Source: Arenicellales bacterium (lineage in GTDB: Bacteria > Pseudomonadota > Gammaproteobacteria > BMS3Bbin11). Taken from it: DNA of 52,273 bases. The stretch lies in NCBI GenBank assembly GCA_029287915.1, contig JARFQE010000097.1, forward strand, positions 1-52,273, in the 5' to 3' direction. A model generated the notes under the pieces. The model was not told the origin of the DNA. It did no database searches and worked only from the letters and a program-made list of their open reading frames with translations. A program made the position numbers and the translations under genes. This document shows positions 1-52,273 of the stretch, piece by piece; the stretch's first letter is position 1, and every line of letters starts with the position of its first letter.

Positions 1-1077
1 CAGCTGGTAAGCGCGTACACGGGTATTGCCACCGCAGACGTCAAGGTACGTGCATTTTCCACATCGGCCTTGCAACGGCCTGGGGTGAGATTTCAAGCCA
101 TCCATCAATGGATCACTGCGGTCCTGCCAGATCTCGGAAAATGGTCGCTCTTTAACATTCCCCAGATCATAGTCCCACCAGAAAGTGTCAGGATGGACAT
201 TACCCAGGTTATCTATATTTGAAATATTAACGCCCGATGAATTACCGCCCCATTGTGCGAGCCTGGCTCGCATATGTTCGAATTTATCCGCATGGTTCTT
301 TTTTATCCAGTACAGCAGATAAACGCCATCTGCATCATTATTGCCCGTCACAAACTCACTTTCTCGTCCCTGCTGGACATGCTGCCAGCAGGTATCAAAA
401 AGCAGATCCATTGCCTCACGGGTCAACTGATGAACAACATCATCCTGACGATTCTTGTTGCCCCGGCCGGCATAATTCAGATGAGAGAGGTAAAACTTGT
501 CGATCCTTTCCTGTTCCATAAGGTCTAACAGTTGCGGCAGTTCGTGGGCATTATCAATTGTCAGCGTAAAACGCATGCCGACCTTAATGCCCGCTTCATG
601 ACAGAGGCGAATACCACGCATGGATTCATCGAAGGCACCAGCCTTGCGACGAAACTTATCATGGGTTTCACGGATGCCATCGATGCTGATGCCAACATAG
701 TCATAGCCAATTGCAGCTATCTGTTCGATGTTCGATTGATCAATCAATGTACCATTGGTCGACAAACCGACATAGAATCCCATCGCTTTGGCACGCTTTG
801 AGATTTCAAATATATCATTGTGCAGCAGAGGCTCACCGCCGGACAGAATAAGGACAGGCACGCCAAAGGCTTTAAGGTCATCCATGACACTGTAGACTTC
901 CGCCGTAGAAAGTTCACCGGGAAAATCTTTGTCAGCCGAGATTGAATAGCAGTGCTTACAAGTCAGGTTACAACGCCGGATCAGGTTCCAGATAACGACT
1001 GGCCCGGCAGGATTGCGTTTTTCTGCAAGCGGCATTGGCTTGTTTAATTCACGCATATATTGACTGATACGGAACAT
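1..1077 (-). CDS. nirJ: NirJ, radical SAM heme d1 biosynthesis protein (3' end cut by window edge)
   Basis: The minus-strand frame is open from an ATG at 1077 to the window edge (359 codons). The product starts MFRISQYMRELNKP and carries the radical SAM cluster motif CNLTCKHC near residue 35, then LSGGEPLL. Near the end lies the auxiliary cluster region GRCKMCTYLDVCGGNTR, typical of SPASM-type proteins. NirJ removes the two propionate chains of 12,18-didecarboxysiroheme during heme d1 synthesis in the cytoplasm. The family is about 385-390 residues, so roughly 30 residues are missing at the C terminus. It follows nirH by 22 bases, as last visible gene of the nir operon. Motifs and context make the assignment firm. 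Confidence 0.93.
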   Translation of the reverse strand, partial: MFRISQYMRELNKPMPLAEKRNPAGPVVIWNLIRRCNLTCKHCYSISADKDFPGELSTAEVYSVMDDLKAFGVPVLILSGGEPLLHNDIFEISKRAKAMGFYVGLSTNGTLIDQSNIEQIAAIGYDYVGISIDGIRETHDKFRRKAGAFDESMRGIRLCHEAGIKVGMRFTLTIDNAHELPQLLDLMEQERIDKFYLSHLNYAGRGNKNRQDDVVHQLTREAMDLLFDTCWQHVQQGRESEFVTGNNDADGVYLLYWIKKNHADKFEHMRARLAQWGGNSSGVNISNIDNLGNVHPDTFWWDYDLGNVKERPFSEIWQDRSDPLMDGLKSHPRPLQGRCGKCTYLDVCGGNTRVRAYQL

Positions 1078-1099
1078 AGTTAACCCCTTAGATCATGTT

Positions 1100-1624
1100 T
1101 CATGAAAGCAGCCGCATGCCGGTCTTTTTCAGAATACGCGTACTATAAAGCACATCGCAAGCTCTGTTTGCATCACCGAGCAGATCTTCAATGATAGCCA
1201 CCAGCGAGCGTGCTTCTTCACGAGTATGTGCATGCACCATGGCGAACAAGTTATAAGGCCAGTCCGGCAGCGAGCGTGGACGTTGATAACAGTGACTGAC
1301 GAATTCCAGCGCGCCGACGGCTGGCCCCAGCTCATCAATTACATCGTCGCGCACATCCCATACTGTCATTCCATTGGCCTTGAATCCGAGCGAATAGTGA
1401 TTGGGCACGGCAGCGATACGACGAATAATACCCAGCGACTGCATATTACGCATGCGCCGCATGACCTCCTCTGTATCCATTCCTGTCTGCTGGGCAATCG
1501 CATCGTATGGCCTCGATACCAATGGCAGGCCGGCTTGCGTTGCCTGGATTATCTTACGATCATTATCGTCCAGCAGTGTGTTGTCTGCCGTTTCAGGCCT
1601 TTTAATTTTTTGCATGCTGGACAT
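1100..1624 (-). CDS. nirH: NirH, siroheme decarboxylase subunit
   Basis: 174-residue AsnC/Lrp-like protein with an N-terminal winged-helix region (DRKIIQATQAGLPLVSRPY) and a C-terminal ferredoxin-like domain. The family signature YQRPRSLPDWPYNLFAMVHA lies near residues 112-131. NirD, NirL, NirG and NirH together decarboxylate siroheme to 12,18-didecarboxysiroheme. The RPR-x4-WPYNLF form separates the NirL/NirH type from NirD/NirG, which carry YQR-NHDFNLWF. I chose NirH over NirL from operon position (directly before nirJ). Spacer to nirG is 53 bases and contains a tandem duplication. Confidence 0.88.
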   Translation of the reverse strand: MSSMQKIKRPETADNTLLDDNDRKIIQATQAGLPLVSRPYDAIAQQTGMDTEEVMRRMRNMQSLGIIRRIAAVPNHYSLGFKANGMTVWDVRDDVIDELGPAVGALEFVSHCYQRPRSLPDWPYNLFAMVHAHTREEARSLVAIIEDLLGDANRACDVLYSTRILKKTGMRLLS

Positions 1625-1652
1625 TCAGGCTTCCCTCATTTTGGCTTCCGTT

Positions 1653-1678
1653 TAGATACCTCAATTAGATACCTCAAT
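1653..1678. repeat. 13-bp tandem duplication at the end of nirG
   Basis: The unit TAGATACCTCAAT occurs twice head to tail and runs into the nirG stop codon. It lies in the short nirG-nirH spacer. It looks like a slipped-strand duplication. No function is evident, although each copy reads GAGGTAT on the coding strand. Confidence 0.75.
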
Positions 1679-2121
1679 TAAAGCAGCAGTTGCAGACCCA
1701 CATAATATTCAACCAGTTTTGGAAAGTCATATACCTTTAAACCGGTACGTTGTTGTATATCGCGATTGACTTCGCCAATTTGTTGATGTGTCTCCGTCGC
1801 TATAACGAACCATAGATTAAAGGCATGATCACGCTGGTAATTGTGTGCTACCTCTGAATAGCTATTAACAATCTCCGCGACCTGGTCAAAATCATCTTCA
1901 GGAACTTTCATCGCTACCAGGCTGAATGCCCCACCCATTTTCTGCGCATCATACATGGGGCCAAAGCGACTTAATACTTTGTTATCCAGTAATGCCTGTA
2001 ACCTAGTAATCAGTTCATCTTCATCAACACCTAACTGGGTTGCAACTTCTGCATAGGGCTGTGCTGATAAAGGGAGACCTGCCTGTAGCTGGTTAATTAT
2101 CTTACGGTCCAGTTCATCCAT
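1678..2121 (-). CDS. nirG: NirG, siroheme decarboxylase subunit
   Basis: 147-residue AsnC/Lrp-like protein. The N-terminal winged helix (MDELDRKIINQLQAGLPLS) is followed by a regulatory-domain fold with the signature YQRDHAFNLWFVIATE, the NirD/NirG form. The C terminus YDFPKLVEYYVGLQL resembles the NirG tail. It works with NirD, NirL and NirH in heme d1 synthesis by removing the C12 and C18 acetate carboxyl groups of siroheme. It begins 3 bases after the nirL stop, so it is translationally close-packed in the operon. Confidence 0.87.
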   Translation of the reverse strand: MDELDRKIINQLQAGLPLSAQPYAEVATQLGVDEDELITRLQALLDNKVLSRFGPMYDAQKMGGAFSLVAMKVPEDDFDQVAEIVNSYSEVAHNYQRDHAFNLWFVIATETHQQIGEVNRDIQQRTGLKVYDFPKLVEYYVGLQLLL

Positions 2122-2124
2122 AGC

Positions 2125-2664
2125 TTAATCACTTTTTTCAACTTTACGATAGATAGCACCGCGCTGTTTAAAACGACGGATACTAAACAGGACATCGTAC
2201 TGCAAATCATCAAGACCACAACGAGCAGCCAGTAACTCGACATTATCCAGCACGTCATCCCGGTCCCGACCATGGATCATGGTAAACAGGTTATAGGGCC
2301 AGGCAGGTAAACAGCGCGGACGGCGATAACATAAAGTCACGAAATCAAACTGTCCCATGCATGGTCCCAAGTCACTGATCCTGTCATCAGGGATATCCCA
2401 CACCACCATCGCATTAGCGCGATAACCCAGTTCATGATGACGGACTACGACACCAAATCGTTTGATAATATTTCTGTCGACCAGGTTCTCGATGCGAGAA
2501 ATCACTTCCTCTTCATCCATGCCCAGGCGTCTTCCAAGTTCAGCATAAGGGGACATGCTTAGAGAAAGTCCTGTCTGCAGCAACATTATCAATGCCTGAT
2601 CTTGATCATCGAGAGCAAGCTGCTCGGGCAATCGCGGATGACGGAAGCTAACCTTCATGTCCAT
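2125..2664 (-). CDS. nirL: NirL, siroheme decarboxylase subunit
   Basis: 179-residue AsnC/Lrp-like protein with the helix-turn-helix region LDDQDQALIMLLQTGLSLS and the signature YRRPRCLPAWPYNLFTMIHG, the NirL/NirH form. In P. aeruginosa and P. stutzeri the order nirF-nirD-nirL-nirG-nirH-nirJ is standard and is reproduced here, which fixes the letter. Its start overlaps the end of nirD by 10 bases. An alternative in-frame start (MKVSF) lies two codons in. Acts in the cytoplasm as part of the siroheme decarboxylase set. Confidence 0.87.
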   Translation of the reverse strand: MDMKVSFRHPRLPEQLALDDQDQALIMLLQTGLSLSMSPYAELGRRLGMDEEEVISRIENLVDRNIIKRFGVVVRHHELGYRANAMVVWDIPDDRISDLGPCMGQFDFVTLCYRRPRCLPAWPYNLFTMIHGRDRDDVLDNVELLAARCGLDDLQYDVLFSIRRFKQRGAIYRKVEKSD

Positions 2665-3149
2665 GATAAATCGAACCCCAGATCAATGTGAAAATCCTCT
2701 TCCATCGGAAGATACATCACCGGGAATCCACTACGCTGCTCTATATCATCGAGCACCGCATTCAGTGCCTGTTCATCACGGGCAGTTAACACAAACCATA
2801 GATTGAAATCATGATTGCGCTGGTAGTTATGGTTGACCTCACTATATTCGCAAATCATCGCTGCAACTTCTTCCAGCTGTTGCTCTGGCAGCGCCATTGC
2901 AGCCAATGTGCTGGCACCAATACTGTTGGCACGGAATACCGCGCCGACACGGCTGACAAATCCTTGCGACTGTAAATTCTCCAGCGTTTCAATAACGACC
3001 TGTTCGGTAACGTCAAGCTCTTCTGCTATCTTCTGGAAAGGACGCGGGATGAGCGGAAAACCGTGCTGGAATTCATTGAGCAACCTCTTTTCCAGGCTAT
3101 TGAGCTGGCAGGTTCTGAATTGCTCTATGTCGGTATTGACTCGATGCAT
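2655..3149 (-). CDS. nirD: NirD, siroheme decarboxylase subunit
   Basis: 164-residue AsnC/Lrp-like protein. Residues about 16-60 form the winged helix (LNSLEKRLLNEFQHGFPLI); YQRNHDFNLWFVLTARDE lies near residues 111-128. The C terminus LPMEEDFHIDLGFDL is the NirD hallmark. Pairs with NirL in the best-studied siroheme decarboxylases (in some species as a fusion). Located directly after nirF with an 18-base gap. The four subunits are all separate genes here and none is fused. Confidence 0.9.
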   Translation of the reverse strand: MHRVNTDIEQFRTCQLNSLEKRLLNEFQHGFPLIPRPFQKIAEELDVTEQVVIETLENLQSQGFVSRVGAVFRANSIGASTLAAMALPEQQLEEVAAMICEYSEVNHNYQRNHDFNLWFVLTARDEQALNAVLDDIEQRSGFPVMYLPMEEDFHIDLGFDLSWT

Positions 3150-3167
3150 GGTACACTTCCGGTCGAT

Positions 3168-4340
3168 TTACAGTCCGGTTCTGTGGGCACGATTGGTGAA
3201 AAATATTCCACTGGGTTTTTTCATCGGTAATTCCTCCAGGCTCTGCAGGCTTTCCGTATCATAGATAACGACCTTGTCCGCATCACGTGCTGATATCCAG
3301 ACATGTTCTCCCCTTGGCGTAAATTCCATATGCAAAACTGCCTTACCCGGTTTGAGGGATTTTATGATCTGCAATGTCTCGCTATCGATCACCTGCACAG
3401 TATCATTGTTCGGAAAGGCAAAATTGACCCATACCTGGCGGCCATCGGGCCTGGCCATAACAAACACCGGCTGACCATGAACGGGTATTGATGCCAACTG
3501 TTGCCAGTTGCGGCGATCGACCATAAGGACTTCATTTCGACCGACTGCTGGTAAAAATGCATACTCATCTGTCATTGCCCATCCTTCAAGGTGAGGCATT
3601 TTGTAGACCGGCATTTTTTCTGAGCCACGACCATAATTGCTCAGTATTTTTTTAACACCATCCTCGGGGTGCCATAGATCAAGCAGCGCCAGTCCGTCTT
3701 CACCAAACAAGCCGGCAATATAGTAACGGCCATCAGGTGTGATCAGGCCATCGTAGGGCTGTTTTCCAATGTTTTTATAGCGACTGATCGCCGGTTTTTG
3801 TTTACTGAAATCGGCCAGCCAGATTTCCCCGGCATCGTATAACGAAAAGACAAATTTCTGACCCGGTGCATCTACCAGCCCAACCACCTTTGACTGCAGA
3901 TCACCCTCTCCGTATCGTGCAGGGATATCAGCCACCAGTGCCAGGCTGTCTGCATCAAACACCTTGACGCCGCCCGGTGTATAGTTGGATACCGCAACCA
4001 GTCTGCCATCCTGAGAAATGGCGCCACCAATACTGTTACCGGACTGTAGAATCCTGTTATCAATCTTCTGCGACAACAGGTCAATCTTCGTCAGACCGCC
4101 ATCGCGACCAAAGACATAGGCGTATCGTTGATCTCGAGAAAAAACAACCGAGGCATGTGACAGATCCCCAAGTCCATTAACCTGAGCCAGTGTTGACTGT
4201 CCTGTCGTTTCAACAATCTGAACAGTGCCAGATGCACGCTCAATGACGACCCCCAGATCCCCTGTGCCGCGAAGTGGCTGAGCACCTGCCAGCAGCGGCA
4301 CCAGTAATGCAGCATAGAGTCCAGTAGCGAAACGCTTCAT
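3168..4340 (-). CDS. nirF: NirF, heme d1 biosynthesis beta-propeller protein
   Basis: 390 residues with an N-terminal signal sequence (hydrophobic YAALLVPLLAGA near residues 9-20) followed by repeated propeller blades similar to the NirS d1 domain (for example YAYVFGRDGGLTKIDL, YYIAGLFGEDGLALLDLW, VWISARDADKVVIYD). NirF acts in the periplasm as the dihydro-heme d1 dehydrogenase, the last step of d1 synthesis. Its ATG overlaps the nirC stop (4 bases, ATGA), so the two are translationally coupled. No nirN paralogue is present in the window. Confidence 0.93.
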   Translation of the reverse strand: MKRFATGLYAALLVPLLAGAQPLRGTGDLGVVIERASGTVQIVETTGQSTLAQVNGLGDLSHASVVFSRDQRYAYVFGRDGGLTKIDLLSQKIDNRILQSGNSIGGAISQDGRLVAVSNYTPGGVKVFDADSLALVADIPARYGEGDLQSKVVGLVDAPGQKFVFSLYDAGEIWLADFSKQKPAISRYKNIGKQPYDGLITPDGRYYIAGLFGEDGLALLDLWHPEDGVKKILSNYGRGSEKMPVYKMPHLEGWAMTDEYAFLPAVGRNEVLMVDRRNWQQLASIPVHGQPVFVMARPDGRQVWVNFAFPNNDTVQVIDSETLQIIKSLKPGKAVLHMEFTPRGEHVWISARDADKVVIYDTESLQSLEELPMKKPSGIFFTNRAHRTGL

Positions 4341-4696
4341 GGCATCGCTCCTGAATACAGGACATCAACCAGCCAGCGAATTTCTTCCCGCGTCAGTATG
4401 TCTTTCCATGGCGGCATCGGTGTGCCGCTCCTGCCATTTAATATAGTGAGTTCGATATATTCACGGGGTTTATCTTTTAACGCATCGGGTGTTAATGCAG
4501 GCCCCAGACCTCCGTTCAGCGTCATGCCATGACATGAACCACAGTCCTGCAATAACAGGTTATGCAATTCCGCAGCACGTGAAGTTGTCAATTCCGTTGT
4601 TTGCGATGCAAAAACTGACTGGGTTGACAAAGTAACAACTACGTATATCAAAACGCATATAAATATTGTTTTGTCCAGTTGCCAGTTATTAAGCAT
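4337..4696 (-). CDS. nirC: NirC, small periplasmic c-type cytochrome
   Basis: 119 residues with an N-terminal membrane or signal segment (FICVLIYVVVTLSTQSVFA) and one heme motif, C52-G-S-C-H56, in the context LLLQDCGSCHGMTLNGGLGPAL, which is diagnostic for NirC. A C-terminal SGTPMPPWK offers the likely axial Met. NirC is a c-type cytochrome linked to the final oxidation in heme d1 maturation and can give electrons to NirS. It lies between nirE (2-base gap) and nirF (4-base overlap). NirM (cytochrome c551) is not in the window. Confidence 0.9.
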   Translation of the reverse strand: MLNNWQLDKTIFICVLIYVVVTLSTQSVFASQTTELTTSRAAELHNLLLQDCGSCHGMTLNGGLGPALTPDALKDKPREYIELTILNGRSGTPMPPWKDILTREEIRWLVDVLYSGAMP

Positions 4697-4698
4697 GA

Positions 4699-5499
4699 TT
4701 AACCATAAGAGGTAGTTTCGGAATTAAGGAATTGATGATTTACTCCGTCATTGACTCCAAACCAGTCCAGGCTGTCCGCCAGGCTGACCACTTTTCCTAT
4801 AACAAAAATCACCGGCGGACATAATTTTGCTCGATGTGTCTCATCTGCAAGGCTTCCAAGTGTCGTCAATAGGCACTGTTGTTGTGCCATGGTTCCATTT
4901 TGAATTGCTGCAGACGGCGTATCGGCAGCAAGACCTGCTGCGACAAGTTTTTCACAAATCAATTTAATATTCGCCAGCCCCATATAAACAACCAGGGTTT
5001 GGCTGGCATCGGCCAGTGTTTTCCAGTCCAGGTCAAGAGGACCGTCCTGCTGGCTATGACCGGTAATAATCTGTACCCCTTGTGCAAGACCACGATGAGT
5101 TAGAGGTATGCCGGCATAGGTCGTGCAGGCAGAAGCAGCGGTGATTCCGGGTACTATTTCAAATGGAATATTATGCTTTACCAGCCACATCGCCTCCTCA
5201 CTACCGCGTCCAAAAACAAATGGGTCACCACCTTTGAGTCGAACAATCCTGTGATGTGCGTCGGCAAGTTTTACTAACAACTGATTAATTTCTTGCTGCG
5301 GTACAGTATGATTTCCAGTTTCTTTACCTACGTATATTCTGGTTGTACCGGCAGGAATCAAATCAAGAATCGCATCTGAAACCAGTCGATCATAGATGAT
5401 TACATCGGTATCCTGTATCAGTCGCAGGGCTTTGATAGTCAATAGATCCGGGTCACCGGGACCCGTGCCGACCAGATAAACTCGTGCAGGATTACTCAT
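4699..5499 (-). CDS. nirE: NirE, uroporphyrinogen-III C-methyltransferase
   Basis: 266 residues, the length of a stand-alone SUMT. Motifs: VYLVGTGPGDPDLLTIKA at the N terminus, then IIYDRLVS, RLKGGDPFVFGRGSEEA, and VPGITAASACTTYAGIPLTHR, all typical of CobA/NirE. It transfers two methyl groups from S-adenosylmethionine to uroporphyrinogen III to give precorrin-2, the entry to siroheme and heme d1. Its place between nirS and nirC argues for NirE. A CobA role in siroheme or cobalamin cannot be excluded from sequence alone. Confidence 0.9.
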   Translation of the reverse strand: MSNPARVYLVGTGPGDPDLLTIKALRLIQDTDVIIYDRLVSDAILDLIPAGTTRIYVGKETGNHTVPQQEINQLLVKLADAHHRIVRLKGGDPFVFGRGSEEAMWLVKHNIPFEIVPGITAASACTTYAGIPLTHRGLAQGVQIITGHSQQDGPLDLDWKTLADASQTLVVYMGLANIKLICEKLVAAGLAADTPSAAIQNGTMAQQQCLLTTLGSLADETHRAKLCPPVIFVIGKVVSLADSLDWFGVNDGVNHQFLNSETTSYG

Positions 5500-5530
5500 G
5501 CCTTGATTCCCCCTGCTGCTGTATATTGCC

Positions 5531-5564
5531 AGAAAAAATGGCGGGGGATGAAGGAGTATCCCCC
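5531..5564 (-). terminator. Hairpin with T-run between nirS and nirE
   Basis: On the minus strand GGGGGAT (5564-5558), an 8-base loop, ATCCCCC (5549-5543), then GCCATTTTTT. It is a perfect 7-bp stem followed closely by six T. It lies just after the nirS stop and before nirE, so it could be a partial terminator that lowers cofactor-gene expression relative to nirS. Confidence 0.7.
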
Positions 5565-5585
5565 ACCAGCCAGCAGTCGTTAGAC

Positions 5586-7331
<1,746 letters not shown>

Positions 7332-7391
7332 TTATGGTTAGGACTATTCCTCTTCCTGGTGACAAAATAATACTTTTTCAGCCAGCTCACC

Positions 7392-7405
7392 TTGACTTTG
7401 ATCAA
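7392..7405 (-). promoter_or_regulatory. FNR/DNR-type box upstream of nirS
   Basis: TTGATCAAAGTCAA on the minus strand matches the FNR/DNR consensus TTGAT-N4-ATCAA at 9 of 10 defined positions. It is centred 88 bp before the nirS start, in the 157-bp gap after the NosR/NirI-like gene. This predicts induction under low oxygen and/or NO. Confidence 0.85.
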
Positions 7406-7467
7406 GTCGCAAAAATAAGAAACAGCACGAGAAGGTGCGGCAATCGTACTTTGTCGATGCTTATCCG

Positions 7468-8991
7468 TCAGCGCTGGAATTCAACATTTTGGGTGCCATT
7501 TTTTGCCTGCTTTTCCGCGCTACCTCTGCTTTCATCTTTTCTGCGTTTTCTTGCCAGCGGTGGGCATTTATAGGCATTCCAGTAGGTGACCTGGCAGTCC
7601 AGGCAGTAATGACACTCGTTAGCATTGATTTCACCTGTTGATCGAATAGCACGCACTTCACATTCATTTCTGCATATCTGGCAGGGACGGCCGCATTCCT
7701 TGTAGCGGCGCAGCCATTCGAAAATTCGGAATTTTGATGGAAAGGTAAGCGCTGCGCCCAGAGGACAAAGGTAACGGCAATAAAATTTTCGATTGAAGGC
7801 TGATATCAATAACAGTCCTGCCGCATACATCACATAGCTCCATTCGCGTGCGAAGTGCAACGTTACCGCTGTTTTAAAGGGTTCAACTTCTGCTAACTGC
7901 TCAGCCAGTACCAGCGACTGCATGGAAACAGCAAACAAGCCGAGCAGGATTAGATATTTAATCGCCCACAGGCGTTCATGCACGACTTCTGGAAATTCGA
8001 AAGATGGTACCTTTAGTCGTTCACCAAGACGAAATATCAGTTCCTGCATGGCGCCAAAAGGGCATAGCCAGCCACAGTAAACGCCCCGCCCCCAGAGTAA
8101 GATTGTTACGGCAACAAACCCCCATAACAGGAACATCATCGGATCAACTAGAAAACTATCCCAACTGAAGACATGCATAAATGTATTGATGAATGTCAGC
8201 ACGTTGACGATTGATAGCTGTGCCAGGGAATACCAGCCAATAAACACCACAGTGTAGACCAGAAAACCCTCACGCAAATAGGTCAGTAAGGTTGGATGTT
8301 GAGCCAGCCAGTCCTGCATTATCAGTATCAGCATCAGGACAGTCAGCCCGATAACCAGTATTGCTATCTGAAACACTTTACTGCGCCAGACATAGACCCA
8401 TACTGGTTCTTCATCAGTAGCCTCATCCTGCACCAGAATCTTGCCGTCTGGCCCCAGTAAACCACGCGCGGCAGCTATCTTGCGCATCGACTGGTTTATC
8501 GTTGCATTCAGCACCATGACGGTGATGGTCGCGCCACTGATGGTATCGATGGACTTATAGCCTTCGCGGTCTTTTCCACCAATTTTAATCTTGTCATTGA
8601 CAAATTTATTAACATACTGGTCTATGAATGACTGCAAATCATCCTCATAGATGCCAACCACGAGGATCGGCTCTTCATGATGCACGATCTTCAAGCCGGT
8701 AATCTTCCCTGCAGTATCAAAGCCAACCAGTGTACGAATGGGCTTGCCAGAATAAGCAGGGATTTTTACTACGTCGTCTGTGTAATACACATAACCGAGG
8801 ACATTTGCTCCATCAAGTACGGCTGCTGACGGTGGGATGCCTTCCAGCTCAGTGACACTGTCGGCGGTTGGGAAAAAACCCTTGATCAGCGAAAAGTCAT
8901 CCTGTATATCAGCCGCTATAGATGACCCAGCGCATAGCGCCAGTATTACGACGACTGATAGACGGATATAGATGTTTACAAACTTTTTCAA
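7468..8991 (-). CDS. Short NosR/NirI-type membrane flavo-iron-sulfur protein
   Basis: 507 residues. Signal segment (residues 8-26), then a periplasmic FMN-binding domain (about 60-175) with the flavinylation motif SGATITV at 152-158, a C-terminal run of membrane helices from about residue 206, two CxxxCP motifs (YCGWLCPFG, YCRYLCPLG), and a cytoplasmic cluster region CGRPCQICRNEC and CHYCLDCQVTYWN typical of NosR/NirI. Full-length NosR is around 700 residues; this one has no long periplasmic stretch between the FMN domain and the first internal helix. NosR feeds electrons to N2O reductase; NirI affects nirS expression or activity. Adjacent nirS and absent nosZ favour a NirI-like role (inference). 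The His-Tyr-Cys motifs are intact. Confidence 0.82.
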   Translation of the reverse strand: MKKFVNIYIRLSVVVILALCAGSSIAADIQDDFSLIKGFFPTADSVTELEGIPPSAAVLDGANVLGYVYYTDDVVKIPAYSGKPIRTLVGFDTAGKITGLKIVHHEEPILVVGIYEDDLQSFIDQYVNKFVNDKIKIGGKDREGYKSIDTISGATITVMVLNATINQSMRKIAAARGLLGPDGKILVQDEATDEEPVWVYVWRSKVFQIAILVIGLTVLMLILIMQDWLAQHPTLLTYLREGFLVYTVVFIGWYSLAQLSIVNVLTFINTFMHVFSWDSFLVDPMMFLLWGFVAVTILLWGRGVYCGWLCPFGAMQELIFRLGERLKVPSFEFPEVVHERLWAIKYLILLGLFAVSMQSLVLAEQLAEVEPFKTAVTLHFAREWSYVMYAAGLLLISAFNRKFYCRYLCPLGAALTFPSKFRIFEWLRRYKECGRPCQICRNECEVRAIRSTGEINANECHYCLDCQVTYWNAYKCPPLARKRRKDESRGSAEKQAKNGTQNVEFQR

Positions 8992-9083
8992 TTTTCACTC
9001 AACAACTTAACTTTTCTGATCTAGTCATGTTACTGAAAACAGGGTTTCGATATTTAGCAGGCATCGGCAAAGCCAATAAAACC

Positions 9084-10997
9084 TTAATTCGTCATCCGCG
9101 CATAAAGCAAAGGTAATTCGCGGGGCAATTCAGAAGGCTTGCGTATCACTACATAATTGTCTGCTCCAAACATATAGGGTAGATAATCTCCTGCTTTTTC
9201 ATCGATGGTGACACAAAAAGGCTGCAGGCCTTTGCGTCGCGCCTCAAGCAAAGCCATGCGGGTATCTTCGATGCCGTAACGTCCGTCATATTGATCCAGG
9301 TCATTCGGTTTGCCATCGGTCAGCAACAATAACAATTGCTGACTGGCCGGTTGCTTGCTGAGAATCTCGCTGGCATAGCGAATAGCGGCACCCATGCGTG
9401 TATAGAAGCCCGGTTTAATGGCGTTAATTCGACCCCTGCTAATGGAACTATGTGATTCATTGAATGACTTCAGTATGTGGAATCGGTTATGAGCGCGGTA
9501 ACGCGAAGAAAAACCATAGATGGCAAACTGATCCCCGGTAGCAGACAGTGCTTCCGCAAACAGTAATAGACTGTCACGTATCACATCAATGACCCGGGCA
9601 TGATTATTGACCCACGAGTCCGTAGACAGCGACAGGTCAGCAAGCAGCAGGCAGGCCATATCCCGAATGCCTCCTCGAAACTCGCGATACAATCCCTGTT
9701 CAGCAATTGCCTGTGCCTGTTTTTGTTCAGTGACGAAATCCAGGTAAGCGTTAATATCGATTTCGCTGCCATCCTGTAGACCTCGATGCCAGATACGTGC
9801 AGGAACAAGTGCTTCAAACTGGCTGTGTAGTCGTCGCGCTGTGCGGCGTAAAGCCGCAGGCAATTCTATCGCTTCTGCCGATTCTGCTATCATCGGTTGC
9901 AGTGAACAGTAGTCCACAACTAATTCTTTTTTTCGATAATCCCATTCCGGCAACTGAACGCCATCTCCCAGTGGCGTGTCATCACTTTCCTGCGCAGGGA
10001 GATCAAGATCAAAACGAATTCGTTTTGCAGCGCTTTTGTTATCTCGTGCCACACTGAGCTGGTCGAGATCTTTCGCTGCCTCTTCAGCACTCTCTATATC
10101 GTCATCTTCATCTGTTGACCGATCGACCTTGATATATTCGGCCCAACTAAAGATATTCTCAAAACGATCCAGCACCAGTCCTTTTTCGCCTTCCGGCATC
10201 TCAACTTTTTCTGCCTGGTAGCGGCGCTTTTCATCTGGCTCGACGACTTCACCCCCCGCTTCCGGCTGGGCATAGTCTGTGTCGCTTTGCCGACTATTTT
10301 TTTTTGTAGGAGGAGAGGGATGCAGCCAGAGAAAGACTGGCTGCGGCAGGGTAAGCCAGTCAACTGTTGAATAACTCTCCGCCACGGCCTCACCCGGTGT
10401 TTGCAAGGCGCGCTGGATCGCAAGTTCCAGTTTTTTATCTTCAGCTGTCAGTTTATTCGTCTCTGGCCGCAATGCGAGCTGTGCATCGACCAGTCGCTGA
10501 TAACGATGCCGTAGACCTGGGAAGGTTTTTAAAACCTTGCAGGTCAGCCACTGATTATGGTTTATCCAGTCATTACTGCCCTGTTGTTCATGCATATATC
10601 CAGTTTCGCCGGATGCCAAGGCTGCCAGCCATAAATAGAGATCGCGATTCAATAAAATATCAGGAAATGCATCTATGCAGGCCGGCAGATTTAATGTCGA
10701 TTCATTGCGCCAGGCAAGCTCGACCTTTTTATTGCTGCCCGCAACACGCTGCAACAGGGTTCTCGTGGTCCTGTATTCGGTGAGCGGTGAAGATTCCAGC
10801 TTTAGCGCACCATCTCCACCTAGCGCCCGGAACATAACTCCGGCACTGTGACGAACCTCATCCAGGTAGACTGCATATTCTGGATAATGTTTTACTGAAG
10901 AATGTGTAATCAATCGATGCCATAGCATACCGACATGCTCTTCAAGCTCTACCAGTCGGTGCAGTACCTGCATTGCCCTTGGGGTCCTGAGTGCCAT
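9084..10997 (-). CDS. norD: NorD, nitric oxide reductase activation protein (VWA domain)
   Basis: 637 residues. The C-terminal third is a von Willebrand A domain with a MIDAS motif DLSLS (D454, S456, S458), TRMGAAIRYA and LLLTDGKPND. The N-terminal half is NorD-specific, and a charged linker lies near residues 230-330. NorD works with the AAA+ ATPase NorQ to insert the non-heme iron (FeB) of NorB. The start overlaps the stop of the preceding polyferredoxin gene by one base (TGATG). The family is usually about 600-650 residues. Confidence 0.93.
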   Translation of the reverse strand: MALRTPRAMQVLHRLVELEEHVGMLWHRLITHSSVKHYPEYAVYLDEVRHSAGVMFRALGGDGALKLESSPLTEYRTTRTLLQRVAGSNKKVELAWRNESTLNLPACIDAFPDILLNRDLYLWLAALASGETGYMHEQQGSNDWINHNQWLTCKVLKTFPGLRHRYQRLVDAQLALRPETNKLTAEDKKLELAIQRALQTPGEAVAESYSTVDWLTLPQPVFLWLHPSPPTKKNSRQSDTDYAQPEAGGEVVEPDEKRRYQAEKVEMPEGEKGLVLDRFENIFSWAEYIKVDRSTDEDDDIESAEEAAKDLDQLSVARDNKSAAKRIRFDLDLPAQESDDTPLGDGVQLPEWDYRKKELVVDYCSLQPMIAESAEAIELPAALRRTARRLHSQFEALVPARIWHRGLQDGSEIDINAYLDFVTEQKQAQAIAEQGLYREFRGGIRDMACLLLADLSLSTDSWVNNHARVIDVIRDSLLLFAEALSATGDQFAIYGFSSRYRAHNRFHILKSFNESHSSISRGRINAIKPGFYTRMGAAIRYASEILSKQPASQQLLLLLTDGKPNDLDQYDGRYGIEDTRMALLEARRKGLQPFCVTIDEKAGDYLPYMFGADNYVVIRKPSELPRELPLLYARMTN

Positions 10998-11956
10998 CAG
11001 CGGTCACTTTCCTGCAGTGCAGACTGCCCATCTTGCCAGCTCAGGATAGATGTCCTTGCCCTGCTCTCCTGTGCCTGTTCGCAGGCGGACAGGCACTGTC
11101 CACATTCAGTACAGGTAAACATGCTGCGTTTGATTGAACGGGGTTTCAGGCGCATTGGACAGATCTCATCGCAGGCATTGTGACAATCCTGGCACTGAGC
11201 CGCATTGGCACGATCAAAACTAACCACCATGGCTTTTTTGTTAGCCATCCAGACCAGACTCTGAAACACACCCACGGCACAACCGAAGCGGCAAAAAAGA
11301 TGACGTGCAAAGGTAAATTCAATGGTCAGCAGTAACGTCGCGACGCCAATAAACAACATCTGGTTGCGGGTAAGGCTAAGATGAAAAAGGTTGTAATAAA
11401 TCTCACTGGGTGGCAACAGGTAGGTGAGTAAGACAACAGCCCAGAGAAAAGCAAACCCCGCTACCGCGACAATAACCAGCGCCCAGTATTTTTTATCAAC
11501 TTCGATCTCTTTTCCATCAGGCTGATGAATTGATTTCTTCCTGTCCCACAGGCTGAGTTTGCCACTGGCTTTTCGCATCAGGTTGTTTATCGTTTCAACG
11601 ACTGAAAAGTGAGGGCACAACCAGCCGCAGTAGAGGCGGCCATATTTCCACGAGGTAACGGCAAAAATTAGAACAACTAGCAGTAGCGGTAGAAACCCGC
11701 GTAGGATGATATTGAATACTGCTTCAGTAGCACTGCCCTGCCCTGCGAGTAGAGGATCAAGACCAAGCGTCCAGGCATGGCCAAAGAAAATAAAATGATC
11801 CAGGTTAAGATCATAGCGAAAGATATCGAAAATCGGAGCAAAAACAAACAGCAGAAAAAACATGGCCTGCAGCAATCGACGCAGCTGCTGTCGACCAGTC
11901 TGAACGCCGTTTAACTGCAGTGGCTTACTTCCATGACATGTTGAACAGCTGTTCAT
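10997..11956 (-). CDS. NapH/CcoG-like membrane polyferredoxin of the nor cluster
   Basis: 319 residues from the ATG at 11956, which overlaps the preceding stop as ATGA; a longer frame to 12199 lacks family-like sequence. Several membrane helices (FFLLFVFAPIF, LLLVVLIFAVTSW, WALVIVAVAGFAFLWAVVLLTY, MLFIGVATLLLTIEF) carry CxxxCP/CxxxC motifs (YCGWLCPHF, FCRFGCAVG). The C terminus holds two ferredoxin-type clusters: CQDCHNACDEICP and CTECGQCLSACE. Related proteins (NapH, NosR C-terminal half, CcoG) move electrons between quinol and redox proteins or assist metal-centre assembly. Oddly, the N terminus has C4-S-T-C-H8, a heme c-like CxxCH. The exact role is unknown; the norQ-norD context suggests NorBC maturation or electron supply. 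Confidence 0.75.
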   Translation of the reverse strand: MNSCSTCHGSKPLQLNGVQTGRQQLRRLLQAMFFLLFVFAPIFDIFRYDLNLDHFIFFGHAWTLGLDPLLAGQGSATEAVFNIILRGFLPLLLVVLIFAVTSWKYGRLYCGWLCPHFSVVETINNLMRKASGKLSLWDRKKSIHQPDGKEIEVDKKYWALVIVAVAGFAFLWAVVLLTYLLPPSEIYYNLFHLSLTRNQMLFIGVATLLLTIEFTFARHLFCRFGCAVGVFQSLVWMANKKAMVVSFDRANAAQCQDCHNACDEICPMRLKPRSIKRSMFTCTECGQCLSACEQAQESRARTSILSWQDGQSALQESDR

Positions 11957-12387
11957 GAGCTGGCTAACGGACAGGGTCTGCCGACAAGCGGATAGTGAAA
12001 ATGCTTGCCGGTCATGGCGCGGGCGATGCCTATGGTTCCAAGCAGTACCAGTGCGGCATGTATAGTTGTGAAATACAGGATCACGACAATCCAGGTTGAT
12101 GGCGATTGATAACCACCGAGCAGGATAATCAGAGCATTTACCAGCACCAGCATGACTCCTGCCCACAGGCTGGCAAAAAATGTCTGGCGTATATGACAAC
12201 TGGCTAAAGATGCGCTGCTATTACGATAACGCAGGTACACATAAAACAGTGCAACAAAAGCAAAACCGGGAAGCAACAATAGATTCGTCAGGTATAACAC
12301 CTCGGCAGTGATGGCCAGTCCCTGTCCGGGCTGCTCTTCATATGGTTCTGATTTGCTGTTATCAACGTCCGAATGTGGCATAGACAA
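11953..12387 (-). CDS. Small four-helix membrane protein between norQ and the polyferredoxin
   Basis: 144 residues with an acidic N-terminal tail (about 25 residues) and about four hydrophobic segments (ITAEVLYLTNLLLLPGFAFVALFYVYL, FFASLWAGVMLVLVNALIILLG, WIVVILYFTTIHAALVLLGTIGIA). It ends GKHFHYPLVGRPCPL, similar in style to DUF4870/Tic20-like membrane proteins. It overlaps norQ by 26 bases and the next gene by 4, so it is tightly embedded in the nor operon. I do not recognise a defined function; involvement in NorBC assembly is inference from position only. A second in-frame ATG lies two codons downstream. Confidence 0.7.
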   Translation of the reverse strand: MSMPHSDVDNSKSEPYEEQPGQGLAITAEVLYLTNLLLLPGFAFVALFYVYLRYRNSSASLASCHIRQTFFASLWAGVMLVLVNALIILLGGYQSPSTWIVVILYFTTIHAALVLLGTIGIARAMTGKHFHYPLVGRPCPLASS

Positions 12388-13195
12388 CTTCCATCAGGGC
12401 ATTGACGGTTTCCTCGTCATCGGTCAATGGTTCAACCAGTGCTGCGCGACAGGCCTCGACCGGATCAAATCCGCCAACAATCAGGCTGGCCGTGTAGACC
12501 AGTAGTCGGGTACTGGCATTCTCTTCCAGATCATGGTCTTTCAGGGCTCGCAGTGCATGGGCCAGTGACACCAGCTGTTTCGCCTGGAAATCTGCGATGC
12601 CGGTTTCGTTAAGCAGAATAGTTTGTTCATGTTCAGCAGCAGGATAGGAAAATCGCATGGAAACGAATCGCTGCCGGGTACTCGGCTTCATGCCTTTAAG
12701 TAAATTCTGGTAGCCAGGATTATAGGACACCACCAGCATAAATTCCGGTGGGGCCTCCAGCGTCTCGCCGGTGCGTTCAATCGGCAGTATCCTGCGATCA
12801 TCCGATAACGGGTGTAAGACCACGGTGGTATCTTTGCGTGCTTCAACTACCTCGTCCAGGTAACAAATGCCACCTTCACGGACAGCGCGGGTCAACGGAC
12901 CATCGACCCAGTAGGTAGAGCCTTCCCCTATTAAATGCCGGCCGACCAGGTCAGCTGCTGTTAAATCATCATGACAGGCAATCGTATAGAGAGGACGATT
13001 CAGTTTAGCCGCCATATGACGAATAAACCGGGTCTTACCGCAACCGGTGGGCCCCTTGATGAGTACCGGGAGCTGATTTTTCCAGGCATGTTCAAACAAC
13101 GCTTCTTCATTGTTACTTGCAAGATAATAAGGATCATCTTTTCTGCCTTTGCCCTGTTCGACAGTATCAGTTACCTGTTTGACCACGTCGGTCAT
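12362..13195 (-). CDS. norQ: NorQ, MoxR-type AAA+ ATPase for NorBC activation
   Basis: 277 residues. Walker A GPTGCGKT at 48-55, Walker B ICYLDEVVEA, sensor region VVSYNPGYQNLLKGMKPSTRQRF. This is the NorQ/CbbQ branch of MoxR ATPases. With NorD it drives FeB insertion into NorB. It lies 203 bp after norB rather than immediately next to it; that spacer has no FNR box or strong hairpin that I can see, so it may depend on readthrough from norCB. Confidence 0.94.
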   Translation of the reverse strand: MTDVVKQVTDTVEQGKGRKDDPYYLASNNEEALFEHAWKNQLPVLIKGPTGCGKTRFIRHMAAKLNRPLYTIACHDDLTAADLVGRHLIGEGSTYWVDGPLTRAVREGGICYLDEVVEARKDTTVVLHPLSDDRRILPIERTGETLEAPPEFMLVVSYNPGYQNLLKGMKPSTRQRFVSMRFSYPAAEHEQTILLNETGIADFQAKQLVSLAHALRALKDHDLEENASTRLLVYTASLIVGGFDPVEACRAALVEPLTDDEETVNALMEVVYATFGR

Positions 13196-13398
13196 CTATG
13201 TATCTCCCGTGAAATACCATGACAGTATGTTATATTGAAATGCTATGCCTGAAATTACGAGTAAACCTATAGCCTGATCACTGATTTTCTAGTTCATCTG
13301 ATATTAAATAAAACGCTAGGGCAAAATTACTTCAAGTCCCCGGCGTTATTACGACTACCAGTAAAAACCAATTCTTTTGGCATCGTATATCTTTTATC

Positions 13399-15227
<1,829 letters not shown>

Positions 15228-15604
15228 GACCTGTTCTCCTGATTTTATATTTTGTAATCAGCATTTATTCACAGTCGCAGAGCTTCTGCCTTGACTTATA
15301 TCAAATACAAAAAAAACGCATACACCACCAGTTGCGAAACTTTATAGCTGACATGTACGTGGAACGGGTCTCTCTATACAACGATGGTAGCCGTCAATAT
15401 AGATACCTCAGGGAAAGATAGAGCAGCGACTGATGCATTGCCGGCTGATACAAAAATGATAAGTTTTCACATACCCTATACAGAAAGCACGAAAGCTGTG
15501 ATAAAAGCAGCAATATATAGACACATGTAAAAGTAGAGACGTGTGGAGCAGATAATCTTTTATCTTTGATGCATCGAATGTTAGTGATGGATTATTAACG
15601 TAAT
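15228..15604. other. Non-coding spacer between allophanate hydrolase and norC
   Basis: 377 bases without a credible gene. It holds the norC promoter region with one FNR/DNR box at 15291-15304. The rest is AT-rich and I see no strong terminator after the allophanate hydrolase stop, nor any RNA gene. Confidence 0.6.
15291..15304 (-). promoter_or_regulatory. FNR/DNR-type box upstream of norC
   Basis: TTGATATAAGTCAA on the minus strand matches TTGAT-N4-ATCAA at 9 of 10 defined positions and shares the variant GTCAA half with the nirS box. It is centred about 70 bp before the norC ATG. Predicts co-induction of norCB and nirS. Confidence 0.85.
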
Positions 15605-17407
15605 CTAGCTATTCGCTAAATAATTTCGCCAGCCGCCAGTATCACTGATTTCCATGGCATCCTCGACAGCATATCCTTCACAAATAAACCCGGGCAACCA
15701 GCGACCCCCTGCGACTTCAACCTTACCAATACCTAACGGTGCCGGGATACCAGCAACAAAACTGCCAAATTCGGCTTTAGGTAGCTGCCAGATTTCAATT
15801 TCAATACATCTGCCATTTTCATCATCGCGAACCAGACCGGGCCGATGCACAGAACCTTCTATCAAAAACATGCGGTAGGATTTCGTCGTGGTAGACTTTT
15901 CGAGAAAACTGGCACCGCGCTCACGTAATTGCCAGTTAAGGGCAAGCCCGTCGAGATGCGCACCGCAAACAACAACTGGAATAGAATCCGAAAACGAGAT
16001 CTTATGCCATTTTGTCTTCGGCAGCTCTATATCCAGCTTGCCAGGTCTGATTTTGCTATGCTGCTGCCATCGATTAGCGAATGACAGCAATTTTCGATCC
16101 TGCATTGCGCGACTGACGAGACTAATTCCCCACGGCAGCCCGTTATCGAGAAATCCCGCCGGTACAGCGACGGCAGTGCAATCAAGTAGATTCATGAAAT
16201 TAGTATAGTAACCAAGATTGCTATTCAACTTTATCGGATCAGCATTAACTTCATCTATGGTATAGATAGAGCCGGCCGTTGGAGTCAACAGAAAATCTAC
16301 ATCAGCGAGCAATTCATTGGCCTGTTTACGATAAATCTGCAATTGATATTCAGCCTTGAAGGCTTCCGTGGCAGTTTTACTTTCAGCGCTACCGATAATC
16401 GCACTTATAACCGGCAATAATTTATCTGGTTGTCTGCTGATGATATTCTCAATAGCGACATAACGTTCCGCTATCCATGGTCCATCGTAAAGTAATTTTG
16501 CGGCCTCCTTGAATGGCGTAAAATCAACAACACGTTTAACCCCACCGAGCTTCTGCATCTTGTTAACGCTATCTACAAATAAATTCTGCGCGGACAGATT
16601 GCCAAAAAATCTCAACTGATGATCAGCTGGAACAGCAAAAGTAAATTTTCCTTCAGGCATTCCATAGTGCCTGCCATTGTTGTCAAAAGGATTGGTTCTG
16701 GCGTACTGATCACTGGCATCGTATCTCGCTGCCTGCTCAAGGACAATATTCGCGTCATCAGTGTTAAGCGCAAAAATACTCACGCAATCGAGACTTCTGC
16801 ATGCCGGCACTACTCCGCTCATGCTCAGCAATCCTTTTGAAGGCTTGAGTCCAATTAAGTTATTGAAGGACGCCGGTACCCGCCCCGACCCCGCGGTATC
16901 GGTACCCAGTGAGAAGCTGGCCAGACCGACTGCTACTGCTACCGCTGAGCCTGAACTCGAACCACCAGAAATATATTTTTTATTAAATGAATTTTTACAG
17001 GCGCCCCAGGGTTCCGGAGAACGCGTACCGACCAGTCCAGTAGCAAACTGATCCATGTTTGTTTTGCCGATCGGAATAGCACCTGCATTAATGAGCTGCT
17101 CGACCACATAGGAAGATTGTTCGGCGACATAGCTAAACGCCGGACAGGCTGCCGTGGTTTCAATACCTGCCAGGTTGATATTGTCCTTGATGGCAAAAGG
17201 AATGCCATATAATGGCAGATCATCAATAGACCTGCCCTGTAAATTATCCAGGTATGGCTGCAGTTCGTGCTGGCTTAATCGATGAATCCATATCCCATGA
17301 TCAATAAACTTATCGCAGCGCTGTGAAATTTCATCAATAAGTTGCTGCGGCGTCAGCATTTTGTTTTTATACGCAGCACGTAAATGACTAATGCCTAAAT
17401 TCATCAT
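15605..17407 (-). CDS. atzF: Allophanate hydrolase
   Basis: 600 residues. The N-terminal two thirds is an amidase-signature domain with the Ser-cisSer-Lys triad: K74 (AIKDN), S150 (GGSSSGSAVA) and nucleophile S174 (GTDTAGSGRVP). The C-terminal domain, about 150 residues and ending with VAGGRWLPGFICEGYAVEDA, is the AtzF C-terminal domain. It hydrolyses allophanate, releasing ammonia and CO2. The start shares one base with the carboxylase stop (TAATG), with a good AGGAGG site. It is the last gene of the operon and finishes both urea carboxylase and guanidine carboxylase routes. Confidence 0.95.
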   Translation of the reverse strand: MMNLGISHLRAAYKNKMLTPQQLIDEISQRCDKFIDHGIWIHRLSQHELQPYLDNLQGRSIDDLPLYGIPFAIKDNINLAGIETTAACPAFSYVAEQSSYVVEQLINAGAIPIGKTNMDQFATGLVGTRSPEPWGACKNSFNKKYISGGSSSGSAVAVAVGLASFSLGTDTAGSGRVPASFNNLIGLKPSKGLLSMSGVVPACRSLDCVSIFALNTDDANIVLEQAARYDASDQYARTNPFDNNGRHYGMPEGKFTFAVPADHQLRFFGNLSAQNLFVDSVNKMQKLGGVKRVVDFTPFKEAAKLLYDGPWIAERYVAIENIISRQPDKLLPVISAIIGSAESKTATEAFKAEYQLQIYRKQANELLADVDFLLTPTAGSIYTIDEVNADPIKLNSNLGYYTNFMNLLDCTAVAVPAGFLDNGLPWGISLVSRAMQDRKLLSFANRWQQHSKIRPGKLDIELPKTKWHKISFSDSIPVVVCGAHLDGLALNWQLRERGASFLEKSTTTKSYRMFLIEGSVHRPGLVRDDENGRCIEIEIWQLPKAEFGSFVAGIPAPLGIGKVEVAGGRWLPGFICEGYAVEDAMEISDTGGWRNYLANS

Positions 17408-20400
17408 TAACCCTCCTGTAGGATCAGTACGGGTTGGCCGGCATTAATTTGACTACCTTCGTTTCGAATGATGGCGTAAACAGTTCCTGCATGTGGCGCA
17501 ACAATTTCAATTTCCATTTTCATCGACTCAAGAATGACCATCGGTTGACCCTGTTCGATGACATCACCGTGTTTAACAAGTACTTTCCAGACATTTCCTG
17601 CTACCGGGCTTTCGATAGCCACGCAGTTTTCCGGTAAATCTTCTTCTTCGCCAGTATCTGTTGTCAGATCCTGGCTAGAGTCGAAATTAAGCTGACCTGA
17701 ATCAATCCATCGCTGCAATTCATCGTCAAAAGCCTTTTTGCGTTTGTTTGTAAATAACTGAATTTCGTTTTTATTTTCATCAAGATAAACCTGATGCTCT
17801 GTTAGATTAAAATGAGTTTCTTCTATATTAATACTGTAACGACCCTTGGGAAAATCATGGCGAATTTGCATTAATTCTTCTGCGCTGACCTCAAAGAATT
17901 TGACCTGATCAAAAAAACGCAGCAGCCATGGCTGGCTAAACTCTTTTGTTTTGTGATATCGATTCCACATCTGCAATGTGCGGCCAACAAACTGATAACC
18001 ACCGGGACCTTCCATACCGTAAATACATAGATATGACCCACCTATGCCAACGGAATTCTCTGCTGTCCAGGTTCTGGCCGGATTGTACTTTGTCGTCACC
18101 AGACGGTGCCGGGGATCCATCGGCGTTGCAACTGGTGCTCCGAGGTAGACGTCTCCTAAGCCCATTACCAGGTAGCTTGCATTGAAAACAATATCTTTAA
18201 CCTGTTGAATATCATCAAGGCCATTGATTCGTCGAATAAATTCAATATTACTTGGGCACCATGGCGCGTCCTTGCGCACAGACTGCATGTATTTATCAAT
18301 TGCCAGACGACAGGCGTCGTCATCCCAGCTCAATGGCAGATGAACGACGCGTGCAGGCACCTCGAGATTTTCAATATTCTTTAGTGACGCAATTGCCTTA
18401 TCCAGAATAGCCATCAGCCGTTCCAGTGAAACCACCTGGCTATCATAATGGATTTGTAGAGAACGAATACCTGGCGTTAATTCCAGCACGCCTTGCTGAC
18501 GGTTGTCCTGTAGCCATAACATTAATGCATGCACACGAAAGCGTAATTCGATATCCAGCTTTAATTCTCCAAATTCCACCAGTAAATATTTATCACCAGC
18601 ACGACGATAGACAATTTTCGCACCATACTGCTGTTCAGCTATCGTTTTAAGTATTGGTGATGATATTGGTGCCGTTGAAATATTCTTTGTAATCTTTTTT
18701 AGTGACTTCAGTGAATCCAGTTGAGCTTTTTCTACGGCAACAGCATCATCAATAGAGACAGGTAAAAATGTGACCTTATCACCCGCTTTTAACTGACCCA
18801 GTTTCCACAAGTCAGCGGCAATCACTGTTGCTGGACAGACAAAGCCACCCAGCGAAGGACCGTCCGGTCCCAGGATAACCGGCATATCACCGGTAAAGTC
18901 TATAGCCCCAATGGCGTAGGCATTATCATGGATATTCGATGGATGCATGCCAGCTTCGCCACCATCACTTCGCGCCCATTGCGGTTTTGGCCCAACCAGC
19001 CTGACGCCGGTCCGACTGGAGTTGTAATGCACCTCCCAGTCAGCGTCGAAAAAGTCATCGATATCTCTATCGGTAAAAAAATCGGGCGCCCCGTGCGGTC
19101 CATAAATTACCCGCAGTCGCCAGCTATTGTTTATTTCCGGCAGCAGTTCAGGGGCTAACGAATGTGCTGCTGATTTAGCTTCCGCAGGATTAAAATGCAG
19201 GACATCACCAGCCCGTATTGCACGCCCGGCATGACCTCCAAACTGGCCAAGCGTAAAAGTAGACCTTGAACCCAGGTACTCAGGACATTGAATGCCGCCT
19301 TTGATACATAAATAAGCGCGCGCACCGGCAGACATAACTTTACCAATCTTTAATGTTTGACCTGCTGCGACATTGAAGACCTTCCAGAAATCTATAACTG
19401 CATCATCCAGATGAACATCCATCATCGCACCACATAATACAATCCGGGTATCGTGATTAAATCTCAGGACAGGTCCATTAAGGGTAATTTCCAGTCCTGC
19501 TGAGTCAACCGGGTTCTCCAATAGTCTGTTACCAAGCTTAAAGGAATATTGATCAAACGGACCCGAAGGCGGTACACCGATATCCCAGTAGCCTGTGCGT
19601 CCCGGATAATCCTGGATGGTGGTTAAAGTGCCGGAGCTAACTACATCAATTGTGCAGGGTTTTGTAGTAAAGCTATTCAGATATCGGGTGAATATTTCAC
19701 CTTTACTAAAAACGTCGGTGTTTAATATTTCACGTACATACCCTATATTGGTTTCAATGCCATACAATTTAGTTTCTGCAAGCGCATTATCGAGTTTCTC
19801 GATTGCACTTTTTCTACTGTCAGATATCACAATAATTTTTGCCAGCATTGGATCAAATAGCGGTGAAACCTCTATACCCGTTTCCAGCCAGTGATCTATC
19901 CGAAGATAATCATTAGCTGGAAAACTGACTTCACTCAACAAGCCGGCGCTGGGCTGAAAGTCTTTATTTGGATCCTCGGCATACACGCGTGCTTCGATTG
20001 CATGACCGCTAGACTGTAATGTCATAGACAGCGCGTCGAGATCATCCAGCTCATTCGCAGCAAGCCTTATCATCCATTCTACGAGATCGATGTTGAATAA
20101 CTGTTCAGTAACACCGTGTTCGACCTGTAGCCTTGTATTAACTTCAAGAAAATAAAATTGATCAGTATCCCTGTCATAGACGAACTCTACTGTACCAGCA
20201 TTACGATAGTTAACAGCCTTCACCAGTGTTTTGGCTGTTTGATGCAGATCTTTTCGAACTTCCTCGGGAATATTAGGCGCTGGAGTTTCTTCCAGTACTT
20301 TCTGGTTGCGCCGCTGGGTTGAGCAATCACGCTCACCAATCGCTATCGCCTTACCATGACCGTCACCAAATACCTGTACCTCGATATGCCTTGCATACTC

Positions 20401-21006
20401 GATAAATTTTTCGATCAATACACCACTATTCGAAAAATTGCTTTCGCTTAACCGACGCACCGAATCAAAGGCCTTCTCAAGTTCCTGCTGGTCCCAGCAA
20501 AGCTGCATACCAATGCCTCCTCCGCCAGCGGTACTTTTCAGCATAATGGGGTAGCCAATGGTTCGTGCCTGTTCAACTGCATCATCTACACTATCCAGTA
20601 ATCCAGTGCCTGGCAGCAATGGAATGCCGTTTTCTTCGGCCAGCTGGCGTGCTGTATGCTTTAATCCAAAAGATTGCATCTGCGCCATGGTCGGTCCAAT
20701 GAATGCAATATTGTTATCTTCACAGCGCTTAACGAAGTCAGGATTCTCACTTAAAAAACCATAACCGGGATGCACCGCCTGGGCACCACTCCTTTTTATG
20801 ATGTCAAAGAGTTTTTCCTGGTTTAGGTAAGTCTCTGCGGCGCGCCCCTCACCAAGCGAATAACTTTCATCGGCATAGCGGACATGCAGGGAATCGACGT
20901 CGGCATCGTTGTAAACGCTGACAGACGTACAACCGATCGTTTTTAAAGTGCGGATTATGCGGGTTGCAATGGCGCCTCGATTGGCAACAAGAACTTTAGT
21001 AAACAT
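17407..21006 (-). CDS. Urea/guanidine carboxylase, biotin-dependent
   Basis: 1199 residues. Domains in order: biotin carboxylase (1-450; VLVANRGAIATRI, KSTAGGGGIGM, FLEVNTRLQVEHGVTE), then the AHS2/KipA-like and AHS1/KipI-like carboxyltransferase halves (about 470-770 and 800-1050; SSGTLTTIQDYPGRTGYWDIGVPPSG, GGFVCPATVIAADLWKLGQL), then a biotinyl domain with K1163 in ESMKMEIE. The family carboxylates urea to allophanate or guanidine to carboxyguanidine. Two DUF1989 genes directly upstream are the carboxyguanidine deiminase pair in characterised guanidine-degrading bacteria, and a full urease lies elsewhere in this window, so guanidine is the more likely substrate (inference). The known urea/guanidine specificity residue needs an alignment. 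Confidence 0.93.
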   Translation of the reverse strand: MFTKVLVANRGAIATRIIRTLKTIGCTSVSVYNDADVDSLHVRYADESYSLGEGRAAETYLNQEKLFDIIKRSGAQAVHPGYGFLSENPDFVKRCEDNNIAFIGPTMAQMQSFGLKHTARQLAEENGIPLLPGTGLLDSVDDAVEQARTIGYPIMLKSTAGGGGIGMQLCWDQQELEKAFDSVRRLSESNFSNSGVLIEKFIEYARHIEVQVFGDGHGKAIAIGERDCSTQRRNQKVLEETPAPNIPEEVRKDLHQTAKTLVKAVNYRNAGTVEFVYDRDTDQFYFLEVNTRLQVEHGVTEQLFNIDLVEWMIRLAANELDDLDALSMTLQSSGHAIEARVYAEDPNKDFQPSAGLLSEVSFPANDYLRIDHWLETGIEVSPLFDPMLAKIIVISDSRKSAIEKLDNALAETKLYGIETNIGYVREILNTDVFSKGEIFTRYLNSFTTKPCTIDVVSSGTLTTIQDYPGRTGYWDIGVPPSGPFDQYSFKLGNRLLENPVDSAGLEITLNGPVLRFNHDTRIVLCGAMMDVHLDDAVIDFWKVFNVAAGQTLKIGKVMSAGARAYLCIKGGIQCPEYLGSRSTFTLGQFGGHAGRAIRAGDVLHFNPAEAKSAAHSLAPELLPEINNSWRLRVIYGPHGAPDFFTDRDIDDFFDADWEVHYNSSRTGVRLVGPKPQWARSDGGEAGMHPSNIHDNAYAIGAIDFTGDMPVILGPDGPSLGGFVCPATVIAADLWKLGQLKAGDKVTFLPVSIDDAVAVEKAQLDSLKSLKKITKNISTAPISSPILKTIAEQQYGAKIVYRRAGDKYLLVEFGELKLDIELRFRVHALMLWLQDNRQQGVLELTPGIRSLQIHYDSQVVSLERLMAILDKAIASLKNIENLEVPARVVHLPLSWDDDACRLAIDKYMQSVRKDAPWCPSNIEFIRRINGLDDIQQVKDIVFNASYLVMGLGDVYLGAPVATPMDPRHRLVTTKYNPARTWTAENSVGIGGSYLCIYGMEGPGGYQFVGRTLQMWNRYHKTKEFSQPWLLRFFDQVKFFEVSAEELMQIRHDFPKGRYSINIEETHFNLTEHQVYLDENKNEIQLFTNKRKKAFDDELQRWIDSGQLNFDSSQDLTTDTGEEEDLPENCVAIESPVAGNVWKVLVKHGDVIEQGQPMVILESMKMEIEIVAPHAGTVYAIIRNEGSQINAGQPVLILQEG

Positions 21007-21085
21007 AAGCGCTTCATTGTTCGGTGGCAGGCCGTCCTGCTGTTATACAATGATCGACCGGGCCGTCCCGGCGACTGTTTATAAA

Positions 21086-21724
21086 TTAGTCCCAGACCAG
21101 TACTTCAATCGGTGTCGGGTTATAGGCATTGCATGGATTATTCAGCTGCGGACAGTTTGATATCAGCACAATAACATCCATGATGGCCTTCATTTCAACA
21201 TACTTTCCAGCATCAGAAATGCCATCCTCGAAGGTCAGCTGGCCGTCAGCTGTTACGGGCACATTCATGAAGAAGTTAATATTATGCGTTATATCGCGTT
21301 TGCCTATTCCAAACTCTTCGTGTTCTGCTACGGCAAGCATCCAGCTGTCCCTGCAGGCATGCATGCACTTTTTATCAAGGGCATAGCGAACCGTGTTACT
21401 TTCTGTCGCGCAGGCACCCCCCAATGTGTCATGTCGACCACAGGTGTCGGCAACAATTTCCAGCATCTCATTACATTGCGAGGACAACAGTTTTGTTCCT
21501 GTCGTTAAATAAATATTACCCTGTTCCCGAATAGTGTCTATCGCACTATAACGTTCGCTGGGGTCACTGGCGTTATAAAACAGGGTATCTGCTGCCTGGT
21601 TGCCCTCCAGGTCAAGAATGCGAAAAGTCTGTCCACTTTTTACTATATGAATAAAGTAATCACCGGCCAGCACTGTTTGTCTAAAACTAGCCAGTGATGG
21701 TTCAAGTTTGCTCTCTACAATCAT
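21086..21724 (-). CDS. DUF1989 protein UAAP2, probable carboxyguanidine deiminase subunit
   Basis: 212 residues from ATG at 21724, which overlaps the upstream stop as ATGA; a frame four codons longer is less likely. Signature segments: [52 protein letters not shown] and the tail [20 protein letters not shown], all typical of urea-carboxylase-associated protein 2. In published work the UAAP1/UAAP2 heterodimer (CgdA/CgdB) deiminates carboxyguanidine to allophanate and ammonia. It is followed 79 bases later by the carboxylase. Conserved Cys and His residues are probably metal or catalytic ligands. Confidence 0.9.
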
Positions 21725-22548
21725 CGACAGTGGCACCCCAGGTTGTACAGCTCCGTATTTTTAAAACCGCGCTGATTTTCCTCTGAAGAATTTTTGCAGA
21801 GGTCGTCATCCGTTACCTGATCGGCCTCGGAGATCTGGTAGATCACTGGTTTTTTTGGGTATTCAATAGCCGGGTTCATCGGGTGAGGACAGGTATGAAA
21901 GATTACCAGTGTGTCCATTTCGAAGCGTAAATCAATGAAATCATCAGGCTGGGAATTATTCTCCACGAAGTGCATGTCACCGGCATCGTCGACTTCCACT
22001 TTACTGAATATATTCAGGTTGGCAGACATATCGCGTTGATTCATACCATACTTCGACATTTCAATCAGGAAACTGTCATGTCCGTTTAAATACCAGTCAT
22101 TCCGATAATCCTGATAATTATGGTCACCCCATTTGTCTTTCACGCTTTTCTTATTTGTGTTGCCGCCCACCGTATCATGCCAGCCGACACTATCATCTAT
22201 AATGGAACAGAAAATTCGGCCCATGTCAGAATATATACAATGGCCTTTTGTCAATTTAAAGGTATGCTGACACTTCAGTGTATCAGGGGCGTTATATCGT
22301 TCCAGGTAATTAGACGGGTTATAAAACAGCATCCCGACATTGGCACCACCTGTTTTGTCAATCAGGCGTAAAACTGTGCCCTGCCGCATCTGCATCGACC
22401 AGTGTGCACCACCGGGAATGGTGTCTTCATATAACACTTCTCTGGGGATTTTTGTTCTTCGGCTCATCGCTAGTTGATTACCTGGTAATACTTTCTCATC
22501 ATAGTCCTTCAAATCAAAACGATTAGGATTTCCCTGTATAAAGGGCAC
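21721..22548 (-). CDS. DUF1989 protein UAAP1, probable carboxyguanidine deiminase subunit
   Basis: 275 residues. Family segments: [66 protein letters not shown], and [18 protein letters not shown]. It is the longer partner of the UAAP pair. It is paralogous to the next gene (both have W/RHDT-x-GG and N-x-N-x-F). Translationally coupled to UAAP2 by ATGA. Its role is inferred from the characterised carboxyguanidine deiminase. The C-terminal tail of about 45 residues rich in Asp, Ser and Asn has no clear match. Confidence 0.9.
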
Positions 22549-22587
22549 CAGATGCCCTTACTACAACCCGTATTACTTTAACTCCAA

Positions 22588-23961
22588 TTAGAATAGATGG
22601 CTATAGCGCTCGATTTCCCATGCAGAGATCGTCTGGTGATAGGCATTCCATTCTTCGCTTTTGTACCTGACAAATTCATCTCTGAGTTCCTGTCCCAGCG
22701 CTTCGACAACAAAAGGATCGGCGGCAAAGGCATCAATCGCTTCAAGCAGGTTCTTCGGTAAAAATTCGATCCCGCGGCTGGCCCGATCCTGCTCACTGAG
22801 TTCATACAGGTTATCCTCCTGCGGATGCCCTGGATCAATACCTTCGCGAACACCTTCAAGACCGGCTGCAAGCGCAAGTGTAGCAGCGAGATACGGATTT
22901 ACAGAACCATCAGCATTGCGTGATTCGAAGCGTCCGCCACCCATCGGCACACGGATAGAATTTGTACGGTTGTTGGAGCCAAATGAGTTGAATACCGGCG
23001 CCCAGGTAAAATAGGGCATGTCACCCTGCCTGACCAGCCGCTTGTAGCTGTTGACTGTCGGTGCAAAAGCGGCACAAAGTGCCTTGCCATGTTTAAGTAC
23101 ACCACCAATAAACTGGTAGCCGAGTTCAGTCAATCCAAGACCTTTTGGATCTTCCTCTGGATCACAGGAGAACAGATTTTCACCGCTTTCAAGGTCGTAC
23201 AATGACATATTAAAATGCGCACCGTTGCCGGTTTTATCGGCAAATGGCTTGGGCATAAAGGTTGCAACCAGCCCTTCCTGCTTTGCATATTCCTTGGCCA
23301 TCAGCCTGAGGAAGGTAAAACGATCACAGGTGGTCAGGGCATCGGCATACATAAAATCAAATTCATACTGACCATTGGCATCCTCATGATCGAAGGAATA
23401 CAGATCCCAGCCGAGATCATTGATGGATGTCGCCATCTTGTCGAGCCAGTCAAACTGGTCAAGAAAACAGCGCGCGTCATAACAGGGCTTTGTCAATCTG
23501 TCATCCGCATTGGGTACCGATAACGACCCATCTTCATTCTGTTTCAATACAAACAGCTCCGCCTCGATGCCAAGATTGAAACCAAACCCCATTTTCGCAG
23601 CCTTCTTCTGCATGTTCTTCAATGAAGCCCTGGTGTTCAGCAGGTATGGCTTGCCATGGAACGTATTGTCCGCAGGCATCCAGGCCACCTCGGGCTGCCA
23701 GGGCAGCTGAATGATGTGGTCAAGGTCCGGCACCGATGCAATTTCATCGTCATTCGGCTGCTGACCAAGGCCATCGAGGGCATAGCCGGTATAGAGTTCT
23801 GAACCATGGGCCATGTGTTCCAGGTGTTTGATGGGGACGACCTTGCCCTTGGGTACACCATGGATATCGACGTAGGCACCGAGACAATACTTGACGCCTT
23901 TTTGTACAAGCTCAGACTGGATTTTCCTGATTTCTTCTTTACTCTTCACTTTCGACCTCAT
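22588..23961 (-). CDS. Type III glutamine synthetase (GlnT-like) or gamma-glutamylamide ligase
   Basis: 457 residues with the glutamine synthetase fold: N-terminal beta-grasp ([18 protein letters not shown], 25-42), ATP/metal motifs [49 protein letters not shown]. It resembles the Rhizobium GlnT group rather than GlnA, lacking the adenylylation region I would expect in GlnA. Members ligate ammonia or small amines to glutamate. In this operon it could trap released ammonia, or gamma-glutamylate an amine freed from a substituted guanidine (inference). Its ATG shares one base with the preceding creatininase-family stop. Confidence 0.8.
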
Positions 23962-24731
23962 TAAGTGATAGTGATTTTTTCGTGATACGAATGAGGCAGG
24001 GGTGATTCTTCCTGCATACCTTTGCGCACCATGGCGCTGAGATCATCCACCATCCAGGAAAATAATTGTTTGCCTTTTTCACTGCTGGCAAGACTTGGCC
24101 TGCCTGTCACACCATTGCTACTGGTTCGATTGACCGGGTGTGAAAATACGCAATCCGTCGTCCGATCAGGATCATCACAATCAGCAATGCGTTCTTCGCG
24201 CACCATCTCGGCATTCAGCGCCATCATCAGCGACGTTTCGGCATCATTCGCATGCCAGTCATCAGCATCGTGATAGTGCTGCTGTTTCACTCGCTCACTG
24301 ATCGAACCTGAATTTATCAGGGCCACCATGAAGCCATCATGTTCAGCACGCAACATTTCCAGCGCACACCTGAGCGGGGCATGATTGGTAACATGGGTGT
24401 TGATGATAAAAAGACGCCTGAAGTCCGACGCAAATACCCAGTCGCCAATTTGTTTGACGACATCAATCATTGTCTTTGGCTGCAGGGCAAGTGTTCCCGG
24501 CCAGCGTTGCGAATGGCCGATGGAACATCCATAAGGCAGCGTCGGCAATAATGCGACGCCTGTCTGCTGAGCAACTTCACGACACAGATGCAATGCAATT
24601 TCTGCATCCATGCCGCAGCCCATGTGCGGGCCGTGCTGTTCTGTCGCACCCACCGGCAACATCGCCGTATCGATACCTTGCGCTGTCAACTGGCCGATCT
24701 CTTCCCAGGTCATCCGGTACCAGTCATGCAT
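23961..24731 (-). CDS. Creatininase-family amidohydrolase, atypical motifs
   Basis: 256 residues. Family motifs are E31-Q-H33-G, D42, [16 protein letters not shown] and a C-terminal HANDAETS at 160-167. Two usual signatures are altered: NGHGGN or NGHYEN is NTHVTN here (H113 kept), and HAGExETS is HANDAETS. The family includes creatinine amidohydrolase and several cyclic-amide or formamide hydrolases with two metal ions. It is inside the guanidine operon, 2 bases after the ABC ATPase, so a cyclic guanidino compound is a plausible substrate, but this is inference. Calling it creatininase itself would be overreach. Confidence 0.78.
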
Positions 24732-24733
24732 GG

Positions 24734-25654
24734 TCAGAAGACACTCTCGACTTCATGGTTAACCGGCACCATGCGCACCATGTTCATCTTATCGCTATCG
24801 ATCACATCACCTTCCTCAGGTGGGTGAATAAGATCTTCCAGACGCTTCTTGGTCGCCAGGAACTCCGGTGACAACAACTGCTCGGGGGAACGTGGCTGCG
24901 GCACAGGCACTTCAATTAGCTCCTGTACCTCACCGGGATGTGCTTTCAGGACCAGGATGCGGTCCGCCAGGTAGATGGCCTCATCAAGATCATGCGTTAT
25001 AAACAGGATGGTGATATCGATGTTCTGCCAGATCTCCATAAGATATGACTGCATCTTGCTGCGCGTCTGCGCATCCAGCGCACCGAAAGGCTCATCCATC
25101 AATAGCACTCGTGGCTGATTGGCCAGAGCACGAGCAATTGCTACGCGCTGCTTCATACCTCCTGATAACTGGTGCGGATAACTATCAACAAACTGGGTCA
25201 GGCCGACGAGATCGATCCACTGGCGGGCATCTTCTTCAGCAACTTCATTGCTATGACCCGCCTGTTGCAGACCAAACATGACATTTCTCTTAACAGTCAG
25301 CCAGGGAAACAGGGTATAGCCCTGGAACACCATGCCACGATCCTGGCCGGGCCCCTTGACCTCTTTGCCATCAAGCAGTACCTGCCCGGAAGTAGGTATC
25401 TCCAGACCGGCAAGTATTCGTATCAGTGTTGACTTGCCGCAGCCGGATGGTCCAATCACGCAGACAAATTCCCGCTTATGTGTTTTAAAGTTAATATCCT
25501 TCAGCGCGGTGACCGTTTCAGACGCCGGTGTTTCAAAGTCCTTGCACAGACCTTTCACCTCCAGGGTAACTGGTCGCTGCTTGAGACGTGTAAAACGATC
25601 CCTGACGGCATCATCCTGTTCAAGGTAGCTTGGTAATTCCAGCAGCTGTGTCAT
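24734..25654 (-). CDS. NitT/TauT-type ABC transporter ATPase
   Basis: 306 residues. Walker [16 protein letters not shown]-loop region [17 protein letters not shown], signature [16 protein letters not shown], Walker [13 protein letters not shown], switch His in FITHDLDEA. The sequence resembles NrtC/SsuB/TauB ATPases. The tail after residue 240 is longer than usual. Forms the importer with the next two upstream genes. Such transporters are recurrent partners of urea/guanidine carboxylase operons. Confidence 0.9.
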
Positions 25655-25685
25655 AAGTTTCTCTTTAACTCTGCGTTGTATTCAA

Positions 25686-26660
25686 TCAGGCTCGTGCAGA
25701 CTGTTGTTGCCATGGGAAGAAGCGGCGGCCTAGCCAGGCCAGGATCAGATCGGTGGTAATACCGATGATGCCAATCATCATGATGGCTGCGAAGACGTTA
25801 TCAAAATTCTTGTAGCGGGCCTGCTGGGTAATAAACCAGGTAATGCCAGAACTGGTACCGATCAGTTCAGCTACGATCAGATACGTCCAGGCCCAGCCCA
25901 ACAGTATCCGCATATCGCGATACAGATCAGGCAGGATTCCCGGGACGACGACCTTGAATAACAATGACTTGTTTTTTGCACCCAGTGTCTGGGCTGCTTC
26001 GAGCAACGAGGGATCCAGTTTGCGCGCGGTATTGGACACTACCAGCACCTGCTGAAAGAATGTTCCGATAAAAATTATGGCAATCTTGGGGGCATGGTGT
26101 ATGCCGAGAATAGCAACAGCAAGAGCGCCAAAGGCCGGTGCCGGCAGGTAACGAAAAAACTCAATAAACGGCTCGAACAGACGTGAGAAAAAATCATAGG
26201 TGCCCGCCATGATGCCAAGCGGAACACCGATTAATGAAGAAAGAAAAAACCCCCAGAAAATAACCTGGATGCTGTCCCACAGACTTTCATGCAGCCATTT
26301 CTCCGAGCGACGCTTCGGCTCAGTGGTGAAGGCGGTGTAGAACGCGACGGCGACTTCATGCGGTGCCGGCAGATAAATCGGGTTGGCGGGCTTTCCCTGC
26401 GGCAACGCCATAGCTGAATCTTCAAGCTTTGTTAGTTCCTGATAAAATAAATCCTTATCGACAAGCATGCCCTGCTTGAAGTAGGAAACAGCACCCGGGT
26501 CGCTAATCTCGACCTTGGGGTGCCATAACCAGGGGACGTAACTAAACAGGCTCCAGAGCAGGATGGGCAGAACAAAACTCATCACTGAAATAATGAAGCG
26601 CGGTCTGGGTCTAAGGTCCTTGCGAACAGCAAACCATTGCATCGTTGATGTTGTGCTCAT
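25686..26660 (-). CDS. NitT/TauT-type ABC transporter permease
   Basis: 324 residues with an N-terminal helix (FIISVMSFVLPILLWSLFSYV), a periplasmic insert of about 80 residues, and five further helices. The EAA loop reads DPSLLEAAQTLGAKNKSLLFKVVVPGILPDLYRDMRI. This is the BPD_transp_1 family near SsuC/TauC. The insert between the first helix and the core is a feature of the nitrate/bicarbonate-type branch. Encoded between binding protein and ATPase genes. Confidence 0.88.
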   Translation of the reverse strand: MSTTSTMQWFAVRKDLRPRPRFIISVMSFVLPILLWSLFSYVPWLWHPKVEISDPGAVSYFKQGMLVDKDLFYQELTKLEDSAMALPQGKPANPIYLPAPHEVAVAFYTAFTTEPKRRSEKWLHESLWDSIQVIFWGFFLSSLIGVPLGIMAGTYDFFSRLFEPFIEFFRYLPAPAFGALAVAILGIHHAPKIAIIFIGTFFQQVLVVSNTARKLDPSLLEAAQTLGAKNKSLLFKVVVPGILPDLYRDMRILLGWAWTYLIVAELIGTSSGITWFITQQARYKNFDNVFAAIMMIGIIGITTDLILAWLGRRFFPWQQQSARA

Positions 26661-26687
26661 AACCCTCGACTCCGCTGCCTGTTTAAG

Positions 26688-27668
26688 TCACATTCCCATC
26701 ATCAGGGAAGGATCGATGTAGGCATCAACATCCTCGGGTTTTTCATAGACCTTATTGGCAACATTAAAGTCATCAGCAATCTTGCTAGAACCATAGATAG
26801 AAGTGAAGCCTTCACCCTTGACCATGAACTTTTTAGCCTCTTCCAGAGTGAGGATATTGGTGCCATCGATGAAAGATTTATACTCAGCCGGCTCGAGACC
26901 CACGCGTGAAGCCATAATCTTCACCGCATCTTCTCGCGTTGCAGGATCCTTCAGATAGGCAACAGCGCGATACCAGACCTTGATCACCTTCTTCCAGTCA
27001 TCAGCACGTGCTGCGAAGCTTTCAGGACTGACACAAAGCATGTCGTAGATCAGGCCGGGTTCATCAGCACTGGTGTAGATCGGCTTTGAGCCTGGAACCA
27101 GCTGCAATGCCTGTCCGGAACTCGGCTGCCACGCAACGATGGCATCAACTTCACCGGAAGCCAGTACCTGGGGTGTCTCGTTGGTCGGGGCATTCACCAG
27201 CTCAACATCTGTCTCGGTCATGCCATTCTTTTCCAGTGCGTTCAACAACAGCAGGTGACTGACAAAACCGACCTCGACACCCACTTTCTTACCCTTGAGA
27301 TCCTTTATTGAGTTGATACCGGGCTTGCCGATCACCATGTCATTGCCGTTGCTGTAATCATTCATCAGGATCATGACACTCTTGGCGCCCGTTGATCCGG
27401 TAACCAGTGCATCACCGTTGGTCATACCAACGCCATCGAGTTTACCGGCTGCAAAAGCATCCATTGAAGCGACGTAATCAAACCATTCGAATATAACGTC
27501 AACGCCCTCTTCCTTGAACCAGCCTTTTTCGATAGCGATTTCATAGGCTACCCACCCCGGCCAGTCGCTATACCCGATCTTCAGTGGTTCAGCTGCAGAG
27601 GCTAATGAACTAAACAACATTCCGCCAGCTAACAATGTAGCAAGAAGTTTTCGATAAAATGATCTCAT
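26688..27668 (-). CDS. ABC transporter substrate-binding protein (NMT1/SsuA-like)
   Basis: 326 residues. Signal peptide ([19 protein letters not shown]), then [34 protein letters not shown], typical of periplasmic binding proteins in the nitrate/sulfonate/taurine/guanidine group. First gene of the operon; good ribosome site GGGAGA. The predicted transcription start from the sigma-54 promoter leaves a leader of only about 44 bases, too short for a guanidine-I riboswitch. Ligand is probably guanidine or a guanidino compound, from context only. Confidence 0.88.
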
Positions 27669-27722
27669 TGTGTATCTCCCAGATATTGATATTAAAAATT
27701 ATTCAAACACTAAAACTGTTCA

Positions 27723-27738
27723 AGCAAGTTACATGCCA
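27723..27738 (-). promoter_or_regulatory. Sigma-54 promoter for the guanidine operon
   Basis: The minus strand reads TGGCATGTAACTTGCT, against the consensus TGGCAC-G-N4-TTGC-W; only the C at position 6 differs. GG and GC are spaced 10 bp. The ATG of the binding-protein gene is 55 bp downstream. Confidence 0.82.
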
Positions 27739-27823
27739 ACCAGAAATAATTCAGTTCCAGACAATGATATAGACGTCCTGTAATGGACTTTACGTGTGCT
27801 GATCGTGCGGAAATGGGCACCAC

Positions 27824-27839
27824 GCACCCGTATGGTGCA
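27824..27839. promoter_or_regulatory. NtrC-type dyad between two divergent sigma-54 promoters
   Basis: GCACCCGTATGGTGCA matches the NtrC core GCAC-N5-TGGTGC exactly. It lies about 85 bp upstream of the minus-strand -24 element and about 53 bp upstream of the plus-strand -24 element, so it can serve both. A further GCACCA half site overlaps at 27817. Confidence 0.75.
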
Positions 27840-27871
27840 AAAAAAGTTATTGGCTACTTCCATTCGCCTTC

Positions 27872-27890
27872 GTTATGCCGTTTGCATAAC
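27872..27890. promoter_or_regulatory. Perfect inverted repeat GTTATGC-N5-GCATAAC
   Basis: Seven-base arms with a 5-base spacer, ending one base before the plus-strand -24 element. It has the shape of a dimeric regulator's operator. No regulator gene is adjacent. Confidence 0.6.
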
Positions 27891-27891
27891 A

Positions 27892-27907
27892 TGGCATCTT
27901 GATTGCA
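27892..27907 (+). promoter_or_regulatory. Sigma-54 promoter for the TIM-barrel gene
   Basis: TGGCATCTTGATTGCA fits the -24/-12 consensus with correct GG/GC spacing. The expected transcription start is near 27917, followed by AAGGTGG and the start codon region at 27936-27945. Confidence 0.75.
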
Positions 27908-27944
27908 TCATTTACTGTGAAGGTGGCAAATCTGTTTGGTAAAG

Positions 27945-28790
27945 ATGAAACTACAGCTATTTAAAACACTATGGGGTCACCAGGGCACGCTGGCGTCTGC
28001 TATTAGCGAGGCATTGGAGGCGGGATTTCATGGACTGGAGGGTCCGGCCCCTGCTAATACTGTAGCAATACGAGAACTAAAGACTCTGCTGGCCGATTCC
28101 GGCTTGAACTACATAGCAGAAATTACAACCGCCGGTAGCTACGTCCCTGATCGTCACGCAAGCATACAGCAGCACATCGATAGCTTTGCCGAAAAACTGG
28201 ATCAAAGCCTGCCGTTCAATCCACTTTTCATAACCTGTCTGGGTGGTTGCGATGCCTGGACTGACGACATGAATATTACATTTTTTAATGCTGCGATGGA
28301 GATGGCGCAATCTGCTGACATTACAGTGAGTTTCGAAACTCATCGTGGGCGCGCGTTTTTTAACCCGTGGGTGACCGATCGTATCGTCAGCCAGTTGCCT
28401 GAAATAAAACTAACCTGTGACTTTAGCCACTGGTGCGTTGTCTGTGAACGGCTACTGGACAGCGAGCTTGAAGTACTACAGAAATTATCTTCCCACGCAC
28501 ATCATATTCATGCCCGGGTTGGCTATGATCAGGGTCCACAGGTTCCCCACCCTGCTGCCCCTGAATACGAATATGCGCTGCGCGCACATCAGTCCTGGTG
28601 GGAAATGATCTGGCAACAGCAGCTGCACAAAAAAGCACAGGTCACTACGATGACTCCTGAATTTGGGCCTGACGGTTATCTACACGAATTACCATTTTCT
28701 GGTGAACCAGTGGCCTTCCTGTGGGACCTCAACTGCTGGATGGCCAGCGAAGAACGCAGGCATTTTGAGGCATTTATGGCCAGGCAGTGA
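27945..28790 (+). CDS. Sugar-phosphate isomerase/epimerase-like TIM-barrel protein
   Basis: 281 residues from ATG 27945. A TTG three codons earlier (27936) has better spacing to AAGGTGG and is an alternative. Sequence fits the xylose-isomerase-like TIM barrel (AP endonuclease 2 family): FHGLEGP, ITCLGGCDAW, VSFETHRGRAFFNPW, LTCDFSHWCVVCER, HIHARVGYDQGPQVPHP, MTPEFGPDGYLHELPF. Metal ligands E, D, H and E of the family appear in FETH, CDFSH, HARV and PEFG. The substrate is not evident. It is transcribed divergently from the guanidine operon and shares its NtrC site, so probably acts in nitrogen scavenging. Confidence 0.8.
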   Translation: MKLQLFKTLWGHQGTLASAISEALEAGFHGLEGPAPANTVAIRELKTLLADSGLNYIAEITTAGSYVPDRHASIQQHIDSFAEKLDQSLPFNPLFITCLGGCDAWTDDMNITFFNAAMEMAQSADITVSFETHRGRAFFNPWVTDRIVSQLPEIKLTCDFSHWCVVCERLLDSELEVLQKLSSHAHHIHARVGYDQGPQVPHPAAPEYEYALRAHQSWWEMIWQQQLHKKAQVTTMTPEFGPDGYLHELPFSGEPVAFLWDLNCWMASEERRHFEAFMARQ

Positions 28791-28806
28791 CGAAGATCAG
28801 AATAAC

Positions 28807-29697
28807 TCAGGCATTCTCCCGACATTCTATAATGACTGTATCCTGCTCCGTTCTGAAACCTTCCAGCAACGCTGCTGCAACAACCAGCACTGCACCGGTA
28901 AATTCAGCCAGCGTGAGTGTTTGCCCAAGGATAAGGACAGCAGAAACAACTGCCGCGACCAGCTCCATTACAATGATGATCGATGCCCTGCCCGCTTCGA
29001 GCCGGGTAACTCCCCATTGCGTACCAATCGTTATCAGTGACAGCCATACTATGCCATAGCCCATGGCAAGTATGGTTGTTTGTAGTGATGGCAGATTGAG
29101 GGTTTCGGAATTGAACACAAGGAACAGTCCGATGAACACTACCACACCGATAAACATCGCTATGACTTTGTTGATGAGTGGAATAGATTGCGCAAAACGA
29201 AAGACAAGGTTATTCATTGCAAAAGAAAAACCAGAGAGGACGGCGAGCAGATCAATCAAATCAGGGGGACGGCTAAGTACGTTTGTTCCACCAAGAATCA
29301 GCACACCGCCTGCAAGAGCAGCAGCCAGTGTCAGCAGCCTTAAGGCATCGATACGCTCCCCTAAAAATATTCGACCACCAAGCACACTCCAGATGGGTAA
29401 CAGGTAAAACAGGATCATAACCCGCACCACATCGCCATAATACAGGGCTGTCTGAAAAGACAGGTTCGCCAGACCGCCAAACAGGGCGATAAGCAGCAGT
29501 AGATGAAGCCCATTCATCAGGCCGCTTTTGCCTTTAACTAGCAATGGTAGTAAAAAAACGACTGCACTGAAGAACGCAATAAAAATCATCAGCGGCCCAG
29601 GTAGTCCAACGCTGTCGAAGTAGCGCAATGGTAGCCACGTCAGTCCCCAGCCTATGGAGCTGAATAGCAACACAACAACGGGGATCGACAGTTTCAT
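28807..29697 (-). CDS. EamA/DMT-family transporter
   Basis: 296 residues, ten hydrophobic segments in two EamA repeats (first ending near residue 135, second to 285), short polar C terminus. A typical drug/metabolite-type transporter; direction and substrate are not predictable. Last gene of the desaturase-like unit; 17 bases from the MBL hydrolase, and convergent with the TIM-barrel gene with a 16-base gap. Confidence 0.82.
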   Translation of the reverse strand: MKLSIPVVVLLFSSIGWGLTWLPLRYFDSVGLPGPLMIFIAFFSAVVFLLPLLVKGKSGLMNGLHLLLLIALFGGLANLSFQTALYYGDVVRVMILFYLLPIWSVLGGRIFLGERIDALRLLTLAAALAGGVLILGGTNVLSRPPDLIDLLAVLSGFSFAMNNLVFRFAQSIPLINKVIAMFIGVVVFIGLFLVFNSETLNLPSLQTTILAMGYGIVWLSLITIGTQWGVTRLEAGRASIIIVMELVAAVVSAVLILGQTLTLAEFTGAVLVVAAALLEGFRTEQDTVIIECRENA

Positions 29698-29714
29698 TCG
29701 TTTGCTACAGGCTG

Positions 29715-30497
29715 CTAACGATAGAATTCAGGAAACGGCAGGCAGCGCCGGTAAAATTCATAATCATGGTTGGGCCACAGTCGCGCACCTGTTTCCGCGG
29801 CAATCTGTTTGAGTTTCCGTATACTGTCTAATGCCATATCCTCACGATCATGCCAGCACAGCCCTGGCGCTACTTCATCATCGATGTTCTCCTGCAAATC
29901 AGCTGCATCACCGGCAAGCAGAACAGGTGCCCCGTGGGGCAGTTCAATCAACATCGACATATGCCCCGCTGTATGACCGGGCGACTCTATAGCGCGTACC
30001 CCTGGTGCAACATCGTACTCGCTATTTTTAATACGCCAGTGATAGCTAGCACTGAAATCATGCTGAAAATAAGCATCATCGGCCTGTTCCCTTGCCGCTG
30101 ACAGTTCTTTCTTGTGCACATGAATATCGGCATGCTGCATATCGCATAATCCACCGGCATGATCAAAGTGCAGGTGTCCGATGAAAACCACGTCAACATC
30201 TTCGGGTTGCAGACCAAGGCGGGAAAGTCGGTTCTGCAGTCGCTGTTCTTCAGTCATCTCAGGCGGCCCGAACGGGAAGGCTTCGTTTTCGTAGAAGCGC
30301 TGCATCAGCAAAGGATCATTAATCTTGCTGTAATCACAACCTACATCATAAAGTATGCGCCCCTGTGTCGTTTCAATTAGATAGGCGAGTATCGGTGCCT
30401 GAATAAAAACACCGTGCCCGCGTGCTCTTGTAGACAGTGTTTTCTCATAACGGTGTGTTCCCGTAAGCAGCGGCCAGAAGCGGCGGACCTGGGTCAT
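29715..30497 (-). CDS. Metallo-beta-lactamase-fold hydrolase, AHL-lactonase-like family
   Basis: 260 residues. Metal motif H108-L-H110-F-D112-H113 (GHLHFDHAGGL), then SPGHTAGHMSMLIELP, LLAGDAADL, and a late NHDYE. Arrangement matches the AttM/AiiA-type N-acyl homoserine lactonase family, a broad annotation covering many lactone, amide and ester hydrolases. Placed between a diiron enzyme and a transporter, it may hydrolyse the oxidised product (inference). No luxI or luxR is near, so quorum quenching is not supported. Confidence 0.8.
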   Translation of the reverse strand: MTQVRRFWPLLTGTHRYEKTLSTRARGHGVFIQAPILAYLIETTQGRILYDVGCDYSKINDPLLMQRFYENEAFPFGPPEMTEEQRLQNRLSRLGLQPEDVDVVFIGHLHFDHAGGLCDMQHADIHVHKKELSAAREQADDAYFQHDFSASYHWRIKNSEYDVAPGVRAIESPGHTAGHMSMLIELPHGAPVLLAGDAADLQENIDDEVAPGLCWHDREDMALDSIRKLKQIAAETGARLWPNHDYEFYRRCLPFPEFYR

Positions 30498-30507
30498 ATT
30501 CTATATC

Positions 30508-31515
30508 CTAATGTGCTGTCAGGAATGAAACGCCATCAACACCAATGAAATCAACACCTCTTTTTTCTGCCACACCGCTGTCAATAGGATCAGTGTTTAG
30601 CATACGAGGCACACGGTAGCGATGATAGGCTCTTAATAAATGGCCAATAGGCAGGACCTGCTGACACTGACTACCAAAGGCTTCACGGTGCAGTGATGGT
30701 AGTTGATACCAGGGCACGACAGGTTTCAGGTGGTGTGCATTGTGGTAGCCGAAATTCAGCACCAGTAAATTCAGCCAGGGATGATTTGTCGAAAAAAGAT
30801 TAGAGAAGGTATTACGCTGCTCAAATTCCCGATCAAACTGCTTCACCTCATCGCCCCGTTCCCTTTCCAGGGTTTCGAATAATTCATAGGTATGCTGATG
30901 TGTATCCATGAATCGCATTATTGTCAGAAATATAAGGTAGGCCAGCGGGTAGAATACAACCACCTGCGGTGCATACCATACCAGTAGTGCAAATACCGAT
31001 ATCCGAATCAGTAGCACTGTTGCAACCCGCACTCGCCGGTGCCGGCGACTGGTTAGAATGAATGGCACAACCAGTACCAGCAGGTGCATGATAATTTCAA
31101 CTGCCGGAATATAAAACCATTCAAGCACTTGCAATATTTTCATCAATAGCGGATGGGCTGCAAATCTGGGACGATAGTCAAATGCCACGACATCTGCTCG
31201 ATCTATATGATGCCTGAAATGCTTTTTTCGGATATCTTCGTAACTTCCGTAACAGGCACCATTAAACCAGTTCAGAATACCTCCCAGTCTTGCATTCGCA
31301 CTATTGCTGCTAAAAACAGTATTGTGTGCACATTCGTGTACCATATAGGCCGCTATCACCATGCTATGTGCCAGAAAAAGAGATCCACAAAAATTCAGCA
31401 CAATGAGATCTGTAGTAATGAGGTAGATTCCGAAACAGTAGGCCGAAAGGATATAGAGTAATGAAGAGAAGTTCGGCCACAGACCGTCCGCATATTTCAT
31501 GACCGGTTTCATCAC
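30508..31515 (-). CDS. Membrane diiron enzyme of the fatty acid desaturase/hydroxylase superfamily
   Basis: 335 residues with several membrane helices and three histidine boxes: H60-E-C-A-H64, H99-F-R-H102-H103 and H258-N-A-H261-H262. These are the diiron ligands of desaturases, alkane hydroxylases and related oxygenases. An extra DTHQHTYE lies near 204. Substrate cannot be read. The unit desaturase-like/MBL hydrolase/EamA under a sigma-54 promoter points to nitrogen acquisition, not membrane lipid adjustment, though the latter remains possible. RBS is AGGTG. Confidence 0.82.
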   Translation of the reverse strand: MMKPVMKYADGLWPNFSSLLYILSAYCFGIYLITTDLIVLNFCGSLFLAHSMVIAAYMVHECAHNTVFSSNSANARLGGILNWFNGACYGSYEDIRKKHFRHHIDRADVVAFDYRPRFAAHPLLMKILQVLEWFYIPAVEIIMHLLVLVVPFILTSRRHRRVRVATVLLIRISVFALLVWYAPQVVVFYPLAYLIFLTIMRFMDTHQHTYELFETLERERGDEVKQFDREFEQRNTFSNLFSTNHPWLNLLVLNFGYHNAHHLKPVVPWYQLPSLHREAFGSQCQQVLPIGHLLRAYHRYRVPRMLNTDPIDSGVAEKRGVDFIGVDGVSFLTAH

Positions 31516-31602
31516 GGTACACCTCGGGTTGTCGCGTGCAGTTAAAGTATGCCGCGCGCGTCTACCGGCACGGCAAAATGGAAATTGCTAGTTTTTTAAT
31601 AA

Positions 31603-31618
31603 AGCAATTTGTATGCCA
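31603..31618 (-). promoter_or_regulatory. Sigma-54 promoter for the desaturase-like unit
   Basis: The minus strand reads TGGCATACAAATTGCT, matching the -24 TGGC and -12 TTGC elements with correct spacing. It is 88-103 bp before the ATG. Confidence 0.78.
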
Positions 31619-31712
31619 TGTGATAATGACATTACAACGCTTTGATACTAGGGTCATGGCGCCGACGTTGAATTTTATAGCCCTGTAGCAGAAACTGGCG
31701 AATTAGAGCTAC

Positions 31713-31727
31713 AGCTAGTGTGGTGCA
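31713..31727. promoter_or_regulatory. NtrC-like site, one strong half
   Basis: AGCTAGTGTGGTGCA has an exact TGGTGCA half and a degenerate partner half. It is about 95 bp upstream of the sigma-54 promoter at 31603-31618. Confidence 0.5.
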
Positions 31728-31762
31728 AATTACATCCAAAATAGTGAGATCAGCAGTTACAT

Positions 31763-31779
31763 TGCACCATGGATGTGCA
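31763..31779. promoter_or_regulatory. NtrC-type dyad
   Basis: TGCACCATGGATGTGCA is a TGCAC-N7-GTGCA palindrome with the left half TGCACCA exact. It is about 145 bp upstream of the -24 element, a normal enhancer distance. Confidence 0.68.
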
Positions 31780-31854
31780 TCAGAATGATGAGAATCCAAC
31801 CACTGCCCTTATTGATGATAGCCAGAAAGAAAAGACAAACAGTGAAGTTATCGA

Positions 31855-32859
31855 CTAATCCAGCTTTCGAAACTCCTTCGGGGACTCTCCGGTCCAGCGT
31901 TTAAACGCACGTGAAAAGGAACTCATCTCGGAGAAACCAAGCATAAAAGATATTTCTGTGAGGGTCAGCTTTCTATCGTGGATATATTTCAGAGCAAGGT
32001 CTTTTCTTACCTCGGTCAGTATTGTTTTAAAGGTTGTTCCCTTTTCATTAAGTCTTCGCTGCAGACTTCGTTTGCTGGTGAGTACTGCTTCTGAAATTGT
32101 CTCGTCGGTTACATTTCCAGAAGGTAATTGATTGATGATCGCCACCTTGACCTGCTGAACAATGTCCTCTTTATCCAGCTCAGCGAGGTAATTCTGCATC
32201 ACCTGATCATTGATCTGGGCAAGCTGTGGATTGGAACTGGTGAGCTGCTTATTGACTGCATCCAGAGAAAATATCATCTGGTTATGTTCGGCACCGAACT
32301 CTACAGGACAACGAAAAAAACTATAATATTCCCCACTGCAAGGTGATCCGGCATGTTTAAATCTGACCGAAACTGGATTCAGTCCGTTGCCATAATTTGC
32401 ACGACACATGGTTAATAAAATAGCGGATGAGGAATCCTGCTGATAATCAGTCGGCACTTCTCTGTCATCAGAAGTGATTGTTATAACAACATTATCATCA
32501 ATTTCTTCCAGCGTTACCGTAATTGCATCGTTGATGATACGAACATAACGTGACAGTCTATTTAACGCTGTATAGAGTGTCGAGCTTGCCAGCCACGCAT
32601 AGCCGAGTGATGCCATATGTGATGGGTGCCACAAACTGCCCAGTTTCAAACCCATACATGGATCATTAATGACTTTGAATAGTTCGGAATAGATTTTGTC
32701 AATGGTCGCGAGACTGAACCTTGCCCGGGGATCATTGATCAACTTTGGATCGATATGAGCATTGCGGAAATACGGCTCTGGATCCAGACCATAGCTCTCA
32801 ATCACTTTCCATAGTAATCCAGCGGCTGAAGCGAGTATTGTCTGAGCTTTGGTTGTCAT
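31855..32859 (-). CDS. AraC-family transcriptional regulator
   Basis: 334 residues. The N-terminal domain (about 15-200) resembles the arabinose-binding-like region of OruR/ArgR-type AraC proteins (IDKIYSELFKVINDPCMGLKLG, SLGYAWLASSTLYTALNRLSRY). The C-terminal double helix-turn-helix spans about 240-332 (SKRSLQRRLNEKGTTFKTIL, LTEISFMLGFSEMSSFSRAFKRWTGESPKEFR). Binds DNA as an activator; the effector is unknown. It is divergent from cbpA and upstream of the desaturase-like unit on the same strand, so either could be its target. Two palindromes lie in front of it. Confidence 0.88.
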   Translation of the reverse strand: MTTKAQTILASAAGLLWKVIESYGLDPEPYFRNAHIDPKLINDPRARFSLATIDKIYSELFKVINDPCMGLKLGSLWHPSHMASLGYAWLASSTLYTALNRLSRYVRIINDAITVTLEEIDDNVVITITSDDREVPTDYQQDSSSAILLTMCRANYGNGLNPVSVRFKHAGSPCSGEYYSFFRCPVEFGAEHNQMIFSLDAVNKQLTSSNPQLAQINDQVMQNYLAELDKEDIVQQVKVAIINQLPSGNVTDETISEAVLTSKRSLQRRLNEKGTTFKTILTEVRKDLALKYIHDRKLTLTEISFMLGFSEMSSFSRAFKRWTGESPKEFRKLD

Positions 32860-32927
32860 TTTATTATTATCAACTGCATTGAATCATTGTGCTCTGACAA
32901 TACAACATCTATGACATTTTTTACAGG

Positions 32928-32942
32928 TACCATTGCATGGTA
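32928..32942. promoter_or_regulatory. Palindrome TACCAT-TGC-ATGGTA
   Basis: Perfect 6-3-6 inverted repeat in the AraC/cbpA divergent spacer, three bases before a second, longer palindrome. Confidence 0.5.
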
Positions 32943-32945
32943 AAC

Positions 32946-32969
32946 AGCAATAGTATTAATACTATTGCT
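32946..32969. promoter_or_regulatory. 24-bp perfect palindrome in the AraC/cbpA divergent spacer
   Basis: Arms AGCAATAGTATT followed directly by the reverse complement, without spacer. No T-run follows, so it is more like an operator than a terminator. It lies 87 bp before the AraC-family start and 98 bp before the cbpA start. Confidence 0.6.
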
Positions 32970-33067
32970 TATGTCTCTGCTGCCCTTATATTATTTACTG
33001 AATATGAATAATATTAACCCGCATGCGGGATCTCTATGGCTACAACTGATTGCACTAAGGGCTATGT

Positions 33068-34018
33068 ATGAAATATAAGGATTACTATGAAATCATGGGC
33101 ATCAAGCGTGATGCCACACAGGATGAGATAAAGCGTAGCTACCGTAAACTGGCTCGCAAATATCACCCTGATGTCAGCAAGGCATCTGATGCTGAGGAAC
33201 GTTTTAAAGAAGTGGGTGAGGCATATGAAGTCTTAAAGGATCCTGAAAAACGTATGGCTTATGATCAATTAGGCGCAAACTGGCAACAGGGACAGGATTT
33301 CCAGCCACCGCCTGGCTGGCAGGATGGATTTGAGTTTAGTGGCGGTGGTTACACTGATAGTGGCTCTTCCAGGTTCAGTGATTTTTTTGAAGATTTGTTT
33401 GGTCGCACAGGCGCTGGAGGTTTTCAGCAAGGCCGGCAACATGGTTTCCACATGAAAGGGGAAGACCACCATGCTAAAGTCGGCGTATCACTGGAAGATG
33501 CCTATAATGGTGCCGAACGAGCCATCACTCTGAAAATACCCGAGGTTGATACCACAGGCCACCTCGTAACGCGTGATCGCAAACTTAATGTCAAGATTCC
33601 CAAAGGCGTCACACAGGGACAACGAATTCGTTTACGTGGCCAGGGTGGCGCCGGCACCGGTGATGCACCGGCCGGAGACCTCTACCTCGAAATTGACCTG
33701 CTGCCACACCCCATATTCAAAGCAGATGGTCGAGATATATATGTAGACCTGCCAGTTGCCCCGTGGGAAACGGCATTAGGCGCACAGGTGTCAATACCTA
33801 CTCTGGGCGGCAAAGTCGAAATGAAGATACCGGCCGGCTCACAAAGCGGCAGCAAACTGCGCCTGAAAGGACGGGGCCTGCCCGGTACAAACAACGGTGA
33901 CCAATATGTGGTGCTTAAAATTGAAACACCAGCACCTAATACCGAAAAACAAAAAGACCTGTATCGCCAGATGCAGCAAGAAATGGGCTTTAATCCTCGA
34001 AGCAGGATGGGAGTATAA
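33068..34018 (+). CDS. cbpA: CbpA-type DnaJ-like co-chaperone
   Basis: 316 residues. An N-terminal J domain (1-70) with HPD at 33-35, then a Gly/Phe-rich linker (about 75-130), and two C-terminal beta-sandwich substrate domains (GVSLEDAYNGAERAITLKIP, DLYLEIDLLPHPIF). It lacks the zinc-finger of DnaJ, which defines CbpA. Stimulates DnaK ATPase. Followed by its modulator cbpM after 2 bases. Confidence 0.93.
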   Translation: MKYKDYYEIMGIKRDATQDEIKRSYRKLARKYHPDVSKASDAEERFKEVGEAYEVLKDPEKRMAYDQLGANWQQGQDFQPPPGWQDGFEFSGGGYTDSGSSRFSDFFEDLFGRTGAGGFQQGRQHGFHMKGEDHHAKVGVSLEDAYNGAERAITLKIPEVDTTGHLVTRDRKLNVKIPKGVTQGQRIRLRGQGGAGTGDAPAGDLYLEIDLLPHPIFKADGRDIYVDLPVAPWETALGAQVSIPTLGGKVEMKIPAGSQSGSKLRLKGRGLPGTNNGDQYVVLKIETPAPNTEKQKDLYRQMQQEMGFNPRSRMGV

Positions 34019-34020
34019 AA

Positions 34021-34323
34021 ATGACTGAAAAATCCGCACATATCGAGATTATTGACGAAAATTTCGAATTCAGTCTGGCCGATCTCTGCAAATGTTGCAC
34101 TGTACAGGCTGAAACCATTATTGAAATGGTTGAGGAAGGCATGCTGTCACCAACAGGAGAGTCTCCTTCTGAGTGGCGCTTCAAAGGAACGGCGCAGCGG
34201 CATGTAGAGATTACATTGCATTTGCAGAGAGATTTGCGAGTAAACCTGCCTGGAGCGGCGCTCGCCCTGGAGTTAATAGAAGAAAACGAGAGACTACGAC
34301 ACAAGTTGCGGATCAGGGGATAA
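34021..34323 (+). CDS. cbpM: CbpM-like chaperone modulator
   Basis: 100 residues with the MerR-like helical fold of CbpM (FSLADLCKCCTVQAETIIEMVEEGML, then ERLRHKLRIRG coiled-coil tail). CbpM binds the J domain of CbpA and inhibits it. The order cbpA-cbpM with a 2-base gap is standard. It converges on ureG with a 77-base spacer. Confidence 0.88.
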   Translation: MTEKSAHIEIIDENFEFSLADLCKCCTVQAETIIEMVEEGMLSPTGESPSEWRFKGTAQRHVEITLHLQRDLRVNLPGAALALELIEENERLRHKLRIRG

Positions 34324-34400
34324 GCGTCAATACTCATCAGGTTTACGGTTTACGGTATACGTAATACATAAAACATAAAACCTAATACTTATTTTTGATG

Positions 34401-35036
34401 TTAAAGCATCCCCTCCTGCTCGATAAAACGGATGATTTCATCAACACCCTCTGCAGTTTTTAAATTGCTCATCACATAGGGTCTGTCACCACGCATCCTT
34501 TCTGTATCAGCCTGCATAACATCCAGCGAAGCACCGACATAAGGTGCAAGATCAATCTTGTTTATCACCAGCAAGTCTGAACGTGTGATACCCGGTCCAC
34601 CTTTACGCGGTATTTTCTCTCCTTCCGAAACATCAATGACATAGATAGTCAGGTCTGCAAGCTCCGGACTGAAAGTAGCAGACAAATTATCTCCTCCGCT
34701 TTCTATAAAAATAACATCAAGGTTCGTGAACTTTTTATTCAGCTCATCGACGGCTGCCAGGTTCATTGATGCATCTTCACGAATCGCAGTATGCGGACAG
34801 CCGCCAGTTTCAACACCTATGATCCTGTCTGCCTCCAATGCCTGGCTATTTATCAGAAAATTGGCATCCTCCTGTGTATAGATATCATTTGTTACAACCG
34901 CGATATCATATTTATCTCGCATGACTTTACACACTTTATCTAGTAAAGCCGTTTTTCCTGAACCAACGGGTCCTCCGACTCCAACGCGCAATGGATTGCG
35001 TGATGTGGGATCTGGGGTTTTCTGTTCCTGCTGCAT
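34401..35036 (-). CDS. ureG: UreG, urease accessory GTPase
   Basis: 211 residues from ATG 35036, preceded by AAGGAA; a GTG 18 codons earlier (35090) gives an unusual extension and a weak ribosome site. P-loop GGPVGSGKT, then [30 protein letters not shown] with the nickel-binding Cys-Pro-His, [19 protein letters not shown] and [11 protein letters not shown]. Delivers nickel with UreE to the urease apoenzyme through the UreDFG complex. Last gene of the urt/ure block. Confidence 0.95.
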
Positions 35037-35095
35037 TTTATCTAGATTTCCTTTTCGTATATGTGCTAATTCTCTGGCCGTGTAGTTCACCCAGA

Positions 35096-35770
35096 TTAAG
35101 AACGAAACAAACGGGTGTATTGTGTTTCATGTTGCGCACTGGCAATCGCAAGTGCCGGGCTGGAACTGCCTATTTCTTCATCCCTGAGCTGCCTGGCATG
35201 TTCTATGACTTCCGTGACCCTGCCTGACAGGTTCATTAATAGTTTCTGACCATCAGTCTGTCCAAGAGGCACCAGTTTTACTGCGGCTATGACGAGGTTC
35301 TCCAGCCAGCTCCATATATAACCCAGACAAGCCTGATGAGGAGGGATATTCCAGGCCATGCTGGCATAGGAAAATCCAGCAGCCTGGCTGGTAATAATAA
35401 TAGATTCATACTGGTCAACATCTGCTATTTTGAGTGATGACAACAGACGAAATAGTGCTGTAGCCCGATTTTTTTCTTCCAACCGCAGTTCGCAGGTCTC
35501 GCGGCTGGCCATACTCAGTTCACTCCAGTGTTCCAGAGAAGTCATGTCTTTTTCTTTCCATGCCTGCATCGAGCGTAACAGGATGGGTATTTCCAGTTCC
35601 TGCATAGTTGTCTGTAGCAGATCAGTCAACCAGCGTTCCAGTGAATCAGCATCAATTATCCAATCTGCTTCCACACACCACTCAATGCCCTGCGAATAGG
35701 TGAAGGCACCAATGGGCAATGAAGGACTGACTAGCTGCATTAGACGTAATGTTGCTAGATCAGTGATCAT
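35096..35770 (-). CDS. ureF: UreF, urease accessory protein
   Basis: 224 residues from ATG 35770, which overlaps the ureE stop by 11 bases; the open frame runs upstream but that part lies over ureE and is not UreF-like. Signature [27 protein letters not shown] at the N terminus and [29 protein letters not shown] further on. All-helical protein that links UreD and UreG during nickel insertion. Confidence 0.93.
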
Positions 35771-36272
35771 GACCGCTACTGCCGTTATGGCTGTGATTGC
35801 TGTGTGGATGCGAATGTTCGTGAGAAGCCTCATGCGTATGCCCCTGCAGATGACCAAAATCACCATAGGCCCCCGCTTCTGGCTCGAACGCTGCATTTTC
35901 TGAACGCACGTCCAGCCCCAGCCCCCGGCAAAGTTCGTCCAGCACATGATCGGCCTGGTAACGGACAAAATTGCTGGTTATCTGCAGGGCTACATGCCGG
36001 TTGCCTAAATGATAACAGGCGCGCGATAATTGCAGATGATCGTCAGAATAAACCGTACTGACGTCTTCCTTCGCAGCTTTGATTAATACTACCTCCCCAG
36101 CATCAGTAGACAGGCAATCCCCTTCCCGTAATATCACCCCGCGTTGCAGAAAAAGACCGGCTTCAACACCATTATCCAGCACAACCCGCTGGCGACTTTT
36201 CTGGCGCTGTTCATAACTCAGGGTCAGTGTGAGATCAGGCTCTGTATTTGTTTTTTGAGTAAAGCGCAACAT
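35760..36272 (-). CDS. ureE: UreE, urease nickel metallochaperone
   Basis: 170 residues. N-terminal peptide-binding domain (EQRQKSRQRVVLDNGVEAGLFL), metal-binding domain with CYHLGNRHVALQI, and a His-rich tail (about 150-170; HEHSHPHSNHSH) that binds nickel. Starts 2 bases after ureC. Supplies Ni2+ to UreG. Confidence 0.94.
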   Translation of the reverse strand: MLRFTQKTNTEPDLTLTLSYEQRQKSRQRVVLDNGVEAGLFLQRGVILREGDCLSTDAGEVVLIKAAKEDVSTVYSDDHLQLSRACYHLGNRHVALQITSNFVRYQADHVLDELCRGLGLDVRSENAAFEPEAGAYGDFGHLQGHTHEASHEHSHPHSNHSHNGSSGHDH

Positions 36273-36274
36273 GT

Positions 36275-37978
36275 TTAAAACAGAAAATAACGTTGTGCCA
36301 TCGGTAAAATACTCGCCGGTTCACAGGTCAATAACTCACCATCTGCACGTACCTCATAGGTTTGCGGGTCGACTGAAATGTCAGGCAGATAGTCATTAAG
36401 CAACATGTCTTTTTTAGTGACCGATCGACACTGCCTGACAATACCTATCATACTTTGCAAGCCAAGCTGCTCATGCACACCGGCGTCAAAGCCGGCCTGT
36501 GACAGAAAGGTCATGGAGGTGGTGTTACGTGCTCCACCGAGAGCACCAAACATATGACGATAGTGTACTGGCTGCGGCGTTGGAATCGATGCATTGGGAT
36601 CACCCATGGGCGCCGCAACTATCATTCCGCCTTTAATAATCACACCCGGCTTACTGCCGAAGAACGCAGGCTTCCACAACACAAGATCAGCCAGCTTGCC
36701 AACTTCGATCGAACCCACAGCATGACTGATGCCATGTGCAACAGCGGGATTGATAGTATATTTGGCAATATAGCGTTTCGCTCTGGTATTATCAGATTCT
36801 GACGGGTCTCCTGCCAGGCTACCCCGTTGTACTCGCATCTTGTGCGCAGTCTGCCAGGTACGTGTAATCACTTCACCTACGCGCCCCATCGCCTGCGAAT
36901 CCGAAGCAATCATAGAAAAGGCGCCGAGGTCGTGCAAAATGTCTTCAGCGGCAATCGTTTCTCTTCGAATACGGGATTCTGCAAATGCCACATCTTCAGC
37001 AATATTCGGGTCTAGATGATGACAGACCATCAGCATGTCCAGGTGCTCATCAATAGTGTTGATGGTATACGGGCGCGTAGGATTGGTTGATGAGGGCAGA
37101 ACATTCATCTGTCCGCAGGCCTTGATAATGTCAGGTGCATGACCTCCCCCCGCCCCTTCAGTGTGATAGGTGTGGATAGTACGACCCTTCATTGCAGCCA
37201 GGCTGTCTTCAACAAAACCGGATTCATTGAGTGTGTCAGTATGTATAGCGACCTGTACATCATAAGCTTCAGCAACATCCAGGCAGTTATCGATCGCTGC
37301 AGGCGTTGTACCCCAGTCCTCATGTAATTTAAGTCCTATGGCACCTGCTGAAATTTGTTCTACCAGTGCAGCCGGCAGGCTTGCATTACCTTTGCCAAGA
37401 TAGCCGAGGTTCATCGGCAGCTCATCCGACGCCTGCAACATGCGGTGGATGTTCCACGGTCCCGGTGTACAGGTGGTTGCATTAGTACCTGTCGCCGGGC
37501 CGGTGCCGCCACCCAGCATAGTTGTTACACCGGACATAAGCGCATCATTGACCTGTTGCGGGCAGATGAAATGTATATGTGAATCTATAGCCCCGGCTGT
37601 CAAAATCTGTCCTTCTCCAGCAATAACCTCGGTGCCAGGTCCAATAACAATATTTACCGCTGCCTGGGTATCAGGATTTCCTGCCTTGCCAATGCCGGTG
37701 ATTAGCCCATCCTTGATGCCAACATCTGCCTTGACCGCCCCCCAGTAATCAAGAATTAATGCGTTGGTTATGACCACATCAACAACATCATCAGCCGCCC
37801 TCTGGCTCTGTCCCATGCCATCGCGGATAACCTTGCCACCGCCAAATTTAACTTCATCGCCATAAATGGTGTGGTCCTGTTCCACCGTGATCCACAAATC
37901 CGAATCACCGAGACGAACTCGATCGCCGGTACTTGGCCCATACATTTCGGCATAGGCCTGTTTACTGATCTTCGCCAT
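36275..37978 (-). CDS. ureC: UreC, urease alpha subunit
   Basis: 567 residues, the same length as Klebsiella UreC, and active-site numbering matches exactly: nickel ligands H134, H136, carbamylated K217, H246, H272, D360, plus flap C319 and H320. Hydrolyses urea to ammonia and carbamate in the cytoplasm. It is 2 bases after the fused UreA-UreB gene. Confidence 0.98.
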
Positions 37979-37980
37979 AT

Positions 37981-38619
37981 CTAATCCTCCAGCGCACCCA
38001 TAACAAGTCCATTAAACCCATAGATTTTTTCATCTCCGGCAAACTTTACTAATACCACCTCGCGCGTCTGCCCCGGCTCAAAGCGAACAGCCGTGCCAGC
38101 AGCAATATCGAGCCTGAAACCTCTTGTCTTCTCACGTTCAAACTGCAGGCCTTTGTTTGTTTCATAGAAATGATAATGCGAACCTACCTGGATAGGGCGA
38201 TCGCCGATATTGGCAACACTGATCGTGATGCTTTCACGATCCTTATTGATCTCACGTTCGCCTGCCTCAGTGATCACCTCGCCAGGCTTAACAGCATACT
38301 CACTCTGACCGTCTACCGGCATGATGGGGGAATGAACGGTAACCAGTTTTGTGCCATCAGGAAAAGTCGCTTCTACCTGTACATCATGGATCATCTCTGC
38401 AACACCCTCCATCACATCAGAAGTCGTCAGCAAAGTCCTCCCATGGTCCATTAGTTGCGCAACAGTCATGCCTTCGCGTGCACCTTCCAGGACTGCACCG
38501 CTAATAAAGGCTACCGCTTCCGGGTAGTTCAATTTCAGACCCTTGTCCTTGCGACGTTCTGCCAGCAGGGCTGCCGTAAACAGTAACAACTTGTCTTTTT
38601 CACGTGGGGTGAGTTCCAT
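37981..38619 (-). CDS. ureAB: Fused urease gamma-beta subunit (UreA-UreB)
   Basis: 212 residues. Residues 1-100 are a full gamma subunit ([23 protein letters not shown], ... [21 protein letters not shown]). Residues about 105-212 are a full beta subunit ([40 protein letters not shown]). The fusion order gamma-beta is the one seen in Helicobacter UreA and some other bacteria. There is one continuous frame, and the linker is short. Followed by ureC. Confidence 0.95.
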
Positions 38620-38650
38620 AATTATATTCCTGTCACGAGTTAGTTATGTT

Positions 38651-39517
38651 TTATGTATTCCAGATCCTTGGGACACAGGCATCCACACCCAGTACAGCAG
38701 GCCTTAGTATCTGCCATAACTGCCGGAAGTATGTGTGTGCAGATTCTGTTGAATCGCCCAGGTAACGGGCCACCAGTACGTTTACTTCAACACGACTAAC
38801 TCCCGCGATACCCTTTTCCGCCTGCACCGCCTGCAACGGTGCGAGAAGCATATCGTTGTTGATCAACTGGCTGACAACAACAAAACTGCCATACACACGG
38901 CATCCGCGCAGGCCGCTTGCCCTGTTTATTTCAATTGGATCCACTTTCAGCTTATCGTGAAATAACAGCTTGCCTGCAACTTTTAATTCTGTATTCAGTA
39001 ATACATTACCCGCTGTGAAGTCCTCATTATTAGCTGGCAGACCTAAACTATGAATCTCCCAACCAGCATACTTTGCATCTGCTGCAAGATTGACCATCAC
39101 CTGGGTTGAAACTTCAGTTGCTGGAAAGTAAATACTTTCCAGCGGCAAAAATTCCAGCACCGCATTGTCTGCTACATTGAATTGCTGTTGCAAAACGGCC
39201 GTTTTCCCTGCACTGCGATAAAACTTGCTGGCACCCGGTGTCGTAATCAGACCATGTGCGCCGGGCCTTACATCAACATCCAGAGATAATTGATCACCGC
39301 CAACCACACCGCCTGGGGGATGTAATAAATAGATGTGGCAGATATCACCCTCTGGATAAAAAGGGCGCTGGACGGTTAATGGACCATAACGCTTCTGTGG
39401 CAGCAAACATGTTGTGTTATTAATTTTTTGCAGCCTGAGCTGAAGAGATGCCTGCCATCCACCAGCAGGATTAGTGTCCTTCCCCGAAGCAGGAGAGATT
39501 TGTGAAACAGCTGTCAC
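38651..39517 (-). CDS. ureD: UreD (UreH), urease accessory protein
   Basis: 288 residues. Motifs RYGPLTVQRPFYPEGDICHIYLLHPPGGVVGGDQL, ALITTPGASKFYRS-like stretch, and FLPLESIYFPA are UreD signatures. Scaffold for UreF and UreG on the urease apoenzyme. First of the ure genes proper, 20 bases after the small HPGHEH gene. Confidence 0.94.
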   Translation of the reverse strand: MTAVSQISPASGKDTNPAGGWQASLQLRLQKINNTTCLLPQKRYGPLTVQRPFYPEGDICHIYLLHPPGGVVGGDQLSLDVDVRPGAHGLITTPGASKFYRSAGKTAVLQQQFNVADNAVLEFLPLESIYFPATEVSTQVMVNLAADAKYAGWEIHSLGLPANNEDFTAGNVLLNTELKVAGKLLFHDKLKVDPIEINRASGLRGCRVYGSFVVVSQLINNDMLLAPLQAVQAEKGIAGVSRVEVNVLVARYLGDSTESAHTYFRQLWQILRPAVLGVDACVPRIWNT

Positions 39518-39537
39518 TATGCCTGCCTGCAGGGTAT

Positions 39538-39729
39538 CTAGCGGCCTTTGACGAGCCAGACTGCTGCAATTGCCAGCATGGCAAAGCCAAGCAGCAATAA
39601 TAAGGGTTCTGTTCCATTAAGTATGTGAGCAGAGTAACTGTAGGCATTCCCGTGTTCATGTCCCGGGTGTGCTGAAGCAGGTCCGGACAAAAGGACAGGT
39701 AACGTTAACAACCGTTTTATCAGTTTCAT
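39538..39729 (-). CDS. 63-residue HPGHEHGN membrane protein
   Basis: Signal peptide (MKLIKRLLTLPVLLSGPASA) with predicted cleavage before HPGHEHGN, then one C-terminal helix (LLLLLGFAMLAIAAVWLVKGR). The His-rich mature start HPGH resembles the start of HupE/UreJ nickel transporters, but the rest of those proteins is missing. Located between urtE and ureD on the same strand. A periplasmic Ni2+-binding or urease-linked role is inference. Overlooked easily because of size, but upstream GGAGG (39740 area) and position support that it is expressed. Confidence 0.72.
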   Translation of the reverse strand: MKLIKRLLTLPVLLSGPASAHPGHEHGNAYSYSAHILNGTEPLLLLLGFAMLAIAAVWLVKGR

Positions 39730-39780
39730 TTTCGATTTCCTCCAGAGTCGATAGTATGCAGCTGAACTTCACAGACATAT

Positions 39781-40476
39781 CTAAACGGTTAGATATTTAC
39801 GAATAAGTTCATCGTTTAGGTCATCAATTTTTGCGGCCGCCATCATCCGGCCACGATCAAGGATAATAAATGAATCTGCCACTCGGCGCACAAAAGGAAG
39901 TTTCTGCTCTACCAGTAATACCGTGAGACCAATCTCACGATTGAGTTTACCAATGACATCACCAATTTCATGCACGATATTTGGCTGTATCCCTTCCGTC
40001 GGTTCATCGAGTATCAGTAGTTTGGGATCGGTCACCAACGCTCTGCCTATAGCGAGCTGCTGCTGCTGTCCACCGGATAAATCACCACCACGACGGCCGA
40101 GCATCTCTTTTAGCACCGGGAACATTTCGTAAATAAAGTCAGGTATAGTTTTCAAACCATCCCTCCTTGCCTGCAAGCCGATTCGCATATTTTCCTCGAC
40201 AGTCAGCAATGGAAAGATCTGTCTACCCTGTGGTACATAACCGATACCCATATGGGCACGATGCTCAGCGGTTAATTTTGTCAGGTCATTATCAAGGTAG
40301 TGGATAACACCGTCGCGCACCGGCAACAATCCCATGATGCACTTTAATAATGTGGTCTTGCCGACCCCATTGCGTCCCATCAGACAGGTGCACTCACCTT
40401 CTTGTACGTTCATCTCAATGTCCCAGAGGGTATGGCTTTCACCATAGTATTGATTGATGCTGTCGAGTTTCAGCAT
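39781..40476 (-). CDS. urtE: UrtE, urea ABC transporter ATPase
   Basis: 231 residues. Walker A GRNGVGKTT, Q-loop YVPQGRQIFPLLTV, signature LSGGQQQQLAIGRAL, Walker B LLILDEPTEGIQP. LivF-type ATPase. Start shares one base with the urtD stop. Only a short gap with the HPGHEH gene separates it from the ure genes. Confidence 0.93.
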   Translation of the reverse strand: MLKLDSINQYYGESHTLWDIEMNVQEGECTCLMGRNGVGKTTLLKCIMGLLPVRDGVIHYLDNDLTKLTAEHRAHMGIGYVPQGRQIFPLLTVEENMRIGLQARRDGLKTIPDFIYEMFPVLKEMLGRRGGDLSGGQQQQLAIGRALVTDPKLLILDEPTEGIQPNIVHEIGDVIGKLNREIGLTVLLVEQKLPFVRRVADSFIILDRGRMMAAAKIDDLNDELIRKYLTV

Positions 40477-41306
40477 TAATCACCCCCCAGGTAAACGTCG
40501 ATCACACGCTGGTCATTCTGGACAACTTCCATCGATCCTTCTGCCAGTACACTGCCCTGGTGTAGCACGGTAACCGGGCTGTCCAGCGAGCGGACAAAGT
40601 CCATGTCATGCTCAACAACAATAACAGATTGATTACCAGCCAGTGTTTTCAATAGCTCTGCAGTTTTGTCCATCTCCTGATGGGTCATACCGGCAACGGG
40701 TTCATCGACCAGCAATAGTTTTGGCCTCTGCATCAGCAGCATACCAATCTCCAGCCATTGTTTCTGCCCATGCGATAAGTAACCTGCTTCAGTATACAAC
40801 TGCTGCTCGAGACCAATAGTTTCAACAACTTCATTGATATGGTCCCGCTGCTCGCCGCTTAGTTTTGCTACCAGGGTCGGGAAAACCTTTTTATTACTGG
40901 CCATTGCCAGTTCCAGGTTTTCGAATACGCTATGCTTCTCAAATACCGTGGGTTTCTGAAACTTTCGTCCGATACCCGCTTCTGCAATTTCTGCCTCACT
41001 CATACGCAACAGGTTCATGCGCTGACCAAACCAGCAGGATCCTTCATCAGGGCGAGTTTTGCCGGTAATCACATCCATCATGGTAGTCTTTCCGGCACCA
41101 TTGGGGCCGATGATGCAGCGTAATTCTCCTGTATCGATGTACAGGTTCAGATCATTGATTGCCTTGAAGCCGTCAAAACTGACGGTAATACCCTCAAGGT
41201 AAAGAATTGTCCCGTGCCTGAGGTCCAGCTCGTCGGTGACTTTTGGGATCATGAAATTATAGACATGTGTGCGATCCGCCATCGAATGTAAGGTCGTGCC
41301 CATCAT
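40476..41306 (-). CDS. urtD: UrtD, urea ABC transporter ATPase
   Basis: 276 residues. Walker A GPNGAGKTT, LSHGQKQWLEIGMLL in the signature position (a UrtD-type SHGQ rather than SGGQ), Walker B LLLVDEPVAGM. LivG-type ATPase with an N-terminal extension of about 30 residues. Four-base overlap with urtC. Confidence 0.93.
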   Translation of the reverse strand: MMGTTLHSMADRTHVYNFMIPKVTDELDLRHGTILYLEGITVSFDGFKAINDLNLYIDTGELRCIIGPNGAGKTTMMDVITGKTRPDEGSCWFGQRMNLLRMSEAEIAEAGIGRKFQKPTVFEKHSVFENLELAMASNKKVFPTLVAKLSGEQRDHINEVVETIGLEQQLYTEAGYLSHGQKQWLEIGMLLMQRPKLLLVDEPVAGMTHQEMDKTAELLKTLAGNQSVIVVEHDMDFVRSLDSPVTVLHQGSVLAEGSMEVVQNDQRVIDVYLGGD

Positions 41307-42391
41307 GATGTCACACTCCGACGCTTAAGCATGCCAACAAAGCCTTTCGGCAGGTAAAGAGTAGTCAGAACAAATAACGCACCCAGTGCAAATAACCAGA
41401 TTTCCGGGAACGCCCCGGTGAAATAGGTCTTTGCATAATTGACCAGTATAGCGCCAACAACGGCACCATAAAGTGTCCCCCTGCCGCCGACAGCCACCCA
41501 GATGACCACCTCAATCGAATTCAATGGTGAGAACTCTCCGGGATTGATGATGCCCACCTGTGGCACATAGAGCGCGCCGGCCACACCCGCGAGTGCCGCT
41601 GAAAAGGTAAATATTGCCAGCTTTACATATTCAACCCGATAACCAATAAAGCGGGTACGATCTTCCGCATCCCGAATCGCAACGGCGACCCGACCAAGCT
41701 TGGACTTGACGATTGCCCGGCAGGCCAGGTAACCCATAGCTAATGCCAGAGCCGAAATCATGAACAACGCGATTCGTGTAGCATCTGCCTGTAGATCAAA
41801 ACCCAGCAGGTCTTTAAAATCCGTCAGGCCGTTATTACCGCCAAAACCCATTTCATTGCGGAAAAAAGCAAGCATCAGTGCATAGGTCATTGCCTGCGTG
41901 ATTATGGACAGGTAGACACCGGTCACGCGGGAACGAAAGGCAAACCATCCAAACACAAACGCCAGCAAACCCGGCACTAGCAATATCATAATGGCAGCAA
42001 ACCAGAACATATCAAAGCCCTGCCAAAACCAGGGCAGTTCTGAGTAGTTCAGGAACACCATGAAGTCGGGAAGCTCAGGATTACCGTAGACACCCCTGTC
42101 TCCTATCTGGCGCATCAGATACATCCCCATGGCATAACCGCCGAGCGCAAAAAATGCGCCGTGCCCAAGACTGAGAATACCGAGGTAACCCCAGACAAGA
42201 TCAACGGCAACAGCAAGCAAGGCATAGGTCAGATACTTGCCGAGCAAGGTAACACTATATGTCGACAGATGCAGCGCACTGGACTCCGGTACCAGCAGAT
42301 TCAATACTGGCACGACAATCATCGCAGCCAGCAATAATGCCATCAGCACCTGTCCGCCACGATCACCTTTTAGTATTCGCATCAAAAACAT
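41303..42391 (-). CDS. urtC: UrtC, urea ABC transporter permease
   Basis: 362 residues from ATG 42391, four bases after the urtB stop and preceded by GGAGGG; an upstream in-frame ATG (42436) lies inside urtB and is less likely. LivM-type permease with about ten helices; GYLGILSLGHGAFFALGGYAMGMYLM is the family signature. Works with UrtB. Confidence 0.93.
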   Translation of the reverse strand: MFLMRILKGDRGGQVLMALLLAAMIVVPVLNLLVPESSALHLSTYSVTLLGKYLTYALLAVAVDLVWGYLGILSLGHGAFFALGGYAMGMYLMRQIGDRGVYGNPELPDFMVFLNYSELPWFWQGFDMFWFAAIMILLVPGLLAFVFGWFAFRSRVTGVYLSIITQAMTYALMLAFFRNEMGFGGNNGLTDFKDLLGFDLQADATRIALFMISALALAMGYLACRAIVKSKLGRVAVAIRDAEDRTRFIGYRVEYVKLAIFTFSAALAGVAGALYVPQVGIINPGEFSPLNSIEVVIWVAVGGRGTLYGAVVGAILVNYAKTYFTGAFPEIWLFALGALFVLTTLYLPKGFVGMLKRRSVTS

Positions 42392-42395
42392 TCTG

Positions 42396-44003
42396 TTAGC
42401 CCTCCGCTGAACGTCCTTTCTGCGGGAACAGACCACGAGGGCGTTTCTGTATAAACAGAATGATAAATATAAGTATCAGTATCTTCGCCAGCACGGCACC
42501 TGCCCAGGGTTCAAGGAATTGATTTACCACACCGAGACTGAGACCGCTTACCAGGGTACCGGCCAAGTTGCCAACACCACCGAAGACAACAACCATAAAT
42601 GAGTCAACAATATATGACTGGCCGAGGTTGGGACCGACATTCGTCAATTGTGACAATGCGACGCCGGCAACTCCGGCAATACCTGAACCTAGCCCAAAGG
42701 TTAATGCATCTACCCTGGCAGAGCGAACGCCCATAGCGCGTGCCATCGACCGGTTTTGCGTCACCGCACGCACCTGCAGACCAAGTGATGTTTTCTTCAG
42801 AATTATATTCAGTACAACAAATACCAGCAGGCAGAATATAATGATATACAGGCGGTTATAGGTAAGGGACAGCACACTATTGATTTCCAGCGAGCCGGAC
42901 ATCCACTCCGGGGTCACAACAGAGCGATTAAGTGGTGAGAATATACTTCGCACCGTCTGTTGCAGAATGAGACTGATACCAAAGGTAGCAAGTAATGTTT
43001 CTAATGGCCGCCCGTATAAATGTCGAATCACGGTTTTTTCAATCAGTATACCCACCAGACCAGAAACAATAAAAGCAGCAGGAATTGCCAGCAGGACTGA
43101 GAGTCCTATCAACTCGGGCAGCGCCTGCTGTATCACATAGGTGGTATAAGCACCGAGCATAATCAATTCACCATGCGCCATATTGATCACGCCCATCACA
43201 CCGAATGTTATCGCAAGCCCAATTGCAGCGAGCACCAGTACAGAGCCGAGACTTAATCCAAAAAATAATGTTTCCAGGAATGAATAGAGTTGTATCTGTA
43301 CGCTGATATTATTCAACGCCTTTTTTGCTGCTTTGCGAACTGCTTCATCAGGATCATCGGCGACAATCGTTGCGAGCTTACCGCGCACGGCGGGTTCTAT
43401 ACTGCCTGACACCCCCGCGATGGCTGCAAGTCGATCTTTTTTGTCAGCGCTCTCAAGCTCGGTGATTGCCAGTGCCAGTTCAATCGCCTGCCTGACTTTC
43501 TTATCGTTTTCAATCTCAAGTCGCTGCTGCAAGTGGGTAACCATCTCAGCATCGGGGTCGCCGAGGATTTGATTGACTGCCTGGTAACGTGTCACGGCAT
43601 CTTCACTGTCCAATTGTTTAACAGCCAGAGCCGCTCTGATCTTCTTGCGAATCGAATTATTGGTAGTGATTTTTTTTATTTCACGTTTCTTCACCACGCC
43701 CAGGTCCTGCCCTGTGATGGCATCAGAAACAATATATTCTCTGTTCTGCTTTTTTGTAATCAGCAGCAGCTTATCTGTTTTACGATAGTATAGTTCTCCT
43801 TCCAGCAGCGCATTGAGTATCTCAGTGGTACGTCGCTCAGGATGAGCAGCAAGTAAGCTAACGGCCTGCGTTTTTTCAGCGAAACTTTTACTTGTTATCA
43901 GGTTCTTTATCTGCTCAAAAGACTTACTCTCTGCCTCGGCGACAGCACCATGTGTGACAAGCATGGAAAAGAGAAAGATCAGTATCTTGAGCTGAAAGTG
44001 CAT
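42396..44003 (-). CDS. urtB: UrtB, urea ABC transporter permease with periplasmic HEAT-like domain
   Basis: 535 residues. Signal segment, then a helical N-terminal domain (about 25-235) rich in Ala/Lys with repeats such as EDAVTRYQAVNQILGDPDAEM, the UrtB-specific extension; then LivH-type permease helices (GLSLGSVLVLAAIGLAITFGVMGVINMAHGELIMLGAY). Standard length for UrtB. Confidence 0.93.
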   Translation of the reverse strand: MHFQLKILIFLFSMLVTHGAVAEAESKSFEQIKNLITSKSFAEKTQAVSLLAAHPERRTTEILNALLEGELYYRKTDKLLLITKKQNREYIVSDAITGQDLGVVKKREIKKITTNNSIRKKIRAALAVKQLDSEDAVTRYQAVNQILGDPDAEMVTHLQQRLEIENDKKVRQAIELALAITELESADKKDRLAAIAGVSGSIEPAVRGKLATIVADDPDEAVRKAAKKALNNISVQIQLYSFLETLFFGLSLGSVLVLAAIGLAITFGVMGVINMAHGELIMLGAYTTYVIQQALPELIGLSVLLAIPAAFIVSGLVGILIEKTVIRHLYGRPLETLLATFGISLILQQTVRSIFSPLNRSVVTPEWMSGSLEINSVLSLTYNRLYIIIFCLLVFVVLNIILKKTSLGLQVRAVTQNRSMARAMGVRSARVDALTFGLGSGIAGVAGVALSQLTNVGPNLGQSYIVDSFMVVVFGGVGNLAGTLVSGLSLGVVNQFLEPWAGAVLAKILILIFIILFIQKRPRGLFPQKGRSAEG

Positions 44004-44055
44004 TGCATTGCTTCTGGTTTTATGTTTTGTCAGAACGTTAAACAGTTATGATTTA

Positions 44056-44089
44056 GAAAAAGACCGCTCCAGTATGATATCCGGAGCGG
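44056..44089 (-). terminator. Hairpin and T-run between urtA and urtB
   Basis: On the minus strand CCGCTCC, a 12-base loop, GGAGCGG, then TCTTTTTC. Probably a leaky terminator or mRNA-stabilising hairpin that favours high UrtA relative to the membrane parts. Confidence 0.75.
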
Positions 44090-44130
44090 CCTTGTCTATA
44101 TTGCAAGTCATCAACAAAGTGTTGGATAAC

Positions 44131-45423
44131 CTAGAAGTTCTGACCTGAGCACTTGCCTGTTTTGACGTTGTAGTTACCGCAGGAAAGTGGCACCCGCCAG
44201 TCAGAGATAAGGTCCTTCGAGCCAGGTAGATAATCTGACCATGCATCGCCGACTACCAGGCCCGAGGTTTCCCAGACGACTTCAAACTGGCCGTCTTTCT
44301 GAATTTCACCGATCAGAACAGGCTTGGTGATATGATGATTAGGCATCATTGCTGACAGTCCGCCTGTCAGGTTCGGCACCGCAACACCGATAATCGCATC
44401 CTGAACTGCTGCCGGATCAGTAGTGCCCGCTTTCTTGACGGCTTCTACCCACATATTGAAGCCAATATAGTGTGCTTCCATCGGATCATTGGTAACACGC
44501 TTTTTATCCTTGATATAAGCATGCCATGCTTCTATGAATGAGTCGTTAGTTTCAGAGTCAACACTCATGAAGTAATTCCATGCCGCCAGATGACCGACCA
44601 GTGGTTTGGTATCAATACCAGACAACTCTTCTTCACCGACAGAGAAAGCCACCACCGGAATATCTTCAGCAGAAATACCCTGGTTGCCCAGTTCTTTATA
44701 GAAAGGAACGTTGGCATCACCATTTACCGTCGAGACAACGGCGGTTTTCTTACCGGCAGAACCAAATTTCTTAATTTTTGCTACTTCAGACTGCCAGTCT
44801 GCAAAGCCGAAGGGTGTGTAGTTGATAAGAATATCTTTTTCGTCCACTCCTTTAGCCTTCAAATAGGCTTCCAGAATTTTATTGGTCGTACGTGGATAAA
44901 CGTAGTCGGTGCCTTCAAGCACCCAGCGTTCTACACCAATCTCGTTCATCAGGTAGTCAACTGCCGGGATAGCCTGCTGGTTAGGTGCTGCACCAGTATA
45001 GAAAACATTTTTGGATGATTCTTCGCCTTCGTACTGAACCGGGTAAAACAATAAACTGTTCAGCTCTTCAAAAACAGGCAACACAGATTTACGTGATACA
45101 GAGGTCCAGCAGCCAAATACTGCGGAGACTTTTTTCTTTTCAATCAGTTCACGGGCTTTCTCAGCAAACAGTGGCCAGTTTGAAGCCGGATCAACAACTA
45201 CCGCTTCAAGCTTTTTGCCAAGTAGTCCACCTTTTTTATTCTGCTCTTCAATCAGCATCAGCATTGTATCTTTTAGTGTTGTTTCACTGATTGCCATGGT
45301 TCCTGACAATGAGTGCAGTATGCCCACCTTGATTGTATCTTCTGCAGCAAGGGCTGATCCTGAAAACATAGCCGTGGCCGCCAGTCCCACCGCTGTTTTT
45401 TTCAGTGATTTCATCGATAGCAT
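44131..45423 (-). CDS. urtA: UrtA, urea-binding protein
   Basis: 430 residues. Signal peptide (KTAVGLAATAMFSGSALAA), then DTIKVGILHSLSGTMAISE, GCWTSVSRKSVLPVFEELNSLLFYPVQYEGEE and the C-terminal VWETSGLVVGDAWSDYLPGSKDLISDW, all typical of UrtA/FmdD. Tight homologue of characterised urea-binding proteins. Ribosome site AGGAGA supports the ATG at 45423. Promoter: sigma-54 site at 45482-45497. Confidence 0.94.
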   Translation of the reverse strand: MLSMKSLKKTAVGLAATAMFSGSALAAEDTIKVGILHSLSGTMAISETTLKDTMLMLIEEQNKKGGLLGKKLEAVVVDPASNWPLFAEKARELIEKKKVSAVFGCWTSVSRKSVLPVFEELNSLLFYPVQYEGEESSKNVFYTGAAPNQQAIPAVDYLMNEIGVERWVLEGTDYVYPRTTNKILEAYLKAKGVDEKDILINYTPFGFADWQSEVAKIKKFGSAGKKTAVVSTVNGDANVPFYKELGNQGISAEDIPVVAFSVGEEELSGIDTKPLVGHLAAWNYFMSVDSETNDSFIEAWHAYIKDKKRVTNDPMEAHYIGFNMWVEAVKKAGTTDPAAVQDAIIGVAVPNLTGGLSAMMPNHHITKPVLIGEIQKDGQFEVVWETSGLVVGDAWSDYLPGSKDLISDWRVPLSCGNYNVKTGKCSGQNF

Positions 45424-45481
45424 GTGAATCTCCTAATAATTGATGTGTAGTTTAGACATGAGTTACGTCAATCAACACTAA

Positions 45482-45497
45482 AGCAATTAGCATGCCA
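45482..45497 (-). promoter_or_regulatory. Sigma-54 promoter for urtA
   Basis: The minus strand reads TGGCATGCTAATTGCT: TGGCA and TTGC elements with correct spacing, 59-74 bp before the urtA ATG. Confidence 0.82.
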
Positions 45498-45561
45498 CTA
45501 TCATATTCGATGAATTCTAAAAGGATACAGGCGCCCTAAAGCCTGCTCTGCTTTGTTCCAG

Positions 45562-45577
45562 GCACAGCACTGGTGCA
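45562..45577. promoter_or_regulatory. NtrC-type dyad upstream of urtA
   Basis: GCACAGCACTGGTGCA contains GCAC-N5-TGGTGC exactly. About 65-80 bp upstream of the -24 element of the urtA promoter. Confidence 0.75.
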
Positions 45578-45803
45578 GTTTTTATTCAACGGCAATATTT
45601 ATGCACCAGATCTGTACGTTCCTGTAATCCCGTTTCCTTGCAGGAGATCTGGATCGCAATATCGAACGTTTTCAATAATTGTATGCGGGCATCAGGTGTT
45701 TAAAAAATTAGATATTCATACCGCTCTGCATATTTATATACGCAATGAATAATGAATATTGTACGAAAACGAGTAGCAGCTGTTCTTCCCGTGCGCAGAT
45801 TTA

Positions 45804-45820
45804 TGCACCAATATAGTGCT
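45804..45820. promoter_or_regulatory. NtrC-type dyad upstream of the TorF porin
   Basis: TGCACCAATATAGTGCT matches TGCACCA-N3-TGGTGCA closely (left half exact). About 97 bp upstream of the plus-strand -24 element at 45917. Confidence 0.7.
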
Positions 45821-45916
45821 AAAACGCAGATACACGACACATTATAAAGCTTATTTAATGAATCATTCAACGTCGGAATAATTCTATCTTATTGTTTATT
45901 AAAAATATTTTAATTA

Positions 45917-45932
45917 TGGCACAGAAAATGCT
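45917..45932 (+). promoter_or_regulatory. Sigma-54 promoter for the TorF-family gene
   Basis: TGGCACAGAAAATGCT has TGGCAC and TGC with correct spacing. Leader of about 88 bases to the ATG at 46031. Confidence 0.75.
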
Positions 45933-46030
45933 TATGTTGTGCAGTGTGACTTTGATGCAACGTTATATGTCTTTTTTACAACATTCATCAAATAAACATT
46001 AATTTATTAATCTAGTTAGGAGCTTTAAAT

Positions 46031-46780
46031 ATGAAAACTTCAATCCGTCCTTTAGCACTTGCTACTGCTTTATCAATTGGCAGCCTGGCAGCAGTGATCA
46101 CACCGGCCCAGGCTGAAGTGACAGGAAACATTGGTCTCTTTTCACAGTATGTTCTGCGTGGTATCACAAACGCGCCTGAAAATGACAATGTTGCCATCCA
46201 GGGTGGTGTGGACTGGGCTGCCCCGATGGGTTTCTACCTTGGTTACTGGGGCTCTAACCTGGGCTATGGCAATCCAGACAGCGACGTCAAGGGTTTTGAA
46301 AATGACTTCTACGGCGGCTGGGGCGGATCTACAGATCTGTTGAGCTGGGATATTGGTGCTACCTATTACTACTATCTGAATATAAGTGATTTCAATGCCT
46401 TCGAACCTTATGGTTATATCGGCGTGGGCCCAGCTACTTTTGGCTTTAAATACCTGGCGGAAGACGTCGCCTGGGGTAACAGCGGTGATACCTACTGGAC
46501 ACTGGATGCATCTGGAGATATTGGCGCTGGTTTCACCCTCAGTGGCCTGATTGGTTACTACTCGTATGACAAGAATGGTGAATTCATTCCTGAAGTGCCA
46601 GAAGCGAAAGGCAGCGCATTTCGTCACTTTGACCTGACCCTGTCTCATCCAATTGGCAACACCGGTGCTGATGCCAACTTTACCTATATCTTTGGCGGTG
46701 AAGACCGCTTCGGTGTTGATCAGAAAAATCAGATTGTGTTCTCTGTGACCTACGGTTTTGATATCTATAATCCGAAGTAA
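46031..46780 (+). CDS. TorF-family putative porin
   Basis: 249 residues. Signal peptide (ALATALSIGSLAAVITPAQA), then VTGNIGLFSQYVLRGITNAPEN at the start of the barrel, alternating beta strands throughout, and a final aromatic strand (IVFSVTYGFDIYNPK). Matches the conserved CHP02001 (Gcw_chp) barrel family. Outer membrane location. Ligand unknown; nitrogen-regulated control region shared with urtA suggests it lets urea or other small nitrogen compounds through the outer membrane (inference). Ribosome site AGGAG. Confidence 0.87.
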   Translation: MKTSIRPLALATALSIGSLAAVITPAQAEVTGNIGLFSQYVLRGITNAPENDNVAIQGGVDWAAPMGFYLGYWGSNLGYGNPDSDVKGFENDFYGGWGGSTDLLSWDIGATYYYYLNISDFNAFEPYGYIGVGPATFGFKYLAEDVAWGNSGDTYWTLDASGDIGAGFTLSGLIGYYSYDKNGEFIPEVPEAKGSAFRHFDLTLSHPIGNTGADANFTYIFGGEDRFGVDQKNQIVFSVTYGFDIYNPK

Positions 46781-46817
46781 TATAACTAGTATGCATTATT
46801 AGTTTGCATGACTCGTT

Positions 46818-46843
46818 AAAAGGCACCTTCGGGTGCCTTTTTT
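46818..46843 (+). terminator. Rho-independent terminator after the TorF gene
   Basis: AAAAGGCACC-TTCG-GGTGCCTTTTTT: a 6-8-bp GC stem with UUCG tetraloop and a T-run, 38 bases after the stop codon. Confidence 0.93.
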
Positions 46844-47104
46844 ATTTGTCTACATTTCATTGATGTCATAACAGTCCGATCGGGTTATATCACTAGCCAG
46901 CAATTGAAAATTTGTCCAGCAATCCAGACCCTGCTTATACAATAATAATCTAATCAATTTTTCTCATTTGATACACGTCTGCATAAATAAGAACCATACC
47001 CTACTTGATTTATTACTATTTTATGTTATTCTTATAAAGCTAATTTCCGTGACATCTTTTTACGATTTGTCAGACCTGTAAACATCAATATTGGAAAGAA
47101 ATTT
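46844..47104. other. Spacer before cytochrome c5, no recognised feature
   Basis: About 260 AT-rich bases (324 counted from the TorF stop). I see no gene, no sigma-54 or FNR box, only a ribosome site GGAAAG just before 47105. Confidence 0.5.
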
Positions 47105-47539
47105 ATGATCAGCAGAACTGTACTAAAATCTGCCTTTGCAGCGACATTGACAGCAAGCCTGATGTCTGTCCTCAGCGCTAGTGCAGATGACAATGAAATT
47201 CTTGAACGAGTTAAACCCACTGGCCAGCTGGTTGTTCTGGAAGACAATGCCACAACTGTGCCTGCTGCAGCAGCAGCTGAAGCTGCACCCGCAACAGCAG
47301 ATGTGGGCAAATCCACCTACGATACTGCCTGTTTTGCCTGTCATGGCACGGGCGCCGCTGGCGCACCCATTACTGGCAACAAGGATGCATGGGCTAGTCG
47401 TGTTGGCCAGGGTTTAGATACTCTTTACTCTCATGCAATCAATGGCTTCAATGCAATGCCTCCAAAAGGTGGTGCGATGAATCTGACCGATGATCAGATT
47501 AAAGTAGTCGTTGACTATATGATAGGGCAGTCAAGCTAA
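47105..47539 (+). CDS. Cytochrome c5-like periplasmic cytochrome
   Basis: 144 residues. Signal peptide (VLKSAFAATLTASLMSVLSASA), an Ala-rich linker (52-64), and a cytochrome c5 domain with C76-F-A-C-H80, GTGAAGAP and the Met ligand in FNAMPPKGGAM. Carries electrons in the periplasm. A candidate donor for NirS/NorC, but not in the operon. Single gene with its own terminator. Confidence 0.9.
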   Translation: MISRTVLKSAFAATLTASLMSVLSASADDNEILERVKPTGQLVVLEDNATTVPAAAAAEAAPATADVGKSTYDTACFACHGTGAAGAPITGNKDAWASRVGQGLDTLYSHAINGFNAMPPKGGAMNLTDDQIKVVVDYMIGQSS

Positions 47540-47562
47540 ACATCGTTTAGCATTGACCAGCA

Positions 47563-47588
47563 AAAGCCGGTAAATTCGCCGGCTTTTT
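47563..47588 (+). terminator. Rho-independent terminator after cytochrome c5
   Basis: AAAAGCCGG, 8-base loop, CCGGCTTTTTT, about 24 bases after the stop. Confidence 0.9.
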
Positions 47589-47608
47589 TATGTTTGGTAA
47601 AAAGACTT

Positions 47609-47706
47609 TAGATCCAGGTTCCAAGTTCCAGGTAAAAGCAGTTGCACACCTGAATTTATTTTTTTGCCTTTGGCCTTTTTGGCCTGGATCTTGGAACCTG
47701 GAAGTT
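47609..47706. repeat. Imperfect 22-bp inverted repeat, CCAGGTTCCAAG type
   Basis: The left arm (47611-47632) and right arm (47684-47705) both contain CCAGGTTCCAAG in opposite orientation, flanked by exchanged GAT and TTC triplets. The 50-base loop has a GGCCTTTTTGGCC stretch. Sits between convergent cytochrome c5 and plsY, so it could be a REP-like element. Confidence 0.65.
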
Positions 47707-47711
47707 AAAAC

Positions 47712-48353
47712 TTATTTCTTAAACCTCCCCCAGGTATCAAACTGGTGCTCGGTGCCATTCAGCAGGCGCCTGATGTTACTTCTATGCGTAAATATCACCA
47801 GTACTGATGCGATCACGGTGAAGACGCCCAGCGGGGAGAGAAAGCCTCCGGGCAGCCACAAACCGGCAAATAAAGCTGCCACAATTCCTGCGCCTATCGA
47901 GGCCAGCCCTACATAACCTGTCGGTAATAGAATCACTAGCCAGCCAACCAGTCCAGCCAGCAGAACCACCGGCGACAGTCCCAGCATCACACCAAGCAGA
48001 GTTGCCACCCCCTTACCTCCCTTGAAACCGAAGAAGACGGGATACAGATGCCCAAAAAAGGCTGCCAGACCACAAAGTACCTGAAGCCATTCTACAGATA
48101 TTATTGTTTGAGTTTCAGCGGGCCAGGGCAGTTTAGCGACGACAATAACAGCGAGCAGGCCTTTCAAAATATCAATCAGGAAGACACCTGCTGCGAAGAC
48201 TTTACCGTGCGCCCGTAAGGCATTAGTTGCCCCGGCACTTTTACTGCCTAACTGGCGAATATCGACTCCACCAGTAAGCTTACCCAGTATCAGGCCGCCC
48301 ATCATTGATCCCAACAGGTAAGACAGCAATATTTTTAGTATAATTTCGATCAT
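47712..48353 (-). CDS. plsY: PlsY, glycerol-3-phosphate acyltransferase
   Basis: 213 residues, multi-pass inner membrane. Motifs SYLLGSMMGGLILGKL, RQLGSKSAGATNALRAHGK, AFFGHLYPVFFGFKGGKGVATLLGVM are PlsY signatures. Transfers acyl from acyl phosphate to glycerol-3-phosphate. The usual length is about 200. A small oddity is SKSAGATNALR where GSGNPGATNVLR is common. Confidence 0.93.
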   Translation of the reverse strand: MIEIILKILLSYLLGSMMGGLILGKLTGGVDIRQLGSKSAGATNALRAHGKVFAAGVFLIDILKGLLAVIVVAKLPWPAETQTIISVEWLQVLCGLAAFFGHLYPVFFGFKGGKGVATLLGVMLGLSPVVLLAGLVGWLVILLPTGYVGLASIGAGIVAALFAGLWLPGGFLSPLGVFTVIASVLVIFTHRSNIRRLLNGTEHQFDTWGRFKK

Positions 48354-48470
48354 TCTAAACCTCTGCTAATCGTCCCTGAAGCATACACTGGCAGCTGTGC
48401 CTGTGACCAGACTGAAACTTTTATGGTTGTTTCATGTTAGCAGAAAGCGCTATTTATCGAGTAATACATT

Positions 48471-49610
48471 ATGGATTTACCCAGAAACCCTACCCGCGCA
48501 GTTAAAGTCGGCAGCGTTATTATTGGTGATAGCAACCCGATAGTCGTGCAGAGTATGTGTGCAACTCGCACACAGGACATCGATGCTACGGTCAAACAGA
48601 GCAATGACCTGCATCAGGCGGGGGCCGGAATCGTGCGCATTGCTGTGGACAACAGGAAGGATGCTAAGGCACTTGAGATTATACGGGATCAAACCGAAGC
48701 CAACCTGTCGATCGACCTGCAGGAAAACTACCGGATGGCAGCGCTGGTGGCCCCGATGGTGCAGAAAATCCGCTACAACCCGGGACACCTCTATCACCAC
48801 GAAAGAAAGAAACCCTGGCAGGACAAGGTGCGATATCTGGTCGATATCGCCGACAAGAATGACTGCGCAATTCGCGTCGGCGTTAATGCAGGTTCGGTAG
48901 ACCCGGAAAAGAAAGACATGTTCCCGGCTGATGACTCGATCTCTCCGATGCTGGTCAGTGCAGAAGAACATTGCGAGCTGCTCGATAAAATAGGCTTCAC
49001 TCGATATGTCGTCTCGCTGAAGGACTCCGATCCCGACAAGGTGGTTGAGGTCAACAGGCGCTTTGCTGAGCTAAGACCTGATATTCCCCTGCACCTGGGT
49101 GTGACCGAGGCGGGTCTGCCGCCTGATGGAATCATCAAAACCCGTATCGCCTTCGAGCAGCTTATCAGCCAGGGCATAGGAGACACGATACGCGTCTCAC
49201 TGACGCTGCCCAATGCACGCAAGGCTGAAGAAATCAGCGCCGGTAACGAAATCCTGGCAGATATTGCCGCCGGCCGGGTACGCAGTGTCGTAGCCTTCGA
49301 CCGCTCACATCTCAATATCATCAGCTGTCCGAGTTGCTCAAGAGTAGAAAACGAGGCCTTTATTGATCTTGCCGAAGACGTCAAAAAGATGACCGAATAT
49401 GCCCATGACTATCCTTTTACCATCGCTGTCATGGGTTGCCGGGTCAATGGCCCGGGTGAAACCGATGATGCCGATCTTGGCCTGTGGTGCGGACCGCGCG
49501 CCGTAACACTGAAAAAAGGGCCCGAAACACTTGGGCGATATTCCTATGATGAAATACTGGGACGGCTGAAGGCAGAACTGGACAGGTTGATCGAACATAA
49601 ATTACCGTAA
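48471..49610 (+). CDS. ispG: IspG, 4-hydroxy-3-methylbut-2-enyl diphosphate synthase (flavodoxin)
   Basis: 379 residues. Starts [25 protein letters not shown], has 4Fe-4S cysteines in ISCPSCSR and GCRVNGPGE, and the typical [21 protein letters not shown] pathway of isoprenoid synthesis. No clear Shine-Dalgarno; the start is set by homology of the first residues. Not linked functionally to neighbours. Confidence 0.95.
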
Positions 49611-49717
49611 AAAATTGCAAATACAAGTCAGCTTAAAGGTTGACCGTGGTTTTGCTTGACGTCATCAGCACTACAAAAGGGTAAGATCGGTGACAGAATC
49701 AATCTGTCATCAACTAA

Positions 49718-51172
49718 ATGGAGAAACAAGCATTGACTGATAATCAGCTTGAAAGCATGTCGTTCCGTGGAGGGGTGGACAGCATGGTAGACAGGGCGAC
49801 CCTGGCCATTGGTCTTAACCCTGACACCGCCAAGGTGATCCAGGCCTGTAACGCAGTATTGCAACTCAAGTTTCCGGTAAAACTCAACAATAGTGTAGAG
49901 GTGTTTACAGGTTGGTGGGCGGTCCACAGTGCGCACCGGCTGCCGGCCAAGGGTGGGTTGCGTTTTTCGGCATTGGTCAATCAGGACGAGATCGAGGCGT
50001 TAGCAGCCCTGATGACCTATAAATGTGCCATTGCCGATATTCCATTTGGTGGTGCCAAGGGCGGCCTGATGATCAACCCGGCCAATTACAGTGAAGATGA
50101 GCTGCGAGAGATCACCCGACGCTTCGCAATGGAGCTGGCGCGCAAGGACTTTATTCATCCTTCTGTCAGTGTGCCTGCCCCGGACATGGGAACATCATCT
50201 CGTGAAATGGCGTGGATTGCAGACACCTACAAATTGTTGTTTCCTGAGGATCTCAATCAAAATGCCTGTGTGACCGGTAAACCGGTTGAGCGAGGTGGCA
50301 TAACAGGCCGCACCGAGGCGACAGGTAAAGGTGTGCAGTATGCCCTGCAGGAATTCTTTCGCCATCCTGATGCAGTGGAGAGTGCCAGGCTAATGGATGG
50401 GTTGCCCGACAAACGTGTAGTTTTCCAGGGCCTCGGCAATGTTGGCTACCATTCTGCAAAAGTCCTTTCCGAACAGGATAAGGTCAAGGTCATTGCCATT
50501 ATTGAGCGGGATGGTGTAGTGATCAATGAAGAAGGCCTGAATGTGCATGATGTCCGGCAGTACTTTGTCGAAACAGGAGGACTGAAGGGCTTCCCTGCGG
50601 GCGATTACGATGAAAACAGTACCGAAGCACTGGAAATGGAGTGTGACATCCTGATCCCGGCTGCGATGGAATCTCAGATACATGCCGGCAATGCCAGCCG
50701 CATACAGGCAAGGATGATCGTCGAAGCAGCCAATGGACCGGTTACCTACGAGGCCGATGAAATCCTCACAGGTCGTGGTATTACCATTTTACCCGATATC
50801 TATGTCAACGCCGGCGGTGTAACAGTGTCATATTTTGAATGGACACGTAATCTTTCACATATGCGTTTCGGCAGGCTGCAGCGCCGTTACGATGAGCTAC
50901 GAGGACAGAATCTAATCACAGCGATGGAAGCACTGACAGAGAAAGAAGTACCGGATGAACTGGATCGTGAAATCTCGCGCGGTGCCAGCGAGCTGGATCT
51001 GGTGCGGTCCGGTCTTGATGACACGATGCGCACGGCATTTCAGGATCTTCGTGAAGTAATGAAAACCTATCCTCATATCAGGGACTACCGCACTGCCGCC
51101 TATGCCATCGCCATCACCAAGATCGCAAAGTCATATTATGACCTGGGTATGGTAGAGCCACCGCGGCCATAA
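49718..51172 (+). CDS. Glutamate dehydrogenase (Glu/Leu/Phe/Val dehydrogenase family)
   Basis: 484 residues. Catalytic motifs PAKGGLRFS and KCAIADIPFGGAKGGL, substrate domain PAPDMGTSSREMAWI, Rossmann motif VFQGLGNVGYHSA. Interconverts glutamate and 2-oxoglutarate with ammonia. Larger C-terminal region than in the 450-residue enteric GdhA. Start uncertain: the ATG at 49718 has no good ribosome site, while a TTG at 49733 has GGAGAAA upstream. No sigma-54 site upstream. Could link ammonia from urea/guanidine to carbon metabolism. Confidence 0.9.
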   Translation: MEKQALTDNQLESMSFRGGVDSMVDRATLAIGLNPDTAKVIQACNAVLQLKFPVKLNNSVEVFTGWWAVHSAHRLPAKGGLRFSALVNQDEIEALAALMTYKCAIADIPFGGAKGGLMINPANYSEDELREITRRFAMELARKDFIHPSVSVPAPDMGTSSREMAWIADTYKLLFPEDLNQNACVTGKPVERGGITGRTEATGKGVQYALQEFFRHPDAVESARLMDGLPDKRVVFQGLGNVGYHSAKVLSEQDKVKVIAIIERDGVVINEEGLNVHDVRQYFVETGGLKGFPAGDYDENSTEALEMECDILIPAAMESQIHAGNASRIQARMIVEAANGPVTYEADEILTGRGITILPDIYVNAGGVTVSYFEWTRNLSHMRFGRLQRRYDELRGQNLITAMEALTEKEVPDELDREISRGASELDLVRSGLDDTMRTAFQDLREVMKTYPHIRDYRTAAYAIAITKIAKSYYDLGMVEPPRP

Positions 51173-51187
51173 GCTGCCAGTATTCTG

Positions 51188-52273
51188 ATGTTCCATCTGA
51201 TGAATAGGCAGAATCTGGGCTTGGTCTTGGGACCAATACTGTTCGTCTCGATGCTGTTGATGCCGCTACCTGCAGGCATGTCACCTGATGCCCTTAAAGT
51301 TGCTGCTGTCGCTTCTCTGATGGCCATTTGGTGGGTGAGTGAAGCTGCACCGATTGCCGCTACCGCCCTGTTACCCATCGTGCTGTTTCCGCTGCTTGGC
51401 GTCATGTCTACTGCTGCCACTACCAGCGCCTACGCCAATCACCTGATTTACCTGTTTATGGGTGGTTTCCTGATTGCCGTGACAATGCAGAAATGGAATC
51501 TGCATCGCCGTATCGCGATGCACACACTGCGTGCAGTTGGTGTTAGCCCAAACCGTATAATCCTCGGTTTCATGCTTGCGACAGCATTGCTATCCATGTG
51601 GATCAGCAATACCGCAACGGCTATGATGATGCTGCCCATAGGGATGGCAGTGATCGGCCAGGTCGAACTGTTGCAATCACCTGAACAAAGCAGTTCACGT
51701 GATGAGGTAAAATTGAAATCCAATTTTGGCATTTGCCTGATGCTGAGCATCGCCTACTCCGCCTCCATCGGCGGTGTAGCAACGCTTATTGGTACGCCGC
51801 CCAATGCCATTCTGGCCGGCATGGTCGAGAAACTCTATGGTCAGACCATCAGCTTCGCCAGCTGGCTTGCTTTTGGACTACCATTGTCAGTGATTATGCT
51901 TAGCATCACCTGGTTATACCTGACGCGTATCGCCTATCCGCTGCGCGCAACAGCCCTGCCCGGTGTGGAGAAAGTCATCAACCGGGAGCTTTCCCAACTT
52001 GGCCCGGTCAACAACGAAGAACGGTGGGTGCTGGGGGTCTTCCTGCTGGTAGCCAGTGCCTGGGTTGCACGCGGCCTCATCGATGTGCCTGCCTTGAGCA
52101 TGGTAACGGATGCCAGCATTGCAATGGCAGGGGCATTGCTGTTGTTTGTTATCCCGTCTAATCTTGCTAAAAGAGAGTTCCTGCTGGACTGGAAAACTGC
52201 GGCCGGTATTCCGTGGGATATTATCATCCTGTTTGGCGGTGGATTTGCACTGGCCCAGGGATTCAGCGAAAGT
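51188..52273 (+). CDS. SLC13/DASS-type anion transporter (cut by window edge)
   Basis: Open from ATG 51188 (a second ATG at 51200) to the window edge, 362 codons. Hydrophobic helices and family motifs MAIWWVSEAAPIAATALLP, MWISNTATAMMMLPIG, and SIGGVATLIGTPPNAILAG, typical of CitT/DASS-type sodium-coupled dicarboxylate or sulfate transporters. The C-terminal third is missing. 15 bases after the glutamate dehydrogenase gene. Confidence 0.88.
   Translation, partial: MFHLMNRQNLGLVLGPILFVSMLLMPLPAGMSPDALKVAAVASLMAIWWVSEAAPIAATALLPIVLFPLLGVMSTAATTSAYANHLIYLFMGGFLIAVTMQKWNLHRRIAMHTLRAVGVSPNRIILGFMLATALLSMWISNTATAMMMLPIGMAVIGQVELLQSPEQSSSRDEVKLKSNFGICLMLSIAYSASIGGVATLIGTPPNAILAGMVEKLYGQTISFASWLAFGLPLSVIMLSITWLYLTRIAYPLRATALPGVEKVINRELSQLGPVNNEERWVLGVFLLVASAWVARGLIDVPALSMVTDASIAMAGALLLFVIPSNLAKREFLLDWKTAAGIPWDIIILFGGGFALAQGFSES

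Follow-up and report, generated by a model that had tools for sequence, protein, structure and literature searches.

The stretch of DNA analysed here (the window, 52,273 nucleotides from an Arenicellales bacterium) carries torF, an intact open reading frame of 249 codons that lies divergently beside the genes of a urea importer. We propose, with a probability of about 0.68, that torF encodes a monomeric 12-strand outer-membrane channel that raises permeability to urea, and plausibly to guanidine, under nitrogen shortage. An earlier note on this DNA had put the protein forward as a candidate outer-membrane channel for urea or guanidine, and the proposal gains support, at the level of sequence comparison, from the linkage to urt genes and from relatives in guanidine loci. 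The features of the torF locus are as follows.

39781-44003, reverse strand: urtBCDE, the remainder of the urea importer (gene calls and profile matches)
44131-45423, reverse strand: urtA, urea ABC transporter binding protein (UrtA TIGR03407, 569 bits)
45482-45497, reverse strand: sigma-54 site for urtA, TGGCATGCTAATTGCT (motif match; conserved in congeners)
45562-45576, no strand assigned: NtrC-like dyad GCACAGCACTGGTGC on the urtA side (with 2 mismatches, weak by itself)
45603-45617, no strand assigned: possible NtrC half-site or dyad GCACCAGATCTGTAC (with 3 mismatches, weak by itself; its TGCACCA half is kept in congeners)
45805-45819, forward strand: NtrC-like dyad GCACCAATATAGTGC (one mismatch from GCACCAWWWTGGTGC)
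45917-45932, forward strand: sigma-54 (-24/-12) site for torF, TGGCACAGAAAATGCT (motif match; core invariant in congeners)
46031-46780, forward strand: torF, TorF-family (TIGR02001/PF09694) putative 12-strand outer-membrane channel, 249 amino acids
46472-46498, forward strand: loop signature WGNSGDTYW, codons 148-156 of torF, a mark of the urea/guanidine subfamily
46818-46841, forward strand: terminator-like hairpin 3' of torF (hairpin in the sequence)

The assignment to the TorF family made in the earlier note was borne out by profile scores above the curated cut-offs: the torF product matched TIGR02001, 'TorF family putative porin', with 110 bits over profile positions 9-244 of 244 (cut-off 47), and PF09694 (Gcw_chp) with 73 bits (cut-off 24). 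PF09694, which Pfam still labels as of 'unknown function', was the sole match in a Pfam scan at E<=0.001, and the KdgM/NanC family was not matched in that scan. Inspection of the sequence revealed a basic N-terminus followed by a hydrophobic stretch and AQA|E at residue 28, directly ahead of strand 1. No second TorF-family member was found in the 95.7%-complete, 139-contig assembly of the source genome. Because of the hairpin that follows it, torF is probably a single-gene unit. In addition, a small c-type cytochrome gene (47105-47539, forward strand) lies 3' of torF, as it does in two congeners, and in a fourth genome of the congener group a cytochrome c gene precedes torF.

The earlier note had suggested checking whether TorF-family genes co-occur with urt genes, and the result was strongly positive. 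In 370 genomes drawn from the class Gammaproteobacteria, TIGR02001 was present in 196 and UrtA (E<=1e-60) in 91. Both genes were found in 47 genomes, and in 18 of these a TorF-family gene and urtA lay within 3.5 kb of each other, where genome sizes predict 0.215 such cases (Poisson p about 1e-28, relatedness ignored); the two genes were not adjacent in the other 29. The 18 genomes span 12 family labels. The usual order was urease genes including ureG (UreG was confirmed in one locus), torF and urtABCDE on a single strand. In the genus of the window, torF and urtA are instead divergent, and urtABCDE and the urease genes point away from torF, starting from 45423. We also counted the neighbours of 103 TorF genes in 100 fetched loci, with open reading frames called so that HMM hits were given priority: glnK/amtB accompanied 63 (a share drawn from best-scoring hits that may be inflated), urtA 15, a Urt-like importer 3 and other genes 22. 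The glnK/amtB-linked torF genes were mostly directly upstream of glnK.

The gap between torF and urtA (45424-46030) is exactly 607 bp, which agrees with the control region described in the earlier note as common to torF and the urea importer. The strict sigma-54 form TGGCAYRNNNNWTGCT occurs four times in the 52 kb, and two of the four occurrences are inside this gap. The promoter that had been predicted for torF alone was recovered at 45917-45932, with the GC of its -12 element 100 bp ahead of the torF ATG, and both sigma-54 sites of the gap are invariant in two congeners. The same congeners also hold a dyad upstream of the torF sigma-54 site, with the form TGCACCAGCAGGGTGCA in one of them. 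An NtrC dyad at a proper distance had likewise been claimed. The dyad is present, about 130 bp before the inferred transcription start of torF, but it is not significant by itself, since two NtrC-like sites at <=2 mismatches were found in the window against 0.58 expected. The case for NtrC/sigma-54 control, which we regard as a sequence-based prediction, is built on the sigma-54 sites and on how well these are conserved, together with the comparative data, not on the dyad. The source genome encodes both NtrC (707 bits) and RpoN (470 bits). In one congener (G004; L151 / L053, 1867-5422), a histidine kinase, an OmpR-type response regulator, a cytochrome c and two small genes lie between urtA and torF, and torF keeps its own sigma-54 site.

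Upstream sigma-54 sites (score >=14) were then counted across the family. They were found for 12 of the 15 urt-linked, 3 of the 3 fmd-type and 41 of the 62 amt-linked torF genes, where shuffling gave expectations of 0.1, 0.05 and 0.45, respectively, and for 1.1% of 440 other genes used as controls. The weight matrix approximates the published consensus, so the argument is carried by the contrast between torF and control genes, not by the score. Sigma-54 control is thus no peculiarity of the urt-linked torF genes, a possibility that we considered and discarded. It is family-wide and most sampled members stand beside glnK-amtB; thus, by itself the promoter does not single out urea.

In the phylogenetic tree, the urt-linked TorFs formed one clade of 16 rows (support 100/100) that includes the TorF of the window. 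A second urt-associated clade of 5 rows (100/99) represents a separate recruitment to urt and fmd-type loci. The tree was extended by 80 loci from public genomes (L151-L230) retrieved by the pattern WGNxGD[IT]YW. In the extended tree, the clade of the window TorF comprised 82 rows (SH-aLRT 100) and enclosed a 38-row clade (SH-aLRT 100), nearly all of which is found in guanidine-carboxylase/allophanate-hydrolase loci of Betaproteobacteria. The motif WGNxGDxY was present in 14 of the 14 census members of the urt clade, the window protein (WGNSGDTY) among them, versus 0 of 63 amt-linked census members; census loci alone were counted, because motif counts would be circular in loci retrieved by the motif. 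The second urt-linked clade lacks WGNxGDxY, which indicates that the motif marks the subfamily and not urea linkage as such. The motif sits in the predicted loop between strands 7 and 8, which would be extracellular if both termini are periplasmic. In two Thiomargarita MAGs (L175 and L180), TorFs that carry the WGNxGD loop and belong to the urea/guanidine subfamily adjoin glnK-amtB and not urt. A torF in a genome labelled Notoacmeibacter (L183) is nearly identical to a gammaproteobacterial one, probably through a binning error.

Searches with Rfam models revealed guanidine-I riboswitches at many loci of these relatives. The riboswitch lies 16-112 bp before the torF open reading frame in four loci (L202, L209, L215 and L216, the last three from Cupriavidus species), stands ahead of SsuA-torF in five Herbaspirillum loci, and heads ten SsuABC-carboxylase-torF operons; in five more loci the riboswitch unit is divergent from torF. 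A gammaproteobacterial locus (L161) holds the riboswitch, SsuABC, a guanidinase-like gene and torF as the last gene. Its guanidinase-like protein matched the solved chains 7esr/7oi1 ('Probable agmatinase 2') with 571 bits, and we take 7oi1 to be the Synechocystis guanidine hydrolase. The operon of the Synechocystis guanidine hydrolase is described in a guanidine review (PMC12186494). These riboswitch-controlled operons lend independent support to guanidine as a candidate solute, as suggested by relatives that are 31-38% identical to the window protein.

The window also contains guanidine-type genes of its own, as listed below.

15605-27668, reverse strand: guanidine/urea carboxylase-type cluster (profile matches)
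21027-21074, reverse strand: guanidine-II riboswitch before the carboxylase gene (Rfam, 35.8 bits, gathering 32)
27723-27738, reverse strand: sigma-54 site before the carboxylase-type cluster, TGGCATGTAACTTGCT (motif match)
27824-27838: NtrC-like dyad GCACCCGTATGGTGC, between divergent sigma-54 sites at 27723-27738 (reverse) and 27892-27907 (forward)

The cluster includes an SsuABC-like importer, a creatininase-like protein, a type III glutamine synthetase, two carboxylase-associated proteins, the urea/guanidine carboxylase and allophanate hydrolase. Given the guanidine-II riboswitch of the carboxylase and the sigma-54 site and NtrC-like dyad before the ABC genes, urea uptake, the guanidine-type cluster and torF look co-regulated in the source genome. 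Rfam revealed no guanidine riboswitch near torF in the window, which places this torF outside the guanidine-riboswitch regulon. The interval 27660-27960 appears as a second divergent nitrogen-type control region, in which the forward sigma-54-like site stands ahead of an open reading frame (27936-28790).

Under the reading that we prefer, nitrogen limitation would switch on torF and urtABCDE together through NtrC and sigma-54. Phosphorylated NtrC, bound near 45812, would activate sigma-54 polymerase at 45917-45932 for torF, and the urtA operon would be fired from its own sigma-54 promoter within the same 607-bp region. The TorF barrel would then let urea, and perhaps guanidine, into the periplasm by diffusion and supply UrtA, perhaps also the SsuA-like protein of the guanidine-type cluster, after which ammonia would be released by urease, or by carboxylase and allophanate hydrolase. 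With a mass of about 60 Da, urea and guanidine are expected to cross general porins anyway, and a dedicated channel would therefore make a difference at low concentration only.

The strongest alternative, which we nevertheless consider unlikely, is that TorF is a general nitrogen-starvation porin for any small polar solute and that its neighbourhoods mirror a shared regulon, not a substrate. The family-wide sigma-54 sites (41 of 62 even among amt-linked genes) fit such a porin, and as glnK-amtB is the commonest neighbour in the sample (63 of 103), it could be the nitrogen regulon, not the solute, that governs the linkage. However, the branching of the tree follows the importer with which each TorF subfamily is paired, the subfamilies are told apart by the loop signature, and guanidine riboswitches, four of them directly before torF, respond to guanidine and not to nitrogen status.

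An AlphaFold2 model of the window TorF has 12 strands (pLDDT 73, pTM 0.73) and predicts a transmembrane beta-barrel of porin type. Its best solved structural neighbours include KdgM, VhGalP and NanC (Z 15-17, 2.4-2.9 A over 164-186 residues). These are monomeric 12-strand porins whose fold the model resembles, whereas they share about 10% identity with the window TorF and their known ligands are acidic sugars. It is very improbable, in our judgement, that TorF is not a channel but a beta-barrel that is closed or has a structural role, linked to nitrogen genes for some other reason: the model confidence is moderate, no sequence relative turned up when solved structures were searched with a profile, and barrels of different function reach Z 13-16 as well, but the top solved folds are uptake porins and TorF is repeatedly associated with importers. 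Finally, although exporters are common among guanidine-riboswitch genes (PMC12186494), we see scarcely any likelihood that TorF is an exit route for expelled guanidine from the periplasm rather than an entry route for a nitrogen source, as it shares operons with ABC importers and degrading enzymes and its neighbour in the window is a urea importer.

The channel favoured here can be compared with several known systems. The family namesake, TorF of Shewanella oneidensis, is under TorR control. It is annotated as a TMAO reductase system outer membrane porin (SO4694; PMC5955497), and family and annotation liken it, with its small nitrogen-containing solute, to the window TorF; however, its link is to TMAO respiration, whereas that of the window TorF is to a urea importer. 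TorFs of torF-glnK-amtB clusters belong to the same family and also have frequent sigma-54 sites, but fall mostly in other clades and, unlike the window TorF, are without the WGNxGDxY loop. FmdC of Methylophilus methylotrophus, a porin that serves amides and urea and whose gene accompanies those of an amide/urea importer, is also named in comammox Nitrospira (PMC11064514); given this precedent, an outer-membrane urea porin is not new as an idea. In three loci (L058, L067 and L068), a TorF gene holds the place of FmdC before fmdAB and a Urt-like importer, a likeness of gene position, and FmdA formamidase was detected in L058 and L067 (773-777 bits). By analogy, this suggests a third solute class for TorFs, short amides.

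The open-licence literature yielded no description that ties TIGR02001/PF09694 to urea or guanidine, or a porin to a guanidine riboswitch, and the word porin is absent from the guanidine review (PMC12186494) and from a comammox-guanidine paper. The urea/guanidine subfamily of TorF appears not to have been described in the searchable open literature, and neither do its riboswitch-linked members or its loop signature. For urea and guanidine, the enzymes and the inner-membrane importers are already known; the TorF linkage adds a candidate outer-membrane step and gives a Pfam family of 'unknown function' a concrete substrate class and a loop motif to mutate. Cupriavidus, Herbaspirillum and Massilia offer culturable relatives with riboswitch-linked torF. 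More tentatively, at somewhat less than even odds, the TorF family as a whole may consist of channels for small nitrogen compounds, with subfamilies matched to Amt, Urt, Fmd-type and guanidine importers, the WGNxGD loop conferring selectivity in the urea/guanidine subfamily, and guanidine riboswitches controlling some of the members. The linkage also raises the question of the cargo of the glnK-amtB-linked TorFs.

Several minor observations were made elsewhere in the window. UrtB (42396-44003, reverse strand) has about 240 extra N-terminal residues ahead of its permease domain (match 244-531 of 535 amino acids). The interval 31500-31800 holds a perfect sigma-54 form, TGGCATACAAATTGCT, at 31603-31618 (reverse strand) and a dyad, GCACCATGGATGTGC, at 31764-31778; the gene behind the former (30508-31515) is distantly like desaturases and hydroxylases and is followed by an AiiA-like lactonase. 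Rfam matches to 5_ureB_sRNA (77-99 bits) were found antisense to ureC in the window (37543-37829, forward strand), L153 (2962-3241) and L192 (10865-11146), and what they detect may be the conserved coding sequence of ureC and not a genuine RNA.
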